Below are positions 1 through 54,955 of a DNA stretch of 54,955 nucleotides, piece after piece. This stretch comes from a virus. The stretch is taken from IMG/VR virus record IMGVR_UViG_3300021335_000021, positions 1 to 54,955 of that record; one strand, 5' to 3'. A program made the position numbers and the translations under genes. Every line of letters begins with the position of its first letter. Position 1 is the first letter of the stretch. The notes beneath the pieces were generated by a model. It was not told where the DNA came from. It saw nothing but the letters and a program-made list of their open reading frames with translations, and did not search any database.

Positions 1-185
1 TAATTTCTCCGAAATTTTCGTCAACTTCTTCGTCTGTTGCTTCGTCTACTTCTTCATCAGAGGCTTCGTCAACTTCTTCGTCTGTTGCTTCGTTAGTTTC
101 TTCGTCGTCTGAAGACTCATCTACTTCTTCATCTGAAGCTTCGTTAGTTTCTTCGTCATTTGACGCTTCATCTACTTCTTCATCT
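1..185 (-). repeat. Degenerate in-frame acidic repeat
   Basis: The coding tail of the prohead core gene is a tandem degenerate repeat of Glu/Asp-rich units (variants of DEEVDEA(S/T) and DEETNEA). At DNA level the unit is read on this strand as variants of tcatctacttcttcgtc. Copy number may vary between related phages through slippage. Confidence 0.75.
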
Positions 186-346
186 TTTGCTTCATCGACT
201 TCAAGATCTTCTAAATCTGTTTCTAGCATCTTTTCATAGATACCACGTGACTTTTCAATAACAAATTCGTGGAACAGTTCATCTGCGCCAGCACGGTCGT
301 TATTGACAAGTTTTTCGAGCATTTGCTCTAATTTATTGTCTGCCAT
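1..346 (-). CDS. 67: Prohead core (scaffold) protein, T4 gp67-like, 3' end outside window
   Basis: The gene starts at the ATG at 346 (reverse strand), preceded by a clear AGGAG ribosome site, and runs off the left edge. The first ~50 residues form a short helical domain (start MADNKLEQMLEKL) comparable with the N-terminus of T4 gp67, a small internal prohead core protein with an acidic tail. The rest is a degenerate acidic repeat built on units like DEEVDEA and DEETNEA, longer than the T4 tail. The gene follows portal gene 20 on the same strand, as in T4 (20-67-68-21), so a role in the scaffold around which the capsid forms is likely. A late-type promoter lies at 392-399. The assignment rests on position, size of the head domain and acidity; gp68 or another core protein is possible. 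Confidence 0.6.
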   Translation of the reverse strand, partial: MADNKLEQMLEKLVNNDRAGADELFHEFVIEKSRGIYEKMLETDLEDLEVDEAKDEEVDEASNDEETNEASDEEVDESSDDEETNEATDEEVDEASDEEVDEATDEEVDENFGEI

Positions 347-391
347 TGTTTTCTCCTATATGTTTAATTAATATGTAAGGCTGTCTAGTAT

Positions 392-399
392 TATTTACA
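392..399 (-). promoter_or_regulatory. Late-type promoter (TGTAAATA)
   Basis: On the reverse strand TGTAAATA matches 7 of 8 bases of the T4 late promoter element TATAAATA. It lies about 45 nt upstream of the ATG at 346, in the short gap before the prohead core gene, and would give a leader of roughly 40 nt. Confidence 0.5.
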
Positions 400-419
400 C
401 TATGTTTAATAAATGTACG

Positions 420-458
420 GAAAACGGCGTCAAAACGAATCGTTTAGTCGCAAACCGT
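420..458 (-). terminator. Possible terminator after the GNGES-motif gene
   Basis: Directly after the stop codon of the upstream gene the reverse strand reads ACGG...CCGT with inner CG/CG and AAAC/GTTT pairs, then TTTTCC. This nested weak hairpin with a short T-run would separate the upstream transcript from the late promoter of the core gene. The stem is interrupted, so this is moderate evidence. Confidence 0.35.
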
Positions 459-1058
459 CTAAAAATCATAATATCTTTTAAACTCACTTACTGTTATGTG
501 AGATAAATTCGTACATTTCTTTAACTGTTTTGGTACAAAGTCGTCATTATCAGCTACAATCCTAATATATCTCTTACCTTGGTGTGCATCGCATGTTGAT
601 GCTGTTTGCCTTTCCCAGTTGCCGAAGTATGTTGCAGGTTCGCCTTGTTTCTTATAGTTATGTGTTCCTGCGTACAAGTTATTTACCTTACTACGGTTAC
701 CTTGTGAGTCTAATAATCCGTGAAAATCAAATCCTAGTATATAAATTGTATCGTGCGGGTGTGTACTTGCTAACCATAATGCTGTAGGGCCACTGCTCCA
801 ACCCTTGCTAGGTTGAAAATAATTAAATCCTTGAAAGGAATGAAACTGTTTGTTTGGATTTGTCCAAACTTCGTGTTCCATTTGCCATTTGCTTTGATTA
901 ATTTCAAGTATCATTTTTACATCAACAGCAACTAGGTAATGCGGTTCAAAATGTCTGAACATTGCATTACATGCATATACTTTACCGTAATTTTTAAGTG
1001 GATATAGGTCTATGTCTTTGCGGCTTTCGCCATTACCTATAACAAACGCTACAGTCAT
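459..1058 (-). CDS. Conserved phage protein with GNGES motif, possible sugar-transfer or nucleotide-binding fold
   Basis: A 199-residue protein beginning with a hydrophobic beta strand and a Gly-rich turn (GNGES, residues 8-12), followed by the segments VYACNAMFRH and YLVAVDVKM and later TIYILGFDFHG. This resembles proteins of the DUF115/MptE-like and sialyltransferase-like group, in which the GNGPS-type turn binds a nucleotide or nucleotide sugar. That relation is recalled from family knowledge and was not computed. It starts 11 nt after the preceding small gene and lies between the portal and prohead core genes, so it is probably co-transcribed with head genes. An enzyme in a head-morphogenesis operon is unusual. 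No signal peptide or membrane segment is seen. Function unknown. Confidence 0.75.
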   Translation of the reverse strand: MTVAFVIGNGESRKDIDLYPLKNYGKVYACNAMFRHFEPHYLVAVDVKMILEINQSKWQMEHEVWTNPNKQFHSFQGFNYFQPSKGWSSGPTALWLASTHPHDTIYILGFDFHGLLDSQGNRSKVNNLYAGTHNYKKQGEPATYFGNWERQTASTCDAHQGKRYIRIVADNDDFVPKQLKKCTNLSHITVSEFKRYYDF

Positions 1059-1069
1059 TAGTAGACATC

Positions 1070-1309
1070 CTATACTTGAGGTTGTGCTTGGATACCGTAC
1101 ATCTGACGGATGAATCCTAATTCTTTTTGCTTTTCTTCTTGGTGTAACTCTGATGCTTTGCGAGCTTTGTTTATTTGACGTAATGTTAATCGTGTTTTAC
1201 GTGTGTCATCACGATTTACAATGCTTTTATCATCTGTAGCATCGTAAGTCTTATCCTCAATGGGATCAATAGTTTCTTTATCAAAATAAAATAATTCTCT
1301 TAGTATCAT
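1070..1309 (-). CDS. Small conserved phage protein downstream of the portal gene
   Basis: A 79-residue, highly charged protein (start MILRELFYFDKETID, end YGIQAQPQV) with a Lys/Arg-rich helical middle. An ATG at 1309 is preferred over the in-frame upstream start at 1360: the upstream part lies within the end of the portal gene, and an AGGA sequence lies 11 nt before 1309. A GATAAATA late-type element overlaps this interval. The gene sits between portal and GNGES-motif genes in the same orientation. A head-assembly accessory role is inferred only from position. Confidence 0.65.
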   Translation of the reverse strand: MILRELFYFDKETIDPIEDKTYDATDDKSIVNRDDTRKTRLTLRQINKARKASELHQEEKQKELGFIRQMYGIQAQPQV

Positions 1310-1314
1310 GTTAA

Positions 1315-1322
1315 TATTTATC
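1315..1322 (-). promoter_or_regulatory. Late-type promoter (GATAAATA), very close to a start codon
   Basis: Reverse-strand GATAAATA matches 7 of 8 bases of TATAAATA and lies immediately after the portal gene stop. Its last base is only 5 nt from the ATG at 1309, so transcription from it would give an almost leaderless message. It may be a chance match in A+T-rich DNA. Confidence 0.3.
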
Positions 1323-3062
1323 CTATTCGGTTGGAGGAGTTTCGCCTGCGCCACCTGCATCTGGTGTTGTTACTGATTCTGGTCCTCCAGTTTCGCCTGT
1401 GGCAACACCTTCTTCACCTTCGGGTGCAACATCTGCATCTGCTCCTAGATCACCTTCAATACCTGCTCCACTAATACCTGCTCCACGCATTTCTGCACTA
1501 GCATCAGTTGGTGCTGTTGACAATGTTTCGTCATTTTCTTCTTTCCAATAGCGTTCGTTATCTGCAATTTCTGAATCACTCATTCCTAAGAAACGTTTCA
1601 TTGCATATCTATTACTGATAAACGGTACAGCTTGTATCTGTGCAAAAGTACCGATACGCTGATTGTCTAATTCACTTTGTCTATAACTTGCAAAGTTTTG
1701 TGGCGGTTGAAATAACAAATCAAACATTGCAATGTCAATGTTAATACCTTTTTCTAATAGATAACGTTTGAATTCTTGGTTGAATACTTCAGCTATAAGG
1801 TTCTGTAAACGTTCGCAATACTTGTTAAAGCGTAGCTCTTGTATGTATGCAGTACCTACTCTGCCGTCGTTAAATGAGCTTTGACCTTCATCTTGTGCCG
1901 CGGCTGGTAAGTATGAACTTGGAATACGTAAACCTCTTACTAGTTTATTTGTAAAGTATTTTAAGTCATCAATCTCACCTAAGTTAGTACCACCAGGTAG
2001 TGTTTCAACTTTAGATCCACGTCCTTCTGCTGTTTGCGGAAAGAAATAATCTTCGTTAGTTGACAGAGGATTGTAAGCACTGTCAATAACACTTGTGCCG
2101 CCACCTGTTTTACTTGGAATACGTCTTTGATGTATTTCTGTTTTTACTCGCTCAACAAATTGCATAGCTAAGTGACTTGGCATGTTACCAACATCAACAT
2201 AAAATACTCTACGCTCTGGAGCTCTTTGTGTTCTGTAAATAATAATAGCATCTTCAAGTAATTCTTTTTGTTTATATACTTTGAATATGCCTTCTAATAG
2301 TGAATTACCAAACGGTGCATTGTTGTCTAAGCCTTCGCTCAAACTCATATGTACCATATGTTTTGCATCAATGGCATGTTCTTTCATTTTATCATGGCCA
2401 AAGCGTCCTGCACTTGCACCAGATGTTTGTGTGTTACCAACCATACCACGAACACCGCCAGTTAGATAACCATCTCCACCGCCTGTAGCATTTCCATTTG
2501 TAGTATATGGTGTTGTTGCAACGTTGTCAATAAAATTTAAATTAAGATCTTTAACAATATATTGTTCTGGTTTTTTACCTTCTGATTCGTTAACAATAAT
2601 ACTGCCAACTTTTGCTGGATCAACATGATGCCATTTAGTAGTTTCTGGATCTCTAATAAAGAAAGCATCACCATATTTAAAAACGTTACGCACAATTTTA
2701 AACATGCGTGTGCCAAAGTTATTAAGTTTAGTCCATTGTTGTAGATACTGTTCAAGAACTTTAATTTCTGAATTAGTAGCCGTCTTTTTAAAGTCGATAC
2801 TAAAACTTGTTTTGTTAATAGGATTTTGTTGCGAACAAAATTCAGCAAGGATATCAAGTGCGGCATTTACCTCACTGTCATTATCCATTGTGTTGTATTG
2901 TCCGTAACGCTCAACTCTATTAGGAGCGCCTGTGTATACATCAGGAAGAAAACTTGAATAGTTTGAACGTGCCGGTCCTGGCTGTGTGCCTTGACCCATA
3001 CTTAATGGACTGCTTGTTCCTGCTTGTCCTTCTACTGGTGTAAAATATCTTTTCCAACTCAT
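1323..3062 (-). CDS. 20: Portal vertex protein of head, T4 gp20-like
   Basis: A 579-residue protein, slightly longer than T4 gp20 (524). It forms the dodecameric ring at one capsid vertex through which DNA is packaged and to which the tail joins. Portal-type segments include YGQYNTMDNDSEVNAALDIL (residues ~55-75), EDAIIIYRTQRAPERRVFYVDVGN (~270-295), a crown region with DDLKYFTNKLVRGLRIPSSYLP (~365-390) and a long helical C-terminal half. The tail is low-complexity (Gly, Ala, Glu, Thr, Pro) over the last ~45 residues. It lies 10 nt downstream of the tape-measure-like gene and upstream of the prohead core gene, matching T4 order on its downstream side. Confidence 0.93.
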   Translation of the reverse strand: MSWKRYFTPVEGQAGTSSPLSMGQGTQPGPARSNYSSFLPDVYTGAPNRVERYGQYNTMDNDSEVNAALDILAEFCSQQNPINKTSFSIDFKKTATNSEIKVLEQYLQQWTKLNNFGTRMFKIVRNVFKYGDAFFIRDPETTKWHHVDPAKVGSIIVNESEGKKPEQYIVKDLNLNFIDNVATTPYTTNGNATGGGDGYLTGGVRGMVGNTQTSGASAGRFGHDKMKEHAIDAKHMVHMSLSEGLDNNAPFGNSLLEGIFKVYKQKELLEDAIIIYRTQRAPERRVFYVDVGNMPSHLAMQFVERVKTEIHQRRIPSKTGGGTSVIDSAYNPLSTNEDYFFPQTAEGRGSKVETLPGGTNLGEIDDLKYFTNKLVRGLRIPSSYLPAAAQDEGQSSFNDGRVGTAYIQELRFNKYCERLQNLIAEVFNQEFKRYLLEKGINIDIAMFDLLFQPPQNFASYRQSELDNQRIGTFAQIQAVPFISNRYAMKRFLGMSDSEIADNERYWKEENDETLSTAPTDASAEMRGAGISGAGIEGDLGADADVAPEGEEGVATGETGGPESVTTPDAGGAGETPPTE

Positions 3063-3072
3063 ATTGTGTTCC

Positions 3073-5382
3073 TTATCCAGCCATTATATTGCCGTTCAAT
3101 GCTTTTACGGCTGTTGTGTTCTTTTTTGTTAATTCGATAAGCTGGACCATATTAGTATTTAACATCGCAAGCTCTGTTGCACTTGAAGAATTGGCTGGTG
3201 TTGTAGGTACTGTTGGTTTAATAGGTGTAACCTGTGACTGTTTTTCAACCTCTGCTTCGTCATCGCTAGAAAACGGATTCAATTTATTCCAAAAACCTCC
3301 ACCGTCTTTCTTCTTTGGTGTGGCCGTACCGCTTGTGGCACCTTCATCATCACCACCAAACCAATTAAATGGATTGAATACGCTGTTTTTGAACCAATCT
3401 TTTAAGTATGTCCACATATCAGATATTGCAGTTGTAACAGATTTTGTTAGAGCTCCTTCAAAGAATGCAAAATCAATTGCTACTACAGCCCCTAAGATTG
3501 CTCCAGCAATTAATGCTGGTAGAGATAATAGTGCTCCGCCGACTGCTGTTAACGCTGTACCAAGTGCTCCGGCTATAAAGCCTGTTGCCGCTGTTAATGC
3601 CGTAGTAGCGGCGGCCAATATTGTTGCACCAATAGTTGTAGCCATCCCAAGAATAGATGCTGTAATGCCCGCAATGAACGGGCCGCCTCCTAGTGCCGCT
3701 GTAATAGCAATTCCAAGTGACGCTACTGCCGCAATACCCCAATTTATTACCGTCTGACTTATATCACCAAACGCACTTGCAGGATCTGCCAAAAACTCTT
3801 CTGCAAACTTTTTAACTTTAGGTAAAATATTATCTACTAAGTATGTGCTAAACTCTAACAGTTTTGGCCACATTTTCTTAAATTGATCTCCGACATCTTG
3901 TAGAATCTGTTTCCCGTCAGTTTTCATCCAATTCCAAGCATCATTCATTGCTTTTTCAATAGTGCCTTTGTTGTCTTCAAATAATTGTGTTGCTGTTTCG
4001 TATGATGGAATTAAGTCTGCAATAGCATCTGTTGCTTCTTTAAATGCTGTTGTGTTTGTAACAAAAGCCTGTGATGCTCCAGACAACTCTTCTAGTGTAG
4101 TAACACTATTTCCAATAGCCGTTGTAAGTTTGTCATATTCTGTTTGTTGTTTTGTAACTGAACCTTCAGTAGCTTCAACAGCCATTGCTAATTGTCCGCC
4201 CATTGTCAACAAACTACCAAATGATCCGCCAGCGGAAAGTGCGGCGTCAACACCACCTAGTTTAAATTTCTGTGCTAAGCCTCCTAATTCATCACCAACA
4301 TCTTTAACAAAGTTGTTCATCTGTTCAGGACTCATATTTTCGATATCTTTAGCAAAAGCCTTAAACACATCACTGTTAGCCATTAACTGTCGTGTCACCG
4401 GATCGTTTGCTATGCCGTCTGCCATATCTACAAGTGCCGCTTCAAACTCAGGTGATATTTTGTTTGCTAGTGATAAGTTATTTCTAAATTGATTCAATTG
4501 ATCGCCAGTCATTGAAGACATTGCTACTTGTCTACGTATGTCTGTATTCTTAGCTCTTTGTTCTTCTTCAATTTGTTTACGACTTTTACCTGTTAATTTT
4601 GATATCTTATCAAGTTCTAGTGAATACTTCGCTGATCCTTCCGCTATTTGAGAATCAGTCATATATCTATCTCTACCTGTAGATACTAATAATTCGTTGT
4701 AGCTGATTAGGTTTTCGTTTAATTCTTCTGTAGTTAAACCCATTCCTAATAGTTGTCTACCTAGATTGCCTGTACGCATCTCTTTTGAAAGCCTACCAAA
4801 TCTACGTGTACCTTCTTGTACATTTCCACCGAACATTCTTAGTCCTTCGGATTCACTTGCAATAACTTTAGCAAGAGTCTGCATAGATAATCCTGATGCG
4901 CCTGCAACCTGTGTAATCTCAAACATACTATTACCAAAGCCTGCACCAACTGATGACAGTTCTTTGTACATAGTCATTTGATTTTCAATTATTCCAGTAA
5001 TAATATTAAGTCCAGGAACATTTTGAGTAAACTCGTGTATACTAGTTTTACCTTGGAGTAATCCAGTTGCCATTCCGGTAACTGCACCAACTGCTCCGCT
5101 AACTGCCGCTACTAATCCGTTAATAAGGCCGCCAGCTACAGATGCCGCCGCTGATCCTAATTTACCTACTGATCCTGCTGTTTTTTCAGATGTTTTACCT
5201 ACGGCGTCAAGTCCTTTGTTGGCTTTGTCGGTATTCAGGTTACCGCCATTATTGCCGCCTTGTCCTGTTATTGATCCAGTTCTACCACCTAGTGCTTTAA
5301 GTATCTGTCGTAGAGTTGCTTCTGAAGCCGCATTTTGTGCTTCGACTTCACCAATTCCGGGGATGTCTATTCTTACTGCCAT
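3073..5382 (-). CDS. Probable tail tape measure protein
   Basis: A 769-residue protein with an Ala/Gly-rich N-terminus, a long helical middle (residues ~120-540) and strongly hydrophobic stretches at ~72-110 and ~546-640, the latter long enough for several membrane segments. The last ~130 residues are charged and Pro/Thr-rich with a final short helix. Long helical proteins with clustered hydrophobic segments are typical of tape measure proteins, which set tail length and enter the host membrane on infection. The divergent neighbour is a gp26-like gene with a -1 frameshift signal, as expected of tail-assembly chaperones next to tape measure genes. T4 gp29 has 590 residues; at 0.15 nm per residue this protein would span about 115 nm. 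A capsid-internal ejection protein is the main alternative. Confidence 0.55.
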   Translation of the reverse strand: MAVRIDIPGIGEVEAQNAASEATLRQILKALGGRTGSITGQGGNNGGNLNTDKANKGLDAVGKTSEKTAGSVGKLGSAAASVAGGLINGLVAAVSGAVGAVTGMATGLLQGKTSIHEFTQNVPGLNIITGIIENQMTMYKELSSVGAGFGNSMFEITQVAGASGLSMQTLAKVIASESEGLRMFGGNVQEGTRRFGRLSKEMRTGNLGRQLLGMGLTTEELNENLISYNELLVSTGRDRYMTDSQIAEGSAKYSLELDKISKLTGKSRKQIEEEQRAKNTDIRRQVAMSSMTGDQLNQFRNNLSLANKISPEFEAALVDMADGIANDPVTRQLMANSDVFKAFAKDIENMSPEQMNNFVKDVGDELGGLAQKFKLGGVDAALSAGGSFGSLLTMGGQLAMAVEATEGSVTKQQTEYDKLTTAIGNSVTTLEELSGASQAFVTNTTAFKEATDAIADLIPSYETATQLFEDNKGTIEKAMNDAWNWMKTDGKQILQDVGDQFKKMWPKLLEFSTYLVDNILPKVKKFAEEFLADPASAFGDISQTVINWGIAAVASLGIAITAALGGGPFIAGITASILGMATTIGATILAAATTALTAATGFIAGALGTALTAVGGALLSLPALIAGAILGAVVAIDFAFFEGALTKSVTTAISDMWTYLKDWFKNSVFNPFNWFGGDDEGATSGTATPKKKDGGGFWNKLNPFSSDDEAEVEKQSQVTPIKPTVPTTPANSSSATELAMLNTNMVQLIELTKKNTTAVKALNGNIMAG

Positions 5383-5409
5383 TTATTATATACTCACTTT
5401 ATAAAATAC

Positions 5410-5417
5410 CATAAATA
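5410..5417 (+). promoter_or_regulatory. Late-type promoter (CATAAATA) for the gp26-like gene
   Basis: CATAAATA matches 7 of 8 bases of the T4 late element and lies 43 nt before the ATG at 5461, in the divergent gap between the tape-measure-like and gp26-like genes. A strong AGGAG ribosome site follows at about 5448-5452. Confidence 0.5.
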
Positions 5418-5460
5418 CTATTACGAAATATGTTAATACTATTTAGCAGGAGATATAAAC

Positions 5461-6369
5461 ATGGTAGATAATAACTTCCCACCAATGGGGGGACAGCAAG
5501 GTATTCCTATGGCACAACCGCAAGGTAATCCATTAGCGAAGCACCTTAGACAACCAAAGATCTACATCAAGTTGCCAAGCAATGGAGAATATTGGCCAGG
5601 AAAGTCTTTGGAAAAGACGGAAAACGGTGAATACCCAGTTTACGCAATGACGGCAAAGGATGAGATTACGTTTAAAACTCCCGATGCGTTATTAAACGGA
5701 CAAGCAACAGTTGATGTTATTCAAAGTTGTTTGCCAAACATTAAAGATGCATGGCAAACACCATCTATTGATATAGATACAATCTTAATTGCAATTAGAC
5801 GTGCAAGTTATGGTGAAAAAATGGCAATGACTGCATCTATTCCAAAAACAGACATTACTAAAGACTTTGAATTGAATTTACAAACACTCTTTGACAATTA
5901 CATGTCAAAAGAATTTGTTCATACTTTTCAGATTGATGGATTTAAAGTTCAGATACAACCACTAAACTATAAAACTATTACTGAAGGAATGATCAAAGCG
6001 TTTGAAGAACAGAGAATTTTTGCTGTTATTGATGATAATACTATTCAAAATCAAGAAAAGTTACAGAAGTTCCAATCAAGTTTTTCTAGACTAACTGAGT
6101 TAAACGTACAAACACTTATTAAAAGTGTTGTAGCAATTCAACCAGATGGCTCTGATCAAGCTGTTGTTAATCCAGCTCATATCAAAGAGTTCATTGAAAA
6201 CACTGATGCAAAGATTTTTAATCAAATTAAAGAGCATATTGAATCTCAGAAAAAACAATTTGAACAACAACCACTTTCAGTAGAAGCTACTGAAGAGGAA
6301 ATCGAAGCAGGTGCTGATAAGACTTATTCTATACCTATTGTATTCGATCAAGGCAATTTTTTCGACTAA
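5461..6369 (+). CDS. 26: Baseplate hub / tail assembly chaperone, T4 gp26-like
   Basis: A 302-residue protein with a Pro/Gln/Gly-rich N-terminus (~25 residues) and then the conserved core of the T4 baseplate (gp26-type) family: KIYIKLPSNGEYWPG (~34-48), PVYAMTAKDEITFKTPDALLNG (~58-80) and IDTILIAIRRASYGEKM (~105-122). In T4, gp26 acts in baseplate hub assembly. The gene is isolated on the plus strand, divergent from the tape-measure-like gene and convergent with the 301-residue gene. Two codons before its stop it has the slippery heptamer T TTT TTC (6357-6363), and the -1 frame stays open for 76 more codons. It is therefore probably made in a short and a long form, as lambda gpG and gpGT are. 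Confidence 0.8.
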   Translation: MVDNNFPPMGGQQGIPMAQPQGNPLAKHLRQPKIYIKLPSNGEYWPGKSLEKTENGEYPVYAMTAKDEITFKTPDALLNGQATVDVIQSCLPNIKDAWQTPSIDIDTILIAIRRASYGEKMAMTASIPKTDITKDFELNLQTLFDNYMSKEFVHTFQIDGFKVQIQPLNYKTITEGMIKAFEEQRIFAVIDDNTIQNQEKLQKFQSSFSRLTELNVQTLIKSVVAIQPDGSDQAVVNPAHIKEFIENTDAKIFNQIKEHIESQKKQFEQQPLSVEATEEEIEAGADKTYSIPIVFDQGNFFD

Positions 6370-6413
6370 GGATCTTAACGTGGAGCCTCGAAAAAATCCA
6401 AGACGAGGTTAAG
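6357..6413 (+). promoter_or_regulatory. Programmed -1 frameshift signal: U_UUU_UUC slippery site plus stem-loop
   Basis: In the zero frame the codons are AAT TTT TTC GAC TAA, so bases 6357-6363 read T TTT TTC, a canonical X_XXY_YYZ heptamer. A -1 slip gives CGA CTA AGG and opens the downstream frame. Starting 10 nt after the heptamer, CTTAA (6374-6378) can pair with TTAAG (6409-6413), and CCTCG (6386-6390) with CGAGG (6404-6408), with a 7-nt bulge on the 5' side. This is a plausible stimulatory hairpin. The heptamer and stems are seen directly; use in vivo is inferred. Confidence 0.75.
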
Positions 6414-6593
6414 GTCCTAGAGGGTGAGGTCAAAGAAATTAAGAATGAAATGATTCGTATCTCATGGTGGATGCGTGGCAGTATTCAACTCAATGATGCT
6501 TATGATTTAGATATCGACGACCGTGAAATTATTGCTAATTTAATTAAAGAAAATATGGAGTCTGCTAAAAAGTCAGGTATGCCGTTTTGGTAG
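6363..6593 (+). CDS. -1 frame extension of the gp26-like protein (tail assembly chaperone 'T' part)
   Basis: Entered by a -1 slip at 6357-6363, this frame gives 76 codons (starting RLRILTWSLEKIQDEV) to the TAG at 6591-6593, for a 377-residue fusion. It has a charged coiled-coil-like helix (EKIQDEVKVLEGEVKEIKNE), then an aromatic/charged segment (WWMRGSIQLNDAYDLDIDD) and a helix ending KSGMPFW. There is no start codon or ribosome site near its beginning. The first in-frame ATG (6450) lies inside the conserved-looking part without a good Shine-Dalgarno. Coding character and the slippery site together favour frameshift expression. The extension probably contacts the tape measure protein during tail assembly, by analogy with lambda gpGT. 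Confidence 0.7.
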   Translation, partial: RLRILTWSLEKIQDEVKVLEGEVKEIKNEMIRISWWMRGSIQLNDAYDLDIDDREIIANLIKENMESAKKSGMPFW

Positions 6594-6596
6594 GAT

Positions 6597-7502
6597 TTAC
6601 TTTTTAGAATTTGCTCTTATTCGATCCATGCCAGCGGAGTAGTTTGCTCTGCTTCTTTCATCTGGACTTACTTTTCCATCGTTGTTTACATCTGCTGGAT
6701 CTTTTTTAGCTTTTTTCTTAGTTACAGTATAACCGTTTGCTTCTAGATATTTTTTTGCTGATTCGACATCCATTGTAGGCGTAGCCATATCTTTAGCATC
6801 TGCTTTGCTAGTATCTTTTGCTTTGCTAGTATCTTTTGCTTTGCTAGTTTTTTTAGTAGCAACTGTTGTATCTGCATCTGCAGGAGCATCACCGTATGAA
6901 CTTTTTGATACTCTACTACCCATTTGTTTTTGAAAACCTTGTTGTACAAAACGTTTAATTACTTTTTGAACTTGACCTTTTGATAGCTCAACATCAGCTT
7001 CCATTATCTGTGCTTCACTATATATACTACTATTCATTTTTCCACCTGACAGATCTAAATTGCCTTGTGCGTCTGCTCCAGTAAGTCCTGATGCTTGTGG
7101 AGATAATTTAGCTTTAAGTTTACTTGCCGCGCCTGTAACAGCGGCCGCCCCAGATTTTGCCGCGCCTTTTCCAGATTTATAACTTTTAGATGCTGTTTTT
7201 TTCAGTGAACGCATTATGCCTGGTTCAGCATTAATATATGACATTACTGCACTTGGCTTACTTACAAATCCTTTTGCAACTAAAAACTTTGCTAAACCTT
7301 TTGCAGTCATACCTTTCATTTTAGGATCTTGTTTGCTTACAGCATAAAAGTCCTTATAAATGTTTGATACTTCTTTATCTAATTCAACGTCTAGCTGTGC
7401 GGCTTTGCCTCCAGCTGTGTTTTTACCTAGTGTTCTTTTTAAAAATCTAATAGGACCTTCATCAACTTGCTTAGATTCTGTTAAAATGTCGTATACTTTC
7501 AT
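6597..7502 (-). CDS. Probable virion-associated protein with an EF-hand loop
   Basis: A 301-residue basic protein, starting MKVYDILTES, a type of opening I associate with internal proteins of marine T4-like phages. Residues ~100-135 and 215-265 are Lys/Ala-rich, including a short tandem SKAKDT repeat at ~220-232. Near the C-terminus DVNNDGKVSPDE (271-282) has Asp, Asn, Asp, Gly and Glu at EF-hand positions 1, 3, 5, 6 and 12, so calcium binding is plausible. INAE (90-93) fits the T4 prohead protease consensus (L/I)(N/S/A)xE. The gene has a perfect late promoter (7524-7531) and a GGGAG ribosome site, consistent with a structural protein. Function is not known. Confidence 0.7.
   Translation of the reverse strand: MKVYDILTESKQVDEGPIRFLKRTLGKNTAGGKAAQLDVELDKEVSNIYKDFYAVSKQDPKMKGMTAKGLAKFLVAKGFVSKPSAVMSYINAEPGIMRSLKKTASKSYKSGKGAAKSGAAAVTGAASKLKAKLSPQASGLTGADAQGNLDLSGGKMNSSIYSEAQIMEADVELSKGQVQKVIKRFVQQGFQKQMGSRVSKSSYGDAPADADTTVATKKTSKAKDTSKAKDTSKADAKDMATPTMDVESAKKYLEANGYTVTKKKAKKDPADVNNDGKVSPDERSRANYSAGMDRIRANSKK
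6795..6852 (-). repeat. Short tandem repeat inside the 301-residue gene
   Basis: An 18-nt unit (ttgctttgctagtatctt as read on the plus strand) occurs in tandem with small changes, encoding SKAKDT-type units in the reverse frame. It is likely a slippage-generated expansion of a Lys-rich linker. Confidence 0.6.
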
Positions 7503-7523
7503 AGTTTAGCTCCCGATTAATTA

Positions 7524-7531
7524 TATTTATA
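7524..7531 (-). promoter_or_regulatory. Late promoter, perfect TATAAATA
   Basis: The reverse strand has the exact T4 late promoter element, 21 nt upstream of the ATG at 7502, with a GGGAG ribosome site between. It would drive the 301-residue gene from a leader of about 15 nt. Confidence 0.65.
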
Positions 7532-7568
7532 CTTTTGAACACAGAAATACTTAGTAAATAGACTACAC

Positions 7569-7754
7569 ATGATAACAAGATATCGAATACTAGACAATCT
7601 CGATAATGAGATTGACGTTGTAAACAGTATTGACGAAGTACAGCAATATATAGAAACAATGCGTGATACAAACCCTCATCTACAACTCAGATACGAATCA
7701 TTCGAAGTTAGTAGTGTTAAGTCAGGTTTTGGAAGAGATCCTGATCTTCACTAA
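7569..7754 (+). CDS. Small conserved phage protein ending GRDPDLH
   Basis: A 61-residue protein starting MITRYRILDNLDNEID and ending SGFGRDPDLH. Its well-formed composition, with a beta-strand start, an acidic middle and a conserved-looking C-terminal motif, suggests a real gene; I recall similar short proteins in marine T4-like phages. It is divergent from the 301-residue gene. AGTAAATA (7553-7560) lies just upstream as a possible weak late-type promoter, and no strong ribosome site is visible. Function unknown. Confidence 0.7.
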   Translation: MITRYRILDNLDNEIDVVNSIDEVQQYIETMRDTNPHLQLRYESFEVSSVKSGFGRDPDLH

Positions 7755-7763
7755 ATAACTTCT

Positions 7764-7835
7764 ATGTGTTCGCCCATATTCTATTTTTTAGTTTTAACAG
7801 TAGTATTAATGTGGATGATATATAAGAACAACTAA
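7764..7835 (+). CDS. Possible 23-residue single-span membrane microprotein
   Basis: ATG at 7764 to TAA at 7833-7835 encodes MCSPIFYF followed by a Leu/Val/Met-rich stretch and the charged end YKNN. About 16 consecutive residues are hydrophobic, enough for one membrane span with the positive end inside. It lies 9 nt after the 61-residue gene and directly before a hairpin terminator, so it could be the second gene of a small operon. Ribosome-binding sequence is poor and the frame is short, so chance cannot be excluded. Confidence 0.4.
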   Translation: MCSPIFYFLVLTVVLMWMIYKNN

Positions 7836-7836
7836 G

Positions 7837-7864
7837 ATTTGTTACTTCGTAACAAATTGTTTTC
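7837..7864 (+). terminator. Rho-independent terminator-like hairpin
   Basis: ATTTGTTAC (7837-7845) and GTAACAAAT (7849-7857) form a perfect 9-bp stem with a TTC loop, followed by the T-rich run TGTTTT. It immediately follows the 23-codon frame and would end the small plus-strand operon. Confidence 0.6.
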
Positions 7865-8115
7865 GCTTACGCTCAAACTATAGCACTTCGTTTGTTGATA
7901 GAAGTAATAGATATGAATTAAAGCAATATTACGTAGTAATATTGTAATTGCTTCATGTAGATTGTTTCAGTCAGACGGAACCTACTAACTGGTTCCATCT
8001 AATCTTGGTCTTCATGTGAGTTCGTCACAGCCGAGATTCGGAAGTAGGTATTTTCACTGTTCAATGGGCTCTGACCTTTCCCAACCTACGTCGACGTCAC
8101 GTATTTCTACGCTAT

Positions 8116-8150
8116 CCCCCGCTTCGTTCCTATTGCTAAGGGGTTTTTTT
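8116..8150 (+). terminator. Candidate terminator (GGGG then seven T)
   Basis: CCCC at 8116-8119 can pair with GGGG at 8140-8143, followed directly by seven T residues. The stem is only 4 bp and the loop about 20 nt, but the T-run is the clearest in the window and would terminate a plus-strand non-coding RNA starting upstream. Confidence 0.4.
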
Positions 8151-8302
8151 GAACATTGTGGTTCTTGGCTAACAGCATCTAGCCTATATTGATCGTTATG
8201 GTTCGTATGAATCAATATGTTTCGTGTGTGGTTCTCACGCCACCCTTTACACAGCGGAATTATCGATCTGGCCCGCTATCCTTATGTGCTGTATTGGCTT
8301 GC

Positions 8303-8725
8303 CTATAATGTTTTTAAGTGTTCTTTTAGAATTTTTGAACCGCCTACACGTACATTAATGATACCGTTGTAGTAATCATCTGTTTCTAGTACTCTGCGTT
8401 CAAACTGTTCTCGTGCCTCTAAGTAACTTGCAATGCCTCTGCTTGGACAATAATGTAATATTTCTCTAGTAAACTTGTCTTCGCCTAGTTGTGTAACATC
8501 AGCCTGTAGTCTATCGCTGGATCCCCAGTAATCTCTCCAGTCTGATTCTTTTGTTCCACGTCTTTTATTTTTTTTGCCTTTTAGCGGTGGCTTCGTTGTT
8601 TTGAATTTTGCTAGTTTCTTGCCTACGTACTTCATGCCATTGACTTTATTTGTTATCAAGTAGACAAATGCTTCTACACCGTCAGGTATTTCTTCTACAT
8701 TTTCACCTTGATAAGTCCATTGCAT
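8303..8725 (-). CDS. GIY-YIG-type putative endonuclease
   Basis: A 140-residue protein with the two halves of the GIY-YIG nuclease motif as VYLI (21-24) and KYVGKK (32-37), tyrosines at 22 and 33. Later come SDWRDYWGS (61-69), a glutamate in YLEAREQ (103) and Asn in YYNGI (120), matching the expected Tyr/Tyr/Glu/Asn catalytic set. It consists of little more than this domain. Proteins of this kind are common in T4-like phages, some as homing endonucleases and some as conserved genes of unknown role. It is the last gene of the minus-strand gp55-47-46 block and lies next to the structured non-coding region. Whether it is mobile cannot be told from one genome. Confidence 0.75.
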   Translation of the reverse strand: MQWTYQGENVEEIPDGVEAFVYLITNKVNGMKYVGKKLAKFKTTKPPLKGKKNKRRGTKESDWRDYWGSSDRLQADVTQLGEDKFTREILHYCPSRGIASYLEAREQFERRVLETDDYYNGIINVRVGGSKILKEHLKTL

Positions 8726-8743
8726 ATTGGTACTTACCGTTGC

Positions 8744-8944
8744 CTATGTATCTGGGGCCTCTTTCTTGGAATTATGCTTGTGATGTATTTCGTCCATACG
8801 CTGTTTAGCTAGGCTACGTATCTCTCGTAACCATTTTCTGCTTTCTCTATGTGTTCGTACAGAATTACGGGCCTCAAACTTCTCGTTTGCCTTAAAGTAT
8901 GCCATATATGCCTTGGTCAATTTATCGTGTGTATCGTCATTCAT
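8744..8944 (-). CDS. Small conserved basic protein downstream of gp46
   Basis: A 66-residue, charged, helical protein (start MNDDTHDKLTKAY) with the segment SVRTHRESRKWLREIRSLAKQRM. Its ATG lies inside the end of gene 46 (8-nt overlap), so translation is probably coupled. The composition and the tight overlap make it a credible gene. It may bind nucleic acid given its Arg/Lys content, but nothing specific is visible. Confidence 0.7.
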   Translation of the reverse strand: MNDDTHDKLTKAYMAYFKANEKFEARNSVRTHRESRKWLREIRSLAKQRMDEIHHKHNSKKEAPDT

Positions 8945-10712
8945 TGTGTATTTCTACATCGTTCTCATATGAGGTAAAGCCATTTTCCTTTATTACTTTG
9001 AGAACGTGTGTTACTCTTCCTACTAGTTCATCTTTATGGGATATGAGATATACATTTTTCTGTCTTTCTCTACCCATTTTCTTTAGAATAGCCAAACTGT
9101 TTTCAACTCCGCTAGTATCCATACCTGAATCAATCAACTCATCAATAAACAATAGATTGATATTTTGATATAAACTTTCCCAAACATCACGGAATGCAAA
9201 GCTCATACCAAGTATAAGTCTGTTACGCTCACCTCTTGACAAATTGTCAAAATCTAAATCTTGTCCTAATTGTGTAATTTCAACTGACAAGTCGTTTTGG
9301 AATACAACACTATGTGGTAATCCAAGTTTATCAAGATAGTTAGTAAGCCTATTGTTTAGATATGCTAAATTCTGATCAATAATCTTTTTACGAATAAAAC
9401 TGTCTTTGTTTGTAAGCAGTTTTAACATAAAGTCCTGATGGTCTTTTAAACTTGTTAAGTTGTTTACTGTATCCCAGTTAATTTCTTGAATAGCAGTTGT
9501 GTTTAATTCATCAATCTGTTCTTGATAAGGATCAACTTCTGTCTTTGCACGACTTAATGCTTCTTGTAGTTGTGATACATTTTGTTTATGATCGTATACT
9601 TCTTTAAGAGTTTCATAGAACGTTGTAGGCTTGCCGTTGATATCCCCAATGTCACTAAGTGACGTTGTTACATCTAAAACTTTATCCCCTACTTCTTTTT
9701 GATATGCTATAGCATCTTCAAGTTCTTTTTTCTTTTTAACTGCAAGTTCTTGTTTTTTCTCGTCATGTAGCTCTTGTCCACAAGTATGACATGTTCCTTG
9801 ATCTAAGTTTTCTGCGTCTTTTTTTGCTTTTTCTACAGAATTGTCTGCACGTACTAGTGCTGGCTCTAGTGTGCTTAATTCTTTTTTAAGAGCCGAAATA
9901 GCATTATTTTTTTCTTCCCAACTAGACAGTTGTTCGTGTTTGTCTAATTCATTTTCTACATCTAAGTGTTCTAACTCGTCAATTGATCGTTCTAGTTTAG
10001 CAATGTCTTCTTTTTGTTTTGTATTCCATACACTTTGTTTTGTTTGCAAACTACGTACAGTTTCACCAATACGTGAATTACTAGATTCGATAGCATTTAT
10101 ACGAGCAGTTTCGTCTGTAATTGCTTCTCGTGTTTGCCTTACTTTATCTTTTAGTACTTCTGCTTTTTCAGAAAGTATTGTAATACCAAGTAACTGCTCA
10201 ATAATATCCTTTTGATCGTTTACACGCATACTTAAGAACGGTTCTGTGTATGTGTTTAGTGCAACAATATGCTTAAACATATTGTGTGACATACCTAATA
10301 GACTTATAATGTCTTCTTGTGTTTTACGTGAATCGCCTTGCGACTCATCTGTCATTTCTTGTTCTTGTCCATCTACATAAAACTTTAATACATTAGGACC
10401 ACGTCCTCTTTCAATCTTATAATCTCGTCCATCTTTTTCAAAAGAGAGCGTAACTAACATACCTTTGTTGTTAGTTTTATTAATTAAGTTATTACGCTTA
10501 ATATTTGTTAAAGCAAGCCCGTAAAGGGCATAACTTAGTGCATTTATAATAGTAGTCTTACCTGTACCATTACGTGATCCACTGTCGTCACCACCTTGGT
10601 CAAGGTTTTCTCCTAACACAAGTGTTAATTGTTGCTTATCAAAATCAACTGCTTGGGTTTGATTACCCACACTCATGAAGTTCTTAACGGTTAAACTTTT
10701 TATCTTAATCAT
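8937..10712 (-). CDS. 46: Recombination endonuclease subunit gp46 (Rad50/SbcC-like)
   Basis: A 591-residue ATPase subunit of the gp46/gp47 complex, which resects DNA ends for recombination-dependent replication. Visible motifs: an extended Walker A (GSRNGTGKTT, ~45-54), coiled-coil arms (~170-300 and ~315-430) flanking a CxxC zinc hook (CHTCG, ~307-311), the ABC signature LSRGERNRL (~490) and Walker B NLLFIDELIDSG (~520). The length is close to T4 gp46 (560). It overlaps gene 47 by 4 nt (ATGA), so the two subunits are translationally coupled. Confidence 0.96.
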   Translation of the reverse strand: MIKIKSLTVKNFMSVGNQTQAVDFDKQQLTLVLGENLDQGGDDSGSRNGTGKTTIINALSYALYGLALTNIKRNNLINKTNNKGMLVTLSFEKDGRDYKIERGRGPNVLKFYVDGQEQEMTDESQGDSRKTQEDIISLLGMSHNMFKHIVALNTYTEPFLSMRVNDQKDIIEQLLGITILSEKAEVLKDKVRQTREAITDETARINAIESSNSRIGETVRSLQTKQSVWNTKQKEDIAKLERSIDELEHLDVENELDKHEQLSSWEEKNNAISALKKELSTLEPALVRADNSVEKAKKDAENLDQGTCHTCGQELHDEKKQELAVKKKKELEDAIAYQKEVGDKVLDVTTSLSDIGDINGKPTTFYETLKEVYDHKQNVSQLQEALSRAKTEVDPYQEQIDELNTTAIQEINWDTVNNLTSLKDHQDFMLKLLTNKDSFIRKKIIDQNLAYLNNRLTNYLDKLGLPHSVVFQNDLSVEITQLGQDLDFDNLSRGERNRLILGMSFAFRDVWESLYQNINLLFIDELIDSGMDTSGVENSLAILKKMGRERQKNVYLISHKDELVGRVTHVLKVIKENGFTSYENDVEIHNE

Positions 10713-11719
10713 AGTTCGTCATATATTCCTAATAGTAACTTCTTGTCGTAGTTTTGTGTATCCAATGCAGTAATTTCTTTAGTAACAATTTCATCTACAC
10801 TTTCAAATGTACTAATATCGATGTCTGTGTGTATTTCTTCGTCTTGCTGACTAGGAATTAGTGTAATTTCTCTGCAATCATATTCATTGATAAATGTTTC
10901 TTTAATAAAACTTGCTTCTTCATAACTAATTGGAAGATCAAGAGTTACTCTAAGATACATTTTGTTTTTAAGTAGTTTGTCTTTTTCGTCTAGTAATTGA
11001 CTCAGTTTAACTGTTCGATACTTAGGACAGTCTAACCAATCAATATATTGTGGTTCTTTGTTATTTTCTTTATCAAGTATCATCATTCCACGTTTATCAT
11101 CCCATGCATCTGCATAGTTGTGTGGAAAAGCATTACCCATATAGTGTACTGCACCTTGTACTTGACGTTTGTGGAAATGTCCACTAAACACATAATCTTG
11201 ATGTTTGAAATGTTCAGCTTTTAGTTCACCGTGATCAGGCATTTGCACCATTGCGTTCATATAGAAACTAGGCAGTTCAAAGTGACCAAACATATATTTT
11301 GTTTTTATGCTACTAATCTTCTTCCATTCTTCACCGACAAGCCAAGGAACTAATGCAACATCATCTTCAACTAATATTTCGTCTACATATGTAATACCTG
11401 GAATATGTTTACCAAACTCTACACTGTAAACATCGCGTTTGTCTTTGTAGTACAAATCGTGATTACCTGCAAAGAAGTAAAACTTATCAAATGCCGCACC
11501 TAACTTTTCTAGACAACGTGTAGTTGCATCTAGTGTTTGTACATTAATTGTATTTCTATTGTGATGCCAGTCACCACAAAAGATACCGGTTTCACAACCG
11601 TTAGCTTTTGCTTGTTCAATAAACCAATCTACAAAGTCTTCACAATCTTGTAGGTGTAGTCTACTATTCGACTTCAGTCCTAGGTGAATATCTGTAAACA
11701 CCGCCGCTTTTTTAAACAT
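10709..11719 (-). CDS. 47: Recombination endonuclease subunit gp47 (Mre11/SbcD-like)
   Basis: A 336-residue metallophosphoesterase, close to T4 gp47 (339). Nuclease motifs are in order: DIHLG (10-14), GDWHH (49-53), GNHD (85-88), GHFE (145-148) and GHFHKR (180-185), giving the Asp/His/Asn set for two metal ions. It works with gp46 in end resection. The start at 11719 has an AGGAG ribosome site. The gene sits between gp55 and gp46 in a single minus-strand block. Confidence 0.96.
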   Translation of the reverse strand: MFKKAAVFTDIHLGLKSNSRLHLQDCEDFVDWFIEQAKANGCETGIFCGDWHHNRNTINVQTLDATTRCLEKLGAAFDKFYFFAGNHDLYYKDKRDVYSVEFGKHIPGITYVDEILVEDDVALVPWLVGEEWKKISSIKTKYMFGHFELPSFYMNAMVQMPDHGELKAEHFKHQDYVFSGHFHKRQVQGAVHYMGNAFPHNYADAWDDKRGMMILDKENNKEPQYIDWLDCPKYRTVKLSQLLDEKDKLLKNKMYLRVTLDLPISYEEASFIKETFINEYDCREITLIPSQQDEEIHTDIDISTFESVDEIVTKEITALDTQNYDKKLLLGIYDEL

Positions 11720-11763
11720 TCGTACTCCTGTTTTGTATATTATACTTTATATTTTGATGTAAG

Positions 11764-12612
11764 TCAAGTGTTTTTGGACGGATTTGGTACAGGTGCTTTA
11801 GCGTCTTGTGTTTTAACACGATCCCATTCGCCTTGTGCTTGTCTAGTATAACTAGGATTCATATTATTCATTTCTAAAATATCATCTCTAATATTTTGAT
11901 TGCGTTTTTCAATATTAATAACTCTTACAAATGAATTTGTTACTGCCGCAGTATAATAAGCAAACGGATTGTTTGATTTTGATTCATCAAACTGTAGTCC
12001 AATTTGTGCTAACTGTAATATTGCTTGTCCACGCATTTCGTCATTGTATGTGTATCCACGAACATTACCTCTTGTTGCATATCTATCACATAACTTCATC
12101 CACATCAAAGCAAGTTTGTTAGTTGCTTTACCATGTGCTTTATTAAAGCAACCATTTTCCATTCCACCTTCCCAGTGACTTTTGCCTACACAAAGTAATG
12201 CATCTTTTTCATCAAATTTGTAATGTTGAAACGGAGGAAAGTTTAACTTAACTTTATAGTCTGCAGGTGTTTTAGGATTCTTTTTTCGACCAGGTTCTTC
12301 TGGAATATGATCAAATGTCATAATTCTAAATACTAATTCATCTTTTTGTATCTTTCGATAGTCAATTTCGAATTCAGCAAGTTTTACTCTTTTGCCTGCT
12401 AATTTTGCGGCTTCAAAGGCTTGTTGCTGTAAGCGTTTTGCTTTATTGCGTTTTGCTTCAGCTATTGTTCTAATATTAATTTTACCAATTTCTGGTAGGA
12501 TTATATCATATTGGCCATACTCAGGATCAACATAACTACAGAATGTAGTCTTTGATTTGTGTATTTCCTTTAAAATATCCTTGTTGTTTAGATAATTTAC
12601 ACGTTTATTCAT
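11764..12612 (-). CDS. 55: Late transcription sigma factor gp55
   Basis: A 282-residue homologue of the T4 sigma-like factor that directs host RNA polymerase to TATAAATA late promoters. The N-terminus NYLNNKDILKEI resembles T4 gp55 NYVNNKELLQAI. The core (residues ~170-255) contains YTYNDEMRGQAILQLAQIGL, QFDESKSNNPFAYYTAAVTNSF and a basic IEKRNQNI segment, matching the sigma region 2-like part of gp55. T4 gp55 has 185 residues; the excess here is an insert of about 100 residues between the two conserved parts, with an unusual Cys/Trp/His-containing stretch at ~140-160. Several TATAAATA-like elements in the window are its expected targets. Start supported by GGAG upstream of 12612. Confidence 0.88.
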   Translation of the reverse strand: MNKRVNYLNNKDILKEIHKSKTTFCSYVDPEYGQYDIILPEIGKINIRTIAEAKRNKAKRLQQQAFEAAKLAGKRVKLAEFEIDYRKIQKDELVFRIMTFDHIPEEPGRKKNPKTPADYKVKLNFPPFQHYKFDEKDALLCVGKSHWEGGMENGCFNKAHGKATNKLALMWMKLCDRYATRGNVRGYTYNDEMRGQAILQLAQIGLQFDESKSNNPFAYYTAAVTNSFVRVINIEKRNQNIRDDILEMNNMNPSYTRQAQGEWDRVKTQDAKAPVPNPSKNT

Positions 12613-12662
12613 ATTTTCTCCGATTGTTTGTTATATTATAAACTACTCTGTTAATAAAGTCA

Positions 12663-12670
12663 ACTAAATA
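12663..12670 (+). promoter_or_regulatory. Weak late-type promoter (ACTAAATA) for the baseplate block
   Basis: ACTAAATA matches 6 of 8 bases of the late element. It lies 24 nt before the ATG of the first baseplate gene in the divergent gap beside gene 55, followed by AGGAGA as ribosome site. The position suits the head of the plus-strand structural operon, though the match is imperfect. Confidence 0.35.
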
Positions 12671-12693
12671 ATGCATATAGGAGACAATTAATT

Positions 12694-13614
12694 ATGACCA
12701 CATATTTTAAAGACGGAATCGTATCTAAAGGTGGTGTTAACATGGGAACTAAGGTTCCTCCAAAAGGATTTAACGCACCAGGACAAAATGCTAGTAGTGG
12801 TAATGCACCAGAATTTGTTTCAGATATGGTTAAAGGTGCTAAAGACATCGGCCAAGATATATTTGATGGTATTTCAGGAGGCGCAGAAGATCTTGTAAGT
12901 GGATTACGTGGTAAGAATTTACCAAATAAAAATAAGAATAATTTCGAAGCAAAAGCCCCAGCATCATTCGCAGTAGAAGTCGAAGACAAAGACTGGCGTG
13001 TTAAACTGTCAGTGCCAAAATCATTAGACCAAAACGTATCAGGCTTGCTTAGTCCGTTGTTTTCAAAATATGAAGGACATATGGTTTTTCCGTATACTCC
13101 GTCAATCATCGTAAGCCATTCAGCCGCATATAATACAGTTTCCCCTATACATAATAATTATCCGTTCTTTGCATATCAGAACTCACAAGTGGACGCATTG
13201 ACTATAGTAGGACAATTTTATTGTCAAGATAGTTTAGATGCACAGTACTGGACAGCATGTTTACATTACCTAAGAGCTATGACCAAAATGGACTATGGTA
13301 CGGATGGAACAGGTGCACCACCACCTATTGCAAAATTAAATGGTTATGGAGATTACGTTTTTAATAATGTTCCGGTAATTATTCAAAACTTTACAGTTGA
13401 TATGCCTAACGAAGTTGATTATATTGCTTGCAAATTTTCTCCGGGTGCGATTAATCCTATGGATTTCGGCGGCGGCCCTGTTAAGTTTGGTTGGGCACCT
13501 TCAGAATCACAGTTTAGTATTACAGTACAACCAATTTACAGTAGAGATAAACAAACCAACTTTAGTTATAGAAACTTTGTTAATGGAAGTGATTTAGGAA
13601 AAGGATATATTTAA
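12694..13614 (+). CDS. Baseplate tail-tube cap/junction protein, gp48/gp54-like
   Basis: A 306-residue protein. After a Gly/Asn-rich N-terminal ~85 residues comes a tube-domain-like region: DWRVKLSVPKS, VFPYTPSIIVSHSAAYN, QVDALTIVGQFYCQDSLDAQYWTACLHYLRAMTKM and a C-terminal IIQNFTVDMPNEVDYIACKF. This pattern matches T4-like tube-baseplate junction proteins (gp48/gp54), which carry a tail-tube fold and nucleate the tube on the hub. I cannot separate gp48 from gp54. It is the first gene of the plus-strand baseplate block and overlaps the start of the gp53-like gene by one base. Confidence 0.65.
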   Translation: MTTYFKDGIVSKGGVNMGTKVPPKGFNAPGQNASSGNAPEFVSDMVKGAKDIGQDIFDGISGGAEDLVSGLRGKNLPNKNKNNFEAKAPASFAVEVEDKDWRVKLSVPKSLDQNVSGLLSPLFSKYEGHMVFPYTPSIIVSHSAAYNTVSPIHNNYPFFAYQNSQVDALTIVGQFYCQDSLDAQYWTACLHYLRAMTKMDYGTDGTGAPPPIAKLNGYGDYVFNNVPVIIQNFTVDMPNEVDYIACKFSPGAINPMDFGGGPVKFGWAPSESQFSITVQPIYSRDKQTNFSYRNFVNGSDLGKGYI

Positions 13615-13904
13615 TGAGTTCAAGCCCATACGGAAAAACATCAATTGGCAATTCAGGAACCTTAGACGTTTTAACTATCAGACCAGTGCCAGCATACGCT
13701 GATGATCCGCTATATACTGTTGAGCCTCAGTATCTACACAGACCAGATTTACTTGCGTATGATATGTATGGCGATAACAGGCTTTGGTGGATATTTACTC
13801 AAAGGAATTTAGACGTACTTGAAGATCCTATTTACGATTTAGTTCCAGGAATACAAATTTTCTTACCAAGTCCAGAGCGTGTTCTAGAAACACTAGGAGA
13901 GTAA
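13614..13904 (+). CDS. 53: Baseplate wedge protein gp53-like
   Basis: A 96-residue protein with the gp53 core: RPDLLAYDMYGDNRLWWIFTQRNLDVLEDPIYDLVPGIQIFLPS. This includes the LysM-like motif that in T4 gp53 helps clamp wedges together around the hub. T4 gp53 is about twice as long (196), so only the core domain is present. It overlaps the preceding gene at ATGA-type contact and is followed after one base by the next start codon. Confidence 0.75.
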   Translation: MSSSPYGKTSIGNSGTLDVLTIRPVPAYADDPLYTVEPQYLHRPDLLAYDMYGDNRLWWIFTQRNLDVLEDPIYDLVPGIQIFLPSPERVLETLGE

Positions 13905-13905
13905 C

Positions 13906-16900
13906 TTGCCAAGAGATCCATACGGTGAATCAGACGTAGCTAGAAAGTTTAATCAGAAAAAACCTAAACCTCAAGAAGGCGATCCTAAAGTAGCCGCGGC
14001 CTATATGCGTAAATTTGGTATGGGCAATCTTGCTGATTTTTACGAAGAGCAAGGAGGTCAAGCAGAAAAGGGGCAAGTTCCATCTATGTTCGGCGGCATG
14101 ATGGATAACAAAGGCAACCTTACAGGAATCAAACCTCCTGCAGGATTTGGCAATTTAGGCTCAATGATGAACAATATAGCTATTCAATCAGCAGAAGGTA
14201 AAGCCCAAGTACAAAAGCAATCAAAACCTAAAAACAATGCAACTGTTGGAAACGCTACTAACCCATATGAATATCCTCAAGCACAAAACTATGGGTCACG
14301 AACTGGCCCGGCCGGCGGACCTACTGCACAAGATTTTATTAATGCCGCACCTGAAGCAATGAGGGTTGATCCTGATGAACAACCAGATAACAGTGCTTTA
14401 CCTCTAGCAAATGAATTAGAACTATTCGCAACTTACAGTAATATTTTTAGCTTCGGTTGTTTGTCACCTGATGAAGTAAATTATCCTGATGACACTTATA
14501 TAAAAAATGGATTAAAAGACGGACAATTAGTTTTTAGATCAGGAAAAGGACTTACAGCTCCTAGGAAGCCAAGAACAGCCGCTGAAGTAAGATACAATAT
14601 TGATACACAATATTTTATTAATAATGTAGAAATTGATACATGGATTGCTCCTAACAAAAAAAGTAGACAAACTAATTTCCATCAAATTAAATTCGAAGTT
14701 AGAGAACCATATAGTATGGGAATGTTATTACAAACAATGCAACTTGCCGCGGACAATGGCGGGTATAAAAATTATTTAGAAGCACCCTGGCTTTTAGAGA
14801 TGATGTTTATTGGTTGGAAGGATATAGAAAAATCAAACCCTTCAGCACCAATTACAAGAAGATTATTACCGCTAAAAATTGTAACTGTAGAATTTAATGT
14901 AGATGCTGAAGGAGCAGTTTACCAGTTCTTATGTAGTGCATTTAATGATGAAGCGTTTGCTGATAATGCTCAAAGCATACCAACTGACATTCAGGTTTCT
15001 GGTAGAACACTAGAAGAAATTTGTCAATCAGGCATTAATAGTATAGCAACTCATGTCAATACTCATAAGATTAAATCACAACTTAAAGACGACAAAGGTA
15101 AAACTATTAGTCTTAAAGAGGCTGGGAAAATTGAAGTAGATGAATACATTATTGCATTCCCCTCAAAAAGAGCAAGCAAAGATCAAGCCGCACTTTATAG
15201 AAGTAATAAAGAAGGAAGAGATACAGCAACTACAGGCGAATTACAATACAAAACATTTTCAGACAAAGAAACATTAGAGATTGTTGAATCAGGCGATGTA
15301 TCATTATCAACTCTATTTAATGATGCAAAAAGAGAGTATGCAACGGAATTTGCTCGAAGAAAACTAATTGAAGGTCGATTAGGATTTAGTGTTAAGCGAG
15401 GAAATTTAAGTGAGTCTATCAAAACAGTTATTACTGACAAAAGTATGGGTATTAATCCGATTGGATTATCTGATATAGCACCTGAAGAACCTACAGGAGC
15501 AGGGCACCCTGATTTTGGAAAGCCGACCTTTAGTTATGATACAAAATCTGAGACTTTTAAACGAGGCGCTATAGCAATTGATCCTGCTAAACGTACAGTA
15601 CAGTTTAGAGCAGGAACAAAGATACAACGTATACTAGAAGAATTAGTTTTAATAAGTAGCTACGGTCAAAGACTATTAAAAGCTGAACAAGACCAGAACG
15701 GAATGATCGATTGGTTTAAAATTGAATCTCAAATGTATCTTATTCATGACTCAAAAGCAGAAGCTAAAAATGGTAGAATGCCAAGAATATATGTCTACAA
15801 TGTAGTCCCTTACAAAGCTCATATTAGTGCCTTTCAAAAACCAAATGCTCCACCGCCAGGCTACGACAAGTTAGTTAAGCAAGCCGCAAAAGCATACAAC
15901 TACATGTACACAGGACAAAATAAAGATATCTTAGATTTTGAAATTAAATTAGACAACACATTTTTCTCAGCAATAAACAAATTGGGAAAGAAAGAAAATG
16001 ACGACACTGCAAGTAAAGGAACTGATACACCGCCAAGTAAGGTAGATGAGTCAAGCGGAGCTGATGGCATCCCTGGTAATGATGGCGGAAGAAAATCACA
16101 ACAAGAAGTAGCTCAGAACACTACTCCTTTGTCTGCAGGTGCAGTAGCTGAATCAGCTGAGATACAAGTAGCTAGAGCATTTAATGAAGCTATAGTTAAT
16201 AGCGAAGCTGATTTAATTACTCTAAATATGAGAATATTAGGAGATCCTTACTATATTGCAGATAGTGGAATGGGAAACTTTAATTCGCATAGTACAGAGT
16301 ATATTAATGTCAATGCTAACGGCAGTATAGATCATCAAAGTGGACAAGTAGATGTTATAATAAACTTTGAAACACCTATTGATATTGATCCTGAAAGAGG
16401 AGACTATAAAATGCAAGCAATGCCGCTCAGTAAAGTTAATAATTTTAGCGGATTGTATCAAGTTATTACTGTTGCTAATAGAATAGAAAATAATACGTTT
16501 ACCCAAGAGCTTAGTATGGTTAAGCGTCCTAACTTTGAGAAGAAAAATGTAGCTGAAAAAACTAAAGAAAAAGCCTTTGAATATTCTGAAGTACAACAAA
16601 AACAACTAGATACAATAATTGCAGTAAAAGGTAAAGAGTCAGAAGAATATATTGTTCAAAAATTAATCATACAAGGTAAACTAGACAATATATCGATTGC
16701 TCAAAAGGGCATTAACTGGGGTAAAGTTAGTGATATACAAAAGAGTATCGCAAAGATATTATCCGCGGATCAAACAGCACGAGAAAAAGCAAATGCACAG
16801 AATAAAGCAAGTGATGACAGACTTATAGCCTTAGCAAAATCAAGATCAGCGGCAAACCCAACAGGCAATCCAGTAGCAGTGCCACCAGGACAGCAAACAC

Positions 16901-17019
16901 GTGGGTCAGATAGTGCGTTTGCAAATGATGCACAAGCTACTGATCCTGTGGTAACAACTGGAACTGGGCAAGGTTATATAGATAAAAATGGCCTTTGGGT
17001 TCCTTATGGGATAGATTAA
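13906..17019 (+). CDS. Large baseplate hub protein (TTG start)
   Basis: A 1,037-residue protein starting at TTG 13906, with AGGAGA at 13895-13900 in ideal spacing; no ATG competes nearby. The first ~170 residues are low-complexity (Gly, Pro, Gln, Asn). The central part (~180-360) has NELELFATYSNIFSFGCLSPDEVN and EVREPYSMGMLLQTMQLAAD. The C-terminal domain (~760-870) contains LNMRILGDPYYIADSGMGN and LYQVITVANRIENNTFTQELSM, typical of hub proteins of contractile tails. Its position immediately before the spike gene supports a gp27-like role as the hub that holds the spike. T4 gp27 has 391 residues, so this is a greatly enlarged or fused form. Overall T4 equivalence is inferred. Confidence 0.6.
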   Translation: MPRDPYGESDVARKFNQKKPKPQEGDPKVAAAYMRKFGMGNLADFYEEQGGQAEKGQVPSMFGGMMDNKGNLTGIKPPAGFGNLGSMMNNIAIQSAEGKAQVQKQSKPKNNATVGNATNPYEYPQAQNYGSRTGPAGGPTAQDFINAAPEAMRVDPDEQPDNSALPLANELELFATYSNIFSFGCLSPDEVNYPDDTYIKNGLKDGQLVFRSGKGLTAPRKPRTAAEVRYNIDTQYFINNVEIDTWIAPNKKSRQTNFHQIKFEVREPYSMGMLLQTMQLAADNGGYKNYLEAPWLLEMMFIGWKDIEKSNPSAPITRRLLPLKIVTVEFNVDAEGAVYQFLCSAFNDEAFADNAQSIPTDIQVSGRTLEEICQSGINSIATHVNTHKIKSQLKDDKGKTISLKEAGKIEVDEYIIAFPSKRASKDQAALYRSNKEGRDTATTGELQYKTFSDKETLEIVESGDVSLSTLFNDAKREYATEFARRKLIEGRLGFSVKRGNLSESIKTVITDKSMGINPIGLSDIAPEEPTGAGHPDFGKPTFSYDTKSETFKRGAIAIDPAKRTVQFRAGTKIQRILEELVLISSYGQRLLKAEQDQNGMIDWFKIESQMYLIHDSKAEAKNGRMPRIYVYNVVPYKAHISAFQKPNAPPPGYDKLVKQAAKAYNYMYTGQNKDILDFEIKLDNTFFSAINKLGKKENDDTASKGTDTPPSKVDESSGADGIPGNDGGRKSQQEVAQNTTPLSAGAVAESAEIQVARAFNEAIVNSEADLITLNMRILGDPYYIADSGMGNFNSHSTEYINVNANGSIDHQSGQVDVIINFETPIDIDPERGDYKMQAMPLSKVNNFSGLYQVITVANRIENNTFTQELSMVKRPNFEKKNVAEKTKEKAFEYSEVQQKQLDTIIAVKGKESEEYIVQKLIIQGKLDNISIAQKGINWGKVSDIQKSIAKILSADQTAREKANAQNKASDDRLIALAKSRSAANPTGNPVAVPPGQQTRGSDSAFANDAQATDPVVTTGTGQGYIDKNGLWVPYGID

Positions 17020-19790
17020 TGGAACACGAATTACCGTCAGGCTCACAAAACAAAAGATCAGCAGGAGCTGGAGTCAAAAGAATGTCTCCTGGACCTTATT
17101 TGGCTAAAGTTGTTAGTCATCTAGATTCTAAACGACAAGGTGGTTTAAAAGTACAACTTCTATCTAATGTAGTATCTTCTAATGAAGATGAGCAAGAAGG
17201 ACAACTTTTTAATGTAAGATATTGTATGCCATTTTATGGTGTTAATAATGTTGATAGTAACACTAAAAATACTGACTACTACCATACACAACAGAGTTAC
17301 GGGTTTTGGGCAGTTCCACCTGATCCAGGCGTTAAAGTTTTAGTTATTTTTGCTGAAGGATTACCTAACCAAGGATTTTGGATTGGTTGTGTTCAAGACG
17401 ACTACATGAATTGGATGGTTCCTGGAGGATATCCTTCAGACAAAGGAAGCAACATAATTCAAAAAGATGTTCCTAACGATTTTAAAAATTTACCTCTACC
17501 AGTAGGAGAATTCAACAAGCGTGTTACAGTAATTGATGGAAAGAATTTAAAAGCTGGTATGAATCCAGATAAATTTGCTAGACCTCACAATCCTATGATG
17601 ACAGCAGTTCTTGGACAACAAGGTTTAGAGCAAGATATAATTAGAGGATTAACATCTACAACTTCAAGAAGAGATGTTCCAAATACTGTTTACGGGTGGA
17701 ATACTCCTGGGCCTTTAGATAAGCGTACTGGTAAACCTAAAGGAAGATATGGAGAAGCACAAAATAAAGTTAATTATTTTAGAAGTAGACTTGGCGGATC
17801 TGCATTTACGATGGATGACGGCGATCCTACTTTATTAAGAGAAGGACCGGCTACACAAGTAGGTGCAAAATATTATGACATTGAAACTACACCCGGTGAT
17901 GTTGTTAAAGCTGATGTAACATTACCTTTTAACGAACATATTAAATTAAAAACTAGAACAGGACATCAAATATTATTACACAATACAGAAGATTTAATTT
18001 ATATTGGTAATGCAAAAGGTAGTGCTTGGATCGAACTTACAGGTAATGGTAAGATTGATATCTATTCACAAGATAGTATTAATATTAGAACAGAAACAGA
18101 TTTAAACATTACTGCTGATAGAGATATTAATATGCAGTCAGGTAGAGATACAAACTTTACAACTGGTCGTGATTTCAAACACAGAGTAAATCAAGACAGT
18201 GACGTAAGCGTTGCAAAAGATTCTAAAGAATTTGTCGGAGCAGACAGAGATGTTTGGGTTGGTGCGTTAAACACAAGAGCCGTAGGTGAAGATGAAGATG
18301 TGCAAATTAAAGGAACACAGCGTACAACAATTAACGGTGATTACAATTTACAAGTCAGCCAAGATGGACACATTGCTATAAATGCAAACTTCCACAGTAA
18401 AGTAGTTGGCGATTATAGGCAGACTGTAAATGGTGCGTTTAATCTAAACACACTTGGTGATAACAAATTAACCAGCTATGGAAGTACACAAATTAGAAGT
18501 TTTCTAAACAATAAATTTGATGCTAATACAGGAAATACAGAAATTAAATCAGGAGTTAATCATCTTGAAACAGCAGGTAACCATATACACATGAATAGTA
18601 CAATACCAGCAACATCAGCAGATACAGCAGATTCAATTGGTGATACATTTACTTTGCCAGTAACTAATTTATCAATGGATAACAACGATCAAGTACTTGA
18701 TAAAGATAATCAAGTTATTAATGATGCTGATGGAAACCCATTAAGAGTTACAGCAGATGCAAATAGAGCAGATGAAGCAAAAGTTGCATTACGTCCAAGA
18801 CGTATTCCAAGACACGAACCTTGGGACGCACACGAAAATTATAATCCTAAAGGACATACACCTGGAGTTACTGTAAGTATTGAATCACCATCTCCTGAAG
18901 TAAGAGTTCAATCTCCGTTAATTGATAAAGATGCAGATCAACCTGACTACACAGAAACATCAGGTATCTACAATGCACAAGATCCTTTTATTGAAAAAGA
19001 CGGCAAGAGAGTTAGAGAAGAAATAGAAGTAGTGCCAAGTAGAGATACAGACGGTACTACAGGAATACAACCTGCAGATCCTGTTCCTGTAATTGAACAG
19101 CAAAGATATTTCTTAGGAGCATTAATTAAGAAATTAGGTCTTAGTGCTACAACTTGGCAATCACAAAATGCAACAGCACTTGCAATGGCAATGGCACAGG
19201 TACAAAAAGAATGTGCATTTGAACCTAAGTGCGAAAATATGAGATATAGTGCAGACAGATTAATCGCTGTATGGCCAAATAGATTTAATTCAACACAAGG
19301 TAGAATAAAAGCTCGACAACTAGCAGATGCTGGTCCGTCTGCGATTGCAAATTCTGTATATGGGAATAGAATGGGTAACGGCGCGGCATCAACCGGCGAC
19401 GGATATAGATATAGAGGTCGAGGCCTTATACAAATTACAGGAAAAAACAACTATAAGAAATACGGTGGCCTTGCAGGAGTTGATATTATTAAGAATCCAG
19501 ACCTAGCAAACGATCCAAAAAAATCAACAGATATAGCATGTGCATATCTTGCTAGTAAAAGTATTACTTGGACAAGCACTGACTTTAATTCGTTAGGGTC
19601 AGAATTCCAAAAAGCAGTTGGATATGCCGGTGGACAATCAAACACTAATAGCAGAATTAAATTAGGTAAAGGATTTTACCAACGTATTATTAATAATGAA
19701 TTAACACCAATTTATTCATTGTCAACAACAACTCCAATTGATGTTGGCGAAGGAACAGCAACAGTAAAAACAAAAGATGGACCATTTTAA
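17019..19790 (+). CDS. 5: Baseplate central spike, gp5-like, with C-terminal GH19-type lysozyme domain
   Basis: A 923-residue protein; the ATG at 17019 overlaps the previous stop (TAATG) and is preferred to an in-frame start at 16995. Domains: an OB-fold-like N-terminus (~20-160, with GFWAVPPDPGVKVLVIF), a VgrG/gp5C-like beta-helix of short repeats (~340-535, e.g. INIRTETDLNITADRDINMQ), a linker, and a C-terminal ~690-895 domain resembling family 19 chitinase/lysozyme (QKECAFEPK with E731 as candidate acid; YRYRGRGLIQIT; AVGYAGG). The spike pierces the outer membrane and the enzyme part cuts peptidoglycan during injection. In T4 gp5 a different lysozyme (T4L type) lies between the OB domain and the helix; here it is replaced and moved to the end. 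Confidence 0.8.
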   Translation: MEHELPSGSQNKRSAGAGVKRMSPGPYLAKVVSHLDSKRQGGLKVQLLSNVVSSNEDEQEGQLFNVRYCMPFYGVNNVDSNTKNTDYYHTQQSYGFWAVPPDPGVKVLVIFAEGLPNQGFWIGCVQDDYMNWMVPGGYPSDKGSNIIQKDVPNDFKNLPLPVGEFNKRVTVIDGKNLKAGMNPDKFARPHNPMMTAVLGQQGLEQDIIRGLTSTTSRRDVPNTVYGWNTPGPLDKRTGKPKGRYGEAQNKVNYFRSRLGGSAFTMDDGDPTLLREGPATQVGAKYYDIETTPGDVVKADVTLPFNEHIKLKTRTGHQILLHNTEDLIYIGNAKGSAWIELTGNGKIDIYSQDSINIRTETDLNITADRDINMQSGRDTNFTTGRDFKHRVNQDSDVSVAKDSKEFVGADRDVWVGALNTRAVGEDEDVQIKGTQRTTINGDYNLQVSQDGHIAINANFHSKVVGDYRQTVNGAFNLNTLGDNKLTSYGSTQIRSFLNNKFDANTGNTEIKSGVNHLETAGNHIHMNSTIPATSADTADSIGDTFTLPVTNLSMDNNDQVLDKDNQVINDADGNPLRVTADANRADEAKVALRPRRIPRHEPWDAHENYNPKGHTPGVTVSIESPSPEVRVQSPLIDKDADQPDYTETSGIYNAQDPFIEKDGKRVREEIEVVPSRDTDGTTGIQPADPVPVIEQQRYFLGALIKKLGLSATTWQSQNATALAMAMAQVQKECAFEPKCENMRYSADRLIAVWPNRFNSTQGRIKARQLADAGPSAIANSVYGNRMGNGAASTGDGYRYRGRGLIQITGKNNYKKYGGLAGVDIIKNPDLANDPKKSTDIACAYLASKSITWTSTDFNSLGSEFQKAVGYAGGQSNTNSRIKLGKGFYQRIINNELTPIYSLSTTTPIDVGEGTATVKTKDGPF

Positions 19791-19993
19791 TGCATAAATT
19801 TGTAATAATGAAAAACAATGAACTTTTTACATACACAAATTTTGAGGATATTCCTTCAGACTTTGATCACATGATTGAATTTTTGCCTGAAATACCACCA
19901 GAGCCTCATACAGAAGAACAACACCAAGAAATACAACAATGGAATGGAAAATTACAACAACTAATGGAGATTGAACGTGCCCGCAGTTTGTAG
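19790..19993 (+). CDS. Small acidic conserved protein between spike and PAAR genes
   Basis: A 67-residue protein (start MHKFVIMKNNELFTYTNF) with a Pro/Glu/His-rich centre (FLPEIPPEPHTEEQHQEIQQW) and a final helix. It overlaps the spike stop by one base and the next gene by 17 nt, so it is clearly embedded in the operon. I recall similar short proteins at this place in marine T4-like phages. Possibly a baseplate assembly factor; no function is visible. Confidence 0.7.
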   Translation: MHKFVIMKNNELFTYTNFEDIPSDFDHMIEFLPEIPPEPHTEEQHQEIQQWNGKLQQLMEIERARSL

Positions 19994-20273
19994 AGGTAAT
20001 AGTGTAGATTCTGATGTAGCACACTGTTCTACGCCACTAAGAGATCAATGTAGTGGTGACGTTTTTGTAGACGGAACAGGAGTATCACGGCAAGGTGATA
20101 ATAATACATCACATTTACTTCCACCAATACCGTGTCCAAGTCATGCCGCACCAATTGCAGTAGGTTCAACTACTGTGTTTATAAATGGCAAAGGTTGTGG
20201 ACGTATTGGTGATGCTATTGAAGGGTGTACGAGTGTAGCAACAGGCTTTAACAGGGTTTTCGCCGGCGGATAA
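19977..20273 (+). CDS. PAAR-type spike tip protein
   Basis: A 98-residue protein whose best start is GTG at 19977, with GGAG at 19966-19969 in correct spacing; an in-frame TTG at 19971 is too close to that site. It starts MPAVCRGNSV and contains the PAAR-type pattern of short strands with conserved Gly, His and Cys: FVDGTGVSRQGD, PCPSHAAPIAVGSTTVFINGKGCGRIGDAI. PAAR proteins form a cone that binds a metal and caps the trimeric spike. T4 has gp5.4 in this role. It directly follows the spike gene, as expected. Confidence 0.85.
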   Translation: MPAVCRGNSVDSDVAHCSTPLRDQCSGDVFVDGTGVSRQGDNNTSHLLPPIPCPSHAAPIAVGSTTVFINGKGCGRIGDAIEGCTSVATGFNRVFAGG

Positions 20274-20278
20274 AATAA

Positions 20279-20286
20279 GGTAAATA
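20279..20286 (+). promoter_or_regulatory. Weak late-type element (GGTAAATA) before gp25
   Basis: GGTAAATA matches 6 of 8 bases of the late element and lies 5 nt before the ATG of gene 25. It overlaps the most likely ribosome site (AAGG at 20277-20280), so it may simply be A+T-rich sequence. Confidence 0.2.
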
Positions 20287-20291
20287 TTAGT

Positions 20292-20726
20292 ATGGCAACA
20301 GATTTATATAAACAGATTAAAATTACACCTAGGAAAGAGAAGAAAAATCCTATTAGGTCAAAAACATATAGAGGATTTAGCACAGTTAACGCTGAAAATA
20401 GCTCATTCCAGCAGTTTGATATTTCTTTGATTAAACAGAATTTGCTTAATCATCTTAATATTAGACAAGGAGAAAAGTTATCCGATCCTACATTTGGTTG
20501 TATTATCTGGGAAGCACTATACGAACCATTAACAACCCAATTAAAAGAAGCAATCACTGCTAACGTTACAAATATTGTTAATTATGACCCAAGAACACGA
20601 GCAACAGGCGTACAAGTTTCAGAGTACGAAAGCGGACTACAGATTGAATGTACACTAATGTATCTAGACTATAATATTAGTGAACAATTAAGATTACAGT
20701 TTGATAAAAGTGTTGGGCTATTGTGA
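20292..20726 (+). CDS. 25: Baseplate wedge protein gp25
   Basis: A 144-residue protein with the gp25/GpW family layout: an N-terminal strand region (GFSTVNAENSSFQQFD), helix LIKQNLLNHLNIRQGEKLSDPTFG, IIWEALYEPLT and the C-terminal YDPRTRATGVQVSEYESG. Gp25 belongs to the inner baseplate wedge and helps trigger sheath assembly. T4 gp25 has 132 residues. It precedes gene 6 as in T4. Confidence 0.9.
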   Translation: MATDLYKQIKITPRKEKKNPIRSKTYRGFSTVNAENSSFQQFDISLIKQNLLNHLNIRQGEKLSDPTFGCIIWEALYEPLTTQLKEAITANVTNIVNYDPRTRATGVQVSEYESGLQIECTLMYLDYNISEQLRLQFDKSVGLL

Positions 20727-20755
20727 CACAATTAACTACTAGTATTATTGTTTAT

Positions 20756-20763
20756 AATAAATA
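20756..20763 (+). promoter_or_regulatory. Late-type promoter (AATAAATA) before gp6
   Basis: AATAAATA matches 7 of 8 bases of the late element and lies 27 nt before the ATG at 20790, in the only sizeable gap (63 nt) of this part of the operon. It is followed by an AAGGA ribosome site. Confidence 0.5.
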
Positions 20764-20789
20764 CTGTAGCGTTAAAAGAAGGATAACCA

Positions 20790-23700
20790 ATGTCATCAAC
20801 CGACAGACAAAATAGACTGCTACTAGCAGAAGACTGGCAAAAAGTATACCAGAGCTACCGTAATGCGGAGTTCCGTAGCTACGATTTTGATACTCTTAGA
20901 AGGACAATGATCGCCTATCTAAGAAATAATTACCCAGAAGATTTTAACGATTATATTGATACATCAGAATATATTGCTCTAATTGATATGATTGCGTTCT
21001 TAGGACAAAATATCAGTTATAGAGTCGATTTAAACGCAAGAGAAAACTTTTTAGAATTAGCAGAACGTAGAGAATCAGTTCTTCGTTTAGCTCGCATGCT
21101 GTCATATAATCCTAGACGTAATCAAGCGGCAAATGGGCTTATTAAATTTGAAACAGTAAGTACTACAGAATCATTAGTTGATAGTAATGGTAGTAATTTA
21201 TCAGGACAAACAGTTATCTGGAATGATCCTAGTAATGCTAATTGGGCAGAACAGTTTAGACGTGTCCTTAATGCGGCATTACCACAAAACGGAACAATAG
21301 GCAGGCCGTCCAAAACAGTACCAATTAATGGTGTTTTAACACAACAGTATAGATTTAATAGTGAAGGGTCAGATGTTCCTATTTTTTCTTTTACTAAACC
21401 AGTTAACGGACAGCCAACACAGTTTGAAATGGTGTCAACTGGTATTGATGAAGAACGTAAAGTAATCCAAGAAGAAAATCCGGTACCTGGAACAAGTTTA
21501 GCATTTTTATATAGAGAAGATGGTAGAGGTTCAGGAAGTGCAAACACTGGATACTTCTTACACTTTAGACAAGGAAGTCTAAAGTCTAATGTATTCAATG
21601 TTGGAAGCCCTAGTGCAAATCAAAAAATTGCAATTGAAGCACAAAATATTAATGATACAGATGTATGGCTATATTCATTAGACGATTTAGGAATACCAGA
21701 TAGAATTTGGTCTAAGGTTGATTCTTTAGAAGGTAATAATGCAATTTACAATAGTTTGAATAAGCGTGTAAGAGATTTTTATGCTGTACAAACTAGAGCA
21801 GATGACGAAGTTAGTTTAGTATTTGCAGATGGAATCTTCGGCAATCTACCATCAGGACAATTTAGAGTGTATTATAGAACTAGTGCTAATAGATTAATAT
21901 CTATTGCACCAACAGAGTTAACTAATATTACATTTACGTTAAATTATTTAAGTCAAGCAGGTACAACCGAGACACTAACTATTGGCGTTGAACTTAAAAC
22001 ACCAGTAACTAATGCTACAACTAGCGAATCATCTGCAAGTATTAGACAGAATGCTCCGCAGACTTATTACACACAAAACAGAATGATTACTGGAGAGGAT
22101 TATAACATTGTTCCTTTAACTAGTAACCAAGAAATTATAAAAGTCAAATCAACAAATAGAACTACAAGTGGCATTAGTAGATATTTTGATCTCAAAGATG
22201 CTACCGGAAAATATTCAAGCACTAATTTATTTGGCTCAGATGGTGTACTATATAGAGAACCATACGAAAGCAAGACTTCATTTACTTTTAATACACAAAC
22301 AGATATTGAAGGCACTATTGAAAATACCATATTACCTATTATTAAAAGTAGAGCAATTAGTAATTTTTATTTTAGCAACTATGCTAAAATTATTGTTAGT
22401 GATCTAAACGCTAGATGGAAACAGTCAACAAAAACTACAAACAGTTCAACAGGTTTGCTTCAAAATATTAGTGATGTTGCATATCAAGTAGGTACATTTA
22501 CCGGAGGTTCTTTAAAATATGTAGAAGCAGGCGCTTTGCTTAAATTTAAATCACCTGCAGGATTTTATTTTATTGGAAATGGCGAACTTACAAGCGATGC
22601 ATCAGCTAAAGGTGCTAGTGATTATAAATGGGTAAAAGTTATTAGCGTTAATGGTGCAGGCACAAGCGTAGATAGTGTTACAGGCACTGGACCTATTGTG
22701 TTTAATGAAATACTTCCTGCTAACAGTGTTCTTGAAGAAGTTAAACCTAAGATAGTAAAAGATATTACTCCTGATATTAGATCACAAATCATCGATCAAG
22801 TTTTTGCATATAAAACATTTGGACTACGTTATGATCAAGTTAATCGTAACTGGAGAGTAATTATTAACGAAAACTTGAATACAGTAGATGTGTTTAGTAA
22901 CGGTAAAACAGGTGACGTAACTCAAAACCAACTAGATTCAAGTTGGATTATACTTTTTGAAACTAATGGAGAAAAGTATACTGTTACAAATAGAGGATTA
23001 AGATATGTATTTGAAAGTGATACAGAATTAAGTTTTTACTTTGACGGACAAAATAAAATTTACGATTCTCAAACAGGGCAACTAGTTAAAGATAAAATTG
23101 CTATTATGAATTTTAATACTAAGCCTGATTCATTGAATGCTTTTAATAATGATATTAATTGGGAAATTGTTAACGAGTTTAGAAATACAGACGGATATAT
23201 TAATAGTAAAAAAGTTGAAGTAAGTTTCTTTGATCTTAATGACGACGGAAGTGTAGACGATCCAGATATCTTTGACAATGTTGTAGATCCCTTAACTAAC
23301 TCATCTAAAAAATATATATTCTTAAAGAAAGAATCTACTGATGAAGGGTTTAGCAAATACAACTATTATAACCAAGGTAGTACAATCAACATTGTTTCTA
23401 CAGAAACAGAAATTGGAGCATACAGCCAGTATACTGCCGGGCAAGTGTTTTATATCATTGATACAGATAACTTTAAAGTTTTAAACAACAATATACTTTC
23501 AGTAACAGCAGACTATAAAGCACACGTTGGAAGATCAGATTTAAGATTTCAATATGTACATAGTGCAGATGAAGGGAATAGAATTGATCCTAGTGCAAGT
23601 AATATTATTGACATTTATATGTTGACTAAAACTTACGATACAAACTTTAGAAAATATCTTGCAGGAAGCATATCTAATATGCCATTACCTCCAAGCTCAG

Positions 23701-24344
23701 ATGAATTATTTCAAAACTATGGTTCGGCTATAGCATTATACAAATCAATAAGTGATGAAGTAATATATCATCCAGTTACTTATAAACCGTTGTTCGGTGT
23801 ACATGCACAAGAAAATTTACAAGCAACTATCAAAGTTGTAAAAAATACCGGAGAAGTAGTTAATAATAACGAGGTGAAGGTAAGTGTTATTAGTGCTATT
23901 AACAGATTCTTTGCATTACAGAATTGGGACTTTGGTGACACATTCCACTTTACTGAACTAGCAACTTATGTAATGAATGAAGTAGCACCAGATGTTGTTA
24001 ATATACTTCTTGTACCTAAACAAGCTACACAGGGCTTTGGTAGCTTATATGAAGTAAAAGCAGAAAGCAACGAAATTTTTGTCAACGATGCAACAGTTGA
24101 CGATGTTGAAATTATTAACTCTGTAACAGCATCAAGAATACAAGCATCTGGCAAAATTATCACATCAACAGGCACAACTAATGCTGGCATTAGAAGTCAA
24201 CCATTAACAACAGTAAGTGCATCAAATACAACTACTACTAGCACAACTAGTACGTCAAGTTCAAGTAGCTCAAGTAGCTCAAGTAGCTCAAGCGGCTCAA
24301 GCGGCTCAGGCGGTTCAGGATCAAGCGGAGGCTACGGATACTAA
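20790..24344 (+). CDS. 6: Baseplate wedge protein gp6, enlarged
   Basis: A 1,184-residue protein. The N-terminus has the typical gp6 opening: LLAEDWQKVYQSYRNAEFRS, RRTMIAYLRNNYPEDFNDYI and IALIDMIAFLGQNISYRVDL (~10-85), followed by MLSYNPRR. The C-terminal part (~1,030-1,100) with VSVISAINRFFALQNWDFGDTF matches the end domain of gp6/gpJ-type wedge proteins. Gp6 forms the iris-like ring of the baseplate. T4 gp6 has 660 residues, so ~500 residues are extra, mainly in the middle. The last ~45 residues are a Thr/Ser/Gly tail. It ends in TAATG overlap with the giant gene. Confidence 0.88.
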   Translation: MSSTDRQNRLLLAEDWQKVYQSYRNAEFRSYDFDTLRRTMIAYLRNNYPEDFNDYIDTSEYIALIDMIAFLGQNISYRVDLNARENFLELAERRESVLRLARMLSYNPRRNQAANGLIKFETVSTTESLVDSNGSNLSGQTVIWNDPSNANWAEQFRRVLNAALPQNGTIGRPSKTVPINGVLTQQYRFNSEGSDVPIFSFTKPVNGQPTQFEMVSTGIDEERKVIQEENPVPGTSLAFLYREDGRGSGSANTGYFLHFRQGSLKSNVFNVGSPSANQKIAIEAQNINDTDVWLYSLDDLGIPDRIWSKVDSLEGNNAIYNSLNKRVRDFYAVQTRADDEVSLVFADGIFGNLPSGQFRVYYRTSANRLISIAPTELTNITFTLNYLSQAGTTETLTIGVELKTPVTNATTSESSASIRQNAPQTYYTQNRMITGEDYNIVPLTSNQEIIKVKSTNRTTSGISRYFDLKDATGKYSSTNLFGSDGVLYREPYESKTSFTFNTQTDIEGTIENTILPIIKSRAISNFYFSNYAKIIVSDLNARWKQSTKTTNSSTGLLQNISDVAYQVGTFTGGSLKYVEAGALLKFKSPAGFYFIGNGELTSDASAKGASDYKWVKVISVNGAGTSVDSVTGTGPIVFNEILPANSVLEEVKPKIVKDITPDIRSQIIDQVFAYKTFGLRYDQVNRNWRVIINENLNTVDVFSNGKTGDVTQNQLDSSWIILFETNGEKYTVTNRGLRYVFESDTELSFYFDGQNKIYDSQTGQLVKDKIAIMNFNTKPDSLNAFNNDINWEIVNEFRNTDGYINSKKVEVSFFDLNDDGSVDDPDIFDNVVDPLTNSSKKYIFLKKESTDEGFSKYNYYNQGSTINIVSTETEIGAYSQYTAGQVFYIIDTDNFKVLNNNILSVTADYKAHVGRSDLRFQYVHSADEGNRIDPSASNIIDIYMLTKTYDTNFRKYLAGSISNMPLPPSSDELFQNYGSAIALYKSISDEVIYHPVTYKPLFGVHAQENLQATIKVVKNTGEVVNNNEVKVSVISAINRFFALQNWDFGDTFHFTELATYVMNEVAPDVVNILLVPKQATQGFGSLYEVKAESNEIFVNDATVDDVEIINSVTASRIQASGKIITSTGTTNAGIRSQPLTTVSASNTTTTSTTSTSSSSSSSSSSSSSGSSGSGGSGSSGGYGY
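24255..24331 (+). repeat. Ser/Gly codon tandem repeat at the gp6 C-terminus
   Basis: A 9-nt unit AGTAGCTCA is repeated with variants AGCGGCTCA and GGCGGTTCA, encoding a run of Ser then Ser/Gly residues just before the gene 6 stop. Such a flexible tail is a likely slippage product. Confidence 0.75.
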
Positions 24345-27300
24345 TGGCGCAAGATGAAAGTCCAATTCCAGTAGAAGGTGACACTTCAAAAAGAAAAACA
24401 GCAAATTTACTTCCAAAGTATTTTAGAACAACAGCAAATAAAAAGTTTCTAAGTAGTACAATTGACCAGTTAATGCAACCTGGTGTTATTGAAAAGGTTG
24501 ATGGATTTGTTGGACGTAAAGATTCAAAAGCATTTAAGGCCTCTGATAATTATTTGTCAGATGTATCATCAGATAGAGAGAACTATCAGTTAGAACCTGT
24601 TGCTACAATTACAGATAATTTAGGTAACACAACTTTTTATAGAGATTATAGAGATTATGTAAACAGTGCAAAAATTAGAAATGCAAACAACATAGATCAT
24701 AGCCTATATAACTCACAAGAATATTATGCGTGGCAACCACACATTGATTGGGACAAGTTCGTAAACTTTAGAGAATACTATTGGCTACCATCAGGACCAG
24801 ATGAAATTCCAGTCTTTGGAACTGCAAAAGAAGTTAAAAGTACGTTCAATGTAAAGCGCCAAGACAATGTAGATAATAATTCGTATATATTTGGCCAAGA
24901 GAATAAAGTAAGTAATCCTACATTAACACTCTACAGAGGACAAGAATATACATTTGATATTGATTGTATAGACATGCCTTTTAGTATTAGAACTAGCAAC
25001 AGTATAGATGACGATTCAAACTTATATAATGTAGGTGTAAGTCAACAAAAAGTTGAACAAGGTTCTATTACTTGGAAAATTGATTTAGAATCTCCTGATA
25101 CTTTATATTATACAAACGGAAATGATATAGAAGCATCTGGACTTTTTATTATAAAAGATATTAGAGACAATACACAGTTAGATGTCGGCAATGAGATACT
25201 TGGCAAGAAAAGTTATACTATGCAAGATGGTTATAAATTAACCAATGGTATGAAAGTAAAGTTTTACGGAACAATTACACCAGCCAAATACGGTGAAGGT
25301 AATTGGTATGTTGAAGGTGTTGGAGAATCAATTAGTTTAATATCAGAAAGTGATTTGGTTATTACTGCTGATTATTTGACAGATGTTTCTACCGAATTTG
25401 ATGCACAAGGTTTTAGTTCATTACCGTTTGACGATGCTACTTCTTATGCTATTCTAAAAGACTACATTGTTATTAACAGAGCATCCAACGACGGAAATCA
25501 ATGGTCACGTTACAATAAATGGACACATAAAAGTGTAATTGAAAATATTGCAAAAATTAATAATGTTCCTGTAGTTTTAGATCAGAACTATAGGGCTACA
25601 AGACCAATTATTGAATTTGAAGCAGGGTTAAAACTTTATAATTTTGGAACTAATTCTAAAACTTCAGTCGACTTAGTTGATACAGTTACTAAAGATGTGT
25701 TTTCAGATATTGAAGGACAAGTTGGTTATTTTGTTGACGGAGTAGAATTAGTAAAAGGTATGCGTGTGTTGTTCACAGCAGATCCTGATAGCTTTGTTGC
25801 AGGTAAAATTTACGAAGTTAATTTTATTAGTCAAAACGGAACATTACAACTTGCATTAAAAGAAACTACTGATACAACACCATTAGAAAATGAAACAGTA
25901 TTGGTTAAATCAGGTACAAATTATAAAGGTAAAATCTTTTATTACAATGGTACTACTTGGAAACAAACACAAGACAAGATTAAAGTCAATCAGCAACCTT
26001 TATTTGATTTATATAACGATGCAGGTACACAGCTATCTACATTAGAGTCTAGTACATTTTCAGGAAACAAAATTTTTAGTTATAAAGTTGGCACAGGTAC
26101 TAATGATACAGAACTAGGATTTCCATTAAGCTATAGAACTATTGAAAACAGTGGCGATATTGTTTTTGATTTTAATCTATTGTCAGACACTTATCAATAT
26201 GATGAACTAACCGATGTTTTTACTGTTAGCACAGACACTGCGTTATTAAGAAGGTATACTGATAGAACAACATTTACAAATGTTTCAGGTTGGACAAAAG
26301 CACCAACAAAGTCTACACAGCCTGTTGTTAAACAAGAAACAGTTGGCGCTAGAACAAACAATTTTATTATTGATGTTTATGTAAATAGTGGCGATTTAAA
26401 TGACTTAGAGATTAAGGTTTACGTAAACAGTGTTCGTAAGCGTGAGACTGTTGATTATACAATTAATAGAATTAATAATTATGCATACGTTACATTTAAT
26501 AAAGAGTTAACTAAAAACGACAAATTAGTTTTAAAAACAAAGTCAAGTTCTAAAAAGAGAGATAATGTTGGATTTTATGAATTTCCTATTAACTTTGAAA
26601 AGAATCCACAAAACGAAAATGTTACAACATTTACACTAGGTGAAGTATTAGATCATGTTGATAGCATTGTTGATAATGTACAAGGCTTCGAAGGCATCTT
26701 CCCTGGTGTTAGTAATTTACGCGACTTAGGAAATGCATCAAAATATGGTTTGAAATTTGTACAACATAGTGGTCCGATAAACCTTGCATTGTATAACTTA
26801 ACAGATAAAGATTTTAATAGCATTGAAGCTATGAAATATTCTGGATTTGCTTATATTAAATTCAAAAGAGAATTTTTAAGAACAGCAGATGAGCTTGGGT
26901 TTGAAGGATATGACAAAGTACATGTAGATAGGATTTTATCAAAACTGCATGCAAACAATACAAATACAGATGCATTTTATTTTAGTGATATGATTCCACA
27001 TGGTGGAGACACTAAAGTTAGACATATGATTGAAGACGAGTCGCAAACTATTTTTAGTTTGACACGTGGTATTGATTATACTGTTTTATCTGAAACAGCA
27101 ATATTAGCATACCTAAATGAAAAACAACTATTAATTAATAAAGACTACACAGTTAGTACAGATGGGTTTTTAACATTGTTAAACCCACCAACAGGTGGCG
27201 ACACATTAGATATTTACGAGTATGTTACTACAGACGGATGTTGGGTACCACCAACACCTACAAAGTTAGGACTATATCCAAAATTTACACCTGAGATTTT

Positions 27301-30300
27301 TCTAGACGATACCTATATTAACATATCAACAGACATAACAGGTCCGTGGAAAGTATACGGTAGAGATGAAACAACAACAGCATCTTACAAAGGTAATGTT
27401 GGATGGTTTTATCCGTTGTATACAGATGAACTATCAGCACAGCAAGCAGATACAGTAAATGGCGGTAGTGGTGTTGCACATACACATGTATTTGCAGGTA
27501 GTAATCAAGTATTTTATATGCCAAGTAGCAAAATGAATCATGCTACTATTGATAGCCAATTACACGAAGAATATCCAAATGCTCGAGCAATGATACAGGG
27601 ACATGATGGTAGTTTGTGGAGATGCTTTGGTGACTTTAGAGACAACCTATTATTAGATATTGAAAAAAGAATTTACAACAATCTTAAATTACCATACGAT
27701 GAAAACGTTTTAAACATTGCTGATTACATTCCTAGCAAAAATAGAGTTACAGGATTTACAAGAAAGCAAATTTCAAAAACAATGATTTCAGAATTTAACA
27801 GTTGGTTAGAAACTGTTGGAACACCTGATTACGTAACTAATAATGTTTATAAAGCTGGAGACGGATTTACATATAATTACTCGTCAGCAGGAGATCCTAA
27901 TAACCAAACGCTAACAGGATTTTGGAGATCAATATACAAAGACTTTTATAATACAGATAGACCTCACAGTCATCCTTGGGAGATACTTGGCTTTAAAGAA
28001 AAACCAACTTGGTTTGATGACGAGTATGGTCAATCGCCGTATACACGCAACAACCTACTGCTTTGGGAAGACCTAAGTAAAGGTATTGTTAGAGGTGCTG
28101 AAGGATCAAAAGTAACATACAGAAATAAATTTAAAAACGAAGATATTTATAATTATATTCCAGTTGATGATGAGGGTAATTTGATACCCCCAAACCAAAC
28201 TGGTTACGCTGTAGGAAATGTTCCTACTACAAACGCTAACGAATTTGCATTCGGCGATGAAGGCCCTGTAGAAACAGCTTGGCGCAGAAGTTCACACTAT
28301 CCATTTAGTTTAATGATATCGTGGGCATTAAATCAACCAGCACAATTTTTTGGATTAGCATTTGATAGAAGTAGAATTTTACGTAACGGCGCAGATCAAT
28401 TAGTTTACAAGGATACAAGTAAACGTATTGAATTAGATCAATTAATATTTCCAAATAGTGCTACAGATGACAACAGAGTATTCACTGCTGGAATAGTTAA
28501 TTATATGCAAGGATATCTTTCAGACAACGATACTCTTAGATTTTCTGAATACAAGACAAACTTAAAATCTATTGAAAATAAATTAGGATGCAAAATTGGA
28601 GGCTTTACACAAAAGTCTAAGTTTAGATTAATTTTAGATGCAAGAACACCAACTAACGAAGGTAATGTTTTTGTTCCAGAAGAAAATTATAAAATACAAT
28701 TAACTAAAAGTGTTCCTACACAAGTATATTCTTATAGTGGAATGATTATTGAAATTACTCCATCTGGATATATTGTAAAAGGTTATGATAAAGACAATCC
28801 TGTATTTAAATACTATCCTGTTAGAAGAAAAAATAGCGACCAAGTAATTAATGTAGGCGGAATAAGTGAAAACTTCTTAACTTGGACTGAAGGCAAAACT
28901 TACGAAGCAGGACAGATTGTTGAACTATCCGATAATTATTATAGAGTAAAAATATCACACACATCAGGTGATGGGTTTAATCAAGATAATTTTCAGAAAC
29001 TAGCAGAGCTTCCTGAAGAAGGAGGAGCATCAGCATATATTTCTACTAACTTTAGTGCTGTACTTGAAGAACTGCCATACGGCACATTATTTAGAGACAA
29101 ACAAGACGTAGTTGACCTTATGATGGGATATCAGAAGTATCTTACTTCAGTAGGTTTTAATTTTGAAACTTTTAATAAAGATATCGAAGAAATTGAAAAC
29201 TGGAGACTAAGTGCAAAAGAATTTTTATTCTGGACTACACAGAATTGGGAATCTGGCACAATTTTAACAGTTAGTCCAAGTGCAAGAGAAATTACATTTT
29301 CTCAAGAATATTCAGTTATTGACGACATATATGATAACTTTTATGATTATAGTTTGCTTAAAGCTGACGGGAAGCGTTTGCTTGCAGATTTTGCAACAAC
29401 AGAAAGAGATAATACAAATGACTTTGGTATATTTGTTAAGAATACCGAAGACGGAATATTTCATCTCAAGTTACCGTTAATACAACACGAACATGCAATT
29501 ATTATTGATAATAAAACTGTATTTGGTGATGTAATTTATAATAGAGCTCAAGGTTATAGACAAGAAAGAATTAAAGTAAAAGGATATCGTTCAGACGAAT
29601 GGAATGGCTCTTATAATATTCCAGGATTTATTTTTGATGATGCAAACCCAACAGAATGGCTTGCCTGGCAAGATTACTCAATTGGAGCATTAGTAAAGTA
29701 CAAACAATACTTTTATGTTGCAAAAAATAAAGTTACAGGATCTGATATTTTCCAAGATGGTAATTTTTTAAGACTTAACGAAAAACCTGAACAGCAGTTA
29801 TTACCTAACTTTGATTATAAAGCAAAACAATTTGCAGACTTTTATGATCTAGATTCAGATAACTTTGATATAGAGCAACAGAAGTTAGCTCAACATGCAA
29901 CAGGATATCAAAAACGTAAATATCTTGAAAACATTATTAATGATGAAGTTAGTCAATACAAATTTTTTCAAGGTGCTATACAAGATAAAGGAACAAAAAA
30001 TGTTCTTACTAAATTATTTGATAAATTAGGAAGTGCTAATAAAGATAGTTTAGAGTTTTTTGAAGAATGGGCAGTACGTGTTGGACGTTATGGTGCAACT
30101 GAAGGTGATGACCAATTTGATATTGTCTTAGATGAAACAAAATATAGACAAGAACCACAACAAGTTGAATTAGTAAACGAAATTGATCCGCAGGACACTA
30201 GTTTAATTTATAGACTAGCAAGAAATGATGTCTACGTTAAGAGTAAAGACTATAATCATAAACCGTTTCCAACAAAATACTTTAACGAAGAAACGAGTTA

Positions 30301-33300
30301 TACAAAAACAGCAGGTTTTGTAAATCCATCAGATGTTAGTTTGTCTTTATTAACTTACGATGATCTTTTACAACAAACAAATATTGCAACAAACAGTTAT
30401 ATTTGGACAGCTTTAGATAAAAGTACACAGACTTGGGGAGTTTATAAATTAGAATCAACTGATTTTAGAATCTCAAATGTAACAGCAAGTGATCAAAATA
30501 AATTTACAATAACAGTAGATAGATCACCAAATTATGCAAAAGGTGATATCATTGGAATTAATGATGTTTCAGATGCAACTGACGGATATTATAAAGTAGA
30601 CAGTGTTTCTTTAAATATTATTACATTAGAAAGTATTGATGGCGAAGATGTAGAAGCAACAGAGGACGATGCTGTAGTAAACGGATATGTTACAGAATTT
30701 AAAACTGCTAGATTGCCAACGCTATCTAAAGCAAATGATAGTTTAGGAATTTCAAATTTAAACAATAGACTTTGGGTAGACGATGACGATACAGGTAAAT
30801 GGTTAGTATTAGAAAACAAAGAAGTATTTGAGCTTAAACCTAATATTATTAATACTTCTGCTGGGTTACTTGACTCTACAGAAAAAGATTTCGGTAGTGC
30901 GTTTAGTGTATCAAGTAATAATAACCGTATTGCAATTACTGCGCCTAAAGACTTGAATGGTAGCGTTTATGTTTTCCAAAGACCTAGTGATAATACAGAC
31001 TTCGGATTCTTACAACAAATAGACGAACAATTATTCTTGTTTGATTCAAATGGAGGGTTTGGACAAAGTGTTGCAATGAGTCCAGATGGAAAATATCTTG
31101 CAATTGGTTCTCCACATGCTTCAAATGTAAAAAGTAAATTAAGAGGTGACTTTAATCCTAGAGAAGCATATGCTGTTGGAGATATTGTTTTATACTCTGA
31201 ACAGTTATGGAAAGCTGATAGATCTATTGATGCAGATGCATTACAAGTTTATAGTAATCATTCATCTAATGCACAATCTAAAGAAAATGATTATGATTCA
31301 AACACTCAAACATATCCAGATATTGAGTATATAGTTAGAGGTGATTATACATTAGGTACAGACGAGTCAACTGATCATATTTTAGTTAGAGCTGAGAAAG
31401 AACAATTTGAAGGAACTAAGTCGGGTGATATACTAACTCTTAAATGGAACAAGTATACAACAACATCTTCAGCTGGAGTGCTACCGTTTAATGGTGATGC
31501 TACGTTAACTGAATCTTTTATTAACGGTAGTCATACTATTATTGATAGAGTTCAACATATTATTCATATTCAAAGTGCATTAAGTGTACCTGATGCCGGA
31601 ACTGAAATTACAACAGATACCTGTAGAGCAACAATACAATACAGAAAAGTTAACAACGAAAATGAAATGACAGTTTACATTAAAGATGTAAACGGAGCAT
31701 TCCAAGGATCAGGTAAAATTTATGCCGGCGGCATTCTAATTGGTGACTATGTAGAATCATTACAAATTACTGACGACTATCATACAGGTTGGTGGCATAT
31801 AGGAGTAGGAAGTTCGTTTTTATCAAGTAATTTAGTAGAAACTAAAGCAAATCTTGTAATACAAAACATTACAGTTGAAGGCGACACAGTTAATAATCCG
31901 TATTTTAGTAATATTTTAGATACTAAACAATTACAAAACATTTTAAATCCAACTAAAGTTTCAGAGTTTGGTATACTTTCTCATACACAAGGACAGAGTA
32001 ATATTGAAGTCTTAGATAGTAAGTGGTGGATTAGAACACCATTAGCTCATGGAAGCAGTATTACAGTAGGCGATAAAACAAGACTTTGGCTAAACACCAT
32101 ACGTGTAAACGGATTAGTACAAGATCCTTCAGCTATAGGATTGACTTCAACTTATATTAATAATACTGAACATACAGTTGCAGATATATGGAATGGTTAC
32201 GTAGAAGTTAGATTAACTAACTTTGATTTGAACGGTGATCCTTTTATTCCGAATGTTGGAGACACATTAACAGATACTGCAACAGGTTCAACAGGCGAAA
32301 TTGCATTTATCGAAAGATCGTTTAGTACAGCAAAAATTTATATAAAAAATAGAAATGGTACTTGGGCTGTAGGATCAGATTTTGGTGTTAATTCAAATGC
32401 AACATTTATTGAAGTAGATCCAACTCTTGGACCTGCTACAAGAACTATTGGACCTATTAATTCTGCACATATGGAAAATACTATTTCAGGACCTATTATA
32501 GTTATTGACAGTGCAGTTAATATTCCGGTTGTTGTTAGCGGCGCAAACTATTTACGAGATTTAGAATATTGGATCTATTCAGATAACACGATTCAAGGTA
32601 TTACAGATGTTGCTAATCCTCCATCTAGCATTAACTTAGATTGGAAACGGCAATATAATATTCCAGTTGTTTCTGAAGGATACGGTACAGGACTTGAAGA
32701 GCAAGGTACATTTGCAATTTACGAAATGAAAGGTGTAACATACCAATTAATTAATTATTATACTGTTCCTAATAGTGCAAATAATCGAAAGCTAGGAACA
32801 AAATTAAAATTTGTACAACCAGATTCTAGTAGTTACAAACTTTATATTCATGCAGAAGGTGATGGAACTGAAGCTAACCAAGGTAGAATATATTTTGTAA
32901 ACAAGAATAGCATTGACGACTGGGCATTATCTGTACAGAAAAATTATAGAGGAGACTTTAGAGTTTCTGCAACTTATTTTGAAAACGAATATGTAAAATT
33001 TGGTGAAACAATTTATAAAGCAAACACTAATATAGTTCCTGGTGTATTTGATGTTAGTCAGTGGACTGTACAAACTAGTGGATTAGATTTATTAGGTTAT
33101 GTTCCTAATGATACAAACTTTTCATTAGTTGAAAGCACACTAGAGCAAATAAACTTAGAAGCATTTGGATCTGATTTTGATGTAAGTCAGAAAGGCGAAG
33201 TGTTAATTTCTAATTCTATGTATACAAGTGTTTATGAAATCGAATCAGGCGATGTAGTATTAGGATTAGACAGTAGTATCGCAAATAGAAAAGTTGTAGT

Positions 33301-36300
33301 TTACAGACAAAATGGAACAAACTATGAATATTCACAAATACTAGAACCATTTAATGAAACCGAAGATTTTGGTTTAAGTATTGCAGTATCTAATGATGGC
33401 AGAAAAATTGCTGTAGGTGCTCCACACAACAGCGATGTATCAAACAATGGCGGCGCAGTTTACATTTATATACAAAGCGGGGATACGTTTGTTTACAATC
33501 AAACATTACGCCCAATAGACAAATCAGTAAACATACAATTTGGTACTAAACTTGACTTTGATGGTGATACACTTGCAGTTGCATCTCGTGGTGGCAGTAT
33601 GGTTGAAAGTGTTACTTTTGATATACATAGAGACAGAAAAAATTCAGATCTAACTACTGTAGATAGATACATTTTAGATAATAAATCACAGATTAATCCA
33701 TTTGCAACTTCCTTTGATAACAATTCAACAATATTCCAAACAATTGATCAAGGAAGCGGTGTTGTAAGTTTATATGAAACTGTTAATAATACATTATTAT
33801 ACAGTCAAAACTTTGCATATGATTTAGATACACAAGACTTTGGTAATAGAATGGCTGTAAACAGTAATCACGTTTATATTGGATTACCTAAACAGCAAGT
33901 ACCAAATAGTAGTATACTTGATAAAGGTTTGGTTGCAGAATACCGTAAACCGGCTAATACAACATCTTGGTCAATTACTAGAAAACCTATAATACCAGTA
34001 GACACTAGTAAGTTTAAGGGTGTATACTTGTATAACAAGAAAACAAACGGCTTACTTACATATCTTGACTACATTGATCCTATCCAAGGAAAGATTGCAG
34101 GACCGGCAGAACAAGAAATATCTTTTAAAACAAGTTATGATCCAGCAAAGTATTCAACGTCAACAGATGCTACTATTACAGCAGATACATTAGATTATAC
34201 AAGCAATGAATGGATTGGTAAGTTATGGTGGGATATAGATAGTGCTAAATTTATTAATTATCATCAAGGTGATATATCAGAGTCAACAGCAAACTTTAAT
34301 ACGTTGTTTGCAGGAACTAACGCAAAAGTTCATGAATGGGTTGAATCAACATTACTACCAAGCGAATGGGACGCTCAATCATCTACAGCTGACGGCGTAG
34401 AGAACGGCATATCAGGTACATCACTATATGGAGATAGTGTATACAGTACTAGAAGAACATATGACGAATCATCACAAACATTCGAAACTTATTACTATTA
34501 TTGGGTAACAAATAAAGCTACATTACCAAACGTAGAAAATAGAGTAACAACAGCATTTGACGTAGCTCGTTATATTGCAAATCCTACACAAATGGGTTAT
34601 AGATTTGTTGCAATGCTAAGTGCTGATAGATTTGCATTATATAATTGTTCTCCGTTTATTACAGATCAAGACACAGCAATTAGTTTTAATTGGTGGACTA
34701 TAGAAAATCAAGAACAACCTACACACATTCAGTATCAATTAATAAGCGACGGTTTAGAAACAAGTATACCTAATAATGAAATTGAGCAAAAATGGTTTGA
34801 TAGTTTGGTAGGATTTGATAAAAATGACAGACCTGTTCCGGATATTAATTTGCCAATTAAGAGTCGATATGGTGCTTTAAATGACCCAAGGCAGAGTTGG
34901 TTTATTAATAGAGCAGAAGCACGTAAACAATTCTTTGAAAGAGTTAATAACACACTTTCTAAAAATTTAATTGTTGACGAGTTTGATTTAACTAAACTAA
35001 CAGGATTTGATCCAAGTCCAACATTAGCAACAGGGCTTTATGATACAACTAGTGACAGCAACGCTGAACTAAGATTTGTTAGTGTTGCTAGAGTCAAGCC
35101 AGCTAGTTTAACATTAGAAGTTGAAAACGGTGTTATTATTAATGTACTAATTAATGATCCTGGACAAGGTTATATCAACACTCCTACATATAAAATTACA
35201 GACACTGAAGGCTCTGGAGCAGAGTTAGAATTTGCACTTGACGCCAACGGTGCAATATCATCTGTTACTATTGTTAATGGTGGTAGAGATTATACAAGTA
35301 GTGTAAACATTACAGTTAGAAAATTTGCAGTACTTGTTAAAAGTGACGAAACTGTTAGTGGTAAGTGGAGTGTTTATGAATGGAATGGTACAGAGTACTT
35401 AAGAACACTCACACAAAGTTATGATATAAATCTTTACTGGCAGTATAGAGATTGGTATGCAACTGGTTACAATAAATTTACATTTGTTAATTATACTGTA
35501 GATTCAAGTTACCAAATTTATGCACTAGATGACCAAATTGGTGACATTGTTAAAATTAACAGTGTTGGTACAGGCGGTTGGTTGTTACTAAGAAAGATTT
35601 CTAACTTAGATACACAAGACTATACTTTAAGTTACGAAACTATAGGTAGACAAAGCGGAACAATAGAATTTAAGAATAGCTTATATGATACTAATTCAAG
35701 TAATACAGCATTTGACGGTGCAAGTTTTGATAAGATATTTTATGATACAGAACCAGATACTGAATTTAGAAAAATACTTGAAATTTTGAAATCTGATATC
35801 TTTATTGATAACCTTGCAGTTCATTGGAATGAATTATTCTTTGCAAGTATTCGTTATGTATTATCAGAACAACCTAATGTTGATTGGTTATTTAAAACTA
35901 GTTTTGTAAAAGCAAAACATAACATTGGTGAACTAGAACAAAAAGTAACTTTCCAAAATGATAATCTTCCAAGTTATCAAGATTACGTTGAAGAAATGAA
36001 ACCTTACAAAACTAAGATTAGAGAATATCTAAGTTCTTATGAAAAGATTGATCCAGCAAGTAACGTAATTACTGATTTTGATCTTTCACCGTATTATGAT
36101 GAACAAGAAGGAAAGATTATTCCGCAAAGTGTTCAGGTTATTAATGACCAAGTAGTACCTGGAGTTTCGGATATACAAAATTATCCTAGTAAACATTGGT
36201 TAGATAATTTAGGTTTTGAAGTTATATCATTTAGTATTGCTGATCCAGGTTCAGGATATGAAGTTCCGCCTAAGATTATTATTAGTGGCGGCGGCGGCAC

Positions 36301-39300
36301 AGGTGCAACAGCAGAAGCATTTATTGGTACAGGCGGCAAAGTAACAAGTATTAAAGTTACAAATACAGGTAGTGGATACTTAACAAGACCAACTATACAA
36401 GTTGTTGGATCCTTTGGCGACACAGGATCTATTGCTAGACTAAGTCCAATTATAGGAAAAGGCAAAGCAAGATCTGCACACATTAGGTGTAAGTTTGATA
36501 GAGTTACAGGAACATATTTGTTCCAAACATTAAATGAAACACAAACATTTACATCAACTGTTGATCAACAGATCTTTAATTTAAAATGGCCTATGCAGTT
36601 AAAGTCAACACAAATTACAGTTACAGTTGATGGTTTAGAAGCATTGCGTAGCGAATACACGTTTAGTAATGTAACTGATACAGCTAAAGGGTTTACAAGA
36701 AGTTACGGACGTATTACATTTAGTAATGCACTTTCTGTTAATAAGACAATAGTTATAACGTATAATAAAGCACCAGAGTTGTTACAAGCACAAGATAGAA
36801 TTAACCTTTATTACAATCCAACTACTGGCATGTACGGAAATGATCTTGCACAGTTAATAGAAGGTGTCGATTATGGTGGGGTTGAAGTAAGTAGTTTCGA
36901 CTTTGGAACAGGTACTGGTTGGGATTCAGATGGTTGGTTTACAACAACCTATGATACATTTGATACTACATTTGAAGATGAAATTTTCCAAATTGGTGAT
37001 GATAGTACAAGAGTATTAAATTTTGCTAGTCCATTAGTAGCAAACACAGTGTATAATGTATACAAAAACGGTGTTAGGTTAGACGATCCAAACTTTGGTA
37101 CAGCAAATCCAGTTACAAACACAGCGGCAGTTATGCAAAGTGTTACAGGTGCAGGACAAACAGGAGTTGCATTGTATGACGATGCCGGAGATTTAGCAAG
37201 TAGTATAATTGTATTTGATGAAGACAATATTCCATTAGGTTCGGGAGATATACTTGTATTTAGAAAAACTACTTCCGACGGTTCTTTCCTACCAGATCCA
37301 AGATCATACGATACTGTACTAACAGGTGGCGATTTTGCATTTAGTACAGCAAGAGGTATTAACCCAGAAGAAATTATTGTGGATGGTGATGACTTTATAA
37401 GTCCAACAACATCAAAAGGTCCAGAGGAACAAGTTCCAGGACAAGTATTAGATGCAGTAAATATTAGAGTATTCCATAGACCTAAAGATGGAGGTAGTAT
37501 ATTATCAAGTAATTCTTATAGAACAACTGGTATCGATAGAACATTTGAGTTTGGTATTCAGCCACAGAACAAAGAAGGTTTGATTGTTAGACTTAATGAC
37601 ACAATATTAGCACAATCTTTGTATAAAGTAGATTACAGATTAAAAACAGTTACATTAAATACAACACCTACTGCAAATCAAGATGTTAATATTATTTGCA
37701 TTAGTGGTAATGGTAAGAATGCAATTGAACAAAGTGAATTCAGAGGTGACGGAAGTACAACTGCTTATGTAACAAAAATACATTACACTAAAGATTTAGA
37801 TTATTATGCTACAGTTAATGGCGAAGCAGTTGAGTCAGTAATTACTTCTTCTGGTGATAGTACAGACGAAGACCCGAAAGCAATGATTGTGTTTGGTGTT
37901 GCTCCACCAGACAACAGTGTAATTAATTTTGCAATATACACATCAGTAGATTCATTTAGTAAAATAGAAACATCAGAATTTACAGGTGACGGAAGTACAA
38001 AAGTATTCACATTAAATAAAACACCATACAGTGCAAAACCAAACAGTCATAACGTAATTGTTAAACAAGGAAACAAAATTCTAAATCCTGGATACAATCA
38101 GCAGTTTCCAGTAACAGCATTACAAAGAGAATATTACTTAGAAATATGGCAAACACCAATTGGTAGTTTTGATAACTCAGACTTGCTAGTCCTACTCAAT
38201 GGTAAAGAACTTACGATTGCAGTTGAATATAATATTCGTCCTGCGAATAGTAGTGTTATACTTGAGCCAGGTATTGGAGCCGAAGGTGATATTTTAGAAG
38301 TTTACTTACGTACTGACGGTGAGTATGCTTTTGGTAGTATACAAATTATCAATAATCAGAATACTTGGGTTGACAGTGGAGCAAGTTTACAGTTAACCAC
38401 AGCACCTACAGACGGCGAAAAACTTACAGTGTACACATTTAATAAACATGATAGTATGGACTTTGAAAGACAAAACTTTGATATTGTTACTAGATCTACT
38501 ATTGCAGTTGGTACAGACGATCACATACAGTTTAATCATATTAAAGCAGGCCTAGTAAAACTTAGATACCCTGCTATTGATGCACAGTACGTTTGGCTAA
38601 CAATTAACGGTATATTACAAACACCTAGTGTTGATTATAAATTAACAGATGATAAAAACTTCTTAAAGTACAAAGGATCTTTTGCAGATGACGATGTTGT
38701 TGAAGTAATACAATTTAGTGCTACAGGCGAAATTACACCTAAGTTTGGATTTAGTCAGTTTAAAGATATTCTAAATAGAAACATTTATAAAAGACTTGGC
38801 GATGTTGCACCACTTAAACTTGCTAAAGATTTAGCAACATTTGATAAAGAAATACTTTTAGATGATGCATCAGCACTAAGTACACCTGATAAAAACAGTA
38901 GTCAACCAGGTATATTGTTTATAAATGGTGAGCGTATTGAATATTTAATCAAACAAGGTAATGTATTGCGTCAAATCCAAAGAGGAACACTTGGAACAGG
39001 AGTTGCAAGTTTACATGAAGCAGGTAGCGATGTATATAATCAAGGACCTAATCAAACAGCACCATATGCAGATCAAACTCTTATAGATGAACAAATAGGT
39101 GACGGTTCTACAACAGTATTTCCTCTAGCATTTACGCCTACAAGCGTAAATGAGTTTGAAGTGTTTGTTGCAGGCAAGAGATTACGTAAAAACGCTGTAC
39201 AGATGTTTAATCCGGTACTAGATCAAGACTCTCCAGAAGCAGACGAGACTGCTCCAGCAGAGTTTTCAGTGGACGGAACAACAGCAAGTGTAACTTTGTT

Positions 39301-39442
39301 AAATACACCAGCAGTTGGTGCAAAGATAAAAATTGTCAGAAGACAAGGAAAACGCTGGTCAGACCCAGGAATTTCACTTAATGATGCGGAAAGTTTGGTA
39401 GCACGTTTCTTTAAGGCGGAAAAGGTGGAGCTACCCAAATAA
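24344..39442 (+). CDS. Giant baseplate-associated structural protein (5,032 residues), in the gp7 position
   Basis: One open frame of 15.1 kb, ~560 kDa, coupled to gene 6 by TAATG overlap. Residues ~1-160 have HIDWDKFVNFREYYWLPSG-type wedge-protein segments. Four short W/Y modules at ~1510-1553, 1770-1811, 2265-2306 and 2866-2909 (pattern Y..G..V.Y....Y.A) resemble CBM5/12-type carbohydrate modules. FG-GAP-like propeller repeats occur at ~2180 (DFGSAFSV...IAITAP), 2237 (FGQSVAMSPDGKYLAIGSP), 3007 (DFGLSIAVSNDGRKIAVGAP), 3063 and 3164. Helical segments lie at ~1825-1919 and 3810-3903. GxGY modules occur at ~3600-3660 and 3960-4025, and fibre-type GDGST repeats at ~4467, 4547 and 4925. T4 gp7 (1,032 residues) follows gp6, so a gp7-like wedge role for part of it is inferred. 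I recognise no full-length family. Confidence 0.8.
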   Translation: MAQDESPIPVEGDTSKRKTANLLPKYFRTTANKKFLSSTIDQLMQPGVIEKVDGFVGRKDSKAFKASDNYLSDVSSDRENYQLEPVATITDNLGNTTFYRDYRDYVNSAKIRNANNIDHSLYNSQEYYAWQPHIDWDKFVNFREYYWLPSGPDEIPVFGTAKEVKSTFNVKRQDNVDNNSYIFGQENKVSNPTLTLYRGQEYTFDIDCIDMPFSIRTSNSIDDDSNLYNVGVSQQKVEQGSITWKIDLESPDTLYYTNGNDIEASGLFIIKDIRDNTQLDVGNEILGKKSYTMQDGYKLTNGMKVKFYGTITPAKYGEGNWYVEGVGESISLISESDLVITADYLTDVSTEFDAQGFSSLPFDDATSYAILKDYIVINRASNDGNQWSRYNKWTHKSVIENIAKINNVPVVLDQNYRATRPIIEFEAGLKLYNFGTNSKTSVDLVDTVTKDVFSDIEGQVGYFVDGVELVKGMRVLFTADPDSFVAGKIYEVNFISQNGTLQLALKETTDTTPLENETVLVKSGTNYKGKIFYYNGTTWKQTQDKIKVNQQPLFDLYNDAGTQLSTLESSTFSGNKIFSYKVGTGTNDTELGFPLSYRTIENSGDIVFDFNLLSDTYQYDELTDVFTVSTDTALLRRYTDRTTFTNVSGWTKAPTKSTQPVVKQETVGARTNNFIIDVYVNSGDLNDLEIKVYVNSVRKRETVDYTINRINNYAYVTFNKELTKNDKLVLKTKSSSKKRDNVGFYEFPINFEKNPQNENVTTFTLGEVLDHVDSIVDNVQGFEGIFPGVSNLRDLGNASKYGLKFVQHSGPINLALYNLTDKDFNSIEAMKYSGFAYIKFKREFLRTADELGFEGYDKVHVDRILSKLHANNTNTDAFYFSDMIPHGGDTKVRHMIEDESQTIFSLTRGIDYTVLSETAILAYLNEKQLLINKDYTVSTDGFLTLLNPPTGGDTLDIYEYVTTDGCWVPPTPTKLGLYPKFTPEIFLDDTYINISTDITGPWKVYGRDETTTASYKGNVGWFYPLYTDELSAQQADTVNGGSGVAHTHVFAGSNQVFYMPSSKMNHATIDSQLHEEYPNARAMIQGHDGSLWRCFGDFRDNLLLDIEKRIYNNLKLPYDENVLNIADYIPSKNRVTGFTRKQISKTMISEFNSWLETVGTPDYVTNNVYKAGDGFTYNYSSAGDPNNQTLTGFWRSIYKDFYNTDRPHSHPWEILGFKEKPTWFDDEYGQSPYTRNNLLLWEDLSKGIVRGAEGSKVTYRNKFKNEDIYNYIPVDDEGNLIPPNQTGYAVGNVPTTNANEFAFGDEGPVETAWRRSSHYPFSLMISWALNQPAQFFGLAFDRSRILRNGADQLVYKDTSKRIELDQLIFPNSATDDNRVFTAGIVNYMQGYLSDNDTLRFSEYKTNLKSIENKLGCKIGGFTQKSKFRLILDARTPTNEGNVFVPEENYKIQLTKSVPTQVYSYSGMIIEITPSGYIVKGYDKDNPVFKYYPVRRKNSDQVINVGGISENFLTWTEGKTYEAGQIVELSDNYYRVKISHTSGDGFNQDNFQKLAELPEEGGASAYISTNFSAVLEELPYGTLFRDKQDVVDLMMGYQKYLTSVGFNFETFNKDIEEIENWRLSAKEFLFWTTQNWESGTILTVSPSAREITFSQEYSVIDDIYDNFYDYSLLKADGKRLLADFATTERDNTNDFGIFVKNTEDGIFHLKLPLIQHEHAIIIDNKTVFGDVIYNRAQGYRQERIKVKGYRSDEWNGSYNIPGFIFDDANPTEWLAWQDYSIGALVKYKQYFYVAKNKVTGSDIFQDGNFLRLNEKPEQQLLPNFDYKAKQFADFYDLDSDNFDIEQQKLAQHATGYQKRKYLENIINDEVSQYKFFQGAIQDKGTKNVLTKLFDKLGSANKDSLEFFEEWAVRVGRYGATEGDDQFDIVLDETKYRQEPQQVELVNEIDPQDTSLIYRLARNDVYVKSKDYNHKPFPTKYFNEETSYTKTAGFVNPSDVSLSLLTYDDLLQQTNIATNSYIWTALDKSTQTWGVYKLESTDFRISNVTASDQNKFTITVDRSPNYAKGDIIGINDVSDATDGYYKVDSVSLNIITLESIDGEDVEATEDDAVVNGYVTEFKTARLPTLSKANDSLGISNLNNRLWVDDDDTGKWLVLENKEVFELKPNIINTSAGLLDSTEKDFGSAFSVSSNNNRIAITAPKDLNGSVYVFQRPSDNTDFGFLQQIDEQLFLFDSNGGFGQSVAMSPDGKYLAIGSPHASNVKSKLRGDFNPREAYAVGDIVLYSEQLWKADRSIDADALQVYSNHSSNAQSKENDYDSNTQTYPDIEYIVRGDYTLGTDESTDHILVRAEKEQFEGTKSGDILTLKWNKYTTTSSAGVLPFNGDATLTESFINGSHTIIDRVQHIIHIQSALSVPDAGTEITTDTCRATIQYRKVNNENEMTVYIKDVNGAFQGSGKIYAGGILIGDYVESLQITDDYHTGWWHIGVGSSFLSSNLVETKANLVIQNITVEGDTVNNPYFSNILDTKQLQNILNPTKVSEFGILSHTQGQSNIEVLDSKWWIRTPLAHGSSITVGDKTRLWLNTIRVNGLVQDPSAIGLTSTYINNTEHTVADIWNGYVEVRLTNFDLNGDPFIPNVGDTLTDTATGSTGEIAFIERSFSTAKIYIKNRNGTWAVGSDFGVNSNATFIEVDPTLGPATRTIGPINSAHMENTISGPIIVIDSAVNIPVVVSGANYLRDLEYWIYSDNTIQGITDVANPPSSINLDWKRQYNIPVVSEGYGTGLEEQGTFAIYEMKGVTYQLINYYTVPNSANNRKLGTKLKFVQPDSSSYKLYIHAEGDGTEANQGRIYFVNKNSIDDWALSVQKNYRGDFRVSATYFENEYVKFGETIYKANTNIVPGVFDVSQWTVQTSGLDLLGYVPNDTNFSLVESTLEQINLEAFGSDFDVSQKGEVLISNSMYTSVYEIESGDVVLGLDSSIANRKVVVYRQNGTNYEYSQILEPFNETEDFGLSIAVSNDGRKIAVGAPHNSDVSNNGGAVYIYIQSGDTFVYNQTLRPIDKSVNIQFGTKLDFDGDTLAVASRGGSMVESVTFDIHRDRKNSDLTTVDRYILDNKSQINPFATSFDNNSTIFQTIDQGSGVVSLYETVNNTLLYSQNFAYDLDTQDFGNRMAVNSNHVYIGLPKQQVPNSSILDKGLVAEYRKPANTTSWSITRKPIIPVDTSKFKGVYLYNKKTNGLLTYLDYIDPIQGKIAGPAEQEISFKTSYDPAKYSTSTDATITADTLDYTSNEWIGKLWWDIDSAKFINYHQGDISESTANFNTLFAGTNAKVHEWVESTLLPSEWDAQSSTADGVENGISGTSLYGDSVYSTRRTYDESSQTFETYYYYWVTNKATLPNVENRVTTAFDVARYIANPTQMGYRFVAMLSADRFALYNCSPFITDQDTAISFNWWTIENQEQPTHIQYQLISDGLETSIPNNEIEQKWFDSLVGFDKNDRPVPDINLPIKSRYGALNDPRQSWFINRAEARKQFFERVNNTLSKNLIVDEFDLTKLTGFDPSPTLATGLYDTTSDSNAELRFVSVARVKPASLTLEVENGVIINVLINDPGQGYINTPTYKITDTEGSGAELEFALDANGAISSVTIVNGGRDYTSSVNITVRKFAVLVKSDETVSGKWSVYEWNGTEYLRTLTQSYDINLYWQYRDWYATGYNKFTFVNYTVDSSYQIYALDDQIGDIVKINSVGTGGWLLLRKISNLDTQDYTLSYETIGRQSGTIEFKNSLYDTNSSNTAFDGASFDKIFYDTEPDTEFRKILEILKSDIFIDNLAVHWNELFFASIRYVLSEQPNVDWLFKTSFVKAKHNIGELEQKVTFQNDNLPSYQDYVEEMKPYKTKIREYLSSYEKIDPASNVITDFDLSPYYDEQEGKIIPQSVQVINDQVVPGVSDIQNYPSKHWLDNLGFEVISFSIADPGSGYEVPPKIIISGGGGTGATAEAFIGTGGKVTSIKVTNTGSGYLTRPTIQVVGSFGDTGSIARLSPIIGKGKARSAHIRCKFDRVTGTYLFQTLNETQTFTSTVDQQIFNLKWPMQLKSTQITVTVDGLEALRSEYTFSNVTDTAKGFTRSYGRITFSNALSVNKTIVITYNKAPELLQAQDRINLYYNPTTGMYGNDLAQLIEGVDYGGVEVSSFDFGTGTGWDSDGWFTTTYDTFDTTFEDEIFQIGDDSTRVLNFASPLVANTVYNVYKNGVRLDDPNFGTANPVTNTAAVMQSVTGAGQTGVALYDDAGDLASSIIVFDEDNIPLGSGDILVFRKTTSDGSFLPDPRSYDTVLTGGDFAFSTARGINPEEIIVDGDDFISPTTSKGPEEQVPGQVLDAVNIRVFHRPKDGGSILSSNSYRTTGIDRTFEFGIQPQNKEGLIVRLNDTILAQSLYKVDYRLKTVTLNTTPTANQDVNIICISGNGKNAIEQSEFRGDGSTTAYVTKIHYTKDLDYYATVNGEAVESVITSSGDSTDEDPKAMIVFGVAPPDNSVINFAIYTSVDSFSKIETSEFTGDGSTKVFTLNKTPYSAKPNSHNVIVKQGNKILNPGYNQQFPVTALQREYYLEIWQTPIGSFDNSDLLVLLNGKELTIAVEYNIRPANSSVILEPGIGAEGDILEVYLRTDGEYAFGSIQIINNQNTWVDSGASLQLTTAPTDGEKLTVYTFNKHDSMDFERQNFDIVTRSTIAVGTDDHIQFNHIKAGLVKLRYPAIDAQYVWLTINGILQTPSVDYKLTDDKNFLKYKGSFADDDVVEVIQFSATGEITPKFGFSQFKDILNRNIYKRLGDVAPLKLAKDLATFDKEILLDDASALSTPDKNSSQPGILFINGERIEYLIKQGNVLRQIQRGTLGTGVASLHEAGSDVYNQGPNQTAPYADQTLIDEQIGDGSTTVFPLAFTPTSVNEFEVFVAGKRLRKNAVQMFNPVLDQDSPEADETAPAEFSVDGTTASVTLLNTPAVGAKIKIVRRQGKRWSDPGISLNDAESLVARFFKAEKVELPK

Positions 39443-39445
39443 ATA
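39438..39445 (+). promoter_or_regulatory. Late-type promoter (AATAAATA) after the giant gene
   Basis: AATAAATA matches 7 of 8 bases of the late element. It overlaps the stop of the giant gene and lies 18 nt before the ATG at 39463, so fibre-region genes can be transcribed independently of the 15-kb gene. Confidence 0.5.
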
Positions 39446-39462
39446 CAGTATAGGACAAAGGT

Positions 39463-40074
39463 ATGATTGACAACATAAAAGAAGAAAACGGAGTAATGCT
39501 CCAAGGACATATTAAAATTTCTAACCCTGAAACGGGCGAAATTATAGTCGATAAACGTAATGCTATCCACTATGAAAACATGAGTATTTCGCTTGCAGAA
39601 AGTTTAGCTAATGCAGGACAAGGTACTATCTATCAAATGGCGTTTGGCAACGGAGGAACTAGTATTGACCCTACTGGAATTATTACATACCTAACACCTA
39701 ACAGTACAGGTACTAATGCTAGTCTTTATAACCAAACATTTATTAAGGTTGTTGACGATAGAAGTGTTAATAACACAGACCCAGCAAGAAACAAGATTGA
39801 ATCAAGACACGTAAGTGGTACTAACTATACAGATATTGTTGTTAGTTGTTTGCTTGATTATGGTGAACCTTCAGGTCAGGATGCAGTTGATAACGCAACT
39901 GCCGCTGATAGTTTATATGTATTTGATGAACTAGGCTTAGTAAGTTATAGCCCATCAGGTCAAGGTAGACTGTTAACACATGTAATTTTCCACCCAGTAC
40001 AAAAGAGTTTGAATAGACTTATTCAAATTGATTATACTGTGCGTGTACAAAGTTTATCGGGGTTTAACGAATAA
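39463..40074 (+). CDS. Virion structural protein (baseplate/fibre region)
   Basis: A 203-residue protein starting MIDNIKEENGVMLQGHIKI, with IVDKRNAIHYENMSISLAESLAN (~30-52), YQMAFGNGGTSIDPTGIITYL and a C-terminal LLTHVIFHPVQKSLNRLIQIDYTVRVQ. It is predicted to be mostly beta strand. The style is that of a structural protein linking baseplate and fibres, and I recall similar proteins at this place in marine T4-like phages. It does not resemble T4 gp8. It overlaps the following fibre gene by one base. Confidence 0.7.
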   Translation: MIDNIKEENGVMLQGHIKISNPETGEIIVDKRNAIHYENMSISLAESLANAGQGTIYQMAFGNGGTSIDPTGIITYLTPNSTGTNASLYNQTFIKVVDDRSVNNTDPARNKIESRHVSGTNYTDIVVSCLLDYGEPSGQDAVDNATAADSLYVFDELGLVSYSPSGQGRLLTHVIFHPVQKSLNRLIQIDYTVRVQSLSGFNE

Positions 40075-42155
40075 TGGCATATACAATTAACTACTCAGAC
40101 ACTAACAAGGGAACTATCTCTATTGAAGATAGTACAATTAATCAGCAAACAAGTCTAGATATTCCTGGACGTAACACTACTAGTTATGGGTCAGTTATTG
40201 CAAACAGTTTTTTAAATTTACTAGAAAATTTTGCTAATACATCAGCACCAAGAAATCCAATCCAAGGACAGTTATGGTACGATAGTTCAACAGGTATTGA
40301 TACACTTAAACTATACGACGGTACAGGTTGGGTTAATGCTAGTGGACTTAAAAAAGGAAACACAGCACCAGATGTTGCTAATGCACTACAAGGTGACCTT
40401 TGGTCAGATACTGATAATAATCAGTTATATATTTTTACAGGTAGTGGATGGACACTAGTTGGACCAGAATATAGTGATGGTTTGTTAACAGGTGCAAAGC
40501 CAGTTGTTGTTACAGGTAAAGACGAAGTGCTTTATACTATTCTACAATTAGAAGTGGGTGGTGCGCCGATAGCAATTTATTCAACAAGATCATTCCAACC
40601 TAAAACAACAATCCCAGGATTTACAATTATTCAGCCTGGATTAAACTTATCTTCAGCAAATATCGGCGGCGACGGCGTAGGAAAATATTTTGGTACAAGT
40701 GAAAAAGCAGAAAGTTTAGTTGTTTCAGGCGCGGCAGTTAGAGCATCTAACTTTTTAAGAAGTGATGTTGCAAGTACATCATCACAAAAATTAACAATTA
40801 GTAATAACTCAGGTATACAAGTAGGACAGGATGCTATTGTTACATTTGACGTACAAGGTACATCAGGAGTTGTAACTAACTTAACATCAGGTGCACCTAT
40901 TGACTTTAAGGTTAATAACTTAGGTGTACAGAAAAACGTTATTAGAATCGACTCAACTGAAAAAGTTGGTATTAATACACTATCACCTGCAGAGGCATTA
41001 GATGTTGCAGGATCAATACAAACAAGTACAAACTTAATTGTACAAGGTACAACAGATAGTGCAAGTATTGGAACTGGAGCAGTTAAAATTAGCGGCGGAG
41101 TTGGTATTGCTAAGAAACTATTTGTAGGTACAGATTTAAGTGTTGCAGGATCAAGCACAGTTGGAGCAATAACACCTATATCGACACAACAATATTCATT
41201 AGGAACTAGTGATAAACGTTGGTCAACTGTACATGCTGTAGAATTTAGAGGTAACTTAATTGGTAATATTACAGGTACAGTTACAGGTGGAGCGGCAAAT
41301 GCTAATAAACTTACAAGTGCATCAACATTCCAACTATCCGGAGATGTAAGTTCTAATCAAATTACATTTGATGGACAAGTTGGTGGAACTACAAAAACAT
41401 TTAACACAGCAATTAGTAATACATTTATTGCAAATAAAACACTTGCTACAACACCTAACAGTGATGATGAAATTATTATTAACAGAATTTCAGGTGATGA
41501 TACAGGTGTATTTAAAATTTCACAAGCGGCACTAGTTAGTAGTGTTCCTGTTATACCAATTGGTACTATTGTACCGTTTGGCGGAGTTAACACTCCAGCA
41601 GGTTGGTTATTGTGTGATGGTACAGAAGTTAGAATTTCTGATTACTTGAGCTTATATAATAGTATACAATATCAATTTAAAGATCAAAGCCAAGTTACAT
41701 CAGGGTTCTTTGGTCTACCAGATTTTAGAGGTAGATTCCCACTAGGTGCAGATAACATGGGCGGTTCAAGTGCAAACAGAGTTACAGACGTTAACGCTGA
41801 TACAGTAGGACTAGCATCAGGTGTTGAAAGCAGAGCAATTGATGTTAAAAACCTACCAGAACACGAACATGATTTGAGATCACCAAAAGGTGCTCAGTTC
41901 TATGTAATACTTGATGATAGTGGCGCACAACAAGATGCTGACACTATTCCATATGATGCACCAACAGGATCAGGCGCAGGTCAAGCAAGAACTTCAAGTG
42001 GTGGACTACTTAACAGAAGAAACATTGTTTATAATAGTAATACAGGACTAGAAGAATTTGAAACGTTTGATATTACAGAACTTGGAACTCCGTATAATGT
42101 TATGAATCCGTTCTTAACAGTCAAATATATTATCTATACAGGAGTAGGGGGCTAA
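40074..42155 (+). CDS. Tail fibre protein 1, with phage tail collar domain
   Basis: A 693-residue protein. The N-terminal ~110 residues (MAYTINYSDTNKGTISI, then SFLNLLENFANTSAPRNPIQGQLWYD) are shared with the next two genes. The middle is low-complexity beta-rich fibre shaft with GSIQTSTNLIVQGTTDSASIG-type sequence. Residues ~496-562 form a phage tail collar domain: IPIGTIVPFGGVNTPAGWLLCDG, FFGLPDFRGRFPLGAD. The C-terminus (YNVMNPFLTVKYIIYTG) ends as collar-type fibres do. Likely role: short or long fibre for host recognition. Confidence 0.82.
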   Translation: MAYTINYSDTNKGTISIEDSTINQQTSLDIPGRNTTSYGSVIANSFLNLLENFANTSAPRNPIQGQLWYDSSTGIDTLKLYDGTGWVNASGLKKGNTAPDVANALQGDLWSDTDNNQLYIFTGSGWTLVGPEYSDGLLTGAKPVVVTGKDEVLYTILQLEVGGAPIAIYSTRSFQPKTTIPGFTIIQPGLNLSSANIGGDGVGKYFGTSEKAESLVVSGAAVRASNFLRSDVASTSSQKLTISNNSGIQVGQDAIVTFDVQGTSGVVTNLTSGAPIDFKVNNLGVQKNVIRIDSTEKVGINTLSPAEALDVAGSIQTSTNLIVQGTTDSASIGTGAVKISGGVGIAKKLFVGTDLSVAGSSTVGAITPISTQQYSLGTSDKRWSTVHAVEFRGNLIGNITGTVTGGAANANKLTSASTFQLSGDVSSNQITFDGQVGGTTKTFNTAISNTFIANKTLATTPNSDDEIIINRISGDDTGVFKISQAALVSSVPVIPIGTIVPFGGVNTPAGWLLCDGTEVRISDYLSLYNSIQYQFKDQSQVTSGFFGLPDFRGRFPLGADNMGGSSANRVTDVNADTVGLASGVESRAIDVKNLPEHEHDLRSPKGAQFYVILDDSGAQQDADTIPYDAPTGSGAGQARTSSGGLLNRRNIVYNSNTGLEEFETFDITELGTPYNVMNPFLTVKYIIYTGVGG

Positions 42156-42156
42156 T

Positions 42157-43998
42157 ATGGCATATCAAATTAATAAGACTAGCGGTGCATTACTTGTTAA
42201 CCTAGCAGATGGGCAGATTGACGTAGCAACTACTGATATCACACTAATTGGTAAAAACTATACAGGATTTGGCGAAAGCATAAACGAAAACTTTGTTAAG
42301 ATGTTGGAAAATTTTGCTAACGTTTCTTCTCCGGCTAATCCGCTTGCAGGACAAATTTGGTGGGATACATCAAATAGTAGACTAAAAGTTTACACAGGCA
42401 CTGACTGGACAACAGGTGGTGGACCTATTGTGCAACCTACTCAACCTACAATGGTTGCAGGTGATATGTGGATTAACAATGATGCTAATCAACTTTACTT
42501 CTTTGACGGCACAGATTTAGAATTAGCAGGCCCGATTTACAATGCTTTCCAAGGAAAGTCAGGACCTGAAGTTATTACTGTACTAGATAATACAGGTACA
42601 AGTAGAACTATTGTAAAATATTGGGTAGGCGGAACATTTGTTGGATTATGGAGTAAGGTTGCATTTACACCACAAAACGTGGATACTATTGCAGGGTTTA
42701 CAGGCAATGTTGTTAAAGGATTTAATACAGTTGATGAAGATTTTATTTTTGCTGGTACAGCATCAAAAACATCAGCACTAGTTGATAGTAATAATGTATC
42801 AAGAACAGCGGCACAGTTTCTTGCAAGTGACTCAGACGATGCAACATCGGGTGCATTAACAGTTAGAAACAATAACGGACTTACAGTAGGACTTACAGAT
42901 AACAACGTTGTTAAAGTAACATCAGAAGGTGTTATTAACGAAAACAATGTTAGTAATCAAAACTATACATTTAGAATGACTACAAGTGTCGGCAAGACTG
43001 ATGCAATGACAATTGATTCTGCAAACAGTAGGATTGGTATTTACAATACAAGCCCAACACAAACATTAGACGTAGGTGGTAACTTACGTGTTGCAGGAAA
43101 TTTAATTGTTGATGGAGATACAACTAGTATTGACGTACAAAAATTATTAGTTAGAGATAAAAGCATTGAATTAGCAAAAGGCGATGACAGTACACTATTA
43201 GATGATGCAGGAGTAGACGAAGCTGGTATTACAGTAGCATCTTCCAATGGTTCAAAAGAGTTTTTATGGCGTAATGCAACAAATGCATGGACATCTAATG
43301 TAAGTCTTAACTTAACAGGTGCAAGTTCACTTAAATTTAATGGTGTAGATATTATTACTGGATCAGCAGGTGTTGGTATTACTAGTATTGGCGCATTAAC
43401 ATCAGCTAATATTGGTAGTTTTAGTTTTACAGGCGGTAACAATCTAACTACAACAACAGTTGATGGTAGTGGTAACGGCATGAATATTACAGCGGCTGGT
43501 AATATCAACTTAGTAACAGCAAGACAGATTAGAAATGTAAGTGATCCAACAGCAGATCAAGACGTAGCAACTAAAGCCTATGTTGATAGTAGTATTAATT
43601 TAGAAGTAATAGCACTAGCATTAGACGTTACAGGGCTAGGAACAGGTGGATCTGTACAACAGCATACAAATATTGCTACAATTTTGAATGATATTGCTCC
43701 TGCATCTACAAAACAGAACGGAACAGAAGCTAGAGTACACTGTTCAACAACAACAGGTGCTACAGCTACGCTAACAGGATCAGCTTTGAACACAGCGTTT
43801 AACGAAAGTACAGTATTAGTTCAACAAAAAGACAACAGCGGCAACGATGATGGGTCGGTAAGTGTAATTCAAAGTGCTACATTTAATGATGCTACTGGTA
43901 ATATTACATCTACAGTAACAAGAACACTTAAATTATTTAGGGTAAGTTCGGGATCATGGGGTTATGTACAAGACTTGACTCCAGGCGCTTTGGTATAA
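42157..43998 (+). CDS. Tail fibre protein 2 (paralogue)
   Basis: A 613-residue protein with the same N-terminal module (MAYQINKTSGALLVNLADGQ; NFVKMLENFANVSSPANPLAGQIWWD), which probably attaches it to the same receptor site as its neighbours. The middle carries the fibre-type stretch RIGIYNTSPTQTLDVGGNLRVAG. The C-terminal ~130 residues differ from both neighbours (VIALALDVTGLGTGGSVQQH; VTRTLKLFRVSSGSWGYVQD). It has no collar domain. It starts one base after gene 1 stops, with GGGGG upstream as ribosome site. Confidence 0.78.
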   Translation: MAYQINKTSGALLVNLADGQIDVATTDITLIGKNYTGFGESINENFVKMLENFANVSSPANPLAGQIWWDTSNSRLKVYTGTDWTTGGGPIVQPTQPTMVAGDMWINNDANQLYFFDGTDLELAGPIYNAFQGKSGPEVITVLDNTGTSRTIVKYWVGGTFVGLWSKVAFTPQNVDTIAGFTGNVVKGFNTVDEDFIFAGTASKTSALVDSNNVSRTAAQFLASDSDDATSGALTVRNNNGLTVGLTDNNVVKVTSEGVINENNVSNQNYTFRMTTSVGKTDAMTIDSANSRIGIYNTSPTQTLDVGGNLRVAGNLIVDGDTTSIDVQKLLVRDKSIELAKGDDSTLLDDAGVDEAGITVASSNGSKEFLWRNATNAWTSNVSLNLTGASSLKFNGVDIITGSAGVGITSIGALTSANIGSFSFTGGNNLTTTTVDGSGNGMNITAAGNINLVTARQIRNVSDPTADQDVATKAYVDSSINLEVIALALDVTGLGTGGSVQQHTNIATILNDIAPASTKQNGTEARVHCSTTTGATATLTGSALNTAFNESTVLVQQKDNSGNDDGSVSVIQSATFNDATGNITSTVTRTLKLFRVSSGSWGYVQDLTPGALV

Positions 43999-44001
43999 AT
44001 A
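43994..44001 (+). promoter_or_regulatory. Late promoter, perfect TATAAATA
   Basis: An exact late promoter element overlaps the stop of fibre gene 2 and lies 26 nt before the ATG of fibre gene 3, so gene 3 can be transcribed separately from the other two fibres. Confidence 0.65.
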
Positions 44002-44027
44002 CATATAACACAATTAGGGGTTAATAA

Positions 44028-45503
44028 ATGGCATACGTAATAAATTTAACAAATGGAGGGTCGTTAGTTACTGTTGAAGACGGCACCATTGACCAGAGTA
44101 CTTCACTTAAATTAGTAGGTAAGAACTATGCTGGTTATGGTGAGATACAGAACGAAAACTTTATCCATTTACTAGAGAGTTTTTCTAGTGGTAATCAACC
44201 AGCAGGTCCACTATCTGGACAGATTTGGTTTGATAGTTCAGTAAAAAAACTAAAGTTCTACGATGGAACAAAATTCAGAACAACAGGTGGCGCAGAAGTT
44301 GCTACTACACAACCAGTTGGATTAACGACAGGTGATTTTTGGTGGGATAGCGGAAACAATCAGTTATATGCACAAAACGCAGACGGTGGATTTGTCCTAA
44401 TTGGTCCACAGTCAATCGGCGAAACAGTAAGTGCTATGGTAACTGCACAAGTACGTGATTCCAGCCAAGTAAACAGAACTATAATTAAGGGTACTGTTGA
44501 TGACGGTGTTGTGTTTATTGTTAGTAATTCAGAATTTACAATAGATACTACAGATCCAGCTAATGCCATTACTGGATTTGACGTAGTAAGACAAGGTGTA
44601 ACATTAAGAAATACAACTAGTGCGGCAAATGGTATCACAAGTTCAGCACACAGGTTCCATGGTACAGCAACAAACGCAGAAAAACTTGGCGGCGTAGCGG
44701 CGGCAGATTATGCTCTTGCAGGCGCGGCAAACTTTTCAAGCATTGTTAGATTTGCTGATTCTGGATTCACAGTAGGCGCGGCAAATGACTTAGCAGTGTA
44801 TATTGATCCTCTAGGAGCAGGTAACGAAGGTGTTATTGATAATACGGTAGGACAAAAGATTAGGTTTAAAGTTGCATCACCAGGTGGCGTTTCAACAGAA
44901 CCATTCCATATTCAGTCAGCAGGATTAATTCCAACTACAACAGCAACTTATGATATTGGTGATTCAAACTACAAATGGAGAAACATGTATGCAACTTCAT
45001 TTAATGGGTTAGCAACACAAGCGATTGCACTTCAAGTTGGCAGTAATTATAGAACAGGTGACGTAAACGCAACAAACAACACAGTTGCAGTACGTGACTC
45101 AAGCGGTAATATTGCCGCAAATGTGTTTAACGGTGTATCAACAAGTGCAAGATATGCTGACTTAGCAGAAAAATATACAACAGACCAAGAGTATCCAGTA
45201 GGTACAGCAATGGCAGTAGGCGGAGAAGCCGAAACTACAGCGGCTAAATCAAGTTCAATGGCAATTGGTGTTATATCAGCAGAACCTGCATACTTAATGA
45301 ACAGCGAAGCAGAAGGTCAAGCAATTGGTTTAAAAGGTCGTGTTCCAGTAAGAGTAAAAGGTACTGTATCAAAAGGTGAAGCAGTTTATGCTTGGGAAGA
45401 CGGAGTATGTTCAACAGTACAAACTACAGCATTAGTTGGTATTGCACTAGAAGCTAGTGATGATGAGTCAGAAAAGTTAATCGAGTGTGTACTTAAAGTA
45501 TAA
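44028..45503 (+). CDS. Tail fibre protein 3 (paralogue)
   Basis: A 491-residue protein with the shared N-terminal module (MAYVINLTNGGSLVTVEDGT; NFIHLLESFSSGNQPAGPLSGQIWFD). The C-terminal ~118 residues start ARYADLAEKYTTDQEYPVGTAM and continue GLKGRVPVRVKGTVSKGEAVYAW, a beta-rich end domain I have seen in other marine phage fibres. The distinct end domain suggests a different receptor or role from fibres 1 and 2. Preceded by a perfect late promoter and an AGGGG ribosome site. Confidence 0.78.
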   Translation: MAYVINLTNGGSLVTVEDGTIDQSTSLKLVGKNYAGYGEIQNENFIHLLESFSSGNQPAGPLSGQIWFDSSVKKLKFYDGTKFRTTGGAEVATTQPVGLTTGDFWWDSGNNQLYAQNADGGFVLIGPQSIGETVSAMVTAQVRDSSQVNRTIIKGTVDDGVVFIVSNSEFTIDTTDPANAITGFDVVRQGVTLRNTTSAANGITSSAHRFHGTATNAEKLGGVAAADYALAGAANFSSIVRFADSGFTVGAANDLAVYIDPLGAGNEGVIDNTVGQKIRFKVASPGGVSTEPFHIQSAGLIPTTTATYDIGDSNYKWRNMYATSFNGLATQAIALQVGSNYRTGDVNATNNTVAVRDSSGNIAANVFNGVSTSARYADLAEKYTTDQEYPVGTAMAVGGEAETTAAKSSSMAIGVISAEPAYLMNSEAEGQAIGLKGRVPVRVKGTVSKGEAVYAWEDGVCSTVQTTALVGIALEASDDESEKLIECVLKV

Positions 45504-45522
45504 GTATTAAAAAGGAAGTATT

Positions 45523-46437
45523 ATGGCAGTAGGCGATACAATTACCGCGGCGCGGTACAACATTATTCAAGCAAGAATAGCGGCAGTTATTGGATTAGGT
45601 TCTGGTGATGAAGGATATGGACAAGCTAGAGCAAGTAGTACAGCGGCAGTAGGTGCAACAATTACAGCACAAGATATGACTAATTTGTTTACTGATATGA
45701 CAAAAATTAGACTACACCAAACAGGAAGTGTACCATCAGAAATTGCACAACCTAGTGTCGGTGATACAGTTGAAGATTCAAACTCAACTTCAAAAGAAGG
45801 CTATGTACAGTACGAAAGTTTAAGTACAACATGCCAAGCATCAAGATTAACAGCGGCCGCAAGTCAATTAGGACTACAAGCAGGTACAAGCAGTCAAAGA
45901 ACAGCAAGTTGGTCAACAGATATTAACCATATTTTTACAGTTACCTTTGGTGGATACTCTGTAACTAACGGAGATGGTTCAACAACTACAGTTAGCGGCG
46001 CAGATCATATGCGTGTATTTTTTAATGCAGGCGGAACAATTAATTTAAGCGGCACTATTGGGTCGGGTAGTACAACTATTAATAATGACTGGCGTAATTT
46101 AATGACATCAGTAGGAACAGTAATTTTTGGAAGATCAACTACAAGCAACGGATCAGTAGGTACAAACTACGGTTATTCAAACTTACCAACAGGATATACT
46201 ACTATCTTTAATAAAACAGCATCAGCTTATTCAGCAAACGATTATCTAATCGAAGCCCAGAAGAACGGTAACGTTTTAACCTTTAGAGTAACATTTAACG
46301 AAGATAAAGGTCCTAATCCAAACTTTGACGAAGCTGTTACAGCAACTACAACAAGTACAGTACAGTTAAATAGACCAAACAACGCAAGCAGTGTAAACAT
46401 TGCGGCGCCAACTTTCGCCAACACAAACAACCTATAA
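45523..46437 (+). CDS. Virion structural protein, fibre-associated
   Basis: A 304-residue protein (start MAVGDTITAARYNIIQARI) with a helical N-terminal ~70 residues (ITAQDMTNLFTDMTKIRLHQ) and a Gly/Ser/Thr-rich beta C-terminal part (FTVTFGGYSVTNGDGSTTTV, MRVFFNAGGTINLSGTI). Such composition is common in tail fibre or hinge-like proteins. It lies at the end of the fibre cluster with an AAAGGAAG ribosome site. No T4 counterpart recognised. Confidence 0.65.
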   Translation: MAVGDTITAARYNIIQARIAAVIGLGSGDEGYGQARASSTAAVGATITAQDMTNLFTDMTKIRLHQTGSVPSEIAQPSVGDTVEDSNSTSKEGYVQYESLSTTCQASRLTAAASQLGLQAGTSSQRTASWSTDINHIFTVTFGGYSVTNGDGSTTTVSGADHMRVFFNAGGTINLSGTIGSGSTTINNDWRNLMTSVGTVIFGRSTTSNGSVGTNYGYSNLPTGYTTIFNKTASAYSANDYLIEAQKNGNVLTFRVTFNEDKGPNPNFDEAVTATTTSTVQLNRPNNASSVNIAAPTFANTNNL

Positions 46438-46473
46438 GATTAAATAGTTATACTATAAACTAGGAGTATAATT

Positions 46474-46821
46474 ATGGAAGAAGCACTAGGAAAAGCATTA
46501 GAATTTTCTAATTTTACTGCTACGCTAAATGCACAAAAACGTATATTGCATGAAAAATATTTAGGTGATCTTGTGATCTACTCCAATAGTGGTAAGTTTA
46601 CAGTATCAAAAGAACTTTTAAATTTTTGTTTTATGTTAACTTCTACAAGCATAAACAAAACTGTATTAATAGATGATAACAGAACACCTATACAAATAGA
46701 TGATGTTAAAGAATTTATGCTAAAAGCAACTCAACATTACACAGATGCTACAAATAAGTACCTTGACGAATACAAGATTTTAAGTACAAAGCGTAGCGTA
46801 GAAGGTTTAGTTGATGTCTAA
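46474..46821 (+). CDS. Conserved small helical protein
   Basis: A 115-residue protein (MEEALGKALEFSNFTATLNAQ) with several helices and an end LSTKRSVEGLVDV. It has a strong AGGAG ribosome site and overlaps the next gene by a few bases. I recall similar proteins at the end of the structural block in marine T4-like phages. A chaperone or fibre-assembly role is possible but not shown. Confidence 0.7.
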   Translation: MEEALGKALEFSNFTATLNAQKRILHEKYLGDLVIYSNSGKFTVSKELLNFCFMLTSTSINKTVLIDDNRTPIQIDDVKEFMLKATQHYTDATNKYLDEYKILSTKRSVEGLVDV

Positions 46822-47638
46822 TGGCGTATTATGTTTTGCACACAATAACGGAAAAGTAAATTATTTACAGCAAGCAGAAGAACTTGCAAAGCGTGTTAAG
46901 CAACATTTAAACTTACCTACAACTTTAGTAACAAGCACTTCTAGTGAATTGCAAAATCCTACATTATTTGATAAAGTTATAGAAATTGCAGATAATAACG
47001 AAAACGTAAAACGTTACTACAACGGCACTCTTAGCCATCAAAGATTGTCTTTTAAAAATAATGACAGAGTTAAGAGTTACGAACTTTCGCCTTATGATAC
47101 AACTCTTGTATTAGATACAGATTATATAATTTGTAACGATGTATTCAACAATGCATTTAATAGTGTACACGATTTTCAAATATATAGAGATGGTGTTGAT
47201 TTATGTAACTGGCGCAAGTATGCAGAATTTGAATATATAAACGATACTGGAATTCCTTTTTATTGGGCAACTTGTTTTTGTTTTAAAAAAACAACAGAAA
47301 CTAAAATATTTTTTGATTTATTACAGCACCTTGTAAAAAATTGGAAACATTATGAACAAGTATACAATTTAGGAAGTAGAAACTTTAGAAATGATCATGT
47401 CTTTAGTATTGCTATACATATGATGAATGGGTTTGAGGACAATGACTGGGCAAAAATACTACCTGGTAAAATGTTTTATACCTTAGACAGAGATATCATT
47501 ACAAAGATAAAAAATAATACGCTTACCTTTTTATTACAAAAAGAAAAATATAACGGTGAATATGTCCTAGCATCTACAAAAGATATAAATGTACATGTAA
47601 TGAATAAGTTTAGTCTAGGAGAACTTATAAATGAGTAA
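46814..47638 (+). CDS. Glycosyltransferase-like protein with DTD motif (1)
   Basis: A 274-residue protein from the ATG at 46814; a TTG one codon upstream is less likely. It has an N-terminal Rossmann-like half and the sequence YDTTLVLDTDYIICND with the metal-binding DTD at ~101-103, typical of GT-A nucleotide-sugar transferases. The middle is aromatic-rich (IPFYWATCFCFKKT) and the C-terminal part contains NDHVFSIAIHMMNGF. It overlaps both neighbours and is the first of a row of sugar-type enzymes. Acceptor unknown; phage fibre, capsid or host glycan are all possible. Confidence 0.65.
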   Translation: MSNGVLCFAHNNGKVNYLQQAEELAKRVKQHLNLPTTLVTSTSSELQNPTLFDKVIEIADNNENVKRYYNGTLSHQRLSFKNNDRVKSYELSPYDTTLVLDTDYIICNDVFNNAFNSVHDFQIYRDGVDLCNWRKYAEFEYINDTGIPFYWATCFCFKKTTETKIFFDLLQHLVKNWKHYEQVYNLGSRNFRNDHVFSIAIHMMNGFEDNDWAKILPGKMFYTLDRDIITKIKNNTLTFLLQKEKYNGEYVLASTKDINVHVMNKFSLGELINE

Positions 47639-48437
47639 AGGGTATATAATGATGGCAATGGGCGATGATTATGTATTACAAGCATGTCTTTGTGCATTGA
47701 GTATTAAGAAGACGCAAAAAATTAATAATGTATCGTTAGTAACAAATAATATTGTTCCGGAAAAATATATAAATTTATTTGATAAAATTATTAGTATTCC
47801 TTTTACAGAAGAAACAAAAACTTATTATAAGACAGAACAGCGTTGGAAAGTTTTTCATGTAACGCCATACGAAGAAACAGTTTTATTAGATACTGATATG
47901 ATATTTTTATCAGATGTATCTTATTGGTGGAAATACTTTCAACAAAAAAGCATCGGTTTTGTAAGTAAAGTAAGAGATTATAGAAACCATCTTATAGATA
48001 ATGATTACTACAGGAAAGCGTTTACTGCAAATAATTTGCCTAATATATATTGTGCATTTCATTATTTTAAAAAAGACGATACAGCATTAGAATATTATAA
48101 AATATTGAATAGCGTATGTAAGAATTACGAAAAGTATTATGAGATTTATGCTCCAAAACAATCTCCTAGTCTAAGTAGTATGGATGTAAATCATGCAGTT
48201 GCTTTGTTAGATAGTGGCATTAAAGATTATACATTATCATTTGCATCATTTGTACATATGAAAAGTAAGATACAAGGTTGGTCAAGCCCATCAGATAATT
48301 GGAGAGATAATGTTCCTTATTACTTAGATGAAGATTTTAATTTGAAAATAGGTAATTTTATGCAACACGGACTATTTCATTACACTGAAAATAGTTTTTG
48401 TGAAGATGTTATAGGAGAATATAATGCATCACATTAA
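47631..48437 (+). CDS. Glycosyltransferase-like protein with DTD motif (2)
   Basis: A 268-residue protein with a GT8/GT-A-like opening (MAMGDDYVLQACLCALSIKK, ~8-27), the segment VTPYEETVLLDTDMIFLSD (DTD at 87-89) and a C-terminal HMKSKIQGW. It resembles the preceding gene in layout (short Rossmann half, PYxxTxxLDTD), so the two may be distant duplicates. Its start overlaps the preceding stop by 8 nt, and its own end overlaps the next gene by 14 nt. Confidence 0.65.
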   Translation: MSKGYIMMAMGDDYVLQACLCALSIKKTQKINNVSLVTNNIVPEKYINLFDKIISIPFTEETKTYYKTEQRWKVFHVTPYEETVLLDTDMIFLSDVSYWWKYFQQKSIGFVSKVRDYRNHLIDNDYYRKAFTANNLPNIYCAFHYFKKDDTALEYYKILNSVCKNYEKYYEIYAPKQSPSLSSMDVNHAVALLDSGIKDYTLSFASFVHMKSKIQGWSSPSDNWRDNVPYYLDEDFNLKIGNFMQHGLFHYTENSFCEDVIGEYNASH

Positions 48438-48963
48438 TATACATACTCCGCAGTACGTTTGTTTTGATCAAAAGTCTGGTGAAATTTTTAGTATAGGACC
48501 TAGCGTTGAAGAAGGTTATCAATATTTTGAAGTTGCAGAAAAAGAAATTGAACCTATTAAAACTTTCAAAGAAAAAATGACTGATTATATTGTTGCATAC
48601 AATAGAACTGCAAAAAAGTTTGTTTTGAAAAAGAATATTTTTATTGAGCATGAATCAAAGTTTATACAATTACAAAAAGCGAACGATAGTATGATGTATG
48701 ATTTGCTTTTAATAGTTGACAAAGAAACTAAAAGATGCTATATTAATACAGATATAGAACTTATTGATACTATGAAAACAACAAACGTTGACCTACAAAA
48801 AGAAGTAACCTTTAGTTTTACAAAAAAAGGTGACCCTCATGTATTATATGATTATGTAACATTTAATATTACGTCAACTGAAACGAAGCCTATTAATATT
48901 AAAGATACGTATAGTGTTTATGCTAACAGTGATATGGCAACTTGTATGTATAAGGAGTTATAA
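48424..48963 (+). CDS. Hypothetical protein in the accessory operon
   Basis: A 179-residue protein (MHHINIHTPQYVCFDQKSGE) without a family I recognise; mixed strand/helix, no signal or membrane segment. An AGGAG ribosome site lies inside the end of the previous gene, and its stop overlaps the next start by one base, so it is translated with its neighbours. Its position between two sugar-type enzymes and a radical SAM block suggests an accessory part of the same pathway, which is inference. Confidence 0.65.
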   Translation: MHHINIHTPQYVCFDQKSGEIFSIGPSVEEGYQYFEVAEKEIEPIKTFKEKMTDYIVAYNRTAKKFVLKKNIFIEHESKFIQLQKANDSMMYDLLLIVDKETKRCYINTDIELIDTMKTTNVDLQKEVTFSFTKKGDPHVLYDYVTFNITSTETKPINIKDTYSVYANSDMATCMYKEL

Positions 48964-49883
48964 TGAAAGTAAAAATTGCAGAACTTGATATAATTTATCT
49001 AAGTTATGATGAACCTAATGCTGAGAAGAACTATGCAGATCTCTTAACTAAAGTTCCGTGGGCAAAACGTGTACACGGGGTAGACGGTAGTGACGCGGCA
49101 CACAAAGCCTGTGCAGAATTATCAGAAACAGATAGGTTTGTAACAGTAGATGGTGACAACACGATACGTCAAGACTTTATTAATCAAGTTTTAGACTTTG
49201 ATGAACATACAGATTTAGCAAATAGTGTTATAAGTTGGTGCGGAAAAAATAGTATTAATGGACTAATGTACGGTAACGGTGGACTTAAATGTTGGCCTAA
49301 AGAATATGTACTAAACATGCGTACACACGAAAATGCAGATGCAAATAATTTAGCCGCACAAGTAGATTTTTGTTGGGACATACAATACATTCAACAAAAT
49401 AGTTGTTATTCAGATGTACATAATAATGAAACCCCACAGCAAGCATGGAGAGCAGGCTTTAGAGAAGGAGTAAAACTTGCACTTGATCGAGGAAACAAAG
49501 TAAGCAAAGAAGATTTTTTACTAGGTCATACAAAAAATTTAAACATGTTATATATTTGGATGATGGTTGGATCAGATATTACAAATGGTAATTGGGCAAT
49601 ACTAGGAGCCAGAGAAGGACTTGCAATGACAATGCTCACAGATTGGAATTACACAGATGTTAAAGATTTTAAAAAATTAAATGAGTTATGGGCCGGAAGA
49701 GATGAAATGCCTGCAGATGTTTTACACGATGAAATTTTTAATTATGGAAGTGATTTAATTAATCAATTAGAGATACCTATTGCTGTGCAACCTTTAAACG
49801 AAGAACAAAGTCAATTTTTTAAAACTGTAAATGAAAATTATGGAAGAAAAATTAATAATAGGGTAATTGATAGAGAAAATTAA
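48963..49883 (+). CDS. GT-A-like protein with VDGD motif, paralogue of the gene at 51255
   Basis: A 306-residue protein with YLSYDEPNAEKNYADLL at ~12-28, FVTVDGDN at 59-66 and NGLMYGNGGLKCWPK at ~98-112. The gene at 51255 shares all three segments (SYYEPNAEQNFDDLY, YVVDGDA, NDLTYGYGGVKLLP), so they are paralogues flanking the radical SAM gene. An acidic DGD after a beta strand and a following Gly-rich loop resemble GT-A glycosyltransferases. Such phage proteins are conserved but uncharacterised as far as I know. Strong AAGGAG ribosome site. Confidence 0.65.
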   Translation: MKVKIAELDIIYLSYDEPNAEKNYADLLTKVPWAKRVHGVDGSDAAHKACAELSETDRFVTVDGDNTIRQDFINQVLDFDEHTDLANSVISWCGKNSINGLMYGNGGLKCWPKEYVLNMRTHENADANNLAAQVDFCWDIQYIQQNSCYSDVHNNETPQQAWRAGFREGVKLALDRGNKVSKEDFLLGHTKNLNMLYIWMMVGSDITNGNWAILGAREGLAMTMLTDWNYTDVKDFKKLNELWAGRDEMPADVLHDEIFNYGSDLINQLEIPIAVQPLNEEQSQFFKTVNENYGRKINNRVIDREN

Positions 49884-51262
49884 TGAAATCAGCATACAAA
49901 AAAGAAAAAGATTATCCTAAAGTAAAGCAAAAATTAGACAATGTAGGTTGTGGTTTTTGTCTTGCAAAATGGACACAAGTTACTATACACTTAGGTACAG
50001 GTATTAACCACAGTTGTCATCACGTAAAAGCACATAGAATTGACTTAGAAGAATTAAAAAATAATCCAAATGCATTACACAATACAGGTTTTAAAAAATC
50101 TATAAGAAAGCAAATGTTAAACAATGAACGTCCTAATGAATGTGATTATTGTTGGAGAATTGAAGATAACACAAATGAGTTTAGTGATAGAGTTTACAAA
50201 AGTGCAGATCATTTTAGTTGGGACGATTACCATACTATTTCAAATTCAACAGGCGATGAAGACTTTTATCCTCGATATGTTGAAATAAGTTTTAGTAACG
50301 TATGTAATTTTAAATGTGCATATTGTGGCCCAGCATTTAGTAGTATGTGGGCAGAAGAAGTAAAGCAAAAAGGTCCGTATGATATAAAAACTTGGTCATA
50401 TAATATGATTGACCCTCAAGAGGTTCCTATTCCAGAACGTGAAGAAAATCCTTACATAGAAGCATTTTGGAAATGGTTTCCTGAAGCAGTAAAACATATG
50501 AAAGTGTTTAGAATTACAGGTGGCGAGCCACTATTAAGTAAACACACTCAGAAAGTTATACAATATCTTAAAGACAATCCGCAACCACATTTAGATTTTG
50601 CAATTAATAGTAATGGATGCCCACCAAAAGATTTATGGCAAAGGTTTACACAAAGTATTAAAGAGCTCGAGCAAAGCAATGCTATACGTGAATTTACTTT
50701 ATTCACAAGTGCAGAAAGTATGGGACCTCAAGCAGAATATGCAAGGTATGGTATGGACTGGAATCTTTTTGCAGACAACATTGAACACTTTGCAAGAAAC
50801 ACAATTGGCAAAATTAGTTTTATGAGTGCATTTAACATTTACAGTTTGCCTACATTCAAAGATTTTCTTATCTGGGTGCTATATCTGAAAGCACGATATC
50901 ACGGAGAAAGCAGATGGAATCATAGAATACAAATCGATATTCCTTATGTACGTAATCCTGCTTTCCTTGATGTTAAAATTGCAAACCAACAATTAGTTGA
51001 TGACTATTTAAAACCTGCTTTACAATTTATGGAAGAAAATACTAATCCAACTGGTTATACAAAGGTCGAAACAAGCAAGTTAAAAAGGATTGTAGCAGAC
51101 GTACAACATAGATTAGATACAAAAGGATTTAAAAAAGAGCAAGAAGAAGCACAACATATGTTTGTTAAGTTTATGTTGCAGTACGATAGAAGACGTGGTA
51201 CAAACTTTTTGAATACTTTTCCTGAGTACGAAGGCTTTTATGAGATTATAAAAAATGTATGA
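49883..51262 (+). CDS. Radical SAM enzyme with additional N-terminal cysteine cluster
   Basis: A 459-residue protein with the radical SAM CxxxCxxC motif (CNFKCAYC, Cys 141, 145, 148) and the SAM-binding GGEP motif (213-216, in RITGGEPLLS). Upstream are further cysteines (C23, C26, C45, C87, C90) able to bind a second Fe-S cluster, as in twitch/SPASM-type enzymes though placed before the core. Such enzymes use a 5'-deoxyadenosyl radical to modify peptides, sugars or RNA. The substrate is not evident. The C-terminal ~200 residues are helical and contain IQIDIPYVRNPAFLDV. It lies between two GT-A-like paralogues and upstream of nitroreductases and DegT, with 8-nt overlap into the next gene. Confidence 0.82.
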   Translation: MKSAYKKEKDYPKVKQKLDNVGCGFCLAKWTQVTIHLGTGINHSCHHVKAHRIDLEELKNNPNALHNTGFKKSIRKQMLNNERPNECDYCWRIEDNTNEFSDRVYKSADHFSWDDYHTISNSTGDEDFYPRYVEISFSNVCNFKCAYCGPAFSSMWAEEVKQKGPYDIKTWSYNMIDPQEVPIPEREENPYIEAFWKWFPEAVKHMKVFRITGGEPLLSKHTQKVIQYLKDNPQPHLDFAINSNGCPPKDLWQRFTQSIKELEQSNAIREFTLFTSAESMGPQAEYARYGMDWNLFADNIEHFARNTIGKISFMSAFNIYSLPTFKDFLIWVLYLKARYHGESRWNHRIQIDIPYVRNPAFLDVKIANQQLVDDYLKPALQFMEENTNPTGYTKVETSKLKRIVADVQHRLDTKGFKKEQEEAQHMFVKFMLQYDRRRGTNFLNTFPEYEGFYEIIKNV

Positions 51263-51941
51263 TATTATTTTTATAAGCTATTACGAGCCAAATGCGGAAC
51301 AAAATTTTGACGATTTGTACAATAGATTTAATACTGTTGGAGTGTTTGGTGACAGAGTAAAGCGTGTTACTAATATCAAAGGCATACACAATGCACATAT
51401 TGAAGCGGCTAAACTTGCAAAAACTAGTTACTTCTATGTAGTTGATGGCGATGCAAAGGTCGTACAAGACTTCAAATTTGCTCATACAGCAGAGGAACAA
51501 GATGTAGTACACGTTTACCATAGTAAGAATCCTATTAACGATTTAACATATGGTTACGGCGGTGTTAAACTATTGCCTACTACACTTACACGTAATATGG
51601 ATACAACAACTACAGATATGACAACAAGTATTAGTGATAAATTTAAAGTAATGAATGAAGTTAGTAACATTACAGCATTTGATACAGATGCTTTTAGTAC
51701 TTGGAAAAGTGCTTTTAGAGAATGTGCTAAATTAGCAAGTAAAACAATAGACAGACAAGATGAAGGAGAAACAAATGAAAGACTCAAAATATGGACTACT
51801 AAGGCTAATGGAAGATTTTGTGAGCATGCGATTCGAGGTGCTAATGCTGGCATGCAGTTTGGCCTTTCTAACAGCTCTGATCTTAACCTAATAAATAACT
51901 TTGATTGGCTAAGGAGAGAATATGAAGAAACAACAGTTTGA
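51255..51941 (+). CDS. GT-A-like protein with VDGD motif (paralogue 2)
   Basis: A 228-residue shorter paralogue of the protein at 48963, sharing EPNAEQNFDDLY, YVVDGDA (~61-67) and the Gly-rich YGYGGVK. It lacks part of the C-terminal half of the longer copy. It overlaps the radical SAM gene by 8 nt and the next gene by 20 nt. Likely a sugar-nucleotide-dependent transferase or a binding partner; not proven. Confidence 0.65.
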   Translation: MYDIIFISYYEPNAEQNFDDLYNRFNTVGVFGDRVKRVTNIKGIHNAHIEAAKLAKTSYFYVVDGDAKVVQDFKFAHTAEEQDVVHVYHSKNPINDLTYGYGGVKLLPTTLTRNMDTTTTDMTTSISDKFKVMNEVSNITAFDTDAFSTWKSAFRECAKLASKTIDRQDEGETNERLKIWTTKANGRFCEHAIRGANAGMQFGLSNSSDLNLINNFDWLRREYEETTV

Positions 51942-52821
51942 AAATTTAATTGCATCTAGTCCTGATAGAGAAAAGTTTAGAGAAAATCTAATTAAATTTA
52001 GTAACTATGAACGTAGCGATACAATGGATATTATTAGAAATATGCAAAAGTGCCAACGTAACTGGGATTACTCTAGAAAAATTTCAGAAGAAGCTATTGA
52101 TTATTTGTTATGGATAGCACAAAATAGTCCTTCTAAACAGTATGAAGCATATTACGATGTGTACTGGAGTGCTAATAGAGATATAATACAAAAAATGTCT
52201 CGATATACATGGGGATGTACTCATAGCAGAAACCCACCTAGTACGTGGAGGAATAGTCAAGCCAATGCTAACATGTATATGTTATTTGTTGCTAAAGAGC
52301 CAGAAACTCAAGAAAATTGTCATGCAGATGGCACACTTAAAGAAAATAATACTCCTGCTAGATGGGAAAATGCTTATGTAAGCATCGGTATTGCTATGGG
52401 GTTGGTTATGCATGCCGCACAGAGGATGAATCTAGTGACAGGTTGTAATAAAAGTCATGGTGATATAAATGGTGATAAATTTTGGGAAAAAACTTTAGGT
52501 ATTGAAGAAGATGTAAAAGCAGGCCGTAAAAAAATAGCATATGGAATTGGTATTGGTTATCCTCAAGAAGATAGACCTAGATGGGAGTCTGATGAAAAAG
52601 AATTAGCTATTGGAGCAGGTAATGGGAGTAATTTAGCCACAGATTTAACATTAGATAAAAACGAAAACGGCAAACCATTTAGAAAAATTAAGATTGTAGA
52701 CATTAACAAACATACTGAATCTGAGGATCCGTATGGAAATACCCATCAAATACCTCATACTAGTGATATTAAAATCAATACACAAAAAAATAGAGTAATT
52801 AATATTATAGAAATTAAATGA
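51922..52821 (+). CDS. Nitroreductase-like flavoprotein (1)
   Basis: A 299-residue protein with nitroreductase-family features: an N-terminal helix with DYLLWIAQNSPSKQYEAYY (~60-78), similar to the FMN-binding start, and a conserved helix ENAYVSIGIAMGLVMHAAQRMNL (~149-171) that lies over the flavin. After it comes YGIGIGYPQEDRPRW. These enzymes use FMN and NAD(P)H to reduce varied small molecules. A long polar C-terminal tail is unusual for the family. Strong AAGGAGAG ribosome site inside the previous gene. A second member follows at 54726. Confidence 0.7.
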   Translation: MKKQQFENLIASSPDREKFRENLIKFSNYERSDTMDIIRNMQKCQRNWDYSRKISEEAIDYLLWIAQNSPSKQYEAYYDVYWSANRDIIQKMSRYTWGCTHSRNPPSTWRNSQANANMYMLFVAKEPETQENCHADGTLKENNTPARWENAYVSIGIAMGLVMHAAQRMNLVTGCNKSHGDINGDKFWEKTLGIEEDVKAGRKKIAYGIGIGYPQEDRPRWESDEKELAIGAGNGSNLATDLTLDKNENGKPFRKIKIVDINKHTESEDPYGNTHQIPHTSDIKINTQKNRVINIIEIK

Positions 52822-53663
52822 TAAACATTGTGGTAACAAGCAAACCTGTAGATGGTTTACTTTATTATAGTTATGAATACTGCGATATGCTAAACAAAGC
52901 AGGGTATTCTGCTCAAGTATTAATTATATCTCATCGAAAATTTGAGCATAGAGATTACATTGATACTATTAAGAACAAATACATACATTGTAAAAATGTA
53001 ATTATAGATTATTACGAATCAAACAAAAATGATGTAACATTAATATTAGGTCGTAGTATGATGACACTATCATGGCAAAACTTTGATGACTATACAACAG
53101 AGCAACAACAAATTTTAAAAAACGTATTTGGCGGCAAAGTAATTAGTGTTTATTCTGAAAATCATCCTGAAGGTTATCCTAAAGCACTAGAATTTTATAA
53201 ACCAAAAAATATTATAGACTTATGTGATACTGAAGTATACCCAAATGGCACCGGAAAACATTTTCAAAAGACAATTAATTTTTCTATATATAAACCTTAC
53301 GTTGAAGATATAAAATTTAAATATCTATTTTTAGGAACTAATGACAAGTATTATGCTACTGTAGAGCAAGTTTTAGATAATTTTCCTGACCATGGGGTCT
53401 TGACATATGATGAAAAATATGTTAATATAAAGAATAACAATGTATTTGTACCGGTTGAAAATCTTATGGGTATGTTTGAAACATATGTATATACAAAAGA
53501 AACATTTGATCCTGCTCCTAGGATTTTTCAAGAATGCAAATATTATAAAAAAGATGTAATTTACTTACGAGATAAAGATATGAAAGACGGAGGAAGTGTT
53601 TATTGGAAACGTGATAATAATGTTCCAGACATTAATCCAATACTGGAGGCATTAGATGATTAG
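52818..53663 (+). CDS. Glycosyltransferase-like protein (possibly GT-B)
   Basis: A 281-residue protein beginning with IVVTSKPVDGLLYYSYEYCDML, then KVISVYSENHPEGYP, YKPKNIIDLCDTEVYPNG and a C-terminal VPVENLMGMFETYVYTKETFDPAPRIFQECKYYKKDVIYL. The last segment resembles the nucleotide-sugar-binding end of GT-B enzymes, with Pro-Arg-x-x-x-Glu near a helix start. Catalytic residues cannot be assigned. It overlaps both neighbours by a few bases. Confidence 0.55.
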   Translation: MINIVVTSKPVDGLLYYSYEYCDMLNKAGYSAQVLIISHRKFEHRDYIDTIKNKYIHCKNVIIDYYESNKNDVTLILGRSMMTLSWQNFDDYTTEQQQILKNVFGGKVISVYSENHPEGYPKALEFYKPKNIIDLCDTEVYPNGTGKHFQKTINFSIYKPYVEDIKFKYLFLGTNDKYYATVEQVLDNFPDHGVLTYDEKYVNIKNNNVFVPVENLMGMFETYVYTKETFDPAPRIFQECKYYKKDVIYLRDKDMKDGGSVYWKRDNNVPDINPILEALDD

Positions 53664-54729
53664 TTATGACGGATGGGATAGAGAGTATCTCAAAAATAAG
53701 GCGGCGTACTTAGATATATTTGATTCATTTATGAGTCAACTTAATTATGAAAACAACGAAAAGTTTGAAGATAAAATTAAACACTATACAGGCAGAGAGC
53801 ATGTAGTAAGTGTAGCAAGTGCTACAGATGCCCTAGGATTTAGTTTAGCATGTCACGGAGTAGGACCAGGAGATGAAGTATTAGTTACTGACTTTAGTTG
53901 GATCTCAAGTTCATCTTGTATTAGTATGGTAGGTGCTACACCTGTATTTTGTGATATTAATTTAGACACATATCATGTAAGCCTTGATAGTATCAAAAGA
54001 ATGACTACTGAAAAAACTAAAGCAATCATTTATACACACCTGTTTGGTAATATGGTTGATGTTACAGATATAATTGAATATTGTAAAGAAAATAAAATTT
54101 GGTTTATTGAAGATGCCGCACAGTCAATTGGATCAAGTTATGATGGTACAAAAGCAGGTAGTATAGGACATTGTAGTTCTTATAGTTTTAATTCAAATAA
54201 GGTAATTGCTGGAATAAACGGTGGCGGTGTCTTTATGACAGATAATGAAAGTACTGCTGACACAGTAAGGAAACTAAGAAGACACGGCAAAGATAAAGAT
54301 TTTAATATACTAGGACATAACAGTAGAATGTATGTTTTAAATGCAATGATAATTGAACAGCGTATGAAAAATCTTGTCGAAACACAAACTACTAGACAAG
54401 AAATCGCAAAAAGATATAATGATGCCTTTTCAAATTTGCCTATTGTAACGCAACAACCAAATGAATTGTTGAATCACAACTGGCACAAATATACAATAAG
54501 ATTAAAAGACAAAGAAACTCGTAAAAAAGTAAAAGATAAATTAGGACTTTCTATACACTATGAAAAGCCGTTATCAAATAATACAATGTATTTGAACATA
54601 CCGCACAAGAAAGATAAGTGTGTAAATTCTAAATTAGTTTCAGATACAATAGTATCACTACCGATTCATGCTTGGTTAACTGATGACGAGATTGAAAGTA
54701 TTATTACTACAGTAAGGAATAGTGTGTGA
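53656..54729 (+). CDS. DegT/DnrJ/EryC1/StrS-family sugar aminotransferase
   Basis: A 357-residue PLP enzyme close to the usual family length. Motifs: VSVASATDALGFSL (51-64), GDEVLVTDFSW (72-82), FIEDAAQSIGSSYDG (150-164, with D153 and Q156 contacting PLP) and the Schiff-base lysine K182 in SFNSNKVIAGINGGGVFMT. The family transfers an amino group to keto-sugars bound to a nucleotide, making amino sugars for surface glycans. With several glycosyltransferase-like neighbours it points to synthesis of an aminated sugar. Ribosome site GGAGG, spacing 7. Confidence 0.92.
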   Translation: MISYDGWDREYLKNKAAYLDIFDSFMSQLNYENNEKFEDKIKHYTGREHVVSVASATDALGFSLACHGVGPGDEVLVTDFSWISSSSCISMVGATPVFCDINLDTYHVSLDSIKRMTTEKTKAIIYTHLFGNMVDVTDIIEYCKENKIWFIEDAAQSIGSSYDGTKAGSIGHCSSYSFNSNKVIAGINGGGVFMTDNESTADTVRKLRRHGKDKDFNILGHNSRMYVLNAMIIEQRMKNLVETQTTRQEIAKRYNDAFSNLPIVTQQPNELLNHNWHKYTIRLKDKETRKKVKDKLGLSIHYEKPLSNNTMYLNIPHKKDKCVNSKLVSDTIVSLPIHAWLTDDEIESIITTVRNSV

Positions 54730-54955
54730 AAACATTTATAGATAGAAGGCACCTTGATGCTTATGACAATAACGTTGATATTGAGAAAGATTTTTTTACG
54801 TCATTAGAAGAGGCTTGGAAAGTTACACCTTCTAAACAAAACTTCATGCCTTACAAAGTTCATATAATAGGTCCAGATGCCCAAGAATATAAAGATAAAC
54901 TATACGCTATGTGTCTTAGAAATGAAGGCAAAGTTGACACCTTATCAGATGAACA
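54726..54955 (+). CDS. Nitroreductase-like flavoprotein (2), 3' end outside window
   Basis: From GTG at 54726, overlapping the DegT stop (GTGTGA), 76 codons stay open to the window edge. The translated start MKTFIDRRHLDAYDN is followed by FFTSLEEAWKVTPSKQNFMPYKVHIIG, a typical nitroreductase N-terminus in which Ser, Lys and Gln/Asn contact FMN phosphate. It is the second nitroreductase-like gene in the operon. No ATG is available nearby, so GTG with coupled translation is the likely start. Confidence 0.7.
   Translation, partial: MKTFIDRRHLDAYDNNVDIEKDFFTSLEEAWKVTPSKQNFMPYKVHIIGPDAQEYKDKLYAMCLRNEGKVDTLSDE

What the first reader, a model, noticed from the sequence alone, without database searches (positions are those of the whole stretch)
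24344..39442. A single 15.1-kb phage gene encoding a ~560-kDa structural protein
The frame is open for 5,032 codons with no frameshift, placed between gene 6 and fibre genes where T4 has gp7, gp8, gp9 and gp10. It takes more than a quarter of the window. Its ends resemble wedge (N-terminus) and fibre (C-terminus) proteins, suggesting that several T4 genes' roles are merged or that a large peripheral baseplate appendage is made. Proteins this large are rare in phages.
Basis: partly seen in the sequence, partly recalled or inferred. Interest (0 to 1): 0.8.

Follow-up and report, generated by a model that had tools for sequence, protein, structure and literature searches.

The report
Giant baseplate-wedge protein of jumbo phages
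The 15-kb gene is real and makes one 5,032-residue virus-particle protein, but it belongs to a family of giant tail-baseplate proteins already known from T4-related jumbo phages; its exact role and structure have never been worked out.

Summary
Window 24344-39442 is one uninterrupted ATG frame of 5,032 codons (564 kDa). All 16 independently assembled marine relatives examined keep it open (3,884-5,207 aa), and the whole length is under purifying selection (dN/dS about 0.11). It is neither new nor unique. It belongs to PHROG_10938, found in about 90 GenBank phages, including PA5oct (3,857 aa), Atu_ph07 (4,449), RaK2, 121Q and phAPEC6. Homologues there were detected by mass spectrometry in virions. 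The gene normally follows gene 6, the T4 gene 7 slot. Cyanophages carry equally giant annotated gp7 proteins in that slot (P-SSM2 gp7, 5,195 aa).

Best explanation: a virion baseplate-wedge protein standing in for gp7. Two conserved blocks (residues 1-1950, 3200-3930) form the scaffold. Variable inserts (FG-GAP, GxGY repeats and others) form a peripheral apron. gp7 identity rests on position, absence of any other gp7 in eight jumbo isolate genome records, shared modules, and one short 'KGT' motif. gp7 profiles do not recognise the protein, and AlphaFold/Foldseek gave no gp7 match. Merging of gp8, gp9 or gp10 is not supported, nor is a fibre-like C-terminus.

New member of a known, uncharacterised kind.

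The parts
24344..39442 (+). giant virion protein gene, 5,032 aa (PHROG_10938 family)
24344..30193 (+). conserved block I (residues 1-1950), shared with all jumbo-phage homologues; residues ~160-355 are an insert absent in RaK2-type members
24836..25168 (+). cupredoxin-like beta-sandwich insert (~residues 165-275), related to domains of cyanophage fibre/connector proteins
28880..28990 (+). CBM5/12 chitin-binding-type-3 module (residues 1513-1549), inside conserved block I
   Evidence: Pfam PF02839; structural matches
29681..29788 (+). second CBM5/12-like module (~residues 1780-1815, approximate)
   Evidence: one search reports two stretches; AF2 strands
29966..29995 (+). FQGAIQDKGT motif (residues 1875-1884), present in every family member covering this region and similar to the gp7 core motif
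30194..33940 (+). lineage-variable middle region (residues 1951-3199), largely missing in the shorter relative L103
31055..31126 (+). FG-GAP_2 repeat (residues 2238-2261)
33359..33469 (+). FG-GAP_2 repeat (residues 3006-3042)
33941..36133 (+). conserved block II (residues 3200-3930), including the KPYKTKIR motif at residues 3886-3893
35111..35353 (+). GxGY repeat module (residues 3590-3670), shared with cyanophage gp7
36191..36523 (+). GxGY repeat module (residues 3950-4060), shared with cyanophage gp7
36524..39439 (+). variable C-terminal region (residues 4061-5032); module at residues 4800-4900 also found near the start of P-SSM2 gp7 and in PA5oct
20790..24344 (+). gene 6 (baseplate wedge) homologue, 1,184 aa, overlapping the giant gene by one base
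39463..40074 (+). 203-aa conserved protein (phrog_11259) accompanying the giant gene
20292..20726 (+). gp25-like wedge protein
13614..13904 (+). baseplate wedge protein of gp53 type (assignment to gp53 by sequence reading)
   Evidence: phrog_7145, baseplate wedge subunit

Best explanation
The gene encodes a giant baseplate-wedge protein of a T4-related marine jumbo myovirus. It occupies the gp7 position and most likely takes gp7's place in the (gp6)2-gp7 wedge, six copies per virion. Two conserved blocks (residues 1-1950 and 3200-3930) would form the wedge scaffold and its contacts with gp6 and with the conserved 203-aa neighbour. The variable middle and C-terminal parts (FG-GAP, GxGY and other modules), perhaps with the CBM5/12 modules of block I, would form a peripheral apron that adapts to fibres and to cell-surface glycans. 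Shown: the single intact gene, purifying selection, family membership in PHROG_10938, gene order, and homologues detected in virions. Inferred: the gp7 role, the copy number, glycan contact, and the split into scaffold and apron.
For: Family: PHROG_10938 matches with E down to 1e-133 across the protein; 91 GenBank phages match the first 60%. Gene order gp6 - giant - 203-aa gene holds in 16/16 marine relatives and in PA5oct, Atu_ph07, Phosso and Vibrio phage 2.275.O; gp6 - giant also in RaK2, 121Q and PHA46. Virion detection of homologues. Precedent: the gp7 slot of cyanophages holds annotated gp7 proteins of 4,067 aa, 5,195 aa in P-SSM2 and 4,446 aa in P-HM1. In cyanophage gp7 the core segments are separated by about 2,000 residues, so a gp7 with very large inserts exists. 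Shared modules with P-SSM2/SynMITS gp7: GxGY (E to 3e-8), the 4800-4900 module (2e-5) and an FG-GAP stretch (0.003). No other gp7 was found in eight jumbo isolate genome records (seven complete, Vibrio 2.275.O partial) by two gp7 profiles; phrog_17744 finds gp7 in T4, YB07, SynMITS and P-SSM2, while PF23786 finds it in YB07 and P-SSM2 but not in T4 or SynMITS. The best profile-profile hit of the gp7 core is the invariant KGT motif at residues 1880-1901 (score 31.5 against at most 18.5 in 12 shuffles; E 1.2e-4 on the segment, 0/40 shuffles).
Against: gp7 profiles do not match the giant itself. The gp7 similarity is 21-22 columns and the segment was chosen after the first scan. The N-terminal helix region and the KPYxTKIR region show no gp7 similarity above shuffles. 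AlphaFold models of residues 1-620 and 1040-1985 found no gp7 by Foldseek among the listed matches, although the KGT stretch was modelled with low confidence. In SCTP-2 the giant is not beside gene 6, which lies about 80 kb away.
Confidence: 0.65

Rival explanations
1. A peripheral baseplate or tail appendage (fibre-network, apron or whisker-like protein) that binds next to the wedge but is not the gp7 equivalent; the true gp7 counterpart is a small protein too diverged to recognise.
For: Many surface-type modules (CBM5/12, FG-GAP, cupredoxin-like, GxGY); gp7 profiles fail on it; in SCTP-2 it is separated from gene 6.
Against: Two long blocks are conserved across all members, as expected of a scaffold rather than a receptor binder; gp6 adjacency in 23 of 24 loci; cyanophage gp7 carries the same module types at the same size and place.
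Confidence: 0.25
2. A fusion that merges the roles of T4 gp7, gp8, gp9 and gp10 in one chain.
For: Position and size; no separate gp8 core was found in the relatives searched.
Against: No gp8 or gp10 core in the giant; gp8-family hits are only the GxGY repeats; a gp10-like N-terminus is on a separate gene in relatives; separate fibre genes follow.
Confidence: 0.05
3. Assembly chimera or fused reading frame created by a metagenome error.
For: The record is a single metagenomic contig.
Against: 16/16 other contigs have the same intact gene; cultured phages have 3,323-4,555 aa orthologues; purifying selection throughout.
Confidence: 0.01

Closest known systems
PHROG_10938 'virion structural protein' (PA5oct gp355, Atu_ph07 gp180, RaK2 gp465/ORF070, 121Q gp582, phAPEC6 gp245, SCTP-2 gp140, AP-J-162 gp58)
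   Same: Orthologous: aligned over residues 1-1950 and 3200-3930 at 23-35% identity, nearly always directly after gene 6; homologues detected in virions by mass spectrometry.
   Different: Window protein is longer (5,032 against 3,323-4,555 aa in isolates examined) because of a larger middle insert with FG-GAP repeats and a longer C-terminus.
Cyanophage gp7 'baseplate wedge initiator' (PHROG_2885; P-SSM2 5,195 aa, SynMITS9220M01 4,067 aa)
   Same: Same slot after gene 6, same size class, shared GxGY, FG-GAP and '4800-4900' modules.
   Different: No plain-HMM similarity of the cores; the gp7 core of cyanophages is recognised by phrog_17744, the window protein is not.
T4 gp7 (1,032 aa)
   Same: Genome position; a short KGT-type motif resembling gp7 residues ~738-755.
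   Different: Five times smaller; Pfam gp7 domains (helical, V, VI) found in T4 gp7 are not found in the giant.
Thermus phage P23-45 tape-measure protein (5,002 aa; PMC10770324)
   Same: Comparable size for a phage virion protein.
   Different: Unrelated function and position.

Membership tests
PHROG_10938 giant virion structural protein | Profile match over the protein | tested here: met
   E 6e-102, 7e-133, 3e-60, 1e-20 for four consecutive pieces
PHROG_10938 giant virion structural protein | Gene order gp6 - giant - 203-aa protein | tested here: met
   Window and 16/16 marine relatives; most isolates
PHROG_10938 giant virion structural protein | Present in the virion | not testable with these tools
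   Shown for homologues only:
T4/cyanophage gp7 | Sequence match to gp7 families (phrog_17744, phrog_964, phrog_2885, PF23786, PF21427/21428/21456) | tested here: not met
   No match in the window; positive controls rang for phrog_17744 in T4, YB07 and cyanophages and for the Pfam gp7 domains in T4 gp7; PF23786 rang only in YB07 and P-SSM2; phrog_2885 could not be run genome-wide
T4/cyanophage gp7 | KGT core motif | tested here: inconclusive
   Invariant motif, E 1.2e-4 over 21 columns, 0/40 shuffles reach it, but short and post hoc
T4/cyanophage gp7 | N-terminal helix-turn-helix of the core bundle | tested here: inconclusive
   AF2 shows a helix at residues 30-44 with low confidence; no profile similarity above shuffles; no gp7 by Foldseek
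T4/cyanophage gp7 | Gene directly after gene 6 | tested here: met
T4/cyanophage gp7 | Third chain of (gp6)2-gp7 wedge in the virion | not testable with these tools
   needs cryo-EM or reconstitution
T4 gp8/gp9/gp10 merged | gp8 or gp10 core domain inside the giant | tested here: not met

The most novel reading that the evidence does not exclude
The giant is an 'exploded' gp7: the gp7 core elements are spread over one chain and separated by roughly 1,850 and 2,000 residues of inserted glycan-binding and beta-rich modules, so that the wedge protein itself carries the host-contacting apron that T4 builds from several gene products. The same would hold in cyanophages (P-SSM2 gp7).
Probability: 0.3. 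Interest if true: 0.6.

Novelty: new member of a known kind. Interest (0 to 1): 0.33.

Why it matters
The jumbo phages of this broad group spend 10-15 kb on one virion protein whose function, structure and position are unknown. If it is the wedge protein, the baseplates of these phages are organised around one very large scaffold chain rather than many small ones, which bears on how they recognise hosts and trigger contraction. The window adds long marine members and shows which blocks are conserved and which are free to vary.

Tried and rejected
Solved-structure search by sequence with the protein and with profiles of three regions: no relative except weak chitin-binding modules and a tailspike fragment. 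AlphaFold of residues 1040-1985 (mean pLDDT 66.8) gave convincing local matches only to CBM5/12 modules in PDB; of residues 1-620 (pLDDT 74.0) only cupredoxin-like matches in PDB, and the own family plus cyanophage fibre/connector domains in BFVD. NCBIfam on the N-terminus: nothing. Pfam hits Toprim_Crpt, SLT_beta and DUF2460 are below their cut-offs and were set aside. Profile comparison of the N-terminal and KPYxTKIR segments with the gp7 core: no better than shuffles. gp8 and gp10 searches. Scans for relatives of SCTP-2 in viral contigs found none; scans for Atu_ph07 and RaK2 relatives returned only those phages themselves.

Full report
Observation. The frame 24344-39442 (+) is open for 5,032 codons, coding for a 564-kDa acidic protein. 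It begins on the last base of the gene-6 ORF. It is answered by relatives: a scan of IMG/VR returned 79 loci with N-terminal identity from 43 to 100%. In 16 longer records chosen from them, each full gene is open, with 3,884 to 5,207 residues from the first Met. Against the nearest of these (90% amino-acid identity) dS is 0.49 and dN 0.056, and selection is even along the gene. The largest relative contig is 262 kb, so the source is a jumbo phage, probably marine (contig origins not examined in detail).

Family. Four consecutive pieces of the protein match PHROG_10938, 'virion structural protein'. Protein-level search of GenBank phages gives 91 records for the first 60% of the protein and 84 for the rest, all below 60% identity: PA5oct-like, Atu_ph07, Phosso, RaK2-like, 121Q/Asterius-like, SCTP-2 and Vibrio 2.275.O. 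Isolate lengths are 3,323 to 4,555 aa. The identity of gp245 and CBB_236 with the giant is my reading from size and gene order. AP-J-162 gp58 (4,455 aa) was published as 'structural protein' without a role (PMC11242549).

Place in the genome. The order gene 6 - giant - 203-aa gene is kept in all 16 marine relatives and in PA5oct, Atu_ph07, Phosso and Vibrio 2.275.O. gp6 - giant is kept in RaK2, 121Q and PHA46. SCTP-2 is the exception, with gene 6 elsewhere. In T4 this slot holds gp7. In cyanophages the same slot holds annotated gp7 proteins of equal size: 4,067 aa in SynMITS9220M01, 4,446 aa in P-HM1 and 5,195 aa in P-SSM2. The size and position seen here are thus not unusual for T4-related marine phages.

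Anatomy. Comparison with isolates shows two conserved blocks, residues 1-1950 and 3200-3930, separated by a variable region (2000-3200) and followed by a variable C-terminus (binned identities). The relative L103 lacks most of the middle region and is 3,884 aa long. Recognisable modules are: CBM5/12 chitin-binding modules near 1513-1549 and about 1780-1815, both inside block I (structural match); a cupredoxin-like domain at about 165-275 inside an insert missing in RaK2; FG-GAP repeats near 2238-2261 and 3006-3042; and GxGY modules at 3590-3670 and 3950-4060. The GxGY modules, the 4800-4900 module and an FG-GAP stretch recur in cyanophage gp7. Three motifs recur through the family: LPxxxR near residue 23, FxGxIxxKG(T/S) near 1875 and KPYxTKxR near 3886 (the LP pattern was not matched in SCTP-2, and truncated loci lack the later motifs). 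Their mutual distances vary by hundreds to over a thousand residues.

Is it gp7? For: position; no other gp7 found in eight jumbo isolate genome records with two gp7 profiles. phrog_17744 does find gp7 in T4, YB07 and both cyanophages tested, where it picks the core segments out of the 4,070- and 5,195-codon frames although they are about 2,000 residues apart. PF23786 finds it only in YB07 and P-SSM2, so its silence carries less weight. The top profile-profile hit of the gp7 core in all 5,032 positions is the invariant KGT motif (segment test). Against: gp7 profiles do not recognise the giant; the similarity is about 21 columns; the other two motifs show nothing above shuffles; Foldseek listed no gp7 for the two models, though the KGT stretch was modelled poorly. 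I therefore do not file it as a gp7 family member. I claim only that it most likely works as the gp7 equivalent (confidence 0.65).

What gp7 does, for comparison. In contractile phages with solved baseplates the (gp6)2-gp7 module is the wedge scaffold; in phage XM1 the gp7 orthologue has only 242 residues, with a helix-turn-helix in the core bundle and loops that carry the tail spikes (PMC10457771). A gp7 that grows by inserts at the loops where spikes attach would fit the architecture seen here, but that is inference.

Merging of T4 genes. gp8-family hits in the giant coincide with the GxGY repeats (window 35111-35320 and 36233-36661), not with the gp8 core. A gp10-like N-terminus (profile positions 2-42) lies on a separate gene with an open frame of about 495 aa in three relatives. 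The C-terminal 793 residues match only PA5oct-type orthologues. The merger idea and the fibre-like C-terminus are thus not supported; the absence of a recognisable gp8 leaves a small opening.

Novelty. New, longer members of a known and uncharacterised protein family. What remains open and worth doing is the structure and exact place of this protein in the baseplate.

Noticed in passing
window 39463-40074: The 203-aa protein after the giant is better conserved than its neighbours (67-99% identity in the marine relatives where gp6 is 46-93%; 38-55% in isolates). It has no known function (phrog_11259) and is a likely baseplate partner.
   Followed up: partly
window 46811-54729: Cluster with a radical SAM protein (49883-51262), a nitroreductase-family protein (51922-52821) and a DegT/DnrJ aminotransferase (53656-54729) downstream of the baseplate block. 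Atu_ph07 and Phosso also carry radical SAM genes a few kb downstream of their giant gene.
   Followed up: partly
window 16995-19790: The gp5-type hub protein carries a C-terminal endolysin/chitinase-like domain (PHROG endolysin and chitinase families), where T4 gp5 has a lysozyme.
   Followed up: no
window 40074-45503: Three successive fibre proteins share a similar N-terminal domain (phrog_15511/14394), reminiscent by eye of the T4 gp9/gp10 N-terminus; the first has a tail-collar-like end.
   Followed up: partly
L083 (SCTP-2) 6630-15920: In SCTP-2 the gene before the giant is a second giant (3,096 aa, hypothetical) and gene 6 lies about 80 kb away.
   Followed up: no
L126, P-SSM2 gp7: P-SSM2 gp7 is 5,195 aa, with gp7 core segments about 2,300 residues apart: a very large insert inside a recognised gp7.
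   Followed up: partly
window 47000-49000: G+C drops to 0.28 in this stretch, lower than elsewhere in the window (0.30-0.41), over genes that read like glycosyltransferases (gene assignment by reading, no Pfam match).
   Followed up: no
window 17-210 and 6801-6848: Short tandem repeats at the contig's left end (24/51-bp units) and an 18-bp repeat inside ORF 6597-7502 coding a KDTSKA-type linker.
   Followed up: no
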